Origin: Lachnospiraceae bacterium NK4A144 | GTDB lineage: Bacteria; Bacillota; Clostridia; Lachnospirales; Lachnospiraceae | Assembly: GCA_000424365.1 (NCBI GenBank) | Contig: AUJT01000030.1 | Coordinates: forward strand, 1,139 to 45,827 | Length of the DNA: 44,689 bases | Direction of reading: 5' to 3' | In this document: positions 1-44,689 of the stretch, piece by piece | How the letters are laid out: each line of letters begins with the position of its first letter | Position numbering within the stretch: position 1 is the first letter of the stretch | Notes under the pieces: generated by a model | What the model saw: the letters and a program-made list of their open reading frames with translations, nothing else | Databases searched by the model: none | What the model was told of the DNA's origin: nothing | Position numbers and translations under genes: made by a program

Positions 1-1
1 A

Positions 2-772
2 GGAAATGATGAAAAGCGGATAACTGATTCGAATTTCAGTGTGGGATCTAATATTCATCAACGCTATCATATAGAATGTCAGTGCAAACCAGATGGATCA
101 GTTATAGTACGAGTATTCGAATATGCGACTCAGATTGCCATCTCTACAGCAGAGTCTGAAACAGATAATACAAGCTTTAACCTTCCGAAATCGGGAATAT
201 TGTATCTTCATTCCACAAAGAATACGAAAGAACATACCATCACAGTTGTCGCACCAAACGGAAAGAAATTATCATACGCGGTTCCGGTAATAAGGATGTA
301 TGATTATTCACTGGAAAAACTAATCGATAAGAGACTGTGGTTCCTGATACCTTTTTATTTCTTCAATTTCAATTTGGAAGAGATGGATTCATCAGAAGAA
401 ATGATACTGGAAATGCAGAAGACCTATCGCAACCTGTGGGATAAAATGGATGGTTTTGTTGATAACGGACTAATCACAGAATTTGAAAAAGCAGCTATAA
501 AAGCTATGTGCGATAAAGTTGCGGAAGCATTGTCACATAAATACAGAAATGTACAGAAGGGAGTTGAGACAGTCATGGGCGGACAGGTTTTAGACTATGA
601 AGCAAAACGGATAGCAAGAGCAGCGGAGAAAAGCAGAGATCTTGAAGCTGTTAAAAATATGATCTCATTTGGTGTTTCAGAGGAAAAGATACTGAGCAAG
701 TATCCCAAGTCAATTTATGACGAAGCGCTCAAGCTCGTAGAACAGGAAAACAGCGAACCGAAAGAAATGTAA
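2..772 (+). CDS. PD-(D/E)XK nuclease-like (Rpn/PDDEXK transposase family) protein, 5' truncated by window edge
   Basis: The reading frame is open from base 2, so the gene starts outside the window; the first internal start-like codon (GTG at 41) is probably not the true start. The visible part begins near an acidic-x-Gln motif (YHIECQ), followed by a conserved-looking R..EYA segment, as in the PD-(D/E)XK core of Rpn-like recombination-promoting nucleases and PDDEXK transposases, which are abundant in Lachnospiraceae. The C-terminal half is helical and charged, typical of these proteins. The catalytic Asp would lie upstream of the window. No inverted repeats were seen at the 3' end. The family call rests on recognition of the E-x-Q core and general layout, so it is moderate. 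Confidence 0.6.
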   Translation, partial: GNDEKRITDSNFSVGSNIHQRYHIECQCKPDGSVIVRVFEYATQIAISTAESETDNTSFNLPKSGILYLHSTKNTKEHTITVVAPNGKKLSYAVPVIRMYDYSLEKLIDKRLWFLIPFYFFNFNLEEMDSSEEMILEMQKTYRNLWDKMDGFVDNGLITEFEKAAIKAMCDKVAEALSHKYRNVQKGVETVMGGQVLDYEAKRIARAAEKSRDLEAVKNMISFGVSEEKILSKYPKSIYDEALKLVEQENSEPKEM

Positions 773-795
773 TAAACAGAAAAGCACAATTTTAG

Positions 796-832
796 CGGGA
801 ATGGCAGATGATGTCGTTCCCGTTTCTATTTG
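796..832 (+). terminator. Weak hairpin terminator after the nuclease-like gene
   Basis: CGGGAA (796-801) pairs with TTCCCG (817-822), followed by a T-rich stretch. It lies 24 bases after the stop at 772. The stem is short, so this is a tentative terminator. Confidence 0.4.
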
Positions 833-978
833 ATACTCTTTTTGTAATTGAGAGGATTTATCAATGAGATGCTAGATATTAGGTGCAATCTATCCAAATA
901 TTGATATGAATATTTGTTTAATTCATCTATGCATGCATATATAATAACCGTGTATACTGATGTTGGGAGGTTAAGCGT

Positions 979-1287
979 ATGAAAGAAATAAAGAAGAAAT
1001 ATACACCTGCACAAGCGGATGCTATAAAAAAATATCTTTCTAACAAAGCAAAATATCAAATCAGAATGCCACTTTTTTTCAAAGATCGGTTATTCGATGC
1101 TGCTAAAAATGCCAATATGTCTGTCAACGCGTATATACTAGAGGCAATAGAAGAAAAAAACGAAAATGTAAAGGACGAAATTCCGTCGGAATTGTTACCA
1201 AATCTTATTGAATGGTTAAAAGAGCACGGACACAGTGCGGAAGAAATAGTAGATTGTTTATCACATCTTGGAAATAATGTGGATTAA
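979..1287 (+). CDS. Small ribbon-helix-helix (Arc/MetJ-type) DNA-binding protein
   Basis: A 102-aa protein. Residues about 27-60 contain YQIRMP, then RLFDAAKNANMSVNAYILEA. This matches the ribbon-helix-helix fold: a short beta strand, helix A, a turn with a Ser-Val-Asn-Ala-Tyr type second helix, and a dimer interface. Such proteins bind DNA as dimers and often act as antitoxins or autoregulators. The acidic C-terminal tail (about 65-102) could be a partner-binding segment. The start is supported by GGGAGG 11-16 bases upstream of the ATG. No obvious toxin gene lies next to it, so an antitoxin role is only a possibility. The N-terminus is Lys-rich. Confidence 0.7.
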   Translation: MKEIKKKYTPAQADAIKKYLSNKAKYQIRMPLFFKDRLFDAAKNANMSVNAYILEAIEEKNENVKDEIPSELLPNLIEWLKEHGHSAEEIVDCLSHLGNNVD

Positions 1288-1491
1288 AGCTTGTAGAGAG
1301 TTATTATTCCTAAGGCTGTGTCCCTACTAAGTATTGAATATAAATCTGTTCTCTCATTGGCAAGACGCTACTACCGAAATGCAACATGGATTGATATTAT
1401 CTTGGGCAGAAGGATAAATCATCTTGCGATGGATATCGGTCAAAAATGTATGACAAAGTAAGGTTTTAGAGGAAAGGGACGAGACGCGATA

Positions 1492-2079
1492 ATGGATGAT
1501 AGATTAAAACGACAGATGGAGTTTGCTCTAGAGATAGATAAGGAAAAGAATGTGTTCAGGCAGACTCATTTGTCCGGAAACGGCAGGAACGAAAATGACG
1601 CTGAGCATGCCTGGCATATGGCTATCATGGCTTATCTGCTAAAAGAGTATTCGAATGAACCTGTGGATATATCAAGGGTAATGATCATGTGCCTGATCCA
1701 TGACATAGTAGAGATCGATGCCGGGGATACATATGCATATGACAGCGAAGGACTTTCAACTCAGAAAGCCAGAGAGGATGCTGCTAAGGAAAGGATTTTC
1801 TCTATTTTACCGGAAGACCAGAAGGAGACAATGATAGATCTTTTTGAGGAGTTTGAGGAGAATAGTACTCTCGAGGCAAAGTTTGCACATGCTATGGATA
1901 ATCTTCAGCCGTTAATGCTGAATAACAGCAATGATGGCGGAGACTGGCGGGAACATAGTGTCACCAAAGAACAGGTATATGGCAGACAGTCCAAAACCAG
2001 AGAGGGTTCGGAGAAGCTTTATGAACTGACGGATATGATGATCAGAAAACATATCGAAAAGGGGAATATCAGAGAATAA
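1492..2079 (+). CDS. HD-domain phosphohydrolase (YfbR/HDDC2-like)
   Basis: A 195-aa protein of the HD superfamily. The metal-binding set is visible: H39 in DAEHAWH, H70-D71 in CLIHDIVE, and D136 in HAMDNLQ. The length, single-domain build and AGDT motif after the HD pair fit the YfbR/HDDC2 group, whose known members are 5'-deoxynucleotidases or related nucleotidases in the cytoplasm. The C-terminus has the expected helical ending. It stands alone, with a LysM gene 109 bases downstream. The substrate cannot be told from sequence. The fold and metal site are firm; the nucleotidase activity is inferred from the family. Confidence 0.8.
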   Translation: MDDRLKRQMEFALEIDKEKNVFRQTHLSGNGRNENDAEHAWHMAIMAYLLKEYSNEPVDISRVMIMCLIHDIVEIDAGDTYAYDSEGLSTQKAREDAAKERIFSILPEDQKETMIDLFEEFEENSTLEAKFAHAMDNLQPLMLNNSNDGGDWREHSVTKEQVYGRQSKTREGSEKLYELTDMMIRKHIEKGNIRE

Positions 2080-2188
2080 CGTAGGATAGGAGCTTGCCGT
2101 TAAAAAAATCTCGTGAAGCGTGCCGATAAATAAGACGGAGACTTTTGTGGTCAATGTTTAAGAGCATGCGAAAGGGCGGGATAAAGTA

Positions 2189-2524
2189 ATGGGAAAAAGA
2201 GCAAAAAAATTACTGGCAGCTGCTTTTGTACTGATAGCATTAATGCCATTGGTCGGAAAACCTTTACAGGTCCTGGCTGATGAAGTTTATGCGACTGAGT
2301 ATCAGGTACAAAAAAATGATAGTCTTTATAAAATTGCAAAGACACAGCTTGGATCAGGAGATAGATGGTCCGAGATATTTGAATCGAATAAAGATGTTAT
2401 AAAAGATCCATCGCTGATATATTCCGGGCAGATATTAAAGATTCCTGGAAATGTCGAAGCCACAGAACAGACGTCATTAGTTGAAAAGGCAGAAGTCATT
2501 GAGTTCGGTGTAGAGAAACCATGA
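2189..2524 (+). CDS. Secreted LysM-domain protein
   Basis: A 111-aa protein with a Lys/Arg N-terminus, a hydrophobic core (about 8-27) and a likely signal-peptidase site after Ala30. One LysM domain covers about residues 37-86 (YQVQKNDSLYKIAK at the start, LIYSGQILKIP at the end), with the usual spacing. LysM binds peptidoglycan or chitin-like glycans, so the protein probably sits in the cell wall. No catalytic domain is attached; a short acidic tail follows. The start is ATG preceded by a GGGCGGGA purine stretch. A hairpin terminator follows at 2556-2597. The cell-wall role is inferred from the domain. Confidence 0.8.
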   Translation: MGKRAKKLLAAAFVLIALMPLVGKPLQVLADEVYATEYQVQKNDSLYKIAKTQLGSGDRWSEIFESNKDVIKDPSLIYSGQILKIPGNVEATEQTSLVEKAEVIEFGVEKP

Positions 2525-2555
2525 AAAGTATGGGTGGTTATTGATAATACAGTAG

Positions 2556-2597
2556 CGTTAAAAATCCCTGAAGTACGGTAACTTCGGGGATTTTAAC
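2556..2597. terminator. Hairpin (probably bidirectional) terminator
   Basis: Long imperfect stem: GTTAAAAATCCCTGAAGT pairs with ACTTCGGGGATTTTAAC around the short loop ACGGTA. The stem carries an A-tract on the left and a T-tract on the right. It separates the LysM gene from the TRAP transporter operon. Confidence 0.65.
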
Positions 2598-2625
2598 GTA
2601 CTTAAAAATAAAGAGAGGGTTGTAT

Positions 2626-3651
2626 ATGAAAAAACACATTGCATCGTTCATAGGGGGCATACTTTTGACCTTACTTTTAGGATGTGTGGTGGTCAGTTTC
2701 TCAAAAAGTGGCAAAGACGAGGTTGTCACATTGACCTATGCAGAGGTGAATCCTATAGAAGGAACCATAGTAGGTGAAATGGCGAAGGCTTTTAAGGAGA
2801 AGACTGAGGAAGTATCCGGGGGAAAGTTGATAATAGATATTCAGGCAGGCGGAGTATTGGGGAGCGAGGAACAGATACTGGACAATATGCTGGGAGGCGG
2901 AAATGTGACAGATTTTTGCCGAGTGTCAGCTCAGGCATTGACACAGTACGGCTGCGGAAAGGCAAGCCTTCTAAGCATCCCCTATACGTTTGTAGATGAA
3001 GATCATTTCTGGAAGTTTGCAGACAGTGAACTTGCAGAAGAAATTTTGATAGAACCTCACGAAAAGGGATTACCTATGCGTGGGCTTTGTTACGGAGAGG
3101 AAGGATTCCGTCATTTCTTCCTAAAAAAGGAGGTAAAGGATCTCGCGGATCTGAAAAATAGAAAGCTGAGGGTGTCGGCAGATCCTGTCATGACCGAAAT
3201 GGTAGAAAATCTGGGAGCATCTGCTACAACGATTCCCTTTACGGAATTATATAGTGCATTGAGCACGGGAGTAGTAGATGGAGCCGAGCAACCTGTCTCA
3301 AATTACCAGTCAAATGCCCTTTACGAGGTATCGCCATATCTGCTGCTGGATGGACATACGTTAGGAGCTATGCAGATATTGATATCGGATGTAACGTGGG
3401 ATAATCTCAGCACAGAGCAGCAGCAGTGGATAAAGGAAGCTGCAGAATATGCAAGTGATGTCTGCAGAGAAAAAGTTAAGGAAATCGAGGAGAAAAACTT
3501 CGAAAGTCTGCGGGAAAAAAATGTGCATATCATTGAGGTAGAGGATAAGAAACCCTGGATTGATGCATGTCAATCAACGATACAGAAATATACAAAAAGC
3601 GAACGTGAATTATATCAGCGGATAGTGGATATGCAGTATGAGAGTGAATAA
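2626..3651 (+). CDS. dctP: TRAP transporter solute-binding lipoprotein DctP
   Basis: A 341-aa extracytoplasmic binding protein of a tripartite ATP-independent periplasmic (TRAP) transporter. The N-terminus is a lipoprotein signal (MKKHIAS, a hydrophobic stretch, lipobox LLLGC), fitting a membrane-anchored receptor in a Gram-positive cell. The conserved core is present: KNRKLRV, where the Arg normally contacts the substrate carboxylate, and TELYSALSTGVVDGAE, the hallmark of the DctP family. ATG at 2626 is chosen over an upstream in-frame TTG because AGAGAGGG lies 6 bases before it. It is the first gene of dctPQM. Substrates of the family are carboxylates such as C4-dicarboxylates or sugar acids; the exact one cannot be read here. 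Confidence 0.93.
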   Translation: MKKHIASFIGGILLTLLLGCVVVSFSKSGKDEVVTLTYAEVNPIEGTIVGEMAKAFKEKTEEVSGGKLIIDIQAGGVLGSEEQILDNMLGGGNVTDFCRVSAQALTQYGCGKASLLSIPYTFVDEDHFWKFADSELAEEILIEPHEKGLPMRGLCYGEEGFRHFFLKKEVKDLADLKNRKLRVSADPVMTEMVENLGASATTIPFTELYSALSTGVVDGAEQPVSNYQSNALYEVSPYLLLDGHTLGAMQILISDVTWDNLSTEQQQWIKEAAEYASDVCREKVKEIEEKNFESLREKNVHIIEVEDKKPWIDACQSTIQKYTKSERELYQRIVDMQYESE

Positions 3652-3692
3652 ATCGTAAAATACGCGAAAAAAGGGGAAAGAAGGGAAAAAGA

Positions 3693-4223
3693 ATGTTGGA
3701 GATATTAAAAAAAGCAGAAAGGATAAAGCCGGTATATGATACGACATACAAGGTGATAATGTTCCTTTGTAAATTAGTTTTGATCGGTGACATCATGATC
3801 ACTGCATGGGGAATCGCAGGAAGGTATCTTCCATTTATCAGGGATCCCTATTGGAGTGAAGAAATGGTACTGACCATGATGGTGTATCTGGCGGTGCTCT
3901 CAGCTACTCTGGCGATACGTAATCGGGCTCATATACGAATGACGGGATTTGACAAATATTTGTCACCATGTACATTGGAAATCTCTGATCTGATAGCGGA
4001 TATAGCTGTATTCCTTTTGGGCATTTTTTTGCTGGTATATGGCACAAAACTATGCACATCTCCTATAGCATCATTGGGAAAATATGCTTCGATCCCAAAT
4101 TTAAGTAAGTTTTGGCAGTATTTTTCCATTCCGATAGCAGGAGCCGGAATGGTAATTTTTGAGCTGGAGCAGATATTTCAGAGGATCATAAAACTGATGG
4201 AATTGAAGGGGGAGAAAAAATAA
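3693..4223 (+). CDS. dctQ: TRAP transporter small permease DctQ
   Basis: A 176-aa integral membrane protein with four predicted transmembrane helices (about residues 24-44, 58-78, 95-118 and 138-160), the topology of the DctQ/TRAP small subunit. The motif WSEEMVLTMMVYLAVLSATL with a following R-N-R-A-H-I is characteristic. It pairs with DctM in the membrane and helps dock the DctP receptor. It lies 41 bases after dctP and one base before dctM, so the three form one operon. The start has a purine-rich SD (GAAGGGAAAAAG). Sodium-coupled import is known for the family rather than shown here. Confidence 0.92.
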   Translation: MLEILKKAERIKPVYDTTYKVIMFLCKLVLIGDIMITAWGIAGRYLPFIRDPYWSEEMVLTMMVYLAVLSATLAIRNRAHIRMTGFDKYLSPCTLEISDLIADIAVFLLGIFLLVYGTKLCTSPIASLGKYASIPNLSKFWQYFSIPIAGAGMVIFELEQIFQRIIKLMELKGEKK

Positions 4224-4224
4224 T

Positions 4225-5523
4225 ATGAGTCCGGAAACAATATCAACGATCATACTCCTTGGGAGTTTTTTCATCATGATAATGCTACGCTTTCCGATCG
4301 CGTATGCAGTAGGAATATCTACGATACTTTGTATGGCTTCCATGGGTCAGAGTCTGGTATCACTGCCCCAATTAATGGTGAAGGGGGTGTGGTCCTATTC
4401 ACTGATGGCTGTCCCTTTCTTCATTACCATGGGTGTGATCATGGGAACCGGAGGCATATCGGAAAGGTTGATCGCATTGGCGGGATCCATCGTTGGCTGG
4501 ATGCGAGGGGGTCTTGCGATGGTTAATATCGTTGCGTCTTATTTCTTTGGCGGGATTTCCGGTTCAGCCGCAGCAGATACAGCATCGCTTGGTTCTATCA
4601 TGATTCCTATGATGGTAGATGAAGGGTATGATGCGGATTTCTCTACAGCGGTAACCATCACATCCTCCTGTGAGGGCTTGCTGGTACCGCCCAGCCACAA
4701 TATGGTCATCTATGCCACCGTGGCTGGAGGTGTATCGGTAGGAGCTCTGTTTATGGCTGGATATCTGCCGGGAGCATTACTGGCTGTGGCACTGATGATC
4801 GGCTCATATATCATTTCTGTGAAGAAAGGCTATCCCAAAGGAGAAAAATTTTCCATTAGAGTATTTATAAAACAGCTGTGGCGTTCCATTTGGGCATTGC
4901 TGACTGTCCTCATCGTCGTAGTAGGAGTAGTGGGTGGATGGTTTACCGCCACCGAATCCGCAGCCATTGCAGTAGTTTATTCCCTTTTTGTATCGGTATT
5001 TGTATATAAAGGATTGACCTGGAAAGGCGTATGGGAAAGCCTGGGGAAATGTATCGATACTCTTGCCGTAGTTCTGATCCTGATAGCCATGAGTTCTGCA
5101 TTTGGAACCTGCCTTACGGTATTGCATGTGCCGGCAAAAGCCGCAGCACTGATCACAGGGGCGTCGAGTAATCCTATCGTCGTGATCCTGTTATTAAATG
5201 TGATATTGCTGGTATTGGGAATGATCATGGATATGTCTCCGATAATTCTGATCGCAACACCCATACTACTGCCGGTAGCACAGAGCGTTGGGATTCATCC
5301 GATCCAGTTTGGTATAATGATGGTACTGAACTGCGGTATCGGTTTATTGACGCCACCGGTTGGAGCTGTGCTGTTTATTGGCTCTGCAGTTGCAAAGCGG
5401 CCTATGGAAAAAGTGGTCAGGGCAACATTGCCATTTTATATCTGCATGTTGATCGCGCTGCTCTTGATCTCTTTTGTGCCTGCGGTTAGCCTTTGGCTGC
5501 CGAAGATCACAGGGGCGTTGTAA
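4225..5523 (+). CDS. dctM: TRAP transporter large permease DctM
   Basis: A 432-aa protein with about 12 hydrophobic segments, the size and topology of the DctM transport subunit. Recognisable stretches include the FGGISGSAAADTASLGSIMI loop (substrate and sodium region), CEGLLVPPSHN, and near the end LNCGIGLLTPPVGAVLF, which are family signatures. The start codon lies one base after the dctQ stop, giving translational coupling. The gene completes a three-component secondary importer driven by an ion gradient. No clear terminator follows; a VOC gene begins 64 bases later and may be read through. Confidence 0.93.
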   Translation: MSPETISTIILLGSFFIMIMLRFPIAYAVGISTILCMASMGQSLVSLPQLMVKGVWSYSLMAVPFFITMGVIMGTGGISERLIALAGSIVGWMRGGLAMVNIVASYFFGGISGSAAADTASLGSIMIPMMVDEGYDADFSTAVTITSSCEGLLVPPSHNMVIYATVAGGVSVGALFMAGYLPGALLAVALMIGSYIISVKKGYPKGEKFSIRVFIKQLWRSIWALLTVLIVVVGVVGGWFTATESAAIAVVYSLFVSVFVYKGLTWKGVWESLGKCIDTLAVVLILIAMSSAFGTCLTVLHVPAKAAALITGASSNPIVVILLLNVILLVLGMIMDMSPIILIATPILLPVAQSVGIHPIQFGIMMVLNCGIGLLTPPVGAVLFIGSAVAKRPMEKVVRATLPFYICMLIALLLISFVPAVSLWLPKITGAL

Positions 5524-5587
5524 AAATACCGTTTTTCTCTATCAAGCATAAACGTAAAGAAAAGCAAAGATAGAAGTGGAGCAAAAA

Positions 5588-5971
5588 ATGAGAATAGAGC
5601 ATATAGCTATGTATGTAAATGACCTTGAAGCTGCAAGAGACTTTTTTATCCGGTATCTTGGAGGAAGATCAAATGATGGGTATCATAATAAAACAACAGG
5701 TTTCAGGTCATATTTCTTAAGTTTTGATGATGGAGCAAGGCTTGAAATAATGAATAAACCTGGACAAGTTGATGCTGATAAGGAATTAAATCGTACAGGA
5801 TATATTCACATTGCGTTTTCTCTTGGGAGCAAGGAAAAGGTTAATGAGCTCACGCAAAATCTAAAAAACGATGGATATGAAGTCGTAAGTGGTCCTAGAA
5901 TAACCGGCGACGGATATTATGAATCCTGCATAATCGGAATCGAGGGGAACCAGATAGAGTTGACTGTGTAA
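5588..5971 (+). CDS. VOC-family (glyoxalase/bleomycin-resistance fold) protein
   Basis: A 127-aa single-domain vicinal-oxygen-chelate protein. The two beta-alpha-beta-beta-beta modules start at RIEHIAMYVNDLEAARDFF and GYIHIAFSLGSKEKVNEL. Metal-ligand candidates are His5 in the first strand, Glu in RLEIM, His in YIHIAF, and Glu in NQIELTV at the end, giving an H-E-H-E pattern typical of metal-dependent members. The start ATG at 5588 (MRIEHIAM) has TGGAG 6 bases upstream; the longer GTG-started version would contain that SD. It follows the TRAP operon. The substrate is unknown; lactoylglutathione lyase annotation would be over-specific. Confidence 0.82.
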   Translation: MRIEHIAMYVNDLEAARDFFIRYLGGRSNDGYHNKTTGFRSYFLSFDDGARLEIMNKPGQVDADKELNRTGYIHIAFSLGSKEKVNELTQNLKNDGYEVVSGPRITGDGYYESCIIGIEGNQIELTV

Positions 5972-6184
5972 AAGATGCCATGTTTAACAGTGATATGCGA
6001 TGACGTACATAGAAAAAATGTACAGACTAGTTTTTCATTTACCTGTGTTGAGGATCCATCGATAAATTTTGCAACAGGATATGTAAATCTCAATTAGTTC
6101 TTGTATTCATTTGATATAATGATGATGTCAGGGGTAAAAATTTGCCGCGGTGAACCGTATATTGTCCGAAAGAGGGGGAACACT

Positions 6185-7111
6185 ATGAAGAGGATAAATG
6201 GGAAAGCAGTAGTAATGGCTCTTGCGCTGTCTATGGCGCTCATGAATGGATGTGCTTCGGGAAGCGCGGCAGACAGCGCTCCGGCTGTGAAAAACGTCGT
6301 TTATGATGGAAGTGTGAGCTTTCTCGGTCCGGAAGGTACCTATACGCAGGAAGCCTGTGAGACATTCTTTGGAAAGTCAGGTGATTTTTCGCCGTATGCG
6401 ACTGTGAGCGATGCAGTGCAGGCTCTTGTTGACGGTGAAACGAAGTATGCTGTAATTCCACAGGAAAACACAATAGGCGGAGCAGTCATTGACTATGTGG
6501 ATGTGCTGATAAATGAGGACAGGGTGTCAGTAGTAGGTGAAGTAGAGCTAACGATCAATCAGAATCTACTGGTACTGCCGGGGACAAAGCTTGACGACAT
6601 CAAGACGGTATATTCTCATAAACAGGGCATCGCACAGGGAAAAGAATGGCTTGCGGAGAACCTGCCGGACGCAGAAGTTATCGAAGCATCAAGCACTGCC
6701 GAGGGGGCAAAGATGGTAGCAGAGAGCGGTGATAAATCTGTTGCTGCTATTGCATCGGCCGGATGTACATCTGTGTACGGACTGGAAATACTTGCACCGA
6801 ATATCCAGAATAATGACAAGAATAAGACCAGATTCTATGTATTGTCATGCGATGAGCCGGAGGAAAGTGCTTCGGACAGATTGGCATTTGTTGCATCAGG
6901 AAATGCATCGGACCTGCCGTTGCTAATGTCGGCTCTGGAGCAGGAGAAAATGACACTGGTCTCAATACACGACAGACCGATGAAGACAGAGCTCGGGCAG
7001 TACAGATATGTGATCGAATGCATGGATGGCAGTCGTGAAAAGTACGATAAGATCACAAAGAAAAACAGTAACTTTGAATATCGTTATCTGGGTTCTTTCC
7101 CTGTCAAATAA
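6185..7111 (+). CDS. Exported prephenate-dehydratase-like lipoprotein with ACT-like C-terminus
   Basis: A 308-aa protein with a lipoprotein signal (about 20 hydrophobic residues, MNGC lipobox) followed by a recognisable prephenate dehydratase domain: FLGPEGTYTQEA near residue 48, PQENTIGGAV, the SHKQGIAQGKEWL segment, and KTRFYVL, which holds the catalytic Thr-Arg-Phe motif. The C-terminus resembles the ACT regulatory domain, but GALV is replaced by a DLPLL-type segment and ESRP by HDRP, so phenylalanine binding may be altered. Ordinary PheA is cytoplasmic, so membrane-anchored export is odd. ATG at 6185 is chosen because AGAGGGGG lies 8 bases upstream. It may be an exported enzyme or a ligand-binding protein reusing the fold. 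Confidence 0.78.
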   Translation: MKRINGKAVVMALALSMALMNGCASGSAADSAPAVKNVVYDGSVSFLGPEGTYTQEACETFFGKSGDFSPYATVSDAVQALVDGETKYAVIPQENTIGGAVIDYVDVLINEDRVSVVGEVELTINQNLLVLPGTKLDDIKTVYSHKQGIAQGKEWLAENLPDAEVIEASSTAEGAKMVAESGDKSVAAIASAGCTSVYGLEILAPNIQNNDKNKTRFYVLSCDEPEESASDRLAFVASGNASDLPLLMSALEQEKMTLVSIHDRPMKTELGQYRYVIECMDGSREKYDKITKKNSNFEYRYLGSFPVK

Positions 7112-7215
7112 AGAGGAATAATGATTACAGTTTACACGTGAACGGATAATGATAATTATTCCCAAGAAGATATATTGAAGCTGCATATTCTCTATGATAA
7201 ACTTTGACCTGCGGT

Positions 7216-7229
7216 TAGCTTAAGCTAAA
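7216..7229. promoter_or_regulatory. 14-bp perfect palindrome upstream of the large surface protein
   Basis: TTAGCTTAAGCTAA reads the same on both strands and lies 30 bases before the ATG at 7259. It also overlaps the region after a TTGACC sequence (7205-7210) that could be a -35 element. It has the form of a dimeric regulator operator; no regulator can be assigned. Confidence 0.35.
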
Positions 7230-7258
7230 GTAGTATGCGCTAACAAAAAGGAGAGAAT

Positions 7259-9973
7259 ATGTTCAAAAAGGAGAAGTACCTGTTAGGTACATTTTTTTTG
7301 ACTGCATTACTTGCGGCACATGGGAGTGTGCCGGTTTTTGCAGCAGAAAAAGCAGCATCATTTAATGAAGCCGGTGGGGCACTTTGCATCAATTATGAGG
7401 ATACAGTCAGTTACAACGGAAACCGACATATCGTTAATGGCGCAAAAAAATCATCCGGTAAGACAGATGATATCAAAGTGTCATTGTCCGGAAATCTTGC
7501 AGATTACGTCAGTGTCAGCTACAAATATCAGAATAATAAGCTTTCTAAGGCTGTATCAAAAAAAGATGCCACTGTATCTGTAAGAGTTAAGGCAAAGAAA
7601 AATGCTGATGACGATCAGAAAGCTGCTATTAAGAAGATTAATAAGCAGCTCAGCAAGAAAGCAAATAAACTACATGTGATCGTAGAGCCTGTTGATATGA
7701 CTCAGGTTGACAGCAGCAATATAAATGTAAAACTGAGTAAAGATGCGAAAAAAATATCCTCAGTAAAAGTAAAGCTTGGTAAGACCCTTAATCTTACAGA
7801 AAAGGATTACACAGTAAAAGAACTTAATGACGGCAGATATATGCTCGAATTTAAGGGAAATTACAAGGGAACTTACAGCAATCAGTATTGCAAAGTAAGC
7901 TTTGAGGCTAATGGCGGAAGCAGTGTAGCGCCTCAATCCGTCATCAAGGGCAGACAGGCAGACAGTAAAGTGTCAACTTCAAAGGAAGGATACGACTTTG
8001 ATGGCTGGTACTCTGATAAAGACCTGACAAATAAGTACGATTTTAATGCACCTGTAGAAAGTGATATGACACTTTATGCAAAGTGGACAGAGGAATCGGT
8101 TCAGTCAAAATTTGCAAAGGCAAAGCTCTATGACTTAAATTGGAGCCAGTTTGTGCTCGTAAAGTTTGAGGATGGATATTCCACAGAAAACTGCAGAGTC
8201 GAAGTTGACGGCAGAGATATCACAGATTCATTAACAAAAGTTACTGATGACGGAAGCATTGTCAAGTGGGAACTCGAATATCTGAATCCCGGAAAGATCA
8301 CTATCAACAGTGAGAGCGAAAAGCAGGAAATCGAACTTAGCCCGAAGTACGATGGAGTAAGTACTCCTGAGGGAAAAACAGATACAAAACCGGGCTATAT
8401 GATAGCTCATGGACCTGTATCAGTATGGGATTATTATCTTACTAACTATGACACTGATGGAAATCTCCGAACAGAGCCATCAAAAACAACATTTTCCTTA
8501 GGTGACAGCAAAGATAACAGTGGTATCCCTGCATATTATTCGCCGGATACAGAGCTAAAGGAAAATGGCGAAGTAGTTATCATGTTCAATGCGAACACAG
8601 AAAATGAGAAAGCGTGGTTCGAGGCTCTAGATGCTGATTCACCTAAATCGCTTCAGCTGGTGAGCTTTGACGAGCGACTTGATCTTCTGAATGACTCACT
8701 TGAATATGAGAAAAAAGAAGATGTACCTCATGGAAACTCTTACATTAATGAGATCATCATCAAACTCGGACAGAAAAATCTCAATCGTGCAGGAAGATTT
8801 TATGTTAGAGTTAAGTCCGGTAAGGGCACAGTTATCGTGCCGATTCACATCGTAAATGAGGAGGCGCCTGAACTTACACTTGCAGGTTCGGGTACGGTGA
8901 TCGCCGGTCAGGATCTTACTTTCAAGATCAAAAAAATGATAAACGGTATTAAGAATCCGACCTATGCGGCAGAATTAAAGCTCCCTGACGGAACTGTAAA
9001 AGAGCTGGAAATGCTTACCGACTGGTACCAGATATCCGACAGACTTTATCTCTACAATAGCAAGGACAAGGACGGAAACGACAGAAACAAGCTGACCCGG
9101 GATGGAGAATATGTATTAACAGTTCATTCAGATGGCTACAAGGATATGAGTGCAGTATTTTATGTTGGCACATCTGATGCGATCGGATCGGTTACAGAGG
9201 TAGATTCAGTATCGAGTGCAACACGAGGAAGCGGATCATCAGGAAACACTTCGGGTGGTCAGCAGATATCTGCAGATCTTAAGTTTGACGCGGATCTCCT
9301 TATCAACGCAATGTTGTTGGAGAGGGCAGGCATAAAATGTGCCACAGCAACAGCTATCGTAGACAGATGGGAAAAAATGGCTGACTGGGACTCTGTATGT
9401 GCAAATGATACAAAAAAAGGCGGCTTCGAATGGAGCGATTATATCGACGCAGTCGCAAGAGCAAGGAAGAATGGTAAATACCTGACATTTGCTGAATATG
9501 CTGATACAAATGCCGACAATGAAAAGGAAACAGTTCCTCATGGAGTAAAAGCTGTTCTTGAGGACAATCTTCTTGGAGATATACAGGACGATTTCAATAA
9601 AAAAAGTGAGGCAGATCCGGACGGAAATATTCCTGAAGTCAGTGAAGAGTACTATTACGGTATACTAACCTTTGACTATGGCGAGAGTAAAGAATGGCTT
9701 GCAGCCGTGAATAAGATCACAGTCGATGGCGAGAAGGGGCAGTTTGTTTGCGAAAAGTCCGATAAATATTCGCCGGATAGGAATGGATTTTACGTTAATA
9801 GTGAGTCAAAAGGCTTTAATTTGAGTAAGTCATGTTTTGATTTCTCAAGCTACGGTAAGAAGGAATATACGATCACCATAGAAGCGGAAGGCTATAAGCC
9901 GGCTGTATTAAAGCTCTCGATCAATATCGGATACTACGGACAAAATGAATACACTGTAGAAATTGAAAAGTAA
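7259..9973 (+). CDS. Large secreted multidomain surface protein with InlB B-repeat (Listeria-Bacteroides repeat) module
   Basis: A 904-aa protein with a signal peptide (MFKKEKY, hydrophobic core, cut near VFAAEK). Residues about 25-205 are a Lys-rich beta module that recurs at the C-terminus of the secreted protein at 24221-25549. Residues about 212-275 are one InlB B-repeat (Listeria-Bacteroides) unit (VSFEANGG, GYDFDGWYSD, DMTLYAKW). Later parts are beta-rich, and a Ser/Gly linker (GSGSSGNTSGG) falls near residue 658. The end (about 795-904) resembles the DUF1533/haemoglobin-interacting type domain, ending with TITIEAEGYKPAVLKLSI. There is no LPxTG motif or obvious membrane anchor. An adhesion or wall-associated role is likely; the ligand is unknown. 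A terminator follows. Confidence 0.78.
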   Translation: MFKKEKYLLGTFFLTALLAAHGSVPVFAAEKAASFNEAGGALCINYEDTVSYNGNRHIVNGAKKSSGKTDDIKVSLSGNLADYVSVSYKYQNNKLSKAVSKKDATVSVRVKAKKNADDDQKAAIKKINKQLSKKANKLHVIVEPVDMTQVDSSNINVKLSKDAKKISSVKVKLGKTLNLTEKDYTVKELNDGRYMLEFKGNYKGTYSNQYCKVSFEANGGSSVAPQSVIKGRQADSKVSTSKEGYDFDGWYSDKDLTNKYDFNAPVESDMTLYAKWTEESVQSKFAKAKLYDLNWSQFVLVKFEDGYSTENCRVEVDGRDITDSLTKVTDDGSIVKWELEYLNPGKITINSESEKQEIELSPKYDGVSTPEGKTDTKPGYMIAHGPVSVWDYYLTNYDTDGNLRTEPSKTTFSLGDSKDNSGIPAYYSPDTELKENGEVVIMFNANTENEKAWFEALDADSPKSLQLVSFDERLDLLNDSLEYEKKEDVPHGNSYINEIIIKLGQKNLNRAGRFYVRVKSGKGTVIVPIHIVNEEAPELTLAGSGTVIAGQDLTFKIKKMINGIKNPTYAAELKLPDGTVKELEMLTDWYQISDRLYLYNSKDKDGNDRNKLTRDGEYVLTVHSDGYKDMSAVFYVGTSDAIGSVTEVDSVSSATRGSGSSGNTSGGQQISADLKFDADLLINAMLLERAGIKCATATAIVDRWEKMADWDSVCANDTKKGGFEWSDYIDAVARARKNGKYLTFAEYADTNADNEKETVPHGVKAVLEDNLLGDIQDDFNKKSEADPDGNIPEVSEEYYYGILTFDYGESKEWLAAVNKITVDGEKGQFVCEKSDKYSPDRNGFYVNSESKGFNLSKSCFDFSSYGKKEYTITIEAEGYKPAVLKLSINIGYYGQNEYTVEIEK

Positions 9974-9998
9974 ATTTTGATAGATAAGCTCTGATAAG

Positions 9999-10049
9999 AA
10001 AAAAAGGGTCGCCCCAGGATGATAAGATCATCCGGACGCGACTCTTTTT
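9999..10049 (+). terminator. Strong terminator of the surface protein gene; left copy of the island-flanking repeat
   Basis: A-tract, GGGTCGC, then GGATGAT pairing with ATCATCC, then GCGACTC and five T. It matches a second hairpin at 24152-24200 in stem sequence and in the GTTCAGATTT that follows (10053-10062 here). Confidence 0.85.
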
Positions 10050-10092
10050 AATGTTCAGATTTTTAAAAATATTGGTGTTAATCGTATATAGG

Positions 10093-10132
10093 TACTTTTT
10101 GCCTAAAAATTATCTCCAAAAAGAGATATGAT
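10093..10132 (+). promoter_or_regulatory. cas1 promoter region with conserved TACTTTTTGCC box
   Basis: The box TACTTTTTGCCTAAAA occupies 10093-10108, and TATGAT at 10127-10132 is a likely -10 element, 34 bases from box start to -10 start. No good -35 hexamer sits 17 bases from the -10, so the box may replace it or bind an activator. The same box-to-hexamer layout precedes cas13a and the zinc-ribbon gene. Confidence 0.6.
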
Positions 10133-10223
10133 AACCTCGTTAAAGGGTAACGGCAAAAGGAAAAGCTGATATGGGTTTAGAGTTATTGTAAATGAGGTGT
10201 AACTTGAAGGGAGGGTGATAGTA

Positions 10224-11222
10224 ATGATGTTATATGTTTGTACTCAAGGAGCACGTATTTCTATTCACGACAATCAATTTATGGTTTCGTGTCCTGGTGA
10301 GGTGGAAAAGAGTGTCCCGTTGGGGATGACAGAAAGTGTAGAGATTTTTGGTAATGTTCAGATTACAACTCAGGCAGTTTCTGCGTGTATGTATGAAAGA
10401 ATACCTATCATATACTATACTTATGCTGGAAAATATAGAGGACGAATAGTATCTCCGGGAATGATGAAACCAGAAAATATTATGAGACAGTATAAATTTT
10501 ATGAAAACAATGATCTTCGCATACAGTTTGCAAGGAAAATTATTGAAGCAAAAATACACAATCAATTAGTAGTATTAAGAAGATATCTAAAGGATACATG
10601 TACTGAAAAGATAAAAAGTAACATGAATCAGATTAAGTATATGAAGAAACAAGTAGAAAAAGCATTAACGATTCCGCAATTAATGGGAATTGAGGGTAAC
10701 GCGGCAAGACATTATTTTAAATTACTTGGATCAATTCCTGAAGAAGGCTTTTCTTTTGAGCATAGGACAAGAAGACCACCATTAGATCCGGTTAATGCCG
10801 CATTAAGTACAGGGTATTCTATTTTGATGAGTGAAATTTGTGGTAAGTTGGAAGGACATGGATTGATGGCAGAAATAGGAGTAATGCACAGCATGAGTAG
10901 TGGAAGACCATCATTGGCATGTGATCTTATGGAGGAATGGCGCCCGGTGATAGTGGATTCTACAGTAATAGGAATGGTTTTAGGAAAAGAACTAAAGGAA
11001 GAAGATTTTGTTGTGACAAAAGATGCTGTATTGCTTGGAAAAACGGGATTGAGTAAGTTGTTGCGAAAAATACAGAATAAAATGAATGCTTCTTGTCAAT
11101 ATCTTAAAGGAACGGATAACATGCAAACTTTCCAACAAGCATTATCACATCAGATACATGATTTTAGAATCATGTTGGAAAGTCAGAATTTAAGGAAATA
11201 TAGTCCGGTAAAAATCAGGTGA
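10224..11222 (+). CDS. cas1: CRISPR adaptation integrase Cas1 (type VI-A locus)
   Basis: A 332-aa Cas1. The metal-binding triad is visible: Glu in GIEGNAARHYF, His in EIGVMHSMSSGRPSLA, and acidic residues in CDLMEEWRPVIVD. The N-terminal beta domain and C-terminal all-alpha domain have normal length. Cas1 with Cas2 integrates new spacers at the leader end of arrays. ATG at 10224 is chosen because AAGGGAGGG ends 9 bases before it; an upstream in-frame GTG at 10215 overlaps that SD. It is followed 4 bases later by cas2, and both sit immediately upstream of the array 1 leader. There is no fused reverse transcriptase or Cas4, so spacer capture directly from RNA is not suggested. Confidence 0.96.
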   Translation: MMLYVCTQGARISIHDNQFMVSCPGEVEKSVPLGMTESVEIFGNVQITTQAVSACMYERIPIIYYTYAGKYRGRIVSPGMMKPENIMRQYKFYENNDLRIQFARKIIEAKIHNQLVVLRRYLKDTCTEKIKSNMNQIKYMKKQVEKALTIPQLMGIEGNAARHYFKLLGSIPEEGFSFEHRTRRPPLDPVNAALSTGYSILMSEICGKLEGHGLMAEIGVMHSMSSGRPSLACDLMEEWRPVIVDSTVIGMVLGKELKEEDFVVTKDAVLLGKTGLSKLLRKIQNKMNASCQYLKGTDNMQTFQQALSHQIHDFRIMLESQNLRKYSPVKIR

Positions 11223-11226
11223 TCAT

Positions 11227-11511
11227 ATGAATGATTCTAAAATATACGCATTGGTGACGTATGACGTAACTGATGATAAGTTACGTAAGAAACTAGCAAA
11301 ACATATATGTAAATATGGTGTTCGAGTACAGAAATCAGCATTTGAAGTATGGATTTCAAAAAGGAATTATAAGCAGATGCAGAAAGGAATTAATGGTCTT
11401 ATTGATGAACAAAAGGATAGTGTTCGAATATATCGTTTGCCAATAGATTGCGGTATATCATTATATGGAAAAAATGTAGTAATAGATAAGGCATCGGTAC
11501 AGATATTGTAA
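11227..11511 (+). CDS. cas2: CRISPR adaptation protein Cas2
   Basis: A 94-aa Cas2 with the ferredoxin-like fold signature: YALVTYDVTDDKLRKKLAK at the N-terminus, where the Asp after the first strand is the conserved metal-site residue, then VRVQKSAFEVWIS and a C-terminal strand segment with SVRIYRLP. It forms the central dimer of the Cas1-Cas2 integration complex. It is 4 bases after cas1 and needs no strong SD of its own, suggesting coupling. It ends about 210 bases before the first repeat of array 1. No terminator was seen between cas2 and the array, so some transcripts may run into the leader. Confidence 0.96.
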   Translation: MNDSKIYALVTYDVTDDKLRKKLAKHICKYGVRVQKSAFEVWISKRNYKQMQKGINGLIDEQKDSVRIYRLPIDCGISLYGKNVVIDKASVQIL

Positions 11512-11542
11512 GGAAGTTATGTTGATAAAATGGTTTATGAAA

Positions 11543-11722
11543 ACGTGAGTCTGTGGTAGTATTATAAACAATGATGGAATAAAGTGTTTTTTGCGCCGCA
11601 CGGCATGAATTCAGGGGTTAGCTTGGTTTTGTGTATAAATAAATGTTCTACATATTTATTTTGTTTTTTGCGCCGCAAAATGCAACTGAAAGCCGCATCT
11701 AGAGCACCCTGTAGAAGACAGG
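11543..11722 (+). promoter_or_regulatory. Leader of CRISPR array 1
   Basis: This region is alignable to the leader of array 2 at 23624-23793. Shared elements, in order: GTGAGT/TCTGTGGTA, a first GCGCCGCA at 11593-11600, a second GCGCCGCA at 11670-11677 followed by AAATGC, and GAGCACCCTG with AGACAGG directly before the first repeat. The spacing from the first GCGCCGCA to the first repeat is 130 bases here and 131 in array 2, although the intervening sequence differs. The leader position fixes the array orientation as plus. It should contain the array promoter and the Cas1-Cas2 integration signal. Confidence 0.8.
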
Positions 11723-12169
11723 GTTTTGAGAATAGCCCGACATAGAGGGCAATAGACAACGGTTTTACCATTGTCAAACTCGCCTGCTGTCGTGTTTTGA
11801 GAATAGCCCGACATAGAGGGCAATAGACTTTTGCTTCGTCACGGATGGACTTCACAATGGCAACAACGTTTTGAGAATAGCCCGACATAGAGGGCAATAG
11901 ACCTTCATAAATCCAAGATACGGATGCATGATTACGGTTTTGAGAATAGCCCGACATAGAGGGCAATAGACTTTTAAAGGGATGATAAGGAAGCCGTATA
12001 CTCGTTTTGAGAATAGCCCGACATAGAGGGCAATAGACCTAAGCTGGTTTTTCCATGTTGACACCTTGCCTAGTTGTTTTGAGAATAGCCCGACATAGAG
12101 GGCAATAGACTTCTTCTCTTGTCATTCTTCTACCTCTAAAATCTCAGTTTTGAGAATAGCCCGACATAG
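11723..12169 (+). CRISPR. CRISPR array 1, type VI-A, 7 repeats and 6 spacers
   Basis: Six intact 35-base repeats start at 11723, 11794, 11868, 11937, 12004 and 12076. A seventh at 12147 keeps only its first 23 bases and marks the leader-distal end. The repeat reads GTTTTGAGAATAGCCC, then loop GACATAGA, then GGGCAATAGAC; GCCC/GGGC forms the short crRNA stem. Spacers are 36, 39, 34, 32, 37 and 36 bases. The repeat resembles those remembered for Lachnospiraceae and Eubacterium rectale Cas13a, with the repeat forming the 5' handle of the crRNA. Apparent minus-strand reading frames with repeated CPLCRAILKT-like units are artefacts of the repeats. Confidence 0.98.
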
Positions 12170-12190
12170 TTATAGAGATGTATAAATATA

Positions 12191-12239
12191 ACCGATAAAC
12201 ATTGACTAATTTGTTGAAGTCAGTGTTTATCGGTTTTTT
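12191..12239 (+). terminator. Terminator of array 1
   Basis: A 17-bp stem, ACCGATAAACATTGACT (12191-12207) against AGTCAGTGTTTATCGGT (12218-12234), has a single G-T wobble and is followed by six T. It closes the pre-crRNA transcript 21 bases after the last repeat and insulates cas13a from array transcription. Confidence 0.93.
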
Positions 12240-12266
12240 GTGTAAATATAGGAGTTGTTAGAATGA

Positions 12267-12305
12267 TACTTTTTGCCTAATTTTGGAACTTTATGAGGAT
12301 ATAAG
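12267..12305 (+). promoter_or_regulatory. cas13a promoter region with conserved TACTTTTTGCC box
   Basis: TACTTTTTGCCTAA at 12267-12280, followed by TTTTGG where the other copies have AA and then diverge. TATAAG at 12300-12305 is the likely -10, 33 bases downstream of the box start. This matches the arrangement before cas1 (34 bases) and before the zinc-ribbon gene (35 bases). It would start transcription near 12312, about 145 bases before the cas13a start. Confidence 0.6.
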
Positions 12306-12343
12306 ATAGACTTGATAAAAAGGTAAAAGAAAGGTTAAAGAGC

Positions 12344-12436
12344 ATGGCAGGAATAGTGACCTGTGATGAAGATGATGGTAGAATTAAAAGTGTTCTTAAA
12401 GAAAAACAATATTGGATAAGGAAAATAATTCAATAG
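12344..12436 (+). CDS. Possible 30-aa leader peptide upstream of cas13a
   Basis: A short frame from ATG at 12344 to TAG at 12436 encodes 30 residues beginning MAGIVTCDEDDG and ending WIRKIIQ. GAAAGG lies about 9 bases upstream. It falls between the proposed cas13a promoter and the cas13a SD, in the transcribed leader. It is acidic in the first half and basic in the second. No known family was recognised, and a chance frame of this length is quite possible. Confidence 0.3.
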   Translation: MAGIVTCDEDDGRIKSVLKEKQYWIRKIIQ

Positions 12437-12457
12437 ATAAAAAATTTAGGGGGAAAA

Positions 12458-15400
12458 ATGAAAATATCAAAAGTCGATCATACCAGAATGGCGGTTGCTA
12501 AAGGTAATCAACACAGGAGAGATGAGATTAGTGGGATTCTCTATAAGGATCCGACAAAGACAGGAAGTATAGATTTTGATGAACGATTCAAAAAACTGAA
12601 TTGTTCGGCGAAGATACTTTATCATGTATTCAATGGAATTGCTGAGGGAAGCAATAAATACAAAAATATTGTTGATAAAGTAAATAACAATTTAGATAGG
12701 GTCTTATTTACAGGTAAGAGCTATGATCGAAAATCTATCATAGACATAGATACTGTTCTTAGAAATGTTGAGAAAATTAATGCATTTGATCGAATTTCAA
12801 CAGAGGAAAGAGAACAAATAATTGACGATTTGTTAGAAATACAATTGAGGAAGGGGTTAAGGAAAGGAAAAGCTGGATTAAGAGAGGTATTACTAATTGG
12901 TGCTGGTGTAATAGTTAGAACCGATAAGAAGCAGGAAATAGCTGATTTTCTGGAGATTTTAGATGAAGATTTCAATAAGACGAATCAGGCTAAGAACATA
13001 AAATTGTCTATTGAGAATCAGGGGTTGGTGGTCTCGCCTGTATCAAGGGGAGAGGAACGGATTTTTGATGTCAGTGGCGCACAAAAGGGAAAAAGCAGCA
13101 AAAAAGCGCAGGAGAAAGAGGCACTATCTGCATTTCTGTTAGATTATGCTGATCTTGATAAGAATGTCAGGTTTGAGTATTTACGTAAAATTAGAAGACT
13201 GATAAATCTATATTTCTATGTCAAAAATGATGATGTTATGTCTTTAACTGAAATTCCGGCAGAAGTGAATCTGGAAAAAGATTTTGATATCTGGAGAGAT
13301 CACGAACAAAGAAAGGAAGAGAATGGAGATTTTGTTGGATGTCCGGACATACTTTTGGCAGATCGTGATGTGAAGAAAAGTAACAGTAAGCAGGTAAAAA
13401 TTGCAGAGAGGCAATTAAGGGAGTCAATACGTGAAAAAAATATAAAACGATATAGATTTAGCATAAAAACGATTGAAAAGGATGATGGAACATACTTTTT
13501 TGCAAATAAGCAGATAAGTGTATTTTGGATTCATCGCATTGAAAATGCTGTAGAACGTATATTAGGATCTATTAATGATAAAAAACTGTATAGATTACGT
13601 TTAGGATATCTAGGAGAAAAAGTATGGAAGGACATACTCAATTTTCTCAGCATAAAATACATTGCAGTAGGCAAGGCAGTATTCAATTTTGCAATGGATG
13701 ATCTGCAGGAGAAGGATAGAGATATAGAACCCGGCAAGATATCAGAAAATGCAGTAAATGGATTGACTTCGTTTGATTATGAGCAAATAAAGGCAGATGA
13801 GATGCTGCAGAGAGAAGTTGCTGTTAATGTAGCATTCGCAGCAAATAATCTTGCTAGAGTAACTGTAGATATTCCGCAAAATGGAGAAAAAGAGGATATC
13901 CTTCTTTGGAATAAAAGTGACATAAAAAAATACAAAAAGAATTCAAAGAAAGGTATTCTGAAATCTATACTTCAGTTTTTTGGTGGTGCTTCAACTTGGA
14001 ATATGAAAATGTTTGAGATTGCATATCATGATCAGCCAGGTGATTACGAAGAAAACTACCTATATGACATTATTCAGATCATTTACTCGCTCAGAAATAA
14101 GAGCTTTCATTTCAAGACATATGATCATGGGGATAAGAATTGGAATAGAGAACTGATAGGAAAGATGATTGAGCATGATGCTGAAAGAGTCATTTCTGTT
14201 GAGAGGGAAAAGTTTCATTCCAATAACCTGCCGATGTTTTATAAAGACGCTGATCTAAAGAAAATATTGGATCTCTTGTATAGCGATTATGCAGGACGTG
14301 CATCTCAGGTTCCGGCATTTAACACTGTCTTGGTTCGAAAGAACTTTCCGGAATTTCTTAGGAAAGATATGGGCTACAAGGTTCATTTTAACAATCCTGA
14401 AGTAGAGAATCAGTGGCACAGTGCGGTGTATTACCTATATAAAGAGATTTATTACAATCTATTTTTGAGAGATAAAGAGGTAAAGAATCTTTTTTATACT
14501 TCATTAAAAAATATAAGAAGTGAAGTTTCGGACAAAAAACAAAAGTTAGCTTCAGATGATTTTGCATCCAGGTGTGAAGAAATAGAGGATAGAAGTCTTC
14601 CGGAAATTTGTCAGATAATAATGACAGAATACAATGCGCAGAACTTTGGTAATAGAAAAGTTAAATCTCAGCGTGTTATTGAAAAAAATAAGGATATTTT
14701 CAGACATTATAAAATGCTTTTGATAAAGACTTTAGCAGGTGCTTTTTCTCTTTATTTGAAGCAGGAAAGATTTGCATTTATTGGTAAGGCAACACCTATA
14801 CCATACGAAACAACCGATGTTAAGAATTTTTTGCCTGAATGGAAATCCGGAATGTATGCATCGTTTGTAGAGGAGATAAAGAATAATCTTGATCTTCAAG
14901 AATGGTATATCGTCGGACGATTCCTTAATGGGAGGATGCTCAATCAATTGGCAGGAAGCCTGCGGTCATACATACAGTATGCGGAAGATATAGAACGTCG
15001 TGCTGCAGAAAATAGGAATAAGCTTTTCTCCAAGCCTGATGAAAAGATTGAAGCATGTAAAAAAGCGGTCAGAGTGCTTGATTTGTGTATAAAAATTTCA
15101 ACTAGAATATCTGCGGAATTTACTGACTATTTTGATAGTGAAGATGATTATGCAGATTATCTTGAAAAATATCTCAAGTATCAGGATGATGCCATTAAGG
15201 AATTGTCAGGATCTTCGTATGCTGCGTTGGATCATTTTTGCAACAAGGATGATCTGAAATTTGATATCTATGTAAATGCCGGACAGAAGCCTATCTTACA
15301 GAGAAATATCGTGATGGCAAAGCTTTTTGGACCAGATAACATTTTGTCTGAAGTTATGGAAAAGGTAACAGAAAGTGCCATACGAGAATACTATGACTAT

Positions 15401-16462
15401 CTGAAGAAAGTTTCAGGATATCGGGTAAGGGGAAAATGTAGTACAGAGAAAGAACAGGAAGATCTGCTAAAGTTCCAAAGATTGAAAAACGCAGTAGAAT
15501 TCCGGGATGTTACTGAATATGCTGAGGTTATTAATGAGCTTTTAGGACAGTTGATAAGTTGGTCATATCTTAGGGAGAGGGATCTATTATATTTCCAGCT
15601 GGGATTCCATTACATGTGTCTGAAAAACAAATCTTTCAAACCGGCAGAATATGTGGATATTCGTAGAAATAATGGTACGATTATACATAATGCGATACTT
15701 TACCAGATTGTTTCGATGTATATTAATGGACTGGATTTCTATAGTTGTGATAAAGAAGGGAAAACGCTCAAACCAATTGAAACAGGAAAGGGCGTAGGAA
15801 GTAAGATAGGACAATTTATAAAGTATTCCCAGTATTTATACAATGATCCGTCATATAAGCTTGAGATCTATAATGCAGGATTAGAAGTTTTTGAAAACAT
15901 TGATGAACATGATAATATTACAGATCTTAGAAAGTATGTGGATCATTTTAAGTATTATGCATATGGTAATAAAATGAGCCTGCTTGATCTGTATAGTGAA
16001 TTCTTCGATCGTTTCTTTACATATGATATGAAGTATCAGAAGAATGTAGTGAATGTGTTGGAGAATATCCTTTTAAGGCATTTTGTAATTTTCTATCCGA
16101 AGTTTGGATCAGGAAAAAAAGATGTTGGAATTAGGGATTGTAAAAAAGAAAGAGCTCAGATTGAAATAAGTGAGCAGAGCCTCACATCGGAAGACTTCAT
16201 GTTTAAGCTTGACGACAAAGCAGGAGAAGAAGCAAAGAAGTTTCCGGCAAGGGATGAACGTTATCTCCAGACAATAGCCAAGTTGCTCTATTATCCTAAC
16301 GAAATTGAGGATATGAACAGATTCATGAAGAAAGGAGAAACGATAAATAAAAAAGTTCAGTTTAATAGAAAAAAGAAGATAACCAGGAAACAAAAGAATA
16401 ATTCATCAAACGAGGTATTGTCTTCAACTATGGGTTATTTATTTAAGAACATTAAATTGTAA
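12458..16462 (+). CDS. cas13a: CRISPR RNA-guided RNase Cas13a (C2c2), type VI-A effector
   Basis: A 1334-aa single effector that processes pre-crRNA and, when paired with target RNA, cuts RNA through a composite active site of two HEPN domains. HEPN1 is clear: YSLRNKSFHF, with R546 and H551. HEPN2 is LRKYVDHFKYYA, with R1158 and H1163, followed by YSEFFDRFFTYDMKYQKN. As I remember it, the Lachnospiraceae NK4A179 Cas13a is colinear, including the YINGL and FDRFFTYD blocks, but has RN at the start of HEPN2 where this protein has RK. The start has SD AGGGGG 6 bases upstream. It follows the array 1 terminator and its own promoter box, and leads a series with three unknown genes. The identification is firm. 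Confidence 0.97.
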   Translation: MKISKVDHTRMAVAKGNQHRRDEISGILYKDPTKTGSIDFDERFKKLNCSAKILYHVFNGIAEGSNKYKNIVDKVNNNLDRVLFTGKSYDRKSIIDIDTVLRNVEKINAFDRISTEEREQIIDDLLEIQLRKGLRKGKAGLREVLLIGAGVIVRTDKKQEIADFLEILDEDFNKTNQAKNIKLSIENQGLVVSPVSRGEERIFDVSGAQKGKSSKKAQEKEALSAFLLDYADLDKNVRFEYLRKIRRLINLYFYVKNDDVMSLTEIPAEVNLEKDFDIWRDHEQRKEENGDFVGCPDILLADRDVKKSNSKQVKIAERQLRESIREKNIKRYRFSIKTIEKDDGTYFFANKQISVFWIHRIENAVERILGSINDKKLYRLRLGYLGEKVWKDILNFLSIKYIAVGKAVFNFAMDDLQEKDRDIEPGKISENAVNGLTSFDYEQIKADEMLQREVAVNVAFAANNLARVTVDIPQNGEKEDILLWNKSDIKKYKKNSKKGILKSILQFFGGASTWNMKMFEIAYHDQPGDYEENYLYDIIQIIYSLRNKSFHFKTYDHGDKNWNRELIGKMIEHDAERVISVEREKFHSNNLPMFYKDADLKKILDLLYSDYAGRASQVPAFNTVLVRKNFPEFLRKDMGYKVHFNNPEVENQWHSAVYYLYKEIYYNLFLRDKEVKNLFYTSLKNIRSEVSDKKQKLASDDFASRCEEIEDRSLPEICQIIMTEYNAQNFGNRKVKSQRVIEKNKDIFRHYKMLLIKTLAGAFSLYLKQERFAFIGKATPIPYETTDVKNFLPEWKSGMYASFVEEIKNNLDLQEWYIVGRFLNGRMLNQLAGSLRSYIQYAEDIERRAAENRNKLFSKPDEKIEACKKAVRVLDLCIKISTRISAEFTDYFDSEDDYADYLEKYLKYQDDAIKELSGSSYAALDHFCNKDDLKFDIYVNAGQKPILQRNIVMAKLFGPDNILSEVMEKVTESAIREYYDYLKKVSGYRVRGKCSTEKEQEDLLKFQRLKNAVEFRDVTEYAEVINELLGQLISWSYLRERDLLYFQLGFHYMCLKNKSFKPAEYVDIRRNNGTIIHNAILYQIVSMYINGLDFYSCDKEGKTLKPIETGKGVGSKIGQFIKYSQYLYNDPSYKLEIYNAGLEVFENIDEHDNITDLRKYVDHFKYYAYGNKMSLLDLYSEFFDRFFTYDMKYQKNVVNVLENILLRHFVIFYPKFGSGKKDVGIRDCKKERAQIEISEQSLTSEDFMFKLDDKAGEEAKKFPARDERYLQTIAKLLYYPNEIEDMNRFMKKGETINKKVQFNRKKKITRKQKNNSSNEVLSSTMGYLFKNIKL

Positions 16463-16496
16463 AAAAGATTCGTTGTAGATAATTGATAGGTAAAAG

Positions 16497-16523
16497 CTGA
16501 CCGGAGCCTTTGGCTCCGGACAG
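16497..16523 (+). promoter_or_regulatory. Intergenic hairpin between cas13a and the 573-aa gene
   Basis: CTGACCGGAGCC pairs with GGCTCCGGACAG around a TTT loop, with one A-A mismatch in a 12-bp stem. No T-run follows (TTGTATATAAG), so it is unlikely to be a full terminator. It may tune the expression ratio between cas13a and the downstream genes, or act as an RNA processing or stability element. Confidence 0.7.
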
Positions 16524-16543
16524 TTGTATATAAGAGGATATTA

Positions 16544-18265
16544 ATGACTGAAAATGATTTTTGTTGGAAGTCAGTTTTTTCTGTGGAAAGCGAAATCGAA
16601 TATGATGAGTATGCATATGGCAGAAGAGCTGTAGAAGGCGAGAATACATATGATTACATTACTAAGGAAGAAAGACCGGAACTTAATGACGAATATGTAG
16701 CGAGACGTTGCATTTTCGGTAAAAAAGCAGGAAAAATATCCAGGTCGGATTTTAGTAGGATAAGATCTGCGTTGGATCATGCGATGATAAATAATACACA
16801 TACAGCATTTGCCAGATTTATCACTGAAAATCTGACGAGACTCAATCACAAAGAACATTTTCTGAATGTGACACGTGCATATTCTAAACCTGATTCTGAA
16901 AAATTGATACAACCGAGATACTGGCAGTCGCCTGTAGTTCCAAAGGATAAACAAATATATTATAGCAAGAATGCGATTAAAAAATGGTGTGGTTACGAAG
17001 ATGATATTCCGCCTCGTTCTGTGATAGTTCAGATGTGTCTATTGTGGGGGACTGATCATGAAGAGGCAGATCATATCCTTCGCAGTTCAGGATACGCGGC
17101 GCTTAGTCCTGTTGTACTTCGAGATCTTATCTATATGTATTATCTGGATCATCAGGATTTGCAAAAAAATGAGTTGATATGGGAAGTAAAAAAGCAGTTG
17201 GATCACTTCGATTTGACAAATAGAAATTATGATACAAATCCTTTTGATGTAGGGGGCAGCGTAAATGATCATATCTGTGAACTGAGCGAGCATATAGCGA
17301 AGGCTCATTATATTTATGAGAGGGCTAAGGAAGGACCATTGCAAAATGTAATTCGGGATATTTTGGGAGATACACCTGCCCTTTATTCTGAAATGGCATT
17401 TCCTCAGCTAGCATCTATAAACAGGTGTGCTTGCAATTCGCTTTCTTCATATCAAAAAAATATTTTTGATACTGACATAGCTATATATGCAGATGAAAAG
17501 GACACAAGAGGTAAATCAGACCGTATCCTTGTTGAGGGCGCATCTTCGAAATGGTATGAATTGAAGAAACGCGATGCTAATAATGTCAAAATTTCTGAAA
17601 AGCTGAGTATACTCAATACTATTCTTAAATTTAATAGTGTTTTTTGGGAAGAATGTTACCTTGATGGAAATATAAAACAATCGAGCGGAAAGCGATCTGA
17701 GGCAGGAAAAATTCTTTATGGTCGCGACAACGGAAAAGAAAATGTCGGAGTTTCAAAATTGGAATTGGTGCGGTATATGATAGCTGCAGGTCAGGAACAA
17801 AATCTGGGAAATTACCTGGTGAGTTCAGGATTTTGGAGAAAAAATCATATGCTGTCATTTATACAAGGCAATGATATAGCGCTTGATGAGATGGATGAAT
17901 TGGATCTCTTAGACTATATTCTGATATATGCATGGGGATTTAGGGAAAATATCATTAAAAAGAACAGTAATGTGAATTCTTTGGATGAAAAGACTAGAAA
18001 AGTGCAGTTTCCGTTTATAAAGTTACTCATGGCAATTGCAAGAGATATCCAGATACTTATATGTTCAGCACATGAAAAAACAGTCGATGAGTCATCTCGA
18101 AATGCAGCAAAGAAGATAGATATATTGGGAAATTATATTCCTTTTCAGATTCATCTTCAGAGAACTAAAAAAGATGGTGGAAGAGTGGTAATGGATACAT
18201 TGTGTGCTGATTGGATTGCGGATTATGAATGGTACATTGATCTTGAGAAAGGAACACTTGGATGA
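16544..18265 (+). CDS. Cas13a-associated protein A: unknown, with helix-turn-helix-like segments
   Basis: A 573-aa soluble protein with no signal peptide or membrane segment and no known family that I can name. Residues about 153-210 (VIVQMCLLWGTDHEEADHIL, then SSGYAALSPVVLRDLIYMYY) resemble the XRE-like helical domain in which residues such as L..A...L..(A/S)GY..LSP..RD.I..Y recur. A second stretch near residues 400-435 (SKLELVRYMIAAGQEQNLGN, YLVSSGFWRK) repeats the pattern. This suggests DNA, RNA or protein binding. The start has AGAGG 6 bases upstream. It is 81 bases after cas13a across a hairpin and overlaps gene B by ATGA, so B is coupled to it. Function unknown; a regulator or adaptor for B and C is inference. 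Confidence 0.7.
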   Translation: MTENDFCWKSVFSVESEIEYDEYAYGRRAVEGENTYDYITKEERPELNDEYVARRCIFGKKAGKISRSDFSRIRSALDHAMINNTHTAFARFITENLTRLNHKEHFLNVTRAYSKPDSEKLIQPRYWQSPVVPKDKQIYYSKNAIKKWCGYEDDIPPRSVIVQMCLLWGTDHEEADHILRSSGYAALSPVVLRDLIYMYYLDHQDLQKNELIWEVKKQLDHFDLTNRNYDTNPFDVGGSVNDHICELSEHIAKAHYIYERAKEGPLQNVIRDILGDTPALYSEMAFPQLASINRCACNSLSSYQKNIFDTDIAIYADEKDTRGKSDRILVEGASSKWYELKKRDANNVKISEKLSILNTILKFNSVFWEECYLDGNIKQSSGKRSEAGKILYGRDNGKENVGVSKLELVRYMIAAGQEQNLGNYLVSSGFWRKNHMLSFIQGNDIALDEMDELDLLDYILIYAWGFRENIIKKNSNVNSLDEKTRKVQFPFIKLLMAIARDIQILICSAHEKTVDESSRNAAKKIDILGNYIPFQIHLQRTKKDGGRVVMDTLCADWIADYEWYIDLEKGTLG

Positions 18266-20244
18266 GCAGTGATGAAAGGATATTTAAAAAATTTTTGGAA
18301 AAAGGATCGATTTCTGAGCAGAAAAAGATGCTTTTAGAAGAAAAGAAATGTTCGGATAAACTAACTGCACTGCTTGGGAATTACTGCATACCGATAGACA
18401 ATATTTCAGAGTCAGACGGAAAAATATATGCGGTCTATAAGCTTCCAAAAAATGTTAAACCTTTGTCCGAAATCATTAATGATGTATCCTTTTCTGATTG
18501 TACGATGAGAGTACGTTTGCTTCTCATAAAGAGAATTCTGGAACTCGTGTGTGCTTTTCACGAAAAAAAATGGTATTGTCTCAGTATTTCACCGGGAATG
18601 CTCATGGTTGAAGATTTTGATATACCGATGGGAAATGTCGGAAAAGTATTGATATATGATTTCAGAAATCCTGTTCCGTTCGAGTCAGTAAATGAAAGAC
18701 ATAATTTTAACGTTTCAAATAAATACACTTCACCGGAGCTGCTCATCCATTCAAGATATGACGAGTCGAAATCTGTGAGTGAAAAATCAGATTTGTATTC
18801 TGTTGCAAAAATTGCGGAAACAATAATAGGAGATTTTAACAGTATTATTGCAAATGGAAATTTGATACTACTTGCAATGCTTAGAGTTTTTATCAGTACA
18901 GGGAAAAGTCCGGAACCTGAGTATCGGTTTGAATCGTCGGAAAATATGCTTTCAGTATTTGAAAATTTGATCAAAGAAAATTGTTTTTTTGAAAAAAACG
19001 ATTATACATCTATGTTTCATCAGGCGTATGACAATTTTTTTGAATGGCAGGAATGTTTGATATCACCGGATCACTTGGATAAAAATATGTTCGAGGCAGC
19101 TTTATCAAATCTTGAGGATCAGCTGCTTAGGGTTGATATTGATAAGTATAGAGCAGAGTACTTCTATAAGCTTCTCCGAGAGTTGTCTAATAAATATAAA
19201 AATACAATTACTGATGAACAAAAGGTAAGGTTGGCAATACTTGGAATCAGAGCGAAAAATAATCTGGGAAAAAGTTTTGATGCATTGGAAATATATGAGT
19301 CAGTACGTGATTTAGAAACTATGTTGGAGGAGATGGCAGAGCTTAGTCCTGTCATTGCTTCGACATATATGGATTGCTACCGATATGCAGATGCGCAGAA
19401 AGTGGCGGAAGAAAACATTATCAGGCTTCATAATAGTAATATTCGTATGGAGAAAAAAAGAATACTGCTTGGAAGGTCATATAGTTCAAAAGGGTGCAGC
19501 ATGGGGTTTCAGCATATTCTTGGTGCGGATGAGTCATTTGAACAGGCTTTATATTTCTTTAACGAAAAGGACAATTTTTGGAAAGAAATATTTGAGAGCA
19601 GAAATTTAGAGGACAGCGATAGACTTATAAAGTCTTTACGAAGCAATACGCATATTACGCTGTTTCATTACATGCAATATGCATGTGAAACAAGGAGAAA
19701 GGAATTATATGGAGCACTTTCAGACAAATATTTTATAGGTAAAGAATGGACAGAAAGACTCAAAGCATATATAAGCAACAAGGATATATGGAAAAACTAT
19801 TATGAGATATATATTCTGCTAAAGGGTATTTATTGCTTCTATCCAGAAGTCATGTGTTCGTCTGCGTTTTATGATGAAATCCAAAAAATGTACGATCTTG
19901 AATTTGAAAAGGAAAAAATGTTTTACCCATTGAGTCTGATAGAACTGTATCTTGCTCTGATAGAGATAAAAGTTAATGGGAGTCTGACGGAGAATGCCGA
20001 GAAGTTGTTTAAACAGGCATTGACACATGACAATGAAGTCAAAAAAGGAAATATGAATATTCAGACCGCCATTTGGTATCGAATATATGCACTGTATAAC
20101 GATGTAAAAGATGAAACTGATAAGAATAAAAGGCTTTTAAAACGGCTTATGATTCTTTGCCGACGATTTGGTTGGGCGGATATGTATAGTGCTTTGGAGA
20201 AGGATGGGAAGTTAATTGATTTTTTGAGATTTGAGGTATGTTAA
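18262..20244 (+). CDS. Cas13a-associated protein B: pseudokinase-like domain fused to TPR-like helical region
   Basis: A 660-aa protein. Residues about 35-190 follow the protein-kinase fold from hinge to C-lobe: KIYAVYKLPKNVKPLSEII (hinge), H100 then CLSISPGML at 106-114 where HRD-x-K-P-x-N would be, D133-F134 at the DFG position, YTSPELL at 155-161 (APE), and SEKSDLYSVAKI (helix F). The catalytic Asp is Ser, the loop Asn is Met, and the N-lobe Lys strand is not recognisable, so it is probably an inactive pseudokinase or scaffold. Residues about 250-660 are helical pairs like tetratricopeptide repeats. Its ATG overlaps the gene A stop, and gene C starts at the next base after its own stop. 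A signalling or partner-binding role is inference. Confidence 0.7.
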   Translation: MSSDERIFKKFLEKGSISEQKKMLLEEKKCSDKLTALLGNYCIPIDNISESDGKIYAVYKLPKNVKPLSEIINDVSFSDCTMRVRLLLIKRILELVCAFHEKKWYCLSISPGMLMVEDFDIPMGNVGKVLIYDFRNPVPFESVNERHNFNVSNKYTSPELLIHSRYDESKSVSEKSDLYSVAKIAETIIGDFNSIIANGNLILLAMLRVFISTGKSPEPEYRFESSENMLSVFENLIKENCFFEKNDYTSMFHQAYDNFFEWQECLISPDHLDKNMFEAALSNLEDQLLRVDIDKYRAEYFYKLLRELSNKYKNTITDEQKVRLAILGIRAKNNLGKSFDALEIYESVRDLETMLEEMAELSPVIASTYMDCYRYADAQKVAEENIIRLHNSNIRMEKKRILLGRSYSSKGCSMGFQHILGADESFEQALYFFNEKDNFWKEIFESRNLEDSDRLIKSLRSNTHITLFHYMQYACETRRKELYGALSDKYFIGKEWTERLKAYISNKDIWKNYYEIYILLKGIYCFYPEVMCSSAFYDEIQKMYDLEFEKEKMFYPLSLIELYLALIEIKVNGSLTENAEKLFKQALTHDNEVKKGNMNIQTAIWYRIYALYNDVKDETDKNKRLLKRLMILCRRFGWADMYSALEKDGKLIDFLRFEVC

Positions 20245-22422
20245 ATGATAACACTTGCATTAGATGAAAATGGCAAATTTGAAGATGCTTTTTCTAAAAA
20301 AAATGAAAAACCGATAATGATTGCGGGGATAATCTATGATGACAAGGGGAAAGAGTATGATGCTGAGAATGAACGCTACAGGATATCCAGTTATCTGCGA
20401 GCAGTATGTGACAGTTTGGGTGCGAAATACCCTCAGGATCTACATTCAAATAGTAATGGAAATAAGGCGACTGTTGGGAAAGTAAAATGTAAAATTGGTG
20501 AAACACTAAAGGAATTCTTGAGAGAAGGAACCTATGAAAAAAAGGAATTGCCGACAAAGAACGGTTATTTAAATAAGAGATCTGGAAAATATGTAATGTT
20601 TGCAGAACTCAGGAGTAGTCAGGGAGTTAAAAAGCGTGTTAGTGGTTGGAATGACAATGATCTGACTCAGGATGAAAAGGTCAGCAATCTGTACCTTCAT
20701 ATGGCAGAAAATGCCGTTGTCAGAATGCTCTTCCATAATCCTATATATGAAGATGTAACAGATGTAAATCTCTATTTTCCCACGCGAAAAGTTGTTCTGA
20801 AAGATAGAGATAGAGAATACGATAAACAAGATTTCAAAATATATGGTGATAAGGACAAGTGCGAAGCAGAAAGCGGGAGATTGGTGCATTATGATATCGT
20901 GTCATCGGATTTTTACCGTACGATAATGGAGAACGAATGTACAAGAATTAATAAAAAGCAATTAAATGTTCATTATATGAACACAAGCCCAATTTCGTAC
21001 TGGGAGAAAAATGAAAAATATAATACATTTTTATATTTGGCTGACATAGTTTGTTCTATGCTGGATTATTACAAAAAGGGTTCGAGTCCGGCAGAGTGGA
21101 TGGATTCTTTTGCCGAATGGGGAAACAAATATTTTGGTGATGATCAGATAATCTTATTTGGGTATGATGATATAGATGACAAATACATGGAGGCTGTAGA
21201 TGCAGTAGGACAGGGAGAGTATTTTCATGCGCTGGATATTATATATGATGCGGAATGTAGTGGAAGTGAATTTGAGAAGCACTACAAAGATTATTGGTTT
21301 CCAAAGCTTATAAAAAAGATACGAATAACAGCAACTGTGGATAATTTATGCAGATCGATCTCAGATCTGGAGAGTTTTACATATCGAAGTAATCTTGATC
21401 AGCAGAAACTTTTGTGGATTTTTGAGGAAATCAAAGCTATCGTCGATAAGGGAGATTTTGGAAAGAAATATCATACAGATCAGGTTATGTTTGATATGTG
21501 TAATGCCGGTATTGCTGTGTACAATCATATCGGAGATTTTGGGACTGCAAAGGAATACTATGATGAGTGCATGAAACACACTGGGGATGTGGATCTGGTA
21601 AAGATACTTCGTGCATCAAATAAAATGGTGGTCTTTCTTGACGATGCTTTTAGGTATGGTGACGCGACAGAACGTGCCAGGAAGAATGTTGAATACCAAA
21701 AAGCTTTGCACGATATAAAGAGTGAGATTTGTCCGGAAAAGAAAGATGAAGACTTGAACTATGCCATATCGCTCAGTCAATTTGGACAGGCGCTTGCGTG
21801 TGAAAAAAATTCTGATGCAGAGAGTGTTTTCCTAGAGTCGTTGCGGCATATGAGGAAAGGGACTGCCAATTATCAGATTACTCTTTCATATTTACTCCAT
21901 TTTTATCTGGATATGGGAATGACAGATTCTTATCGAGAAAAAACAAAGGACTATTTTGGAAGTGAAAAACCAAAGGAACAGCTGAAAGAATTGCTGAAGT
22001 TATCGGGAAAGGATGATAGTATAGTTACTTTCAAATTTGCAATGTATGTCTATTTACGTGCACTTTGGGTATTACAGGAACCGCTTACTGATTTTATCAG
22101 AACAAGATTAGAGGACATACGTGAGACTCTTGTAAAGAAGAAAATGAGTGAACATATGGTTGGACATCCGTGGGAGTTGATTTATAAATATCTGGCATTT
22201 CTTTTTTATCGTGATGGAAATTGTGAAGCTGCTGAAAAATATATTCATAAAAGTGAAGAGTGCTTGGAAACACAAGGACTGACTATAGATGCGATTATTC
22301 ATAATGGTAAGTATGAATATGCAGAATTGTCAGGTGACGAGGAGATGATGGCAAGAGAGAAAGCGTACTTTGATGAAAAAGGGATAGATAGAAAAAATGT
22401 TTGTACTTTTATGTATCATTGA
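20245..22422 (+). CDS. Cas13a-associated protein C: DUF3800/RNase H-like N-terminus fused to helical (TPR-like) repeats
   Basis: A 725-aa protein. The N-terminus, ITLALDENGKFED, then KPIMIAGIIYDDKG, matches the start of DUF3800 proteins (strand, D-E-S/N-G, then a G-x-I/V-I/V strand), an RNase H-like fold thought to be nucleolytic. D7 and E8 are candidate metal ligands. YPQDLHSNS and the late YLADIVCSMLDYY (about residues 270-285) fit the family's inner His and terminal Asp helix. Residues about 300-725 form helical pairs resembling tetratricopeptide repeats. Its ATG directly follows the gene B stop codon, and a strong terminator ends the operon. Nuclease activity is inferred. The match is by pattern only; another RNase H-like family is possible. 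Confidence 0.65.
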   Translation: MITLALDENGKFEDAFSKKNEKPIMIAGIIYDDKGKEYDAENERYRISSYLRAVCDSLGAKYPQDLHSNSNGNKATVGKVKCKIGETLKEFLREGTYEKKELPTKNGYLNKRSGKYVMFAELRSSQGVKKRVSGWNDNDLTQDEKVSNLYLHMAENAVVRMLFHNPIYEDVTDVNLYFPTRKVVLKDRDREYDKQDFKIYGDKDKCEAESGRLVHYDIVSSDFYRTIMENECTRINKKQLNVHYMNTSPISYWEKNEKYNTFLYLADIVCSMLDYYKKGSSPAEWMDSFAEWGNKYFGDDQIILFGYDDIDDKYMEAVDAVGQGEYFHALDIIYDAECSGSEFEKHYKDYWFPKLIKKIRITATVDNLCRSISDLESFTYRSNLDQQKLLWIFEEIKAIVDKGDFGKKYHTDQVMFDMCNAGIAVYNHIGDFGTAKEYYDECMKHTGDVDLVKILRASNKMVVFLDDAFRYGDATERARKNVEYQKALHDIKSEICPEKKDEDLNYAISLSQFGQALACEKNSDAESVFLESLRHMRKGTANYQITLSYLLHFYLDMGMTDSYREKTKDYFGSEKPKEQLKELLKLSGKDDSIVTFKFAMYVYLRALWVLQEPLTDFIRTRLEDIRETLVKKKMSEHMVGHPWELIYKYLAFLFYRDGNCEAAEKYIHKSEECLETQGLTIDAIIHNGKYEYAELSGDEEMMAREKAYFDEKGIDRKNVCTFMYH

Positions 22423-22447
22423 TGTTTAATAAGATTTGACCGAGGAG

Positions 22448-22491
22448 TGACAGGTAATCGCCGGTATATCTGGTATTACCTGTCATTTTTT
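22448..22491 (+). terminator. Terminator of the cas13a-A-B-C transcription unit
   Basis: TGACAGGTAAT (22448-22458) pairs perfectly with ATTACCTGTCA (22475-22485), followed by six T. It lies 25 bases after the gene C stop. No other terminator occurs from cas13a to here, supporting one transcription unit. Confidence 0.92.
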
Positions 22492-22503
22492 GATGAAATA
22501 AGC

Positions 22504-22544
22504 TACTTTTTGCCTAAAAAACGAAACTGTTGGTGTTTTATGAT
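22504..22544 (+). promoter_or_regulatory. Promoter region of the zinc-ribbon gene with conserved TACTTTTTGCC box
   Basis: TACTTTTTGCCTAAAA at 22504-22519 and TATGAT at 22539-22544, 35 bases from box start to -10 start. This is the third copy of the layout found before cas1 and cas13a. Transcription would begin near 22551, which rules out the longer TTG-started frame from 22530. Confidence 0.6.
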
Positions 22545-22586
22545 GATTGTGTCAACAAAAGAGAGCAAAAGAAGAGGAGAAAAGTA

Positions 22587-23399
22587 ATGTCAATGATTTC
22601 ATGTCCGAATTGTGGTGGAGAGATATCTGAAAGGTCAAAGAAATGTGTTCATTGTGGATATGTGTTAGTCGAAGAAGCTAAAGTAGTGTGCACAGAATGT
22701 GGAACTGAGGTAGAGAGTGGCGCTGCTGTATGTCCGAAGTGCGGCTGTCCTGTAAATGATAGTGAGACGCCTCAGAAAGTTGAAGTGACTAGGGTAAATG
22801 TATCTTCCGTAATCAGCAAAAAAGTCGTTGTAAGCATACTGATCGCAGTGATTACAATTGCAGGTTTTTTCTATGGAGTGAAGTATTCGCAGGAAAAGAA
22901 AGCAATTGAAGAGTCAGTAAAGCAGAAGGAAGACTATCAAAGTACGCTAGAGCTTGCTTCGCTAATGATGCTTCAAGGAGCTTCGGATGCAGAAACTTGT
23001 GGGAATTTGGTTAGGAAAGTGTGGAGCAACTGCATTTATAAGGAGAGGGATGAAGAAACCGACAAGTATACGTGTGATAGCAGGGGTGCAGGATGGTTTT
23101 ATGATGATTTTAATGATGCATTAATGGCTCTTTACAGTGACAGCAGTTTTGGCAAGAAGATAAATGAAATCAAAAACGGTCAGGAAACCGTTGCGGCGAT
23201 GATGAAAGATCTGAAAAATCCGCCGGATGAGATGGCAGATGCCTATGAGGATATTCAAAATTTTTATGTGTCCTATCTAACGCTGACAGAAATGGTTGTG
23301 AATCCAACTGGAAGTTTGAGTTCTTTTTCATCTGATTTTTCCGATGCGGATACGGAGGTGTCCAATGCCTATAGCCGGATGAAGTTGTATTTAGATTAA
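22587..23399 (+). CDS. Double zinc-ribbon, single-transmembrane protein inside the CRISPR island
   Basis: A 270-aa protein. Two four-Cys zinc ribbons lie at the N-terminus: C-P-N-C with C-x-x-C-G-Y, and C-T-E-C with C-P-K-C-G. A linker and one transmembrane helix (VVVSILIAVITIAGFFYGV, about residues 75-95) follow, then an outside or inside helical domain of about 170 residues with no recognised family. Such zinc-ribbon plus membrane proteins are common in Clostridia and mostly unassigned. ATG at 22587 has AGGAG 7 bases upstream. It carries the same promoter box as cas1 and cas13a and lies between gene C and array 2, suggesting membership in the island regulon. A membrane-linked accessory role, by analogy to Csx27/Csx28 of type VI-B, is speculative. 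Confidence 0.75.
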   Translation: MSMISCPNCGGEISERSKKCVHCGYVLVEEAKVVCTECGTEVESGAAVCPKCGCPVNDSETPQKVEVTRVNVSSVISKKVVVSILIAVITIAGFFYGVKYSQEKKAIEESVKQKEDYQSTLELASLMMLQGASDAETCGNLVRKVWSNCIYKERDEETDKYTCDSRGAGWFYDDFNDALMALYSDSSFGKKINEIKNGQETVAAMMKDLKNPPDEMADAYEDIQNFYVSYLTLTEMVVNPTGSLSSFSSDFSDADTEVSNAYSRMKLYLD

Positions 23400-23428
23400 A
23401 CTATTGAGGAAAAAATGGAGGTGCTTTA

Positions 23429-23623
23429 ATGCGGGGGAGAAACTGTGGAGGGTCATCAGGCGACGGACTGCTGGTACTTCTCGTACTGCTTGTCCTTTTT
23501 TATAAAATCATGCCATTCATAGGTTTATGGATTTTAATTTTTGGTGATGCTGAACGTAAAGATCTGGGTATGGGTATGATTATTGTCGGGATAGTTCTAT
23601 ATGTATTATTAGAGGTTTTTTAA
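23429..23623 (+). CDS. Small membrane protein (64 aa)
   Basis: A 64-aa protein with a short Gly/Arg-rich N-terminus (MRGRNCGGSSGDG) and two hydrophobic stretches, LLVLLVLLVLFYKIMPFIG and GMGMIIVGIVLYVLLEVF, joined by a polar turn (DAERKD). GGAGGT stands 6 bases before the ATG, a near-ideal SD. It begins 29 bases after the zinc-ribbon gene, so the two probably form one transcript, and ends just before the array 2 leader. No family was recognised. Two-helix small proteins can be membrane toxins or partners of larger membrane proteins; nothing here decides between them. Confidence 0.7.
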   Translation: MRGRNCGGSSGDGLLVLLVLLVLFYKIMPFIGLWILIFGDAERKDLGMGMIIVGIVLYVLLEVF

Positions 23624-23793
23624 TGTGAGTTTCTGTGGTAAACTATAAAAGTACAAGCTTTTGCGCCGCACCGCATAAATAGCGGATTTATGACCATTAT
23701 TTGGTGAAAAAAATGGTGTACACCTGTGTTTTTTTGTTTTGCGCCGCAAAATGCGCCACGGAACCGCATGCAGAGCACCCTGCAAGAGACAGG
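23624..23793 (+). promoter_or_regulatory. Leader of CRISPR array 2
   Basis: Same architecture as the array 1 leader: GTGAGT..TCTGTGGTA, GCGCCGCA at 23663-23670, a second GCGCCGCA at 23741-23748 followed by AAATGC, then GAGCACCCTG and GACAGG just before the first repeat. The two GCGCCGCA boxes are 78 bases apart here and 77 in array 1. The sequence between boxes has diverged, so the boxes are probably functional. Confidence 0.8.
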
Positions 23794-24031
23794 GTTATGA
23801 AAACAGCCCGACATAGAGGGCAATAGACAAGTTCTACCTGTTTGTCAGATGTAAACTTTGCATCGTTATGAAAACAGCCCGACATAGAGGGTAATAGACC
23901 TTTTTGAGCGGAGTTTTTCCGCGTCAGATGCACGGGGTTATGAAAACAGCCCGACATAGAGGGCAATAGACATAAAGACCAAAAACAGGTCATCTGCATA
24001 CTGTGTTATGAAAACAGCCCGATATAGAGGG
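23794..24031 (+). CRISPR. CRISPR array 2, type VI-A, 4 repeats and 3 spacers
   Basis: Repeats start at 23794, 23865, 23937 and 24005. The repeat reads GTTATGAAAACAGCCC, then GACATAGA, then GGGCAATAGAC. It differs from array 1 at positions 4, 8 and 11 only, leaving the stem-loop and 3' end unchanged. The second repeat has one change (GGGTAATAGAC), and the last (24005-24031) has one loop change and loses its final bases. Spacers are 36, 37 and 33 bases. The leader lies on the left, so transcription is plus, as in array 1. No cas genes follow; the array presumably uses the same Cas13a. Confidence 0.97.
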
Positions 24032-24151
24032 TGTGAGAGATATAGTTCTCGTCACAGTGCAGAAAATGACCTATTATGTGCCGAAAAACAAAATGAAAAA
24101 AGAATGGAAAGGCGTATTTAATGAAATGCTGATCTGTTGATTTGAATTAAC
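24032..24151. other. Non-coding tail of array 2
   Basis: About 120 bases between the degenerate last repeat and the terminator at 24152. I see no gene, further repeat or clear promoter in it. Confidence 0.5.
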
Positions 24152-24202
24152 AAAAAAAGGTCGCCCCACGGATGACAAAAACATCCGGGGGCGACCCTTT
24201 TT
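24152..24202. terminator. Bidirectional terminator; right copy of the island-flanking repeat
   Basis: A-tract, GGTCGCCCC, CGGATG pairing with CATCCG, GGGGCGACC, then five T, followed by GTTCAGATTT at 24206-24215. It can end array 2 transcription on the plus strand and the PPC-protein gene on the minus strand. It is homologous to the hairpin at 9999-10049 in the same orientation. Confidence 0.85.
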
Positions 24203-24220
24203 ACTGTTCAGATTTCATGT

Positions 24221-25549
24221 TCAATTTTTTACCGTATAGCTGCCTGTTAAATTGCTGCCGGTAAAAGTGATCTTTTTACTTGCAGTATCATAGTAGTATT
24301 CTGTTTTCTTTGCAGTGTACGGTTTTTTGTTAATGGAAACCTTTACAGAACGAAGGCTACCGTCTTTCTTTTTCTTAATAGTAACAGTATCGGCGTTTGA
24401 AACCGTGTAGGGCTTAACTGTAAAGGTTAAGGCATTTGATCCCTTGGTTGCATTCTTAACAGCCTTGTTTATTGCCTTATCTGCACCTTTCAGAGATTTG
24501 ATCTGGATCGTATGCTTCTTTTTATTGATCACAGCCTTTTGAACCTCGTACTGTGCTCCATTATATGTAACAGCAATTCCTCCAAAGTTTGAAAGACCGA
24601 GTTTTGATCTTCCCCAGAAAGGAATCTCATGGCAGTAGGTGAAACCAAATTCGCCTCTTGTGTCTGTTGAGGAACCGGAAGGCTGGTTTAAGCCTGAGGA
24701 ATCATTAGAAGTATTAATGACGTAGGAAAAAACATTGTAAATTGTCGGGTCATTGGTCGTTAAAATATTAGTGACATAAACATAGTAGGTTCCAGCTTCG
24801 AGATCCTTTGTGACGGTTTCGCCGGTTGTTACACTTTTTTCGATAAATTTCTTCTCACGTGAGCTGTCATAGACATAGAGATGCGCATCGTTTCCCTTGA
24901 AAGATGTCTGTGTAAATGTAAAAGTAGTATCTTTGGTCGCAATCAGCTTGTACCAGTCTTCAGTGTTGTTTGAACCGAGTATACCGTGACAGGGAGTTCC
25001 CTGAGCGATGTCGTTTGCATTTGTATAGGAATCGTTGAATGTATCCGGATTCTCATAATCTTCGACAAATGTCTGATAATTTTTGTCAGTGTCTACAGTA
25101 GAAAGTTTGAATGTAAGTGTACCGTCAACATCCCAGTTTGCACTTATTCTGAGATAGTAAGTACCTTTTCTAAGACCTGCATAATCAGAGTCCATATCAG
25201 AATGATTTGGATAAATGTCGCAGAGCTCCAGTCCGTTCTTATCATAGATTTTTAGATCAGGATTATAAGCTGTACTGGTTTCAAAAGATCCGGTGAGATT
25301 GCATATGGCTGATTGATCTAAAGTGAATTTATACCATATATATCTTTTGCCTGAAGAGACCGTTTTAAAGGTGTGTTTCTTTTCGGTTCCGAGGGTGTAA
25401 GTCTCAGCATTATCCGGGATGCTTTCATTGCAGATAACAGATGATGATACCTCACTTGCGAAAACAGGCGCACTGACTGTTCCGGAAGCAGAAACGAGAA
25501 GCGCAGAGCTTAGCAGAAGCGCTAGGAACTTGTGGTTTTTTCGTGTCAT
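24221..25549 (-). CDS. Secreted protein with PPC-like beta domains
   Basis: A 442-aa protein with a signal peptide (MTRKNHK, hydrophobic core, cut after VFA). Two bacterial pre-peptidase C-terminal-like (PPC) beta-sandwich domains are visible at about residues 42-150 (YIWYKFTLDQ, PDLKIYDKNG, LRKGTYYLRI) and 168-275 (DWYKLIATKD, AHLYVYDSS, LEAGTYYVYV). The last 85 residues, from KADKAINKAVKN to GSYTVKN, are a Lys-rich module like residues about 110-210 of the surface protein at 7259-9973. There is no catalytic domain, so it may be a wall-associated or secreted binding protein. Start: AAGGAG in the right place on the minus strand. It is convergent with array 2 and ends at the shared terminator. 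Confidence 0.75.
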   Translation of the reverse strand: MTRKNHKFLALLLSSALLVSASGTVSAPVFASEVSSSVICNESIPDNAETYTLGTEKKHTFKTVSSGKRYIWYKFTLDQSAICNLTGSFETSTAYNPDLKIYDKNGLELCDIYPNHSDMDSDYAGLRKGTYYLRISANWDVDGTLTFKLSTVDTDKNYQTFVEDYENPDTFNDSYTNANDIAQGTPCHGILGSNNTEDWYKLIATKDTTFTFTQTSFKGNDAHLYVYDSSREKKFIEKSVTTGETVTKDLEAGTYYVYVTNILTTNDPTIYNVFSYVINTSNDSSGLNQPSGSSTDTRGEFGFTYCHEIPFWGRSKLGLSNFGGIAVTYNGAQYEVQKAVINKKKHTIQIKSLKGADKAINKAVKNATKGSNALTFTVKPYTVSNADTVTIKKKKDGSLRSVKVSINKKPYTAKKTEYYYDTASKKITFTGSNLTGSYTVKN

Positions 25550-25592
25550 GATAACTCTCCTTATTGGTTTATAGTTTATACCCGTGTAACAT

Positions 25593-25628
25593 TTAACTCA
25601 GTCGGAGTATGGATCCGCCGTGAGTTAA
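25593..25628. promoter_or_regulatory. Inverted repeat upstream of the PPC-protein gene
   Basis: TTAACTCA (25593-25600) pairs with TGAGTTAA (25621-25628), with an inner CGGA/TCCG pair. It lies about 45-80 bases before the minus-strand start at 25549, where an operator or a 5' UTR hairpin could sit. No regulator can be assigned. Confidence 0.35.
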
Positions 25629-25660
25629 CCCCTCAAATTGTGCGGCGAAAGGACAGAAAG

Positions 25661-25695
25661 TACTTTTTGCCACTTACATCATTATTTTGTATAAA
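25661..25695 (+). promoter_or_regulatory. Partial fourth copy of the TACTTTTTGCC box
   Basis: TACTTTTTGCC at 25661-25671 matches the core of the three island boxes but lacks the TAAAA that follows there. TATAAA at 25690-25695 lies 29 bases downstream, a different spacing. Only an HD-GYP relic lies downstream. It may be a decayed site or chance. Confidence 0.3.
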
Positions 25696-25874
25696 AATAA
25701 ATGCAATGTCCAATTAATTATAAAAAAAGAGCCTGATTATGTCAAAAACGAATTTGCCGGAAAAGAATAATTCACTTGATTGAAAATCATGCAAAGTAGG
25801 ATGGAAAAACTGTTTTTTTAGAAAGAATGATGAGTAAAATGTAGAAAAAAATTTGTTATTATGAGGGTAGAAAA

Positions 25875-26073
25875 GGTGACGACATACCGCTGATAGCCAG
25901 GATGATATGTGTTGCGGATGCTTTTGATGCGATGAATTCAAACAGGGTTTACAGACAGAAGCTTCCTGCAGAAAAAAATCGTAGAAGAAATTGAGAAAAA
26001 TAAAGGAAAGCAGTTTGATCCAAAGATCGCTGATATCTTCCTCCGATTATTAAAAGAGGGAAAGATAAAATGA
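25875..26073 (+). pseudogene. Relic of an HD-GYP (cyclic-di-GMP phosphodiesterase-like) gene
   Basis: Only the C-terminal end of an HD-GYP domain remains: DDIPLIARMICVADAFDAM, SNRVYRQKL, then after a one-base insertion in an A-run near 25970-25977, IVEEIEKNKGKQFDPKIADI and LLKEGKIK with a stop at 26071-26073. The VADAFDAM..R.YR segment and G-x-x-F-D-P-x-x-x-x-F form the family's conserved end. The HD and GYP metal-binding parts are missing upstream, and the frame is broken, so no active enzyme is made. Upstream sequence has no recognisable remainder. Confidence 0.85.
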
Positions 26074-26108
26074 TCATATTGAGTAGCTAAGCTCCGATCT
26101 GACAGGAT

Positions 26109-26147
26109 AAAAATGGACAGAACCAGATAAGTTCTGTCCATTTTTTT
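26109..26147 (+). terminator. Strong terminator after the HD-GYP relic
   Basis: Perfect 15-bp stem AAAAATGGACAGAAC with GTTCTGTCCATTTTT around a 7-base loop, followed by more T. It is still intact although the gene before it is broken. Confidence 0.92.
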
Positions 26148-26283
26148 GCACAATAATAGTGATTGATACGTAAAGTATACATAGCTAAATTGTCAGATAA
26201 GATGTATAATTGAAACATAATTGTGTACACTGTGTGAACATATGGTGAACATTCAGTCAAAAATTAAATATGGAGGTGACCTT

Positions 26284-28899
26284 ATGTGGAAAAGAAAAGC
26301 AGCTAGCGCTGTTGTCTGCGTAGTAATGGTTGCTGCTATGACAATTTCAGCATGTCAGAGCAATCAGACAGCACCTGCGCCGGCTACCGGTGGGAGTGAG
26401 GCATCATCTGAAAGTGCAGGAGGAGCAGCTTCTTCCGGTGATTATCAGGACGGAACCTACACAGCGAGTGAGCAGGGCTTTGCAGGCGAAGTTAGCGCTA
26501 CTGTAGTTATCGAGGGTGGACAGATCAAAGATGTTCAGATCGAGGGTAAGGACGAGACACCTGATAAGGGTGGCGCTGCTATCGAAGAAATGCAGCCAAA
26601 GATCCTTGAGGCTCAGTCAGCAGAGGTTGATTCGGTAACGGGAGCAACAATTACTTCCGATGCTGTAAAGAAAGCTGTAGCGGCAGCTCTCGAGCAGGCA
26701 AAGAGCGGCGCTGCAGCTTCAAGTGATGCGGGCTCAGGTTCAGGCCCCGCAGCCGTAACATATACGGCAGGAACTTATACAGGAACAGGTAGCGGTTACA
26801 ATGGTCCTGTAGAAGTAAGTGTTACATTTGGTGAGGACAAGATCGAAAATATCGAAGTAACATCAAGCCATGAAACAGAGCATGTTGGAACCCCGGCATT
26901 TGACATCATGATCCCGCAGATGGTGGAAGCTAACGGCACAGGTGTCGATGCGATCTCCGGAGCTACATTTACCAGCCGGGCACTTAAGGAAGCTGTAAAT
27001 GCAGCAGCAGAGGAAGCAGGAGTTTCAGACGCAAGCGCTTTCCAGAAGGCAAGCGTTGAGTCATCGGTTCAGGACAATGTTGAAGACACATGGGATGTTG
27101 TAGTAGTAGGTGCCGGCGGTGCCGGAATCTCCGCAGCAGCTCAGGCAGCAATGGACGGAAACACTGTTCTCGTTATTGAGAAGAATGCTGAGATCGGTGG
27201 TAATACACTTGTATCCGGCGGACAGTATCAGAGTGTCATGAAGTATCTCGTATGGGATGAGAATGACCCGGATGCTACCACAGGTACCGGATACGACGGA
27301 AATACCTATGATAAGGTAAAGTCAGTTCAGGGATGTATCGACGAGCTGAAGACCATCTATAACTGGTCAGAGGATGAGTTTGATGCAGATTACTACAAAG
27401 ATAATGAATATGTAGCAGGTGACATCAAAGAGCTTTCAAAGCACGGCGTACATAAGGATTATCTCCCTGTACTTCAGGATCTGAAGAAAGAGATCAAGGC
27501 TTATCTTGATTGGGCAGAGCCTCAGATTAAGAAAGGAACACCTGAGAATCAGCTTACGCTTTTCTCAACACTTAACCTGCATATCTTCCAGACCTACTAT
27601 GGCGGACTCAGACAGAGTGCTGATAAGTCAGAGTGGATCTATGGAGATGTAAACCTCGTTAAGCAGTTCATCGAGGATGGACAGGATGTAAAGCCGTGGT
27701 TAGAGGAACTCGGTGCTACATTTGTAGAGGATACTCAGCCGACACTTATCGGTGCTCTCTGGTATCGTGAAAATCAGTTCATCGGCGCAAATGTAGATGC
27801 AGACGGAGATGGAACACCTGAGGAATACGAAGGACGCTGGGGAACATACTTCATGGCTCCGAGAACAGCTCTCCTAAATGCAAATGAGAAAAACGAGATC
27901 TTTACACGTACAACTGCCAAGGAACTCATCGTTGACGGCGGCAAGGTTACAGGTGTAAAGGCTGAGCGTTCTGATGGTTCGGAAGTTATTGCACATGCGA
28001 ATAAGGGCGTTATCCTTGCAACAGGTGGTTACGCAGCAAATATCAGCATGGTTCTTGAGACAAATAAGTACTGGTCAACAGATTATCTGTCCGATAAGAC
28101 AACAACGACTAACCGCTCATCTCTCCAGGGTGATGGTATCAAAATGGCTGAAGCAGCAGGCGCTGACATCACAGGTACAGGCTGGACACAGCTCATGCCT
28201 ATCTCTTGGGTAGATAATGGAAACCTCGCATTCGGCGGTGGTGACTATGCGATCTATCTCAATCCTGAGACAGGTAAGAGATTTGTAGATGAGACATCAG
28301 AGCGTGACGTTCTCTCACTCAGCGAGTTCAAGAACGGTATCGAGCACAATGGTGTAAAGGGTGTATTTATAGAAATCGCAAATGCAGAAGTACCGATTCC
28401 TGGCCCGTATCCGTATAAGGATGAGGATGTTGAGTGGAGACAGTACGTAAGAACAGTTGATCAGCTCGGCGACCTCTTCAAGGAGCTTGGACTTCCGACA
28501 GATGCTGATACAGTTAGAGCTACTATCGAGAACTATGACAACGCTATCATGAAGGGTGAGCAGCCTGAAGGCGTTGATAAGAAGCAGTTCTCAGCTCTTA
28601 TCGGCTCAGCAGAGAAGAAGGAAGACGGTTCATACGATGCATCAACCTACAAGCTTGACGGTGTAAAGCTTCGTGTAAGAATGATGGCACCTTCAACACA
28701 CCATACAATGGGTGGTATCAAGGTTGATACAGAGCGTCATGTACTTGATACAGATGGAAATGTCATCGAAGGTCTTTACGCAGCAGGAGAAGTTACCGGT
28801 GGTATCCACGGTGGTAACCGTCTCGGCGGAAACGCTATTACAGAAATCATCGTTTCCGGTAGAACAGCTGCAAAGGCTGTAACAGCTGACAACAAATAA
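26284..28899 (+). CDS. Exported flavoprotein reductase: two FMN-binding domains plus FAD-dependent fumarate-reductase-like domain
   Basis: An 871-aa lipoprotein (signal core ending in ISAC). Two FMN-binding domains cover residues about 55-132 and 159-240; each ends with the covalent flavinylation motif (DSVTGATITS and DAISGATFTS), in which ApbE attaches FMN to the Thr or Ser before GAT. The FAD domain starts near residue 270 with VVVVGAGGAGISAA and ends with the family segment THHTMGGIKVDTERH, then GLYAAGEVTGG and GNRLGGNAITE. Such proteins reduce fumarate, urocanate or similar acceptors outside the cell, often fed by flavin-based electron transfer. ATG at 26284 has GGAGGTGA just upstream. 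Two FMN domains in tandem, where many homologues have one, may extend an electron wire. The acceptor is unknown. Confidence 0.92.
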   Translation: MWKRKAASAVVCVVMVAAMTISACQSNQTAPAPATGGSEASSESAGGAASSGDYQDGTYTASEQGFAGEVSATVVIEGGQIKDVQIEGKDETPDKGGAAIEEMQPKILEAQSAEVDSVTGATITSDAVKKAVAAALEQAKSGAAASSDAGSGSGPAAVTYTAGTYTGTGSGYNGPVEVSVTFGEDKIENIEVTSSHETEHVGTPAFDIMIPQMVEANGTGVDAISGATFTSRALKEAVNAAAEEAGVSDASAFQKASVESSVQDNVEDTWDVVVVGAGGAGISAAAQAAMDGNTVLVIEKNAEIGGNTLVSGGQYQSVMKYLVWDENDPDATTGTGYDGNTYDKVKSVQGCIDELKTIYNWSEDEFDADYYKDNEYVAGDIKELSKHGVHKDYLPVLQDLKKEIKAYLDWAEPQIKKGTPENQLTLFSTLNLHIFQTYYGGLRQSADKSEWIYGDVNLVKQFIEDGQDVKPWLEELGATFVEDTQPTLIGALWYRENQFIGANVDADGDGTPEEYEGRWGTYFMAPRTALLNANEKNEIFTRTTAKELIVDGGKVTGVKAERSDGSEVIAHANKGVILATGGYAANISMVLETNKYWSTDYLSDKTTTTNRSSLQGDGIKMAEAAGADITGTGWTQLMPISWVDNGNLAFGGGDYAIYLNPETGKRFVDETSERDVLSLSEFKNGIEHNGVKGVFIEIANAEVPIPGPYPYKDEDVEWRQYVRTVDQLGDLFKELGLPTDADTVRATIENYDNAIMKGEQPEGVDKKQFSALIGSAEKKEDGSYDASTYKLDGVKLRVRMMAPSTHHTMGGIKVDTERHVLDTDGNVIEGLYAAGEVTGGIHGGNRLGGNAITEIIVSGRTAAKAVTADNK

Positions 28900-28931
28900 A
28901 GCTATCCCGCATTAGAAAGACAAGCGTGTAG

Positions 28932-28979
28932 ATCAAAAGGACAGTTTCTTGGTTTGGCTCAGGAAACTGTCCTTTTTGA
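28932..28979 (+). terminator. Terminator after the flavoprotein gene
   Basis: AAAAGGACAGTTTC (28935-28948) pairs with GAAACTGTCCTTTT (28963-28976), followed by T. It isolates the flavoprotein gene from the DHH gene downstream. Confidence 0.92.
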
Positions 28980-29002
28980 TAATATCGTGTCGGAGGTAAA
29001 AC

Positions 29003-30514
29003 ATGGAGCTAAAAGAACTGCTTAAATATGATGATATCGTGATCCAGTGTCATGACAATCCTGATGCAGATGCCCTGTCCTCAGGCTATGCATTATATTG
29101 GTATTTCAAGCATTTTGGAAAAAACGTGCGTTTCATATATCGCGGAAGAAATCCCGTAAATAAGAGCAATCTCCGGATCATGATAGATGAGCTGAATGTA
29201 CCGGTGAGCTATGAGCCGGATTTCTCGGAAAAACCAACACTTCTGATAACTGTTGACTGTCAGTATGGGCAAAAAAATGTCACTACTACGGAAGCATCAA
29301 ATGTAGCAGTCATAGATCACCACAATTATGTAACGGAGCCGGACTGTCCTTTTGAGATACGAAATAAACTCGGAAGCTGCGCGACATTGGTCTGGGATAT
29401 GATGAAAAATGAAGGCATTACGGTAGACGATGAGCCGTTATTGTCTACTGCACTTTATTATGGCCTCTATACCGATACAAATCATCTGTCAGAAGTGTCA
29501 CATCCTCTGGATCGCGACATGATAGATGAGCTTTCGGTACAAAAGAGCGTCATCACAAAGATGAACAATTCAAACATATCCATGGATGAATTGCTGATAG
29601 TAGGAAGAGCGATACTTAAAAATGAGTATGTCAAAGACAATAAACTTCTAATATTAAAAACTGAGGCCTGTGATCCCAATATCCTTGGCGTGGTCAGTGA
29701 TTTCTCTATGGAAACTGATACGGTTGATGTGTGCGTGGCTTATTACATTCGACCCGAGGAAGTGAAATTTTCTGTACGGAGCTGCATAAAGGAAGTCCAT
29801 GCAAATGAACTCGCGGCATTCTTGGCAGACGGGATCGGTGGAGGCGGCGGACATATCTACAAAGCCGGAGGAATGATACGTCCGGATGCAATCCCGGAGC
29901 GAGAAGGTCAGTCGATCGAGGACACTATCGACGAGCTGATAAAAGAACGGTTGAAAAGCTATTTTGAAAAATACGAGGTTCTTTACGCTGAGAAAACAGA
30001 GCTTGATACATCTGATATGGAAAAGTACGAAAAACTGCCGCAGGAACTGGGGGTAGTTAAGCTTACAGACATTTTTCCGGCAGGAACTACAGTTGAGATA
30101 CGTACACTGGAAGGTGATATAAGCGTAAAGATCGATGAAAACATATATCTGATGATAGGCGTAGAGGGCGAGATCTATCCAATAAAGAAAGAAAAACTGG
30201 AAAAGAGCTACATCTTAAAGGGGGAGCCTTACGAACGGGAACTTGAGTATCCGCCAAAGATCAAAAATCTTCAGACGGAAGAGAGCAAGACAGTACTGCC
30301 TTTTGCAAAAACCGTGCTCAGTACCGCAACCACTGCGATCTATGCGCGACCGCTCACAAAAAGCGTTAAACTCTTCACAGCATGGGATACGGAAAAATAC
30401 TACTCAGGAGAGCCGGGAGATTATATTGCAGTCAGAGAGGATGACGCTCATGATATCTATGTGATCCGTAAAGATCTGTTCCCAAAGCTTTATCGAAAAG
30501 TTGAGAATGATTGA
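29003..30514 (+). CDS. DHH-family phosphoesterase (NrnA/RecJ-like) with extra C-terminal domain
   Basis: A 503-aa protein. The DHH catalytic motifs are present: HDNPDADALSSG near residue 17, TVDCQYGQ, VIDHHNY near residue 101, and the DHHA1 substrate motif GGGGHIYKAGG near residue 282. Known single-module members (NrnA) hydrolyse nanoRNA, pAp or linear cyclic-dinucleotide products with manganese. About 150 extra C-terminal residues follow, including SGEPGDYIAVREDD and then DIYVIRKDLFPKLY, a PGDYI-type module I cannot assign. Start: SD CGGAGG 6-8 bases upstream. The TIR-protein gene starts 26 bases after its stop, so the two are probably co-transcribed. A role in nucleotide-signal turnover is plausible but unproven. 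Confidence 0.85.
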   Translation: MELKELLKYDDIVIQCHDNPDADALSSGYALYWYFKHFGKNVRFIYRGRNPVNKSNLRIMIDELNVPVSYEPDFSEKPTLLITVDCQYGQKNVTTTEASNVAVIDHHNYVTEPDCPFEIRNKLGSCATLVWDMMKNEGITVDDEPLLSTALYYGLYTDTNHLSEVSHPLDRDMIDELSVQKSVITKMNNSNISMDELLIVGRAILKNEYVKDNKLLILKTEACDPNILGVVSDFSMETDTVDVCVAYYIRPEEVKFSVRSCIKEVHANELAAFLADGIGGGGGHIYKAGGMIRPDAIPEREGQSIEDTIDELIKERLKSYFEKYEVLYAEKTELDTSDMEKYEKLPQELGVVKLTDIFPAGTTVEIRTLEGDISVKIDENIYLMIGVEGEIYPIKKEKLEKSYILKGEPYERELEYPPKIKNLQTEESKTVLPFAKTVLSTATTAIYARPLTKSVKLFTAWDTEKYYSGEPGDYIAVREDDAHDIYVIRKDLFPKLYRKVEND

Positions 30515-30540
30515 CGTAAGTATACGCGAGGTGCAGGACC

Positions 30541-32271
30541 ATGAATAAGTCAAAGCATTACAATGCGTTTATTAGCTATAGACATTCACAATTAGACAGT
30601 TCAGTGGCTATATCACTCCATCGAAAGCTGGAGCGGTTCAGGCTGCCTACGAATCTACGAAAAGACTATCCGAAGGACAAGTGGAAGATCGAGAGAGTTT
30701 TCAGAGATGAGGATGAGCTTCCGTTAGCAGATAATCTTTCTGATCCAATAGAGGAAGCACTGAAAAACAGCGACTTTCTCATTGTCATTTGTACACCAAG
30801 ACTTCCGGAATCCAAGTGGTGCGCAAAGGAGATAGAAATCTTTAAAAAGCTCCACGGTCAGGATCATATCCTGGCGGTACTTGCAGAAGGTGAACCGGAG
30901 GACTCATTTCCCGAGGCGATATGCTATAAAGAAGTTGAGAAAGTTGATGAAAACGGGAATCGGACCGTTGAAAGAGTAAGCATAGAGCCATTGGCAGCGG
31001 ATGCCCGCTCTGATGATCCGCGAAAAAGAAGCAAGATGCTGGATGATGCTGTTTTACGTATGGCTGCACCCATGTACGGACTCGGGTATGATGACCTGAA
31101 GCAGAGACATCGTGAGCAGAGGATAAAGCGGATAGCAGCTGCAAGCGCTCTGGCAGCGGGAGTGTTCTTTGTATTCGGTCTCGTCTGCATGATACTCGGG
31201 CTAAAGATCAATTCTCAGAAAAATCTCATAGCCGAGCAGCATGTGAAACTTGAGAAACAGTATAGAGAAGAACAGATAAAATATGCGGAGTCAATGGCAG
31301 TTGTCACGGACACTTTGCTCAAGGAAGGCCTTAGGCAGGATGCGGTGTATGCTGCGCGTGACGCTATGCCGGACAGTATGAGTGATGAAAATGTTCCCTA
31401 TGTACCATCGACTCAGCATGCTCTTTGCAAGGCACTTGGCAAATACACCATGTACAATTACGTACCTGTAGGAAAAGAGAAATTGCCGGAAAACGACGAT
31501 TTCTGGAATGATCCGGGAGAATACAGATCACTTGAGAGTAGCCTTGCGGATCAATATGTGATAATGGCCGAGGAAAGAGACGATTCCAAAGTTATCATTT
31601 TGACCAGCAGCTGCCGTCTGTATCTCTATGATCCTGCAGAAAACTTATTGCTTGATTATACCTACACATGGTTTTCTGATCCGCCAACAGAGTATGTTTT
31701 GGGCGCATCATTGCAGGATGACAAGCTGTATATATGGTTCTCGGATGCGGATTATATGGCAGTTTATGAATGGATCGGAATCGAGGATTATGAAAAAGCA
31801 GGATCCATCAGCTATGAAGAACGTAGGGAAAAGATCGGGACTCGCATAGACGACGGAGAAGAAGTGGTCTCCGATGACGGGAAATATATCATGACTACCG
31901 GCTCAAATCATACGCTTGTGCTCAAAGACGCAGAAACAAAAGAAATCACAAAAACTCTGTATGACATGAGAGGTGGATACACGGCTTTAAAAGAATTGCC
32001 CGGTATAGGCGGATACATGCTTGTATCTGACGGCAAATACTCCTATCAGCTGGATCAGGATTTGAATATCATAGCAGAAGTGCCGTACTATTATGATTAC
32101 GACGCCGGCAAAAAAGCATTTCTCCAATACAATTATGTATCAGAAGCAAAAAACTATGATCTTTACAGCGTAAAAGCAGTATCCTATGACGAGCTGATAA
32201 AAGATGCCGACGATCTCTTATCTGATTACAAACCATCAGAGGAAGTGCAGGAAAGATACGGAATTAAATAA
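30541..32271 (+). CDS. TIR-domain transmembrane protein with beta-propeller-like C-terminus
   Basis: A 576-aa protein. The N-terminal TIR fold (about 5-150) starts NAFISYRHSQLDSSVAISLH; E97 in SKWCAKEIE sits where the NADase Glu of TIR domains lies. A long loop leads to one transmembrane helix (about 197-220, AASALAAGVFFVFGLVCMIL) and a short coiled segment (AEQHVKLEKQYREEQIKYAE). The remaining 300 or so residues have repeated strands such as KVIILTSSCRLYLYDPAENL, like a beta-propeller sensor. The TIR domain is cytoplasmic and the propeller probably outside. It follows a DHH gene by 26 bases. It may be a defence or signalling receptor; such proteins are common in Lachnospiraceae and largely uncharacterised. 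NADase activity is inferred from the Glu only. Confidence 0.8.
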   Translation: MNKSKHYNAFISYRHSQLDSSVAISLHRKLERFRLPTNLRKDYPKDKWKIERVFRDEDELPLADNLSDPIEEALKNSDFLIVICTPRLPESKWCAKEIEIFKKLHGQDHILAVLAEGEPEDSFPEAICYKEVEKVDENGNRTVERVSIEPLAADARSDDPRKRSKMLDDAVLRMAAPMYGLGYDDLKQRHREQRIKRIAAASALAAGVFFVFGLVCMILGLKINSQKNLIAEQHVKLEKQYREEQIKYAESMAVVTDTLLKEGLRQDAVYAARDAMPDSMSDENVPYVPSTQHALCKALGKYTMYNYVPVGKEKLPENDDFWNDPGEYRSLESSLADQYVIMAEERDDSKVIILTSSCRLYLYDPAENLLLDYTYTWFSDPPTEYVLGASLQDDKLYIWFSDADYMAVYEWIGIEDYEKAGSISYEERREKIGTRIDDGEEVVSDDGKYIMTTGSNHTLVLKDAETKEITKTLYDMRGGYTALKELPGIGGYMLVSDGKYSYQLDQDLNIIAEVPYYYDYDAGKKAFLQYNYVSEAKNYDLYSVKAVSYDELIKDADDLLSDYKPSEEVQERYGIK

Positions 32272-32300
32272 ACTGTCAAAAAAGAGTACATTGAGTTAGA

Positions 32301-32345
32301 ATGATGACTGGGTCAAAAGTATTTTTGTCCCTGTCATCATTTTTG
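32301..32345. repeat. 40-base palindromic repeat (ATGATG...CATCAT), terminator-like copy
   Basis: Left arm ATGATGACTGGGTCAAAA, right arm TTTTTGTCCCTGTCATCAT, two mismatches, then five T. A related copy lies at 43181-43220, so this is a dispersed palindrome that here may also terminate the TIR gene. Confidence 0.7.
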
Positions 32346-32406
32346 TGTGCACTTAAGAGACCGCACAAAAAAGAAGAAATAAAGAATTGAAAGGCAGCAC
32401 TAAGTA

Positions 32407-33633
32407 ATGATCGGTTACAAAATTTTTATAATGGTATTTTATGCATTGAAGAAAGCATTTGACGGGTACATCCAGTATCTTGACGATTCCTACTCAGATA
32501 AAGAACTCCCGGAAAATGTCAGAGACGTCTACAATGCAGAAGAATACGCAGTGCATAGGAAGTATCAGGACGAGAGCGGCAGGCTCGATATAATACAGGA
32601 AATAGTAGGGATAGTATATACGCTTCTGTTTTTCGGTTTCAACATACATGCGAAGTGCTTCCATTTCTTTTCCGGCATGAATGTATATCTGCAGTACCTG
32701 GCAGTGATCGCAGTGTTTACGCTAATCTCAACAGTAATAGCAATTCCGTTTGGGTACTATGACACTTTCGTGATCGAAGAAAAATACGGCTTAAATACCA
32801 CGACAAAAAAGACATTTTGGTTAGACACACTGAAATCTTTAGTGATCGCTGTAGCACTCACATATTTCATAGTGATGGGAATAAGGATCCTGTTTATAAA
32901 GTTCGGCAACATGGCTATACTGATCGGAACAGTATTAGCGCTGGTATTAGTATTGTTCCTGATGCTGATAATAGTTCCTCTAATGCGGATCTACAATAAA
33001 TTCACTCCGTTGGAAGATGGAGAATTAAAGGATAAACTTCTGGAATTATGTAGAAAGTACGATGTTACAGTAAGAAAGATCGTCGTAAAAGATGCAAGCC
33101 GCAGAACCACAAAATCAAACGCATTTTGCACAGGCTTTGGAAAGAGGAAGACCATCTCTCTTGATGACAATCTCGTAAATAACTTTTCGGAAGACGAGAT
33201 CGTCTCAGTATTTGCTCATGAATTCGCTCACGCAAAGTATAAACACACGCTGAAATCATTGCCTCTTTCAATAGTTTCCATTTTGTTAGTCTTTGCGTCC
33301 ATGGCATTTGTATTAAATGTACCGCAATTTTACCTAAGTTTTGGTTTCGATGGCATAAACTATATGTTTGCACAGGAAATCCTGGATGTATGTCTCTGGC
33401 CTGTAAGCACTTTTATAAGCATAGTATCCAACTATTTCTCACGTAAGCATGAGTACGAAGCAGATGCATTTGCGGCGCGAGAAGGCTACGGCACAGACCT
33501 GATCACAGCATTGAAAAAACTCCACAAAGAAGCAGAATCAGACATAAATCCCCACCCTGCAAAGGTATTTATTGACTACTCACATCCAACCCTGTCACAA
33601 AGGATCACAGCGATAGAGAAGGAAGCGTTATAA
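32407..33633 (+). CDS. M48-family zinc metalloprotease, CAAX-prenyl-protease-1 (Ste24)-like
   Basis: A 408-aa membrane protease. The zinc site HEFAH is at residues 271-275, and the third ligand is in EYEADAF further on. The N-terminal 220 residues hold several membrane helices (YTLLFFGFNIH, YLAVIAVFTLISTVIAIPFG and others), and the segment EEKYGLNTTTKKTFWLD is the family's conserved loop before the core. The size and SRKHEYEADAFA motif match bacterial Ste24 homologues, which act in membrane protein quality control or peptide processing. The SD is weak (GAAAGGCAG), so the start is less certain. It stands alone; a bidirectional terminator follows. No prenylated substrate is expected in bacteria. 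Confidence 0.9.
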   Translation: MIGYKIFIMVFYALKKAFDGYIQYLDDSYSDKELPENVRDVYNAEEYAVHRKYQDESGRLDIIQEIVGIVYTLLFFGFNIHAKCFHFFSGMNVYLQYLAVIAVFTLISTVIAIPFGYYDTFVIEEKYGLNTTTKKTFWLDTLKSLVIAVALTYFIVMGIRILFIKFGNMAILIGTVLALVLVLFLMLIIVPLMRIYNKFTPLEDGELKDKLLELCRKYDVTVRKIVVKDASRRTTKSNAFCTGFGKRKTISLDDNLVNNFSEDEIVSVFAHEFAHAKYKHTLKSLPLSIVSILLVFASMAFVLNVPQFYLSFGFDGINYMFAQEILDVCLWPVSTFISIVSNYFSRKHEYEADAFAAREGYGTDLITALKKLHKEAESDINPHPAKVFIDYSHPTLSQRITAIEKEAL

Positions 33634-33659
33634 GCGGTAGGAAAGTCCTATAAGATAAA

Positions 33660-33710
33660 ACAGATCAGACTCAGCCTCTCAATTTGAGGCTTCGAGTCTG
33701 ATCTGTGCTT
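33660..33710. terminator. Bidirectional terminator overlapping the 3' end of the next gene
   Basis: ACAGATCAGACTC (33660-33672) pairs with GAGTCTGATCTGT (33694-33706), and inner AGCCTC pairs with GAGGCT. It ends the M48 gene, and its right arm encodes the last codons of the minus-strand membrane protein, whose stop codon lies inside the hairpin. Confidence 0.85.
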
Positions 33711-34311
33711 TTAAGGAACTAAATATTGAGTGATTTATTACGGTAAGACCGGAAAAGATAAATGCGCAGATATCAAGTATCACGCCGCATATAAAACCAA
33801 AGGCAAAAACGATCCGTGATGGTCCTGCGTAATTATGCATGATATATGTAAATTGAATTATCGGAGTATTGGTTATGCAGATGAGAGCGGAGAAAATAGA
33901 AATATAATACGCAAATTGAAATTTCGTATTTCCCCATGTGAGACGGTAATTTATCTCACTGTCGACTCTTTTAGCAGATTCTTTATCTCCGAGTTCGTTG
34001 TACAGTTTTCGGACTAGACGTAACTGCTTTATTTTGAGAGGATTTCCCTTATAGTTTTTTCTCGCTTTCAGTGCGATAAGGCTTAGCGCACAGGAGGGAA
34101 AAGCTGAGAAAACACCGAACTGCAACCCTGCATTTTTAATAATTCGAGCGTTACCAATAAAGAAAGCCCAGTAAAACTTCATTATCAGAAATAAAAACAG
34201 GATACCGACAAAAAATTGTATTATCATCATGAGAGGCGGAATGATCACAGAATGAGTCTCTCCGTTCTTCTCATATCTATAACAGATCGTAGAAAACAAA
34301 AATTTCTTCAT
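33679..34311 (-). CDS. Hypothetical membrane protein with four hydrophobic segments
   Basis: A 210-aa protein starting MKKFLFSTIC. This start is chosen over a frame 13 codons longer because GGAG lies 6 bases upstream. Hydrophobic segments lie at about residues 25-48 (PPLMMIIQFFVGILFLFLIM), 62-80, 130-152 and 165-195. A Lys/Arg-rich cytoplasmic loop between the second and third (KARKNYKGNPLKIKQLRLVR) follows the positive-inside rule. No family was recognised and the neighbours are unrelated. Its 3' end lies inside a shared terminator with the M48 gene. Function unknown. Confidence 0.65.
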   Translation of the reverse strand: MKKFLFSTICYRYEKNGETHSVIIPPLMMIIQFFVGILFLFLIMKFYWAFFIGNARIIKNAGLQFGVFSAFPSCALSLIALKARKNYKGNPLKIKQLRLVRKLYNELGDKESAKRVDSEINYRLTWGNTKFQFAYYISIFSALICITNTPIIQFTYIMHNYAGPSRIVFAFGFICGVILDICAFIFSGLTVINHSIFSSLKAQIRLEASN

Positions 34312-34412
34312 AATATCTCCAAAGCACTTCATCTGAATATATTTCGACAATTATAGCAAATGTAAAAATGGTTGTAAACAATTGATTTATAATAGATTCT
34401 TCAAGCAAACAA

Positions 34413-34457
34413 AAAATAGAGCAAGAACTGTATTTTAGCCAGTTCTTGCTCTATTTT
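34413..34457. terminator. Terminator of the nucleobase permease gene
   Basis: AAAATAGAGCAAGAACTG (34413-34430) pairs perfectly with CAGTTCTTGCTCTATTTT (34440-34457). Read on the minus strand it ends the permease gene 17 bases after the stop; the A- and T-tracts allow both directions. Confidence 0.92.
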
Positions 34458-34473
34458 CATCTCTAGGAAATGA

Positions 34474-35817
34474 TTATTTCTTGATCTCCATATTTTCGGG
34501 AAGCGCATAACTAAGTATCATTGCGACCACAAAAATGATGGCAACCACATTTCCGCTAAAAACATCCTGAACTATTGGCGGAAATGCGCGCCAGATATCC
34601 TGTTCGGAGGCAGCGGTCAGACCAACACCGAGAGCAAGTGACAGAGAAGTAATGGTGATATTTCTCTGATTAAATCCACATGCAGCGATCATCTGCATAC
34701 CGGAGAGAAGGATCTGACCAAACATCATGATAGTACATCCACCGAGAACTGCCTGCGGAAGTGATGCAAAGAAATTACCAATAGGAGGTATCAGCCCTGC
34801 GAGTATCATCGCTGCTGCGCCTGTCATGATAGTAAAGCGGTTAACGACCTTTGTCATTGCGATGAGTCCTACATTTTGCGAGAAAGATGTCACAGGAGGG
34901 CATCCAAAAAGTGATGATAATGCAGAAGCATATCCGTCAACTGCCAATGAACCGGATACTTCATCTTCTGTGATAGTGCGGTTCAGACCACCGGAAACCA
35001 TGGCTGAAGTATCGCCGATAGTTTCAGCAGCGGAAACAAGGAAGATCACACATACTGAAAGAATCGCGCCGATATTGAATTTCGGTATAAACATCAGGAA
35101 ATGTGGCAGAGAAATAAAGCCTCCTGACAAGATCGTACTCAGATCAACTTTGCCTAAAAAGATAGAAAGAACATAACCTGCTATCAGACCTGCAAGTACA
35201 GACAGCTGTTTCAGATATCCCTTTGCAACTGCAGACCAAATAAGGCATACAGCCAGCGTTACGGATCCAATCGTGAGATTTGTTACAGAACCAAAGTCAT
35301 CAGTATAACCGCCGCCAAAGGATCTGATACCTACAGTAAACAGAGAAAGACCGATACCGGTTACAACAGATGCAGACACGATGGGCTTAATAAATTTAAG
35401 GAGCCGGCGTCCGAACAGTCCGAGAGAACCCTCCATTATACCGCCGATCAGAACAGCTCCGAGCATGGTCGGATATCCGAAGTTTGCAGCGATTGAACAA
35501 AGAATCGTTACAAAAGTGAAGCTCACACCCATAACGATAGGAAGTCCGGAGCCAACTTTCCATAAAGGATACAGCTGGAGCATCGTCGCGATTCCTGCGA
35601 TAAACATGGCATTTTGCAGCAGCATACCGATTTCAGCTTGTGAGAGCGCAGGCTGCGCTGCGGCGGCAACGATCGTAATGGGAGCCAGATTTGATACAAA
35701 CATGGCAAGTACATGCTGCAGACCGAATGGAATCGCCTTTGCAACAGGAACCCGTCCCTCCAGACGGTAAATGTTTTCCATGCTTACAGAAGTGTCTTGG
35801 CTAGTTTTTGTCATCAT
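34474..35817 (-). CDS. Nucleobase:cation symporter-2 (xanthine/uracil permease family)
   Basis: A 447-aa membrane transporter with about 12-14 hydrophobic helices. Family motifs include FGLQHVLAMF at the N-terminus, and CPPVTSFSQNVGLIAMTKVV, the NCS2 signature in which Q-N-x-G-x-x-x-x-T-K/R marks the substrate and proton pathway. The signature is closer to xanthine/urate members (PbuX, PucJ) than to uracil UraA, but the exact purine is not certain. Two adjacent ATG codons are possible starts; GGAGGG lies upstream. A good sigma-70-type promoter lies at 35915-35943 with a leader of about 90 bases. The conserved core of a purine riboswitch was not seen. Confidence 0.9.
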   Translation of the reverse strand: MMTKTSQDTSVSMENIYRLEGRVPVAKAIPFGLQHVLAMFVSNLAPITIVAAAAQPALSQAEIGMLLQNAMFIAGIATMLQLYPLWKVGSGLPIVMGVSFTFVTILCSIAANFGYPTMLGAVLIGGIMEGSLGLFGRRLLKFIKPIVSASVVTGIGLSLFTVGIRSFGGGYTDDFGSVTNLTIGSVTLAVCLIWSAVAKGYLKQLSVLAGLIAGYVLSIFLGKVDLSTILSGGFISLPHFLMFIPKFNIGAILSVCVIFLVSAAETIGDTSAMVSGGLNRTITEDEVSGSLAVDGYASALSSLFGCPPVTSFSQNVGLIAMTKVVNRFTIMTGAAAMILAGLIPPIGNFFASLPQAVLGGCTIMMFGQILLSGMQMIAACGFNQRNITITSLSLALGVGLTAASEQDIWRAFPPIVQDVFSGNVVAIIFVVAMILSYALPENMEIKK

Positions 35818-35844
35818 ACGTATTTTCCCTCCTAAATATACGTA
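35817..35844 (-). promoter_or_regulatory. Stem with the permease SD in its loop
   Basis: TACGTAT (35817-35823) pairs with ATACGTA (35838-35844), 7 bp. The 14-base loop contains the minus-strand SD (TCCCTCC on the plus strand). Such a stem could limit ribosome access. The stem is short, so this is a suggestion. Confidence 0.35.
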
Positions 35845-35914
35845 ATTTCATACGGAAATCGATAGCTTAAACCTGACAAAACCCCTTTGCTTGTGCAAAA
35901 ATTTATACATATAT

Positions 35915-35943
35915 ATTATACCGTTGAGCATAAAGTGGTACAA
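35915..35943 (-). promoter_or_regulatory. Sigma-70-type promoter of the permease gene
   Basis: On the minus strand: TTGTAC (-35, bases 35943-35938), a 17-base spacer, and TATAAT (-10, bases 35920-35915). The -10 is perfect and the spacing ideal. Transcription would begin near 35908. Confidence 0.85.
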
Positions 35944-36131
35944 TAAAAACAAATAAAATTTCCAAAAAACAATAGATGTCAATAGTTAAATTTTTAGTGA
36001 GTCTGAGCTAATATATAGCGTAAGGGTTAAAAAGTTATTGTGCACTTGTCCGAAACATGCGGCAGTAACACGATAATTAGATGATGACCCTTACATCATA
36101 GTATTGTATTTGGATAAGAAAGGGATTATGA
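35944..36131. other. Intergenic region before phosphoglucomutase
   Basis: With the permease leader this makes about 310 bases without a gene. GTAAGGGT (36020-36027) and ACCCTTAC (36087-36094) form an 8-bp inverted pair about 60 bases apart, next to ATGATG and CATCAT fragments like those of the dispersed palindrome. No clear gene. Confidence 0.4.
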
Positions 36132-37814
36132 ATGTACAGAGAAGAGTATGAAAAATGGTTAAACGCAGATCTTATTGATGTAGACCTTAAGAAAGAGCTG
36201 CTTGATATTGCTGATGATGAGGAAGCTATCAAAGAGCGTTTTGCGGTAGCTCTCCAGTTTGGAACAGCCGGACTCAGAGGTACGCTCGGAGCAGGAACAA
36301 ACAGAATGAATATCTGGGTTGTTCGTCAGGCAACACAGGGTGTAGCTGACTGGGTAAAGACACAGGGCGGAACACAGACAGTAGCTATCAGCTATGACAG
36401 CCGCTTAAAGGGTTGGAACTTTGCAAGAGAAGCAGCAGGCGTCCTTGCAGCAAACGGTATAAATGTACGTATCTATGATGAGCTCATGCCTGTTCCGGCA
36501 CTCAGCTTCGCAACCAGATATTATAAGTGCAATGCAGGTATCATGATCACAGCATCACATAATCCTGCAAAGTACAATGGTTATAAGGCTTATGGCCCTG
36601 ATGGCTGCCAGATGACAGATGACGCAGCAGCAGTTGTCTATGATTCTATTCAGAAGACAGATGTTCTCACAGGCGCAAAGCATATTGATTTTGCAGAAGG
36701 CGTAGAAAATGGACTTATCAAATTTGTAGGAGAGGATTGCAAAAATGCTCTCTATGCAGCTATAGAAGAGAGACAGGTTCGTCCGGGTCTCTGCAAGACA
36801 GCAGGTCTGAAACTCGTTTACTCACCTCTTAACGGAACAGGACTTGTTCCCGTTACAAGAGTACTCAGAGATATGGGCATCGAGGATATCACCATCGTTC
36901 CTGAGCAGGAATATCCTAACGGTTATTTCACAACATGTTCATACCCTAATCCTGAGATTTTTGAGGCACTTGAGAAGGGACTTGAGCTTGCAAAAAAGGT
37001 CGGCGCAGATCTTATGCTCGCAACAGATCCTGATGCAGACCGTGTTGGTATCGCTATGAAGTGCCCGGATGGCTCTTATGAACTCGTTAGCGGAAATGAG
37101 ATGGGAGTTCTTCTCCTTGACTACATCTGCGCAGGACGTATCGAAAAGGGCACTATGCCAAAGAATCCTGTTGCAGTTATGTCCATCGTATCCACACCGC
37201 TTGCAGTAAAGGTTGCTGAGCACTACGGCGTAGAGCTTCGTCAGACTCTTACAGGCTTTAAGTGGATCGGTGATCAGATCGCACAGCTTGAGGCTGCAGG
37301 TGAAGTAGACAGATTTATCTTTGGATTTGAGGAGAGCTACGGTTATCTTGCTGGACCGTATGTAAGAGATAAGGATGCTGTTATCGGCTCCATGCTTATC
37401 TGCGAGATGGCTGCATACTATAGAAGCATCGGCTCATCCATAAAGCAGCGTCTTGAGGAGATCTATAAGGAATACGGCAGATATCTGAATAAGGTAGACA
37501 GCTATGAATTCCCGGGACTCACAGGTATGGACAAGATGAATTCCATCATGGCTTCCTTAAGAGAAAATGCACCGGCTGATTTTGCAGGTGACAAGGTAGT
37601 TACAGTGACTGACTACACAAAGCCGGAGGAAACAGGACTTCCTAAGGCAAATGTACTGATTTACGGTCTTGAGAGCGGCTCCACAGTAGTTATCCGTCCA
37701 TCCGGAACAGAGCCAAAAATCAAGGCTTATTACACAACAAAGGGCGCTGATCTTGCAGGTGCACAGGCTGAAAAGGATAAGCTTGCAGGAGCAGTTAAAC
37801 CTCTTTTTGCTTAA
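36132..37814 (+). CDS. pgcA: Phosphoglucomutase/phosphomannomutase (alpha-D-phosphohexomutase)
   Basis: A 560-aa cytoplasmic enzyme interconverting glucose-1-phosphate and glucose-6-phosphate. All four family sites are visible: the phosphoserine loop ITASHNPAKYNGYK with S142, the magnesium loop DPDADRVG near residue 300, the sugar loop FGFEESYGYL, and the phosphate-binding loop RPSGTEPKIKAYY near the C-terminus. The N-terminal LQFGTAGLRG is typical of the PgcA-like long branch. Codon use is strongly biased (AAG, CTT, GGT rich), suggesting high expression. SD AAAGGG lies 8 bases upstream. The next gene starts 4 bases after the stop. The symbol follows the Bacillus homologue; mannose activity is also possible. 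Confidence 0.94.
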   Translation: MYREEYEKWLNADLIDVDLKKELLDIADDEEAIKERFAVALQFGTAGLRGTLGAGTNRMNIWVVRQATQGVADWVKTQGGTQTVAISYDSRLKGWNFAREAAGVLAANGINVRIYDELMPVPALSFATRYYKCNAGIMITASHNPAKYNGYKAYGPDGCQMTDDAAAVVYDSIQKTDVLTGAKHIDFAEGVENGLIKFVGEDCKNALYAAIEERQVRPGLCKTAGLKLVYSPLNGTGLVPVTRVLRDMGIEDITIVPEQEYPNGYFTTCSYPNPEIFEALEKGLELAKKVGADLMLATDPDADRVGIAMKCPDGSYELVSGNEMGVLLLDYICAGRIEKGTMPKNPVAVMSIVSTPLAVKVAEHYGVELRQTLTGFKWIGDQIAQLEAAGEVDRFIFGFEESYGYLAGPYVRDKDAVIGSMLICEMAAYYRSIGSSIKQRLEEIYKEYGRYLNKVDSYEFPGLTGMDKMNSIMASLRENAPADFAGDKVVTVTDYTKPEETGLPKANVLIYGLESGSTVVIRPSGTEPKIKAYYTTKGADLAGAQAEKDKLAGAVKPLFA

Positions 37815-37818
37815 AGAT

Positions 37819-38757
37819 ATGAATAAAGACAAAATAAAGATACTAGAGGGCTTTATTAAAGAGCTTAACGTCGAAGTAAATGATCTCTGCGTTTATTGCA
37901 GAGATTATTACGAAGACGACGCATATTCTTCATATGATTCGGATTCTATAGAGGAACCTGATTCGGATGAATTCGGCGGAGATAATTACAGATATCTTAC
38001 AAAAACCGGAGCTCAGTCAGCTTGCAGAAGAGCAGTGAAGCGGATTTTTTCATACGTTTCCCGGGAATATGAGAAAACGATGAAAGCTGCTCTTTCTGAA
38101 ATGAAAGAGTATTTCGCTGATGAAATGCCCGATTATCTGGAAAATGTTCAGGATTTTATCGAAGTTTTTTCAGATTATCTGGAGAGCTGCGTAGTAGAAG
38201 ACTTTGCGTTGGAAGATGAGTTAAAAGAACTTATGCTCAAAAAGCGCGATGTGTATTTTTCTGAATTATTGGATTGGGAAAAAGTACAGTGCGAAATGAG
38301 AGCAGAGCTTGAACGCAGGGTTAATTGGGCTCTTTCTGCTTTTAAGCCGGTCATACCGGATGATAAAGCGTTGCTTGATGAAATGAATTCATCCTGTGAT
38401 TTCGACTATGATGAAGATGATAAGAGATATTGCTACGATATCGACGAAGCGTGCGACATAATATCTGAACATGTTGAAGAGTTGATAGAGGGAAAAGCAG
38501 AAAATCTCTTCAATGCAGCAGCTGCAGCATGTCTTGATCTTATCGAAAGTTATGCGGATCGGGTAAAAGCGGCACTTTTGGCTCTTTATACCGATATTGT
38601 CGAGAACGAGACCGGACACAAACTGACTGATGAAGAAATTGAACAGTTCAGAGAAGAAAACTTGGAACTGCCGGTCTATGATGACAATATAGAAGAACTC
38701 ATTGAAGAGCCAAAGTCCAAGACGTTTATAGTCTATCCATGGGAATTGTTGAAGTGA
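37819..38757 (+). CDS. Acidic protein of unknown function co-transcribed with phosphoglucomutase
   Basis: A 312-aa soluble, strongly acidic protein (many Asp/Glu, for example YDSDSIEEPDSDEFGGDN near residue 41). It is predicted mostly helical with regular heptad-like stretches (MKAALSEMKEYFADEM, then YLENVQDFIEVF). The start is ATG at 37819, 4 bases after the phosphoglucomutase stop; the longer frame would lie inside that gene. No domain was recognised, and there is no signal peptide or membrane segment. The tight spacing implies one transcript with phosphoglucomutase, but no metabolic motif is visible. Confidence 0.7.
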   Translation: MNKDKIKILEGFIKELNVEVNDLCVYCRDYYEDDAYSSYDSDSIEEPDSDEFGGDNYRYLTKTGAQSACRRAVKRIFSYVSREYEKTMKAALSEMKEYFADEMPDYLENVQDFIEVFSDYLESCVVEDFALEDELKELMLKKRDVYFSELLDWEKVQCEMRAELERRVNWALSAFKPVIPDDKALLDEMNSSCDFDYDEDDKRYCYDIDEACDIISEHVEELIEGKAENLFNAAAAACLDLIESYADRVKAALLALYTDIVENETGHKLTDEEIEQFREENLELPVYDDNIEELIEEPKSKTFIVYPWELLK

Positions 38758-39019
38758 TGCTTATTTCTGATCGTTATAGATAAGTCTGTTCGCTGTAAAC
38801 GGATGATTTGTTTGTATTGTTCATATTTGGAAATGAACACAGTACAGTGTATGCAATTTTGAACAATAAAAACCGCCTTTTCACTCGACAAACTAGAACA
38901 TTTTTATTAAAATAAAATCACCAAATGAAGGGGAGATGGATAAAGGTTTTATCCATCACATGAGGTGGAGTTTTGAAGGGACAAAAGGCAGAATCCTAAA
39001 TGCAGGATTTTGCCTTTTG
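38758..39019. other. Gene-free region with a hairpin and a terminator
   Basis: GATGGATAAA (38935-38944) pairs with TTTATCCATC (38948-38957). A strong terminator follows at 38981-39024: ACAAAAGGCA pairs with TGCCTTTTGT and inner ATCCT pairs with AGGAT, followed by T. A small frame from 38960 would run through the terminator and is not credible. Bases 38758-38934 show nothing I can name. Confidence 0.6.
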
Positions 39020-39064
39020 TTTTTAACTTATAGAAATTCCGTTGGAATTTCTATAAGTTAAAAA
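39020..39064. repeat. Perfect 21-bp inverted repeat with 3-base loop
   Basis: Left arm TTTTTAACTTATAGAAATTCC (21 bases, here split as TTTTTAACTT and ATAGAAATTCC), loop GTT, then the exact complement. It sits between two terminators. It has the look of a REP-like mobile palindrome rather than a terminator, since the stem is AT-rich and very long for its loop. Confidence 0.75.
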
Positions 39065-39090
39065 ATGCACTGCATATAAGATCTATTCCA

Positions 39091-39125
39091 AAAAATCCCT
39101 GACCTTAAAAAAGTCAGGGATTTTG
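39091..39125 (-). terminator. Terminator of the PPi-phosphofructokinase gene
   Basis: AAAATCCCTGAC (39092-39103) pairs with GTCAGGGATTTT (39113-39124). On the minus strand it follows the stop at 39152 and ends in T. Confidence 0.88.
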
Positions 39126-39151
39126 CAATGTTCATATTAGATTTTTACGAA

Positions 39152-40390
39152 TCACTTAGTGATCGGTCTGTACAGATGTCTCGGAATACCATCAACCATA
39201 ATAGGAGAAACATCACCCTGGATAAGAGGACGAACATAAGTAATGAAATCATCTGATACATAAGAGCCGTCTTTTGAGATCCAATCCTTCGGAACGAGTT
39301 TCTCATCGTTAGCAATTTTATGAACATCTTTAACCTCAGTTCCGCACTGATACGGATCGTCGGAGTGACGTACGAGAGTAACCATCTTTCCTGTATCGCC
39401 TTCATCAGCAGCCAGAACAGCAGCACCACCAACCTGATAAGCCTCGAGGATATCGACACGGGAAGCCAGATGAGAACCCGCTCTCTGAAGTGTTGAAAGC
39501 TCGATCGCTCTGGTCTTACATCCAAGCTCACCTGCAATAAAGCTTGTGAGGTAGCTCGCAGTTCCGGAGAGCTGTCTGTGACCGAAAGCATCTACGAAGT
39601 CAACGGCCTGTCCGAGCTCGCACACATACTTTCCATCTGAAGTATGGATTCCTTCAGAAACAGCGACTACAACAGAAGGCTGTTTTTCAAGGAGTTTCGC
39701 AACCTTATCACGGAATTTATGCAGATCAAAAGTTACTTCCGGAAGATAGATGAGATCCGGACCGGCACAGTCTTCACCCTTTGCGAGGATGGATGCACCA
39801 GTAAGCCATCCGGCATTTCTTCCCATTATCTCAACGATAGTAACAACGCCCTTTTCGTACTCGAGGCAGTAGCTGTCACGGATTATTTCCTTAACAGAAG
39901 TACCGATATATTTAGCTGCGCTGCCATATCCCGGAGTATGATCGGTAAGAGCCAGATCATTATCAATGGTCTTAGGGCAGCCGATAAACTTGATTTCGGA
40001 ACCAGTGAGGATAGAGTAGTCGGAAAGCTTTTTGATGGTGTCCATGGAATCATTTCCACCAATATAGATAAGCGCTTCTATTTCAAGCTTATTCAGAATG
40101 GCAAAAATCTTTTCATAAGTAGCCATGTCCTGATGAATATCAGGGAGCTTAAAACGGCAGGAACCAAGGTAAGCTGCAGGTGTTCTCTTTAAGAGCTCAA
40201 CATCGAGGTCATTTTTGATGTGTTCGGACAGATCGATGTACTTTTCTTCCATCAAGCCCTGTATTCCATGCAGCATACCATAGACCTTTTTTGCGCCACG
40301 GTCTTTAGCTGTGCGGTATACACCGGCTAAGGATGAATTGATAGCGGCTGTAGGGCCGCCTGATTGTCCTACGATTACATTTCCCTTCAT
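39152..40390 (-). CDS. pfp: Pyrophosphate-dependent 6-phosphofructokinase
   Basis: A 412-aa phosphofructokinase. The nucleotide/PPi loop reads GGNDS at residues 111-115, with Asp where ATP enzymes have Gly. PKTIDND at 139-145 carries the Lys that marks PPi-dependent enzymes. VGQSGGPTAAIN at the N-terminus and IVEIMGRNAGWL complete the family pattern. It phosphorylates fructose-6-phosphate with pyrophosphate, reversibly, in glycolysis. The start has GGGAGG on the minus strand 8-10 bases upstream. It stands alone between terminators. PPi use is inferred from the two marker residues. Confidence 0.94.
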   Translation of the reverse strand: MKGNVIVGQSGGPTAAINSSLAGVYRTAKDRGAKKVYGMLHGIQGLMEEKYIDLSEHIKNDLDVELLKRTPAAYLGSCRFKLPDIHQDMATYEKIFAILNKLEIEALIYIGGNDSMDTIKKLSDYSILTGSEIKFIGCPKTIDNDLALTDHTPGYGSAAKYIGTSVKEIIRDSYCLEYEKGVVTIVEIMGRNAGWLTGASILAKGEDCAGPDLIYLPEVTFDLHKFRDKVAKLLEKQPSVVVAVSEGIHTSDGKYVCELGQAVDFVDAFGHRQLSGTASYLTSFIAGELGCKTRAIELSTLQRAGSHLASRVDILEAYQVGGAAVLAADEGDTGKMVTLVRHSDDPYQCGTEVKDVHKIANDEKLVPKDWISKDGSYVSDDFITYVRPLIQGDVSPIMVDGIPRHLYRPITK

Positions 40391-40610
40391 ATTCGATACC
40401 TCCCAACAAAATAGAATGATAAAAATGATAAAAGACGTGCTTCATTTTCTCGTACACGGCACTGTGAGAAAATGTATGGTAAAATTTTAATATATTATAA
40501 CATATTTCTGAAATAAAAGGGAAACTAAGTGCAATTTTCTGACACATTGTATAAAAAGTGGGTAACAGTTCACGACCAAAAAAGTTGAATAGCCATTAGA
40601 TTTCGTACAT

Positions 40611-40647
40611 AAAAGAAGAACTGTAATTAACACAGTCCTTCTTTTTT
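40611..40647 (-). terminator. Terminator of the DUF4173 gene
   Basis: AAAGAAGAACTGT pairs with ACAGTCCTTCTTT around AATTAAC-type loop bases, with A/T tracts on both sides. It lies 8 bases after the minus-strand stop at 40656. Confidence 0.85.
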
Positions 40648-40655
40648 AAGCATAT

Positions 40656-42383
40656 TTATTCTCTGAAAATAATATTATCAGCTATATGATCGCTCAAGTT
40701 AAAATCTCTGATCTTGTTTAGGAGAGATTCCTGCTTGTACTTATATGCAAAGTTGTGACGATAAGAGATAAGTTTTGCAGCAGTATCATAATCTCTGGCC
40801 GCGATCAATGCAGGAATAGCATCCACAGACAGATGATCGCTGATATATGCAGAATCATAATTGCTGGTGCGTCCGCTCTCAGTTGTAACAGATGACTCAT
40901 AATTATCGCTGTTTACGTTATATCGTGCAATCCAATAATCAGGCTTGATGAATGCAAAGACGATATATAAGCACGTTCCTGCGATTAGACAATTTTTGGC
41001 TACATTAACATTTTTCGCCAGTAATCCAATTGTCAAGATCGTGAGACAAACAGTAAGTACTATAAGAAACCACAGTACAAAAAATCTTAAAAATGACAGA
41101 TCGTAAGCAGTTACATACAGGATCATCCTATATGCACTTGAAAAGATCATCAAAAATGTGCATAAGCAAATAATAATAGTAAGAATGTTCAGGAATAGAG
41201 TTTTATCAAATTTGCTTCTTACGATAGCTGCGATGAGTATGTTTATCATGCAGACAAATAATAACTGATAAAAACCTTCGTGCGCATATTCTGCATAAGT
41301 GTATCCATTCGGAAGAGAAGCGTGACCGATCAGGAAAATGAGCTGGATCGCACAGAATATGATGTATATAACAGTAAGGATCAGCTCCATTGGGATCATC
41401 AACAGAGGATTCCATTTATTTGATGCTGCGTTTGATGCGCTTTTGAAGTAATTATTATTAGGATGGAGTTCTGCAAAAATGCTGTAAATAGTGATTGCAG
41501 ATACAAAGAACCAGAAAATGATACCTATCACATCAAAAAACTGCTCTGTAATATCAAAGTTGAATTCAAGATTTTTAAGCACAGATGCAAAGATCAGATC
41601 AGCACTGGCAAGGAGGCAGACGATGATAAGCACTACCGGTAAAGCGATCACTATGCCGGCAAGTACCAGCTGGCGGTTTTTCTTCTTTTCTATAGCCTCT
41701 GCTGTAAGAGTTTTCTTTGATGAATGATATGCCAGTAATCCCAAAAACGGCTCAAAAATATTTATGAGAGGGAGAAAGATCAGCCTGATAAGTGCTCCGG
41801 CTATACGCGCAGGATTATTTCCGGTAGCATCGACATAACTTCTGTAAAAAAGGCATCCGATCAAAAGCTGCATTCCAAAGCCTGTTAAAATATGGAGAGT
41901 GAAGGATGCAGTTAGAAACTGAGAGACGGCCAGCAGAATTATCGAGATCAGATAAAATAAACGAACCCCCGGTTTACCGTTTCTTTCTAATATAAAGCAT
42001 TTGGGCGCATAGCATACAGTTTTTCCGGATCTTGCATCTATAAGTGCTATATAAAATAGACTTATAATGATAAAGAGTGTATGGGAGATACCACCTATTG
42101 CGCTTTTGTACATGAAAAGGCAAAAGATGATTCCATAGATCAAAGACCAAAGACCGTAATTGCCGAAATCTGAAAGTCTCTTGGCATTCTGCATGGCATA
42201 ACGCTGTCTAGCTTTTTCTGCATTTTCTGCGTAGGGATTTGGCGCAGGCTGCGTACCTTGATTAAGCTGGCCTGGCATATAACCGTTATTAATAGGCTGG
42301 CCCTTAGGGGGGATCTGGTTTACAGGTGGAATAGGTGTGGTCTGATTAACTCTGAAATTTTGATCGTTCATATTAACGTCCAT
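40656..42383 (-). CDS. DUF4173 polytopic membrane protein
   Basis: A 575-aa protein. The first 75 residues are Pro/Gln/Asn-rich and disordered (TTPIPPVNQIPPKGQP). About 12 membrane helices follow, and a short soluble C-terminus ends the protein. GYTYAEYAHEGFYQLLFVCM and FFVSAITIYSIFAELHP fit the DUF4173 family. Its function is unknown; members often sit near XRE regulators and DUF2975 proteins, as here, where the HTH gene starts upstream in the same direction. The stop-to-terminator distance is short. The Pro-rich head may be a cytoplasmic interaction tail. Confidence 0.85.
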   Translation of the reverse strand: MDVNMNDQNFRVNQTTPIPPVNQIPPKGQPINNGYMPGQLNQGTQPAPNPYAENAEKARQRYAMQNAKRLSDFGNYGLWSLIYGIIFCLFMYKSAIGGISHTLFIIISLFYIALIDARSGKTVCYAPKCFILERNGKPGVRLFYLISIILLAVSQFLTASFTLHILTGFGMQLLIGCLFYRSYVDATGNNPARIAGALIRLIFLPLINIFEPFLGLLAYHSSKKTLTAEAIEKKKNRQLVLAGIVIALPVVLIIVCLLASADLIFASVLKNLEFNFDITEQFFDVIGIIFWFFVSAITIYSIFAELHPNNNYFKSASNAASNKWNPLLMIPMELILTVIYIIFCAIQLIFLIGHASLPNGYTYAEYAHEGFYQLLFVCMINILIAAIVRSKFDKTLFLNILTIIICLCTFLMIFSSAYRMILYVTAYDLSFLRFFVLWFLIVLTVCLTILTIGLLAKNVNVAKNCLIAGTCLYIVFAFIKPDYWIARYNVNSDNYESSVTTESGRTSNYDSAYISDHLSVDAIPALIAARDYDTAAKLISYRHNFAYKYKQESLLNKIRDFNLSDHIADNIIFRE

Positions 42384-42410
42384 GATATTTCCTCCGTTTA
42401 TTATCTCCGT

Positions 42411-42638
42411 TTACTTTCTCCTAAATTCTAAAATGTCTCCCGGCTGGCAGTCCAAAGCATCGCATATTTTTACTAAAGTAGCGACCTTGATAGCTTTAGC
42501 CTTTCCTGTTTTCAATATGGACATATTGGCTATTGTTATCCCCACTTTTTCGGCGAGCTCGGTGAGTGACATCTTTCGTTTTGCCAGCATTACATCGATA
42601 TTAAATATGATCTCGCCTTTTAATTCTTCATTTTCCAT
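42411..42638 (-). CDS. Small XRE/Cro-type helix-turn-helix regulator
   Basis: A 75-aa single-domain regulator: NIDVMLAKRKMSLTELAEKV, GITIANMSILKTGKAKAIKV, and LVKICDALDCQPGDILEFRR, the complete Cro/C1 five-helix domain, of the YozG-like class commonly paired with a DUF2975 membrane protein. It lies 12 bases after the DUF2975 stop, so both are on one transcript. Inverted repeats TTATCGT-NNN-ACGATAA upstream of the pair (43251-43305) are good operator candidates for it. The SD GGAG is present on the minus strand (CACTCCTTT on the plus). Confidence 0.9.
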   Translation of the reverse strand: MENEELKGEIIFNIDVMLAKRKMSLTELAEKVGITIANMSILKTGKAKAIKVATLVKICDALDCQPGDILEFRRK

Positions 42639-42650
42639 CGTGTCACTCCT

Positions 42651-43157
42651 TTATATGGTCAGATCATTCTGTTCTTTAAGGGACGCGGCGACTGAACACA
42701 TCTTTTCAAGCACACGTGCACAGAAAGAAAAGGCAGAACCTGCAAAAATGATGATCATTGACAATATCATTATGCCCGGATGCGACATATTCATTAGAAA
42801 GAAGATCAGATTAATTATCAGAAAGAAAATCACGCCTGCTGCTGTAGTCACAAATATCCTTCTGAACCACAGTTCATTTTCATGAGAAAAGGCTTTTTCT
42901 TTTCCGATGTTGTCGGAAATCTTCCAGGCAAAAAACAAAATAATATAGTAAGGAATTGAACACGACCATAAAAAAATAAGCCATGGATAGTAGCAATAAT
43001 CGAATTCCGGAGCCATACTCAGAATAGACTTCCCGATTTCCGGTATTCCTACAAAAAACATCATAAGTCCCAATGCACCGGTGCAAATGATAAAACCTTT
43101 TAAGATACCGGACATTTTTAATAGCTCTTTCTTAAAATCAAAATCGTTTGTATCCAT
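42651..43157 (-). CDS. DUF2975 membrane protein paired with the XRE regulator
   Basis: A 168-aa protein with four membrane helices (FIICTGALGLMMFFVGI, YYPWLIFLWSCSIPYYIILF, FVTTAAGVIFFLIINLIFFL, IMILSMIIIFAGSAFSF). The order and ENELWFRRI loop match DUF2975, usually followed by a YozG-type XRE gene. The start MDTND is chosen because AGGAGG lies 8 bases upstream; the frame could otherwise be 21 codons longer, into the palindrome. Such pairs may sense membrane state and signal through the regulator, which is an inference. The C-terminal AASLKEQNDLTI is typical. Confidence 0.85.
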   Translation of the reverse strand: MDTNDFDFKKELLKMSGILKGFIICTGALGLMMFFVGIPEIGKSILSMAPEFDYCYYPWLIFLWSCSIPYYIILFFAWKISDNIGKEKAFSHENELWFRRIFVTTAAGVIFFLIINLIFFLMNMSHPGIMILSMIIIFAGSAFSFCARVLEKMCSVAASLKEQNDLTI

Positions 43158-43180
43158 GAATAACCTCCTGTTATCGTATA

Positions 43181-43220
43181 ATGATGCAAGGGTCAAAAGT
43201 CCTTTTGCTCCTGCCATCAT
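43181..43220. repeat. 40-base palindromic repeat (ATGATG...CATCAT), second copy
   Basis: ATGATGCAAGGGTCAAAAG against CTTTTGCTCCTGCCATCAT, an imperfect hairpin homologous to 32301-32340. It lies in the 5' UTR of the DUF2975 gene, between its SD and the operator candidates. Confidence 0.7.
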
Positions 43221-43250
43221 ATAAGATGTGATGTACGATTTTTTGTGAAA

Positions 43251-43305
43251 TTATCGTAACACGATAAAAAACAAAATGCAATAAAAAATTATCGTAAAAC
43301 GATAA
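43251..43305. promoter_or_regulatory. Tandem operator candidates TTATCGT-N3-ACGATAA
   Basis: Two perfect 7-bp inverted repeats with 3-base spacers: 43251-43267 (AAC centre) and 43289-43305 (AAA centre), 38 bases centre to centre. A weaker third site reads TTATCGTATAATGAT at 43171-43185. They lie between the divergent DUF2975/XRE and sfsA genes and are probably bound by the XRE dimer. Confidence 0.7.
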
Positions 43306-43326
43306 AAACTTTATGAGGTACGAAAT

Positions 43327-44016
43327 ATGAAATATGAAAATATCACGCCAGCGGTTTTTTTAAGCCGCCCCAATAGATTTGTAGCTGAAGTAGAAATAAA
43401 CGGACAAAAGAAAGTTGTGCACGTCAAAAACACTGGGAGATGCAAAGAATTATTGATTAAAGGCACAGAAGTATGGTTGACCGCGCCCGGCACTCCCGGT
43501 AGAAAAACCAAATACGATCTGATAGCTGTTCGCAAGGAGACCGGAATCATATTTAATATAGATAGTCAGGCACCAAATAAGGTTGTGAAAGAGTGGCTGG
43601 ATAAAAAAGACTACAGCAAAGTTATTCCTGAATATAAATATGGTGACTCACGTATAGACTTCTATATGGAGAAACAAAAAGAGAACGGTCAGCCTGAACG
43701 ATTTCTTATGGAAGTAAAAGGATGCACACTTGAAATAGATGGAGTTGGTTATTTCCCGGATGCACCGACCGAGCGAGGTGTAAAGCATATAAACGAACTT
43801 ATTAAAGCGAAAGAGGCAGGATACAGGGCTGTGCTGTGCTTTGTTATACAGATGGATGGAGTAAAAGAGGTCCGTCCCAATACAGCAATGCATCAGGAAT
43901 TTGGCGAGGCAATGGTTAGGGCACGACAGTCAGGAGTTGAGATCGTCTATATGTTAACTCATGTTGAACCGGATGAATTAAATATAATAGAAGAAAGGCG
44001 CGGATACGAAGAATAA
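43327..44016 (+). CDS. sfsA: SfsA family protein (sugar fermentation stimulation)
   Basis: A 229-aa SfsA. It has the N-terminal OB-like domain (FLSRPNRFVAEVEINGQKK, VKNTGRCKELLIKGTEVWL) and the C-terminal nuclease-fold domain with PEYKYGDSRIDFYME, EVKGCTL and AVLCFVIQMDGVKEVRPN, containing the D-x-x-E-x-K pattern of PD-(D/E)XK enzymes (RIDF then MEVKGC). E. coli SfsA was described as DNA-binding; the nuclease-like site is retained here. The start at 43327 follows TATGAGG; an alternative in-frame ATG is not better placed. Its promoter probably overlaps the TTATCGT sites, so the XRE protein may also control it. Confidence 0.93.
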   Translation: MKYENITPAVFLSRPNRFVAEVEINGQKKVVHVKNTGRCKELLIKGTEVWLTAPGTPGRKTKYDLIAVRKETGIIFNIDSQAPNKVVKEWLDKKDYSKVIPEYKYGDSRIDFYMEKQKENGQPERFLMEVKGCTLEIDGVGYFPDAPTERGVKHINELIKAKEAGYRAVLCFVIQMDGVKEVRPNTAMHQEFGEAMVRARQSGVEIVYMLTHVEPDELNIIEERRGYEE

Positions 44017-44308
44017 TTATAATTTTGACTTTTATGGTTAAGAAAGAATCGTTAGATTCCGATAAAATGTATGTCTGACTGGATAGGGATACGATAATAG
44101 AGATCTCGCAATATACAGCTGTCTTTGGAAAATAGATGAAATACTCTGGATCTAGATGCAAAAAAGACAGATGTATATTGAAACAAATTGTATAACTGAT
44201 AAACAATTTGTTTTGAAAGAATATAACGCGAATAACATGCACTTTTGCGATAAATTCGATGAATGTTAATACATTTAAAATAAATTGTAGATTTTTTTGA
44301 AAATGTTG
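44017..44308. other. Gene-free AT-rich spacer before the rRNA promoter
   Basis: About 290 AT-rich bases between sfsA and the rRNA promoter. I see no gene, tRNA or clear terminator; long AT runs could be an upstream promoter element. Confidence 0.5.
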
Positions 44309-44337
44309 TTGACGTGTATTTTTTCAAGTGCTATTAT
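44309..44337 (+). promoter_or_regulatory. rRNA operon promoter
   Basis: TTGACG (44309-44314), 17-base spacer, TATTAT (44332-44337), with an AT-rich stretch upstream as expected for a strong rRNA promoter. A 230-base leader to the 16S start follows. Confidence 0.8.
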
Positions 44338-44573
44338 AACACCTGTCGCCGCGAGAGACACCGAGCGAAACAGCTCGCAAGCCCAGTAACCAAGCGGTTC
44401 GACAGAACTGAACTTTGACAAACAAACAGCAATGCAACCCTGAAAATTCAAATGAGAAATTTCAGAAATGCAAAAAATAAAACTCTGGATCAGAGAGATC
44501 TGATTCACAGTAAATAACGGTAATTAAGAAACGCGAAGCGAAAGCTAGCTTGTCTTGAAAACCGGATCAAACT
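44338..44573 (+). other. rRNA transcribed leader
   Basis: Leader between promoter and mature 16S. It contains short inverted segments and TGTCTTGAAAACCGG (44551-44565), resembling the box A-like antitermination/processing sequence found before clostridial 16S genes. No protein frame of note. Confidence 0.6.

Positions 44574-44689
<116 letters not shown>

What the first reader, a model, noticed from the sequence alone, without database searches (positions are those of the whole stretch)
16544..22491. Undescribed three-gene module co-operonic with cas13a
Seen: directly after cas13a lie three genes (573, 660, 725 aa) with ATGA overlap and zero spacing, no terminator from cas13a until 22448, and CRISPR arrays on both sides. 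Known: type VI-A loci as I know them contain cas13a with or without cas1-cas2 and no such accessories. Inference: proteins A (HTH-like), B (pseudokinase plus helical repeats) and C (DUF3800/RNase H-like plus helical repeats) form a complex that regulates or extends Cas13a immunity, or is a separate defence system sharing its regulation.
Basis: partly seen in the sequence, partly recalled or inferred. Interest (0 to 1): 0.9.

Follow-up and report, generated by a model that had tools for sequence, protein, structure and literature searches.

The report
Cas13a operon with RNase-H-like TPR partner
A bacterium's RNA-cutting CRISPR system (Cas13a) is encoded together with a second predicted nuclease that recurs beside Cas13 and other RNA-sensing CRISPR effectors, suggesting that finding foreign RNA may switch on a second weapon besides Cas13 itself.

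Summary
The three genes are real, intact and on one strand with cas13a (cas13a 12458-16462, A 16544-18265, B 18262-20244, C 20245-22422). C is the important one: an N-terminal RNase-H-like, DUF3800-type domain with invariant D7, E8, H67, R181 and D267, then a TPR superhelix. C homologues were found in 5 of 397 genomes of the same family, all five in a cas13a locus (cas13a: 7 of 397). In a pattern scan of 84,980 species, 7 of 16 C loci hold cas13a and 3 hold type III-D genes (two organisms); a class-level sample added one beside Cas13d. A TPR-DUF3800 protein is already published beside Cas12a2 (V-A2) and noted in VI-F, so this extends a known kind of accessory; the passages I read do not name VI-A, VI-D or III-D for it. 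B is a pseudokinase fused to the same repeat type as C. A has a short segment shared with proteins of kinase gene clusters. In what I searched, A-B-C recur together only in Clostridium aminophilum, on the other side of cas13a. Best reading: C is an ancillary nuclease docked by its TPR domain to the RNA-recognising effector, with A-B a lineage-specific regulator. No activity is shown.

The parts
10215..11222 (+). cas1 (335 aa)
   Evidence: Pfam Cas_Cas1 E 9e-89
11227..11511 (+). cas2 (94 aa)
   Evidence: Pfam CRISPR_Cas2 E 1e-19
11723..12169 (+). CRISPR array 1, 7 repeats (last one degenerate)
12458..16462 (+). cas13a (1334 aa)
   Evidence: NF038188 984 bits, cut-off 150; PADLOC Cas13a E 5e-186
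16495..16525 (+). stable hairpin between cas13a and A, no T tract
   Evidence: -22.8 kcal/mol for the 81-nt gap, z -3.3; sequence
16544..18265 (+). gene A (573 aa): a segment (about residues 136-214) shared with proteins of kinase gene clusters; rest without known family
   Evidence: no Pfam match better than E 0.04 and no PADLOC or NCBIfam match; 28% identity to L019 A; segment matches
18262..20244 (+). gene B (660 aa): pseudokinase plus TPR-type repeat domain
   Evidence: weak Pkinase E 0.0017, under the cut-off; HRD Asp and following Asn lost; repeat half homologous to C
18988..20082 (+). part of B (residues 243-607) homologous to the TPR half of C
   Evidence: hhalign probability 99.1, E 1.6e-18
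20245..22422 (+). gene C (725 aa): RNase-H-like DUF3800-type domain plus TPR superhelix
   Evidence: AlphaFold pLDDT 87.6, pTM 0.84; Foldseek; recurs beside cas13a/cas13d/III-D
20245..21165 (+). N-terminal alpha/beta nuclease-like domain of C (residues 1-307)
   Evidence: model pLDDT 83; best PDB match RNase HII, Foldseek E 1.5e-3
21169..22401 (+). TPR superhelix of C (residues 309-719)
   Evidence: all-helical in model; PDB matches KLC TPR, Rap, NprR
22449..22491 (+). terminator-like hairpin with T tract
   Evidence: -32.2 kcal/mol, z -6.6; sequence
23794..24040 (+). CRISPR array 2, 4 repeats of a variant repeat

Best explanation
C is an ancillary nuclease of RNA-recognising CRISPR effectors. 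Shown here: C has a predicted RNase-H-like domain with invariant acidic residues fused to a TPR superhelix, and it recurs, on the same strand, in cas13a, cas13d and type III-D loci, with exchange between VI-A and III-D partners. Inferred: the TPR half docks on Cas13a (or on the RNA ends it makes) when the crRNA finds its target, which releases the nuclease domain to cut a second nucleic acid (RNA, RNA:DNA hybrid or transcribed DNA), so that recognition of phage RNA has an output beyond Cas13a's own RNA cleavage. In this lineage B, a dead kinase carrying the same kind of repeat domain as C, and A, which looks derived from a kinase gene cluster, are inferred to hold C in check or to scaffold it on Cas13a.
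For: C homologues in 5 of 397 family genomes, all five in a cas13a locus; cas13a in 7 of 397. Hypergeometric P 2.6e-10 with the window; without it, 4 of 4 C genomes fall in 6 cas13a genomes of 396, P 1.5e-8. Species-wide pattern scan: 7 of 16 C loci hold cas13a, 3 of 16 (two organisms) hold III-D genes (cas13a of L029 shown). Class sample: a C homologue 220 bases upstream of cas13d and on its strand, Cas13d E 2e-226. The C-cas13a gap is -4 to 55 bases in five of eight distinct cas13a loci. Gene order differs (cas13a-A-B-C here, A-B-C-cas13a in L019, C-cas13a in L034) while strand is kept. D7, E8 and H67 are invariant in 16 of 16 rows that cover them, R181 in 17 of 17, D267 in 18 of 18. Fold. 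Shared repeat domain of B and C. The III-D-linked C of L022 and the cas13a-linked C of L030 are sisters at 100/100.
Against: No activity, binding or expression data. The RNase-H assignment is weak: one relevant PDB match, E 1.5e-3, TM 0.30 on the query; Pfam DUF3800 matches 0 of 14 members; hhalign to five true DUF3800 proteins is not significant. 2 of 7 family cas13a loci, and the one further class-level locus, lack C. C also lies beside AbiP2, Mokosh-like and CorA-like genes with no cas gene seen, so it does not need Cas13a. The Cas13a and C distance matrices agree only weakly over the eight pairs (r 0.33, Mantel p 0.059). The docking step is analogy.
Confidence: 0.45

Rival explanations
1. 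C acts on the CRISPR RNA itself: it trims, matures or degrades crRNA or Cas13a-bound RNA, and so tunes or resets the effector rather than attacking a second target.
For: Proposed as one option for the Cas12a2-linked TPR-DUF3800 protein, citing association of DUF3800 with putative ncRNAs (PMC10910872, passage seen). RNase-H-like fold.
Against: Cas13a and Cas12a2 process their own pre-crRNA and III-D uses Cas6 (both recalled), so a common crRNA step is not obvious. No DUF3800-associated RNA family among the four gathering-level Rfam matches in the window and six related loci. 3 of 8 cas13a loci found by cas13a search lack C.
Confidence: 0.15
2. A-B-C, or C alone, is an independent defence module that merely lives in the same island and shares transcription with cas13a.
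For: C homologues beside an AbiP2 RT (L024), Mokosh-like genes (L082) and a CorA-like gene (L031) with no cas gene seen. An A-C-terminus/B-like pair in a genome without C or cas13a (L053).
Against: Presence on one strand in eight distinct cas13a loci plus cas13d and III-D is far above chance. The C-cas13a gap is very small in five of the eight, on either side of cas13a. Partner exchange with III-D means recruitment happened more than once.
Confidence: 0.2
3. A-B-C restrains Cas13a or protects the host: A and pseudokinase B regulate, and C removes Cas13a-generated RNA debris or limits collateral damage.
For: Kinase-cluster ancestry of A and B. WYL regulators beside C and cas13a in other loci. 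Hairpin in the cas13a-A gap.
Against: A and B are absent from six of the eight C-cas13a loci, so they cannot explain the conserved C. A pure regulator would not need a conserved nuclease-type acidic site.
Confidence: 0.15

Closest known systems
TPR-DUF3800 protein of a Cas12a2 (V-A2) sub-branch (PMC10910872, passages seen) and DUF3800 nuclease of some VI-F and V-A2 loci (PMC12669027, passages seen)
   Same: RNase-H-like DUF3800-type domain plus TPR; encoded beside a CRISPR effector that recognises RNA; an extra TPR protein can accompany it.
   Different: Here the partner is Cas13a, with Cas13d and III-D in relatives, and the extra genes are a pseudokinase-TPR protein and protein A, not UvrD. 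Sequence homology to the published proteins was not tested because their sequences were not at hand.
TPR-CHAT of type III-E (Craspase; title and start of abstract of PMC9729208 seen in the listing)
   Same: A TPR-fused enzyme paired with an RNA-guided effector and activated by target RNA; III-E likely originates from III-D2 (PMC12669027, figure legend).
   Different: No CHAT protease was found in C; it has a nuclease-like domain. Docking of C is not shown.
Csx28/Csx27 of VI-B and WYL proteins of VI-D (recalled, and named in PMC12669027 passages)
   Same: Accessory genes beside a Cas13 gene.
   Different: C was not compared with them directly; PADLOC gives C no match and its model is an alpha/beta domain plus TPR. 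WYL genes occur separately in other C-cas13a loci.
Kinase gene clusters of the same family (HTH/FHA/Ser-Thr kinase)
   Same: A's segment and B's kinase-like part resemble these genes.
   Different: B's kinase has lost its catalytic Asp and is fused to C's repeat type; A has a long extra part; the pair sits in a CRISPR operon.

Membership tests
Type VI-A CRISPR-Cas | Cas13a effector over the curated cut-off | tested here: met
   NF038188 984 bits, cut-off 150
Type VI-A CRISPR-Cas | CRISPR array next to the effector | tested here: met
   7 repeats at 11723-12169 and 4 from 23794; arrays also in L019, L026, L028, L029, L030 and L034 of the seven other cas13a-C loci, none found in L020
DUF3800 (PF12686) | match to the Pfam profile | tested here: not met
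   0 of 14 C members at E<=1; in the own genome the profile matches contig C7, not C (E<=0.1)
DUF3800 (PF12686) | N-terminal DExG strand and Asp in the last helix (pattern recalled, and seen in L055/L056) | tested here: met
   D7, E8 invariant in 16 of 16 covering rows, G10 in 15 of 16, D267 in 18 of 18; strand and helix placement
DUF3800 / RNase H superfamily | RNase H fold | tested here: inconclusive
   best PDB match RNase HII 1eke, E 1.5e-3, probability 0.97, TM 0.30/0.40; hhalign to true DUF3800 not significant
TPR-DUF3800 accessory of V-A2/VI-F | same domain pair beside an RNA-recognising CRISPR effector | tested here: met
   the nuclease half with the reserve of the row above
TPR-DUF3800 accessory of V-A2/VI-F | sequence homology to the published proteins | not tested
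Active protein kinase (gene B) | HRD catalytic Asp and following Asn; DFG | tested here: not met
   HRD to CLS (window) and FLS (L019), Asn to Met/Cys; DFG to DFR (window, Asp kept) and FHE (L019); L019 B lacks the N-lobe. Six related kinases as control keep the Asp and Asn (one as HGD); five of six keep DFG, one has DFN
TPR-CHAT (Craspase) | CHAT caspase-like protease domain | tested here: not met
   no such family among Pfam matches of C or of the 14 aligned members
HTH regulator (gene A) | Pfam HTH match | tested here: not met
   only partial matches next to or just after the HTH of other proteins

The most novel reading that the evidence does not exclude
Cas13a systems of this family (Lachnospiraceae, judging by C. 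aminophilum) are two-stage immune systems: Cas13a is the RNA sensor, and each locus carries an exchangeable second effector from a pool shared with type III-D, either a TPR-docked RNase-H-like nuclease (C; 5 of 7 family cas13a loci) or a CorA-like membrane protein (the other 2 of 7), switched on without any Cas10 and so by direct contact or RNA products rather than by a cyclic nucleotide.
Probability: 0.3. Interest if true: 0.85.

Novelty: new variant of a known kind. Interest (0 to 1): 0.62.

Why it matters
Cas13a is usually treated as a stand-alone effector whose collateral RNA cleavage drives dormancy. If C is an effector triggered by target-bound Cas13a, natural VI-A immunity has a second output that heterologous tests with Cas13a alone would have missed. 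Recurrence with Cas12a2 and VI-F (published) and with VI-A, VI-D and III-D (here) points to one TPR-nuclease accessory able to work with unrelated RNA-recognising effectors. That makes a testable question: what common signal do they share? Several host loci come from named records (C. aminophilum DSM 10710, Lachnospiraceae NK4A179, Kineothrix sp. MSJ-39, Eubacteriaceae CHKCI004).

Tried and rejected
Considered and set aside. (1) Chance ORFs: rejected, all three genes have long homologues. (2) C restricted to cas13a: rejected, it also sits beside cas13d, III-D, AbiP2, Mokosh-like and CorA-like genes. (3) A-B-C as one conserved unit: rejected, A and B recur with C in one other locus only. (4) An RNA family linked to DUF3800: none among the gathering-level Rfam matches in the window and six loci. 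(5) C on phages, plasmids or viral contigs: no match to the window's C (the viral scans are pattern-limited) nor to three relatives' C in plasmids; A in viral contigs none; B in plasmids none. (6) PDB sequence matches: none for the A or C profiles at E<=1; for B only eukaryotic death-associated kinases at E 0.0028 or worse. (7) Spacer targets: array 1 against phages gave one poor match (E 0.5); two spacer-derived patterns gave none in viral contigs. The other spacers had no scan of their own. (8) The G612 match (L083) was dropped as a partial, repeat-only match. (9) The G706 Cas13a match below the cut-off was not followed. (10) The partial A matches in G288 and G096 were not fetched (8 of 10 partial matches fetched). 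(11) B was not surveyed in genomes on its own. (12) The fewest changes between 'cas13a' and 'other' on the C tree are 4; not tested against shuffled labels. (13) My ORF script skipped cas13a of L029 because of a masked stretch before it; one search shows it at 2445-6374.

Literature: ten searches of the open-access library. Among those naming DUF3800 (one search listed 10 of 11 papers) the only papers on CRISPR loci are PMC10910872 and PMC12669027; the passages seen do not name VI-A, VI-D or III-D for it. Supplements and figures were not readable, so a mention there is possible.
Full report
What is there. On the + strand the window holds cas1, cas2, a 7-repeat array, cas13a, then A, B and C, a strong terminator-like hairpin, and a second 4-repeat array with a variant repeat. 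A-B overlap by ATGA and C follows B without a gap. G+C of cas13a, A, B and C is alike (0.35-0.37). Co-transcription is plausible but not shown.

What C is. A 14-sequence alignment gave a confident model (pLDDT 87.6, pTM 0.84): an alpha/beta domain (residues 1-307), then an all-helical superhelix. The whole model finds TPR proteins in the PDB: kinesin light chain, Rap and NprR. The first domain folded alone has RNase HII as its best PDB match, at modest significance (E 1.5e-3); its best match among viral models is an uncharacterised siphovirus protein (E 1.8e-5). D7, E8 and H67 are invariant in 16 of 16 rows that cover them, R181 in 17 of 17 and D267 in 18 of 18, including members not beside cas13a; E43 is kept in 15 of 16. 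The pattern 'DExG ... LAD' is that of DUF3800 (recalled, and seen in L055/L056), but the Pfam profile matches 0 of 14 members, and profile comparison with five true DUF3800 proteins is not significant, although it places the same motif. So I call it DUF3800-type, not a Pfam DUF3800 member.

Where C occurs. In 397 family genomes C has 5 matches and cas13a 7; all five C genes are in the cas13a locus. In the two others (L017, L018) cas13a is followed by a CorA-like gene. A pattern scan of 84,980 species gave 16 C loci. Seven hold cas13a: L019, L020, L026, L028, L029, L030, L034 (L029). Three hold type III-D genes by PADLOC: L021 and L027 from one MAG, and L022. L024 holds an AbiP2 reverse transcriptase and L031 a CorA-like gene. 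L023, L025, L032 and L033 show no defence gene that I recognised beside C; all four run to contig ends, and by profile I tested one neighbour each of L025 and L032 and none of L023 and L033. L019, L028, L029 and L034 are the same loci as L006, L009, L007 and L008 found by genome search, so with the window there are eight distinct cas13a-C loci. C directly adjoins cas13a in five of the eight: L019, L020, L026, L028 and L034 (gaps -4 to 55 bases). In the other three something lies between: A and B in the window, a sigma-like gene in L030, an RT-Cas1 gene and an array in L029/L007. A 391-genome class sample had four genomes with matches: the window, a C homologue beside Cas13d (L081), one beside Mokosh-like and kinase genes (L082), and a repeat-only match that I dropped. 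A 301-genome class search for Cas13a found one further locus over the cut-off, which lacks C, and one match under the cut-off, not followed.

History. In the C tree the window and C. aminophilum are sisters (100/100), and L026 and L028 are sisters (100/100). The III-D-linked C of Ca. Fimousia (L022) is sister to the cas13a-linked C of CHKCI004 (L030) at 100/100. C of L020 and L030 is 50% identical while their Cas13a proteins are 29% identical; overall the two distance matrices agree weakly (r 0.33, Mantel p 0.059). C therefore changed partners, and VI-A and III-D exchanged it. RT-Cas1 modules were likewise suggested to have been captured by VI-A, probably from III-D (PMC6753606, passages seen). 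Deep branches of the tree are unresolved, and L081, L082 and L032 are long branches whose place is unsure.

A and B. B's second half is homologous to C's TPR half (hhalign 99.1%, E 1.6e-18). Its first half is kinase-like (E 0.0017, under the Pfam cut-off) but has lost the HRD Asp and the following Asn in both known copies; DFG reads DFR here and FHE in L019. Six related kinases aligned beside it keep the Asp and Asn, and five of the six keep DFG. A has two full-length matches in 397 genomes (window and G293) and 10 partial ones in nine further genomes. Of the eight stretches around partial matches that I fetched, six have a Pkinase gene near the match, one an FHA/ABC gene, and one (L053) a B-like repeat protein in a genome with neither C nor cas13a. 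The shared segment of A lies mostly behind the HTH in the one such protein that I tested (L049), so an HTH in A is doubtful. A-B looks like a kinase-cluster pair recruited into this Cas13a lineage (inference).

How it probably works. Shown: linkage, predicted domains, invariant residues, partner exchange. Inferred: the TPR half reads a state common to Cas13a, Cas13d, III-D and (published) Cas12a2, namely a target-bound crRNA complex or the RNA ends it makes, and the RNase-H-like domain then cuts a second nucleic acid. The TPR-CHAT protease of III-E is a precedent for a TPR-fused enzyme paired with an RNA-guided effector (PMC9729208, title and start of abstract in a listing). B, having the same repeat type, could compete with C or pair with it; A's role is open. 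Rivals (crRNA processing, independent module, restraint of Cas13a) are listed with their tests.

Known or new. [quoted passage not shown] The extension to VI-A, VI-D and III-D, the partner exchange, the shared repeat domain of B, and the CorA-like alternative in C-less Cas13a loci were not seen in the ten library searches listed. CorA homologues are described for III-B and III-D. I therefore file it as a new variant of a known kind.

Noticed in passing
L017:12971-14566 and L018:5882-7570: Both family cas13a loci without C have, directly downstream and on the same strand, a CorA-like membrane protein (PADLOC CorA E 5e-15 and 2e-10), a family described for type III-B/III-D.
   Followed up: partly
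L030:12357-13952: The gene after C in the CHKCI004 cas13a locus encodes a TIR-domain protein (Pfam TIR_2 E 2.6e-11); a sigma-70-region-4-like protein (8989-9717, E 2e-7) sits between cas13a and C.
   Followed up: no
L081:6529-11635: A C homologue lies 220 bases upstream of cas13d on the same strand, with two arrays, cas2 and a short Cas1 ORF (208 aa) nearby.
   Followed up: partly
L024:8272-12202: A C homologue follows an AbiP2-type reverse transcriptase that is split over two overlapping ORFs.
   Followed up: no
L082:2646-11225: A C homologue ends a row of kinase-like and Mokosh-like (MkoA) defence genes.
   Followed up: no
window 16495-16525: Strong hairpin without T tract in the cas13a-A gap; possible attenuator or processing site.
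   Followed up: partly
window 11659-11759 and 23730-23830: The starts of the two arrays, including the sequence before the first repeat, are 83% alike over 101 bases, as if one array was copied from the other.
   Followed up: no
window 20245-22422, last residues: Most C proteins end in a conserved aromatic tail: of the 14 rows of A2, 6 end in MYH, 4 in MYR, 1 in MYD and 1 in MFR, which may be a docking or activation element.
   Followed up: no
L053:4828-7022: A genome without cas13a or C holds an A-C-terminus-like ORF cut by the contig end, followed by a B-like repeat protein.
   Followed up: no
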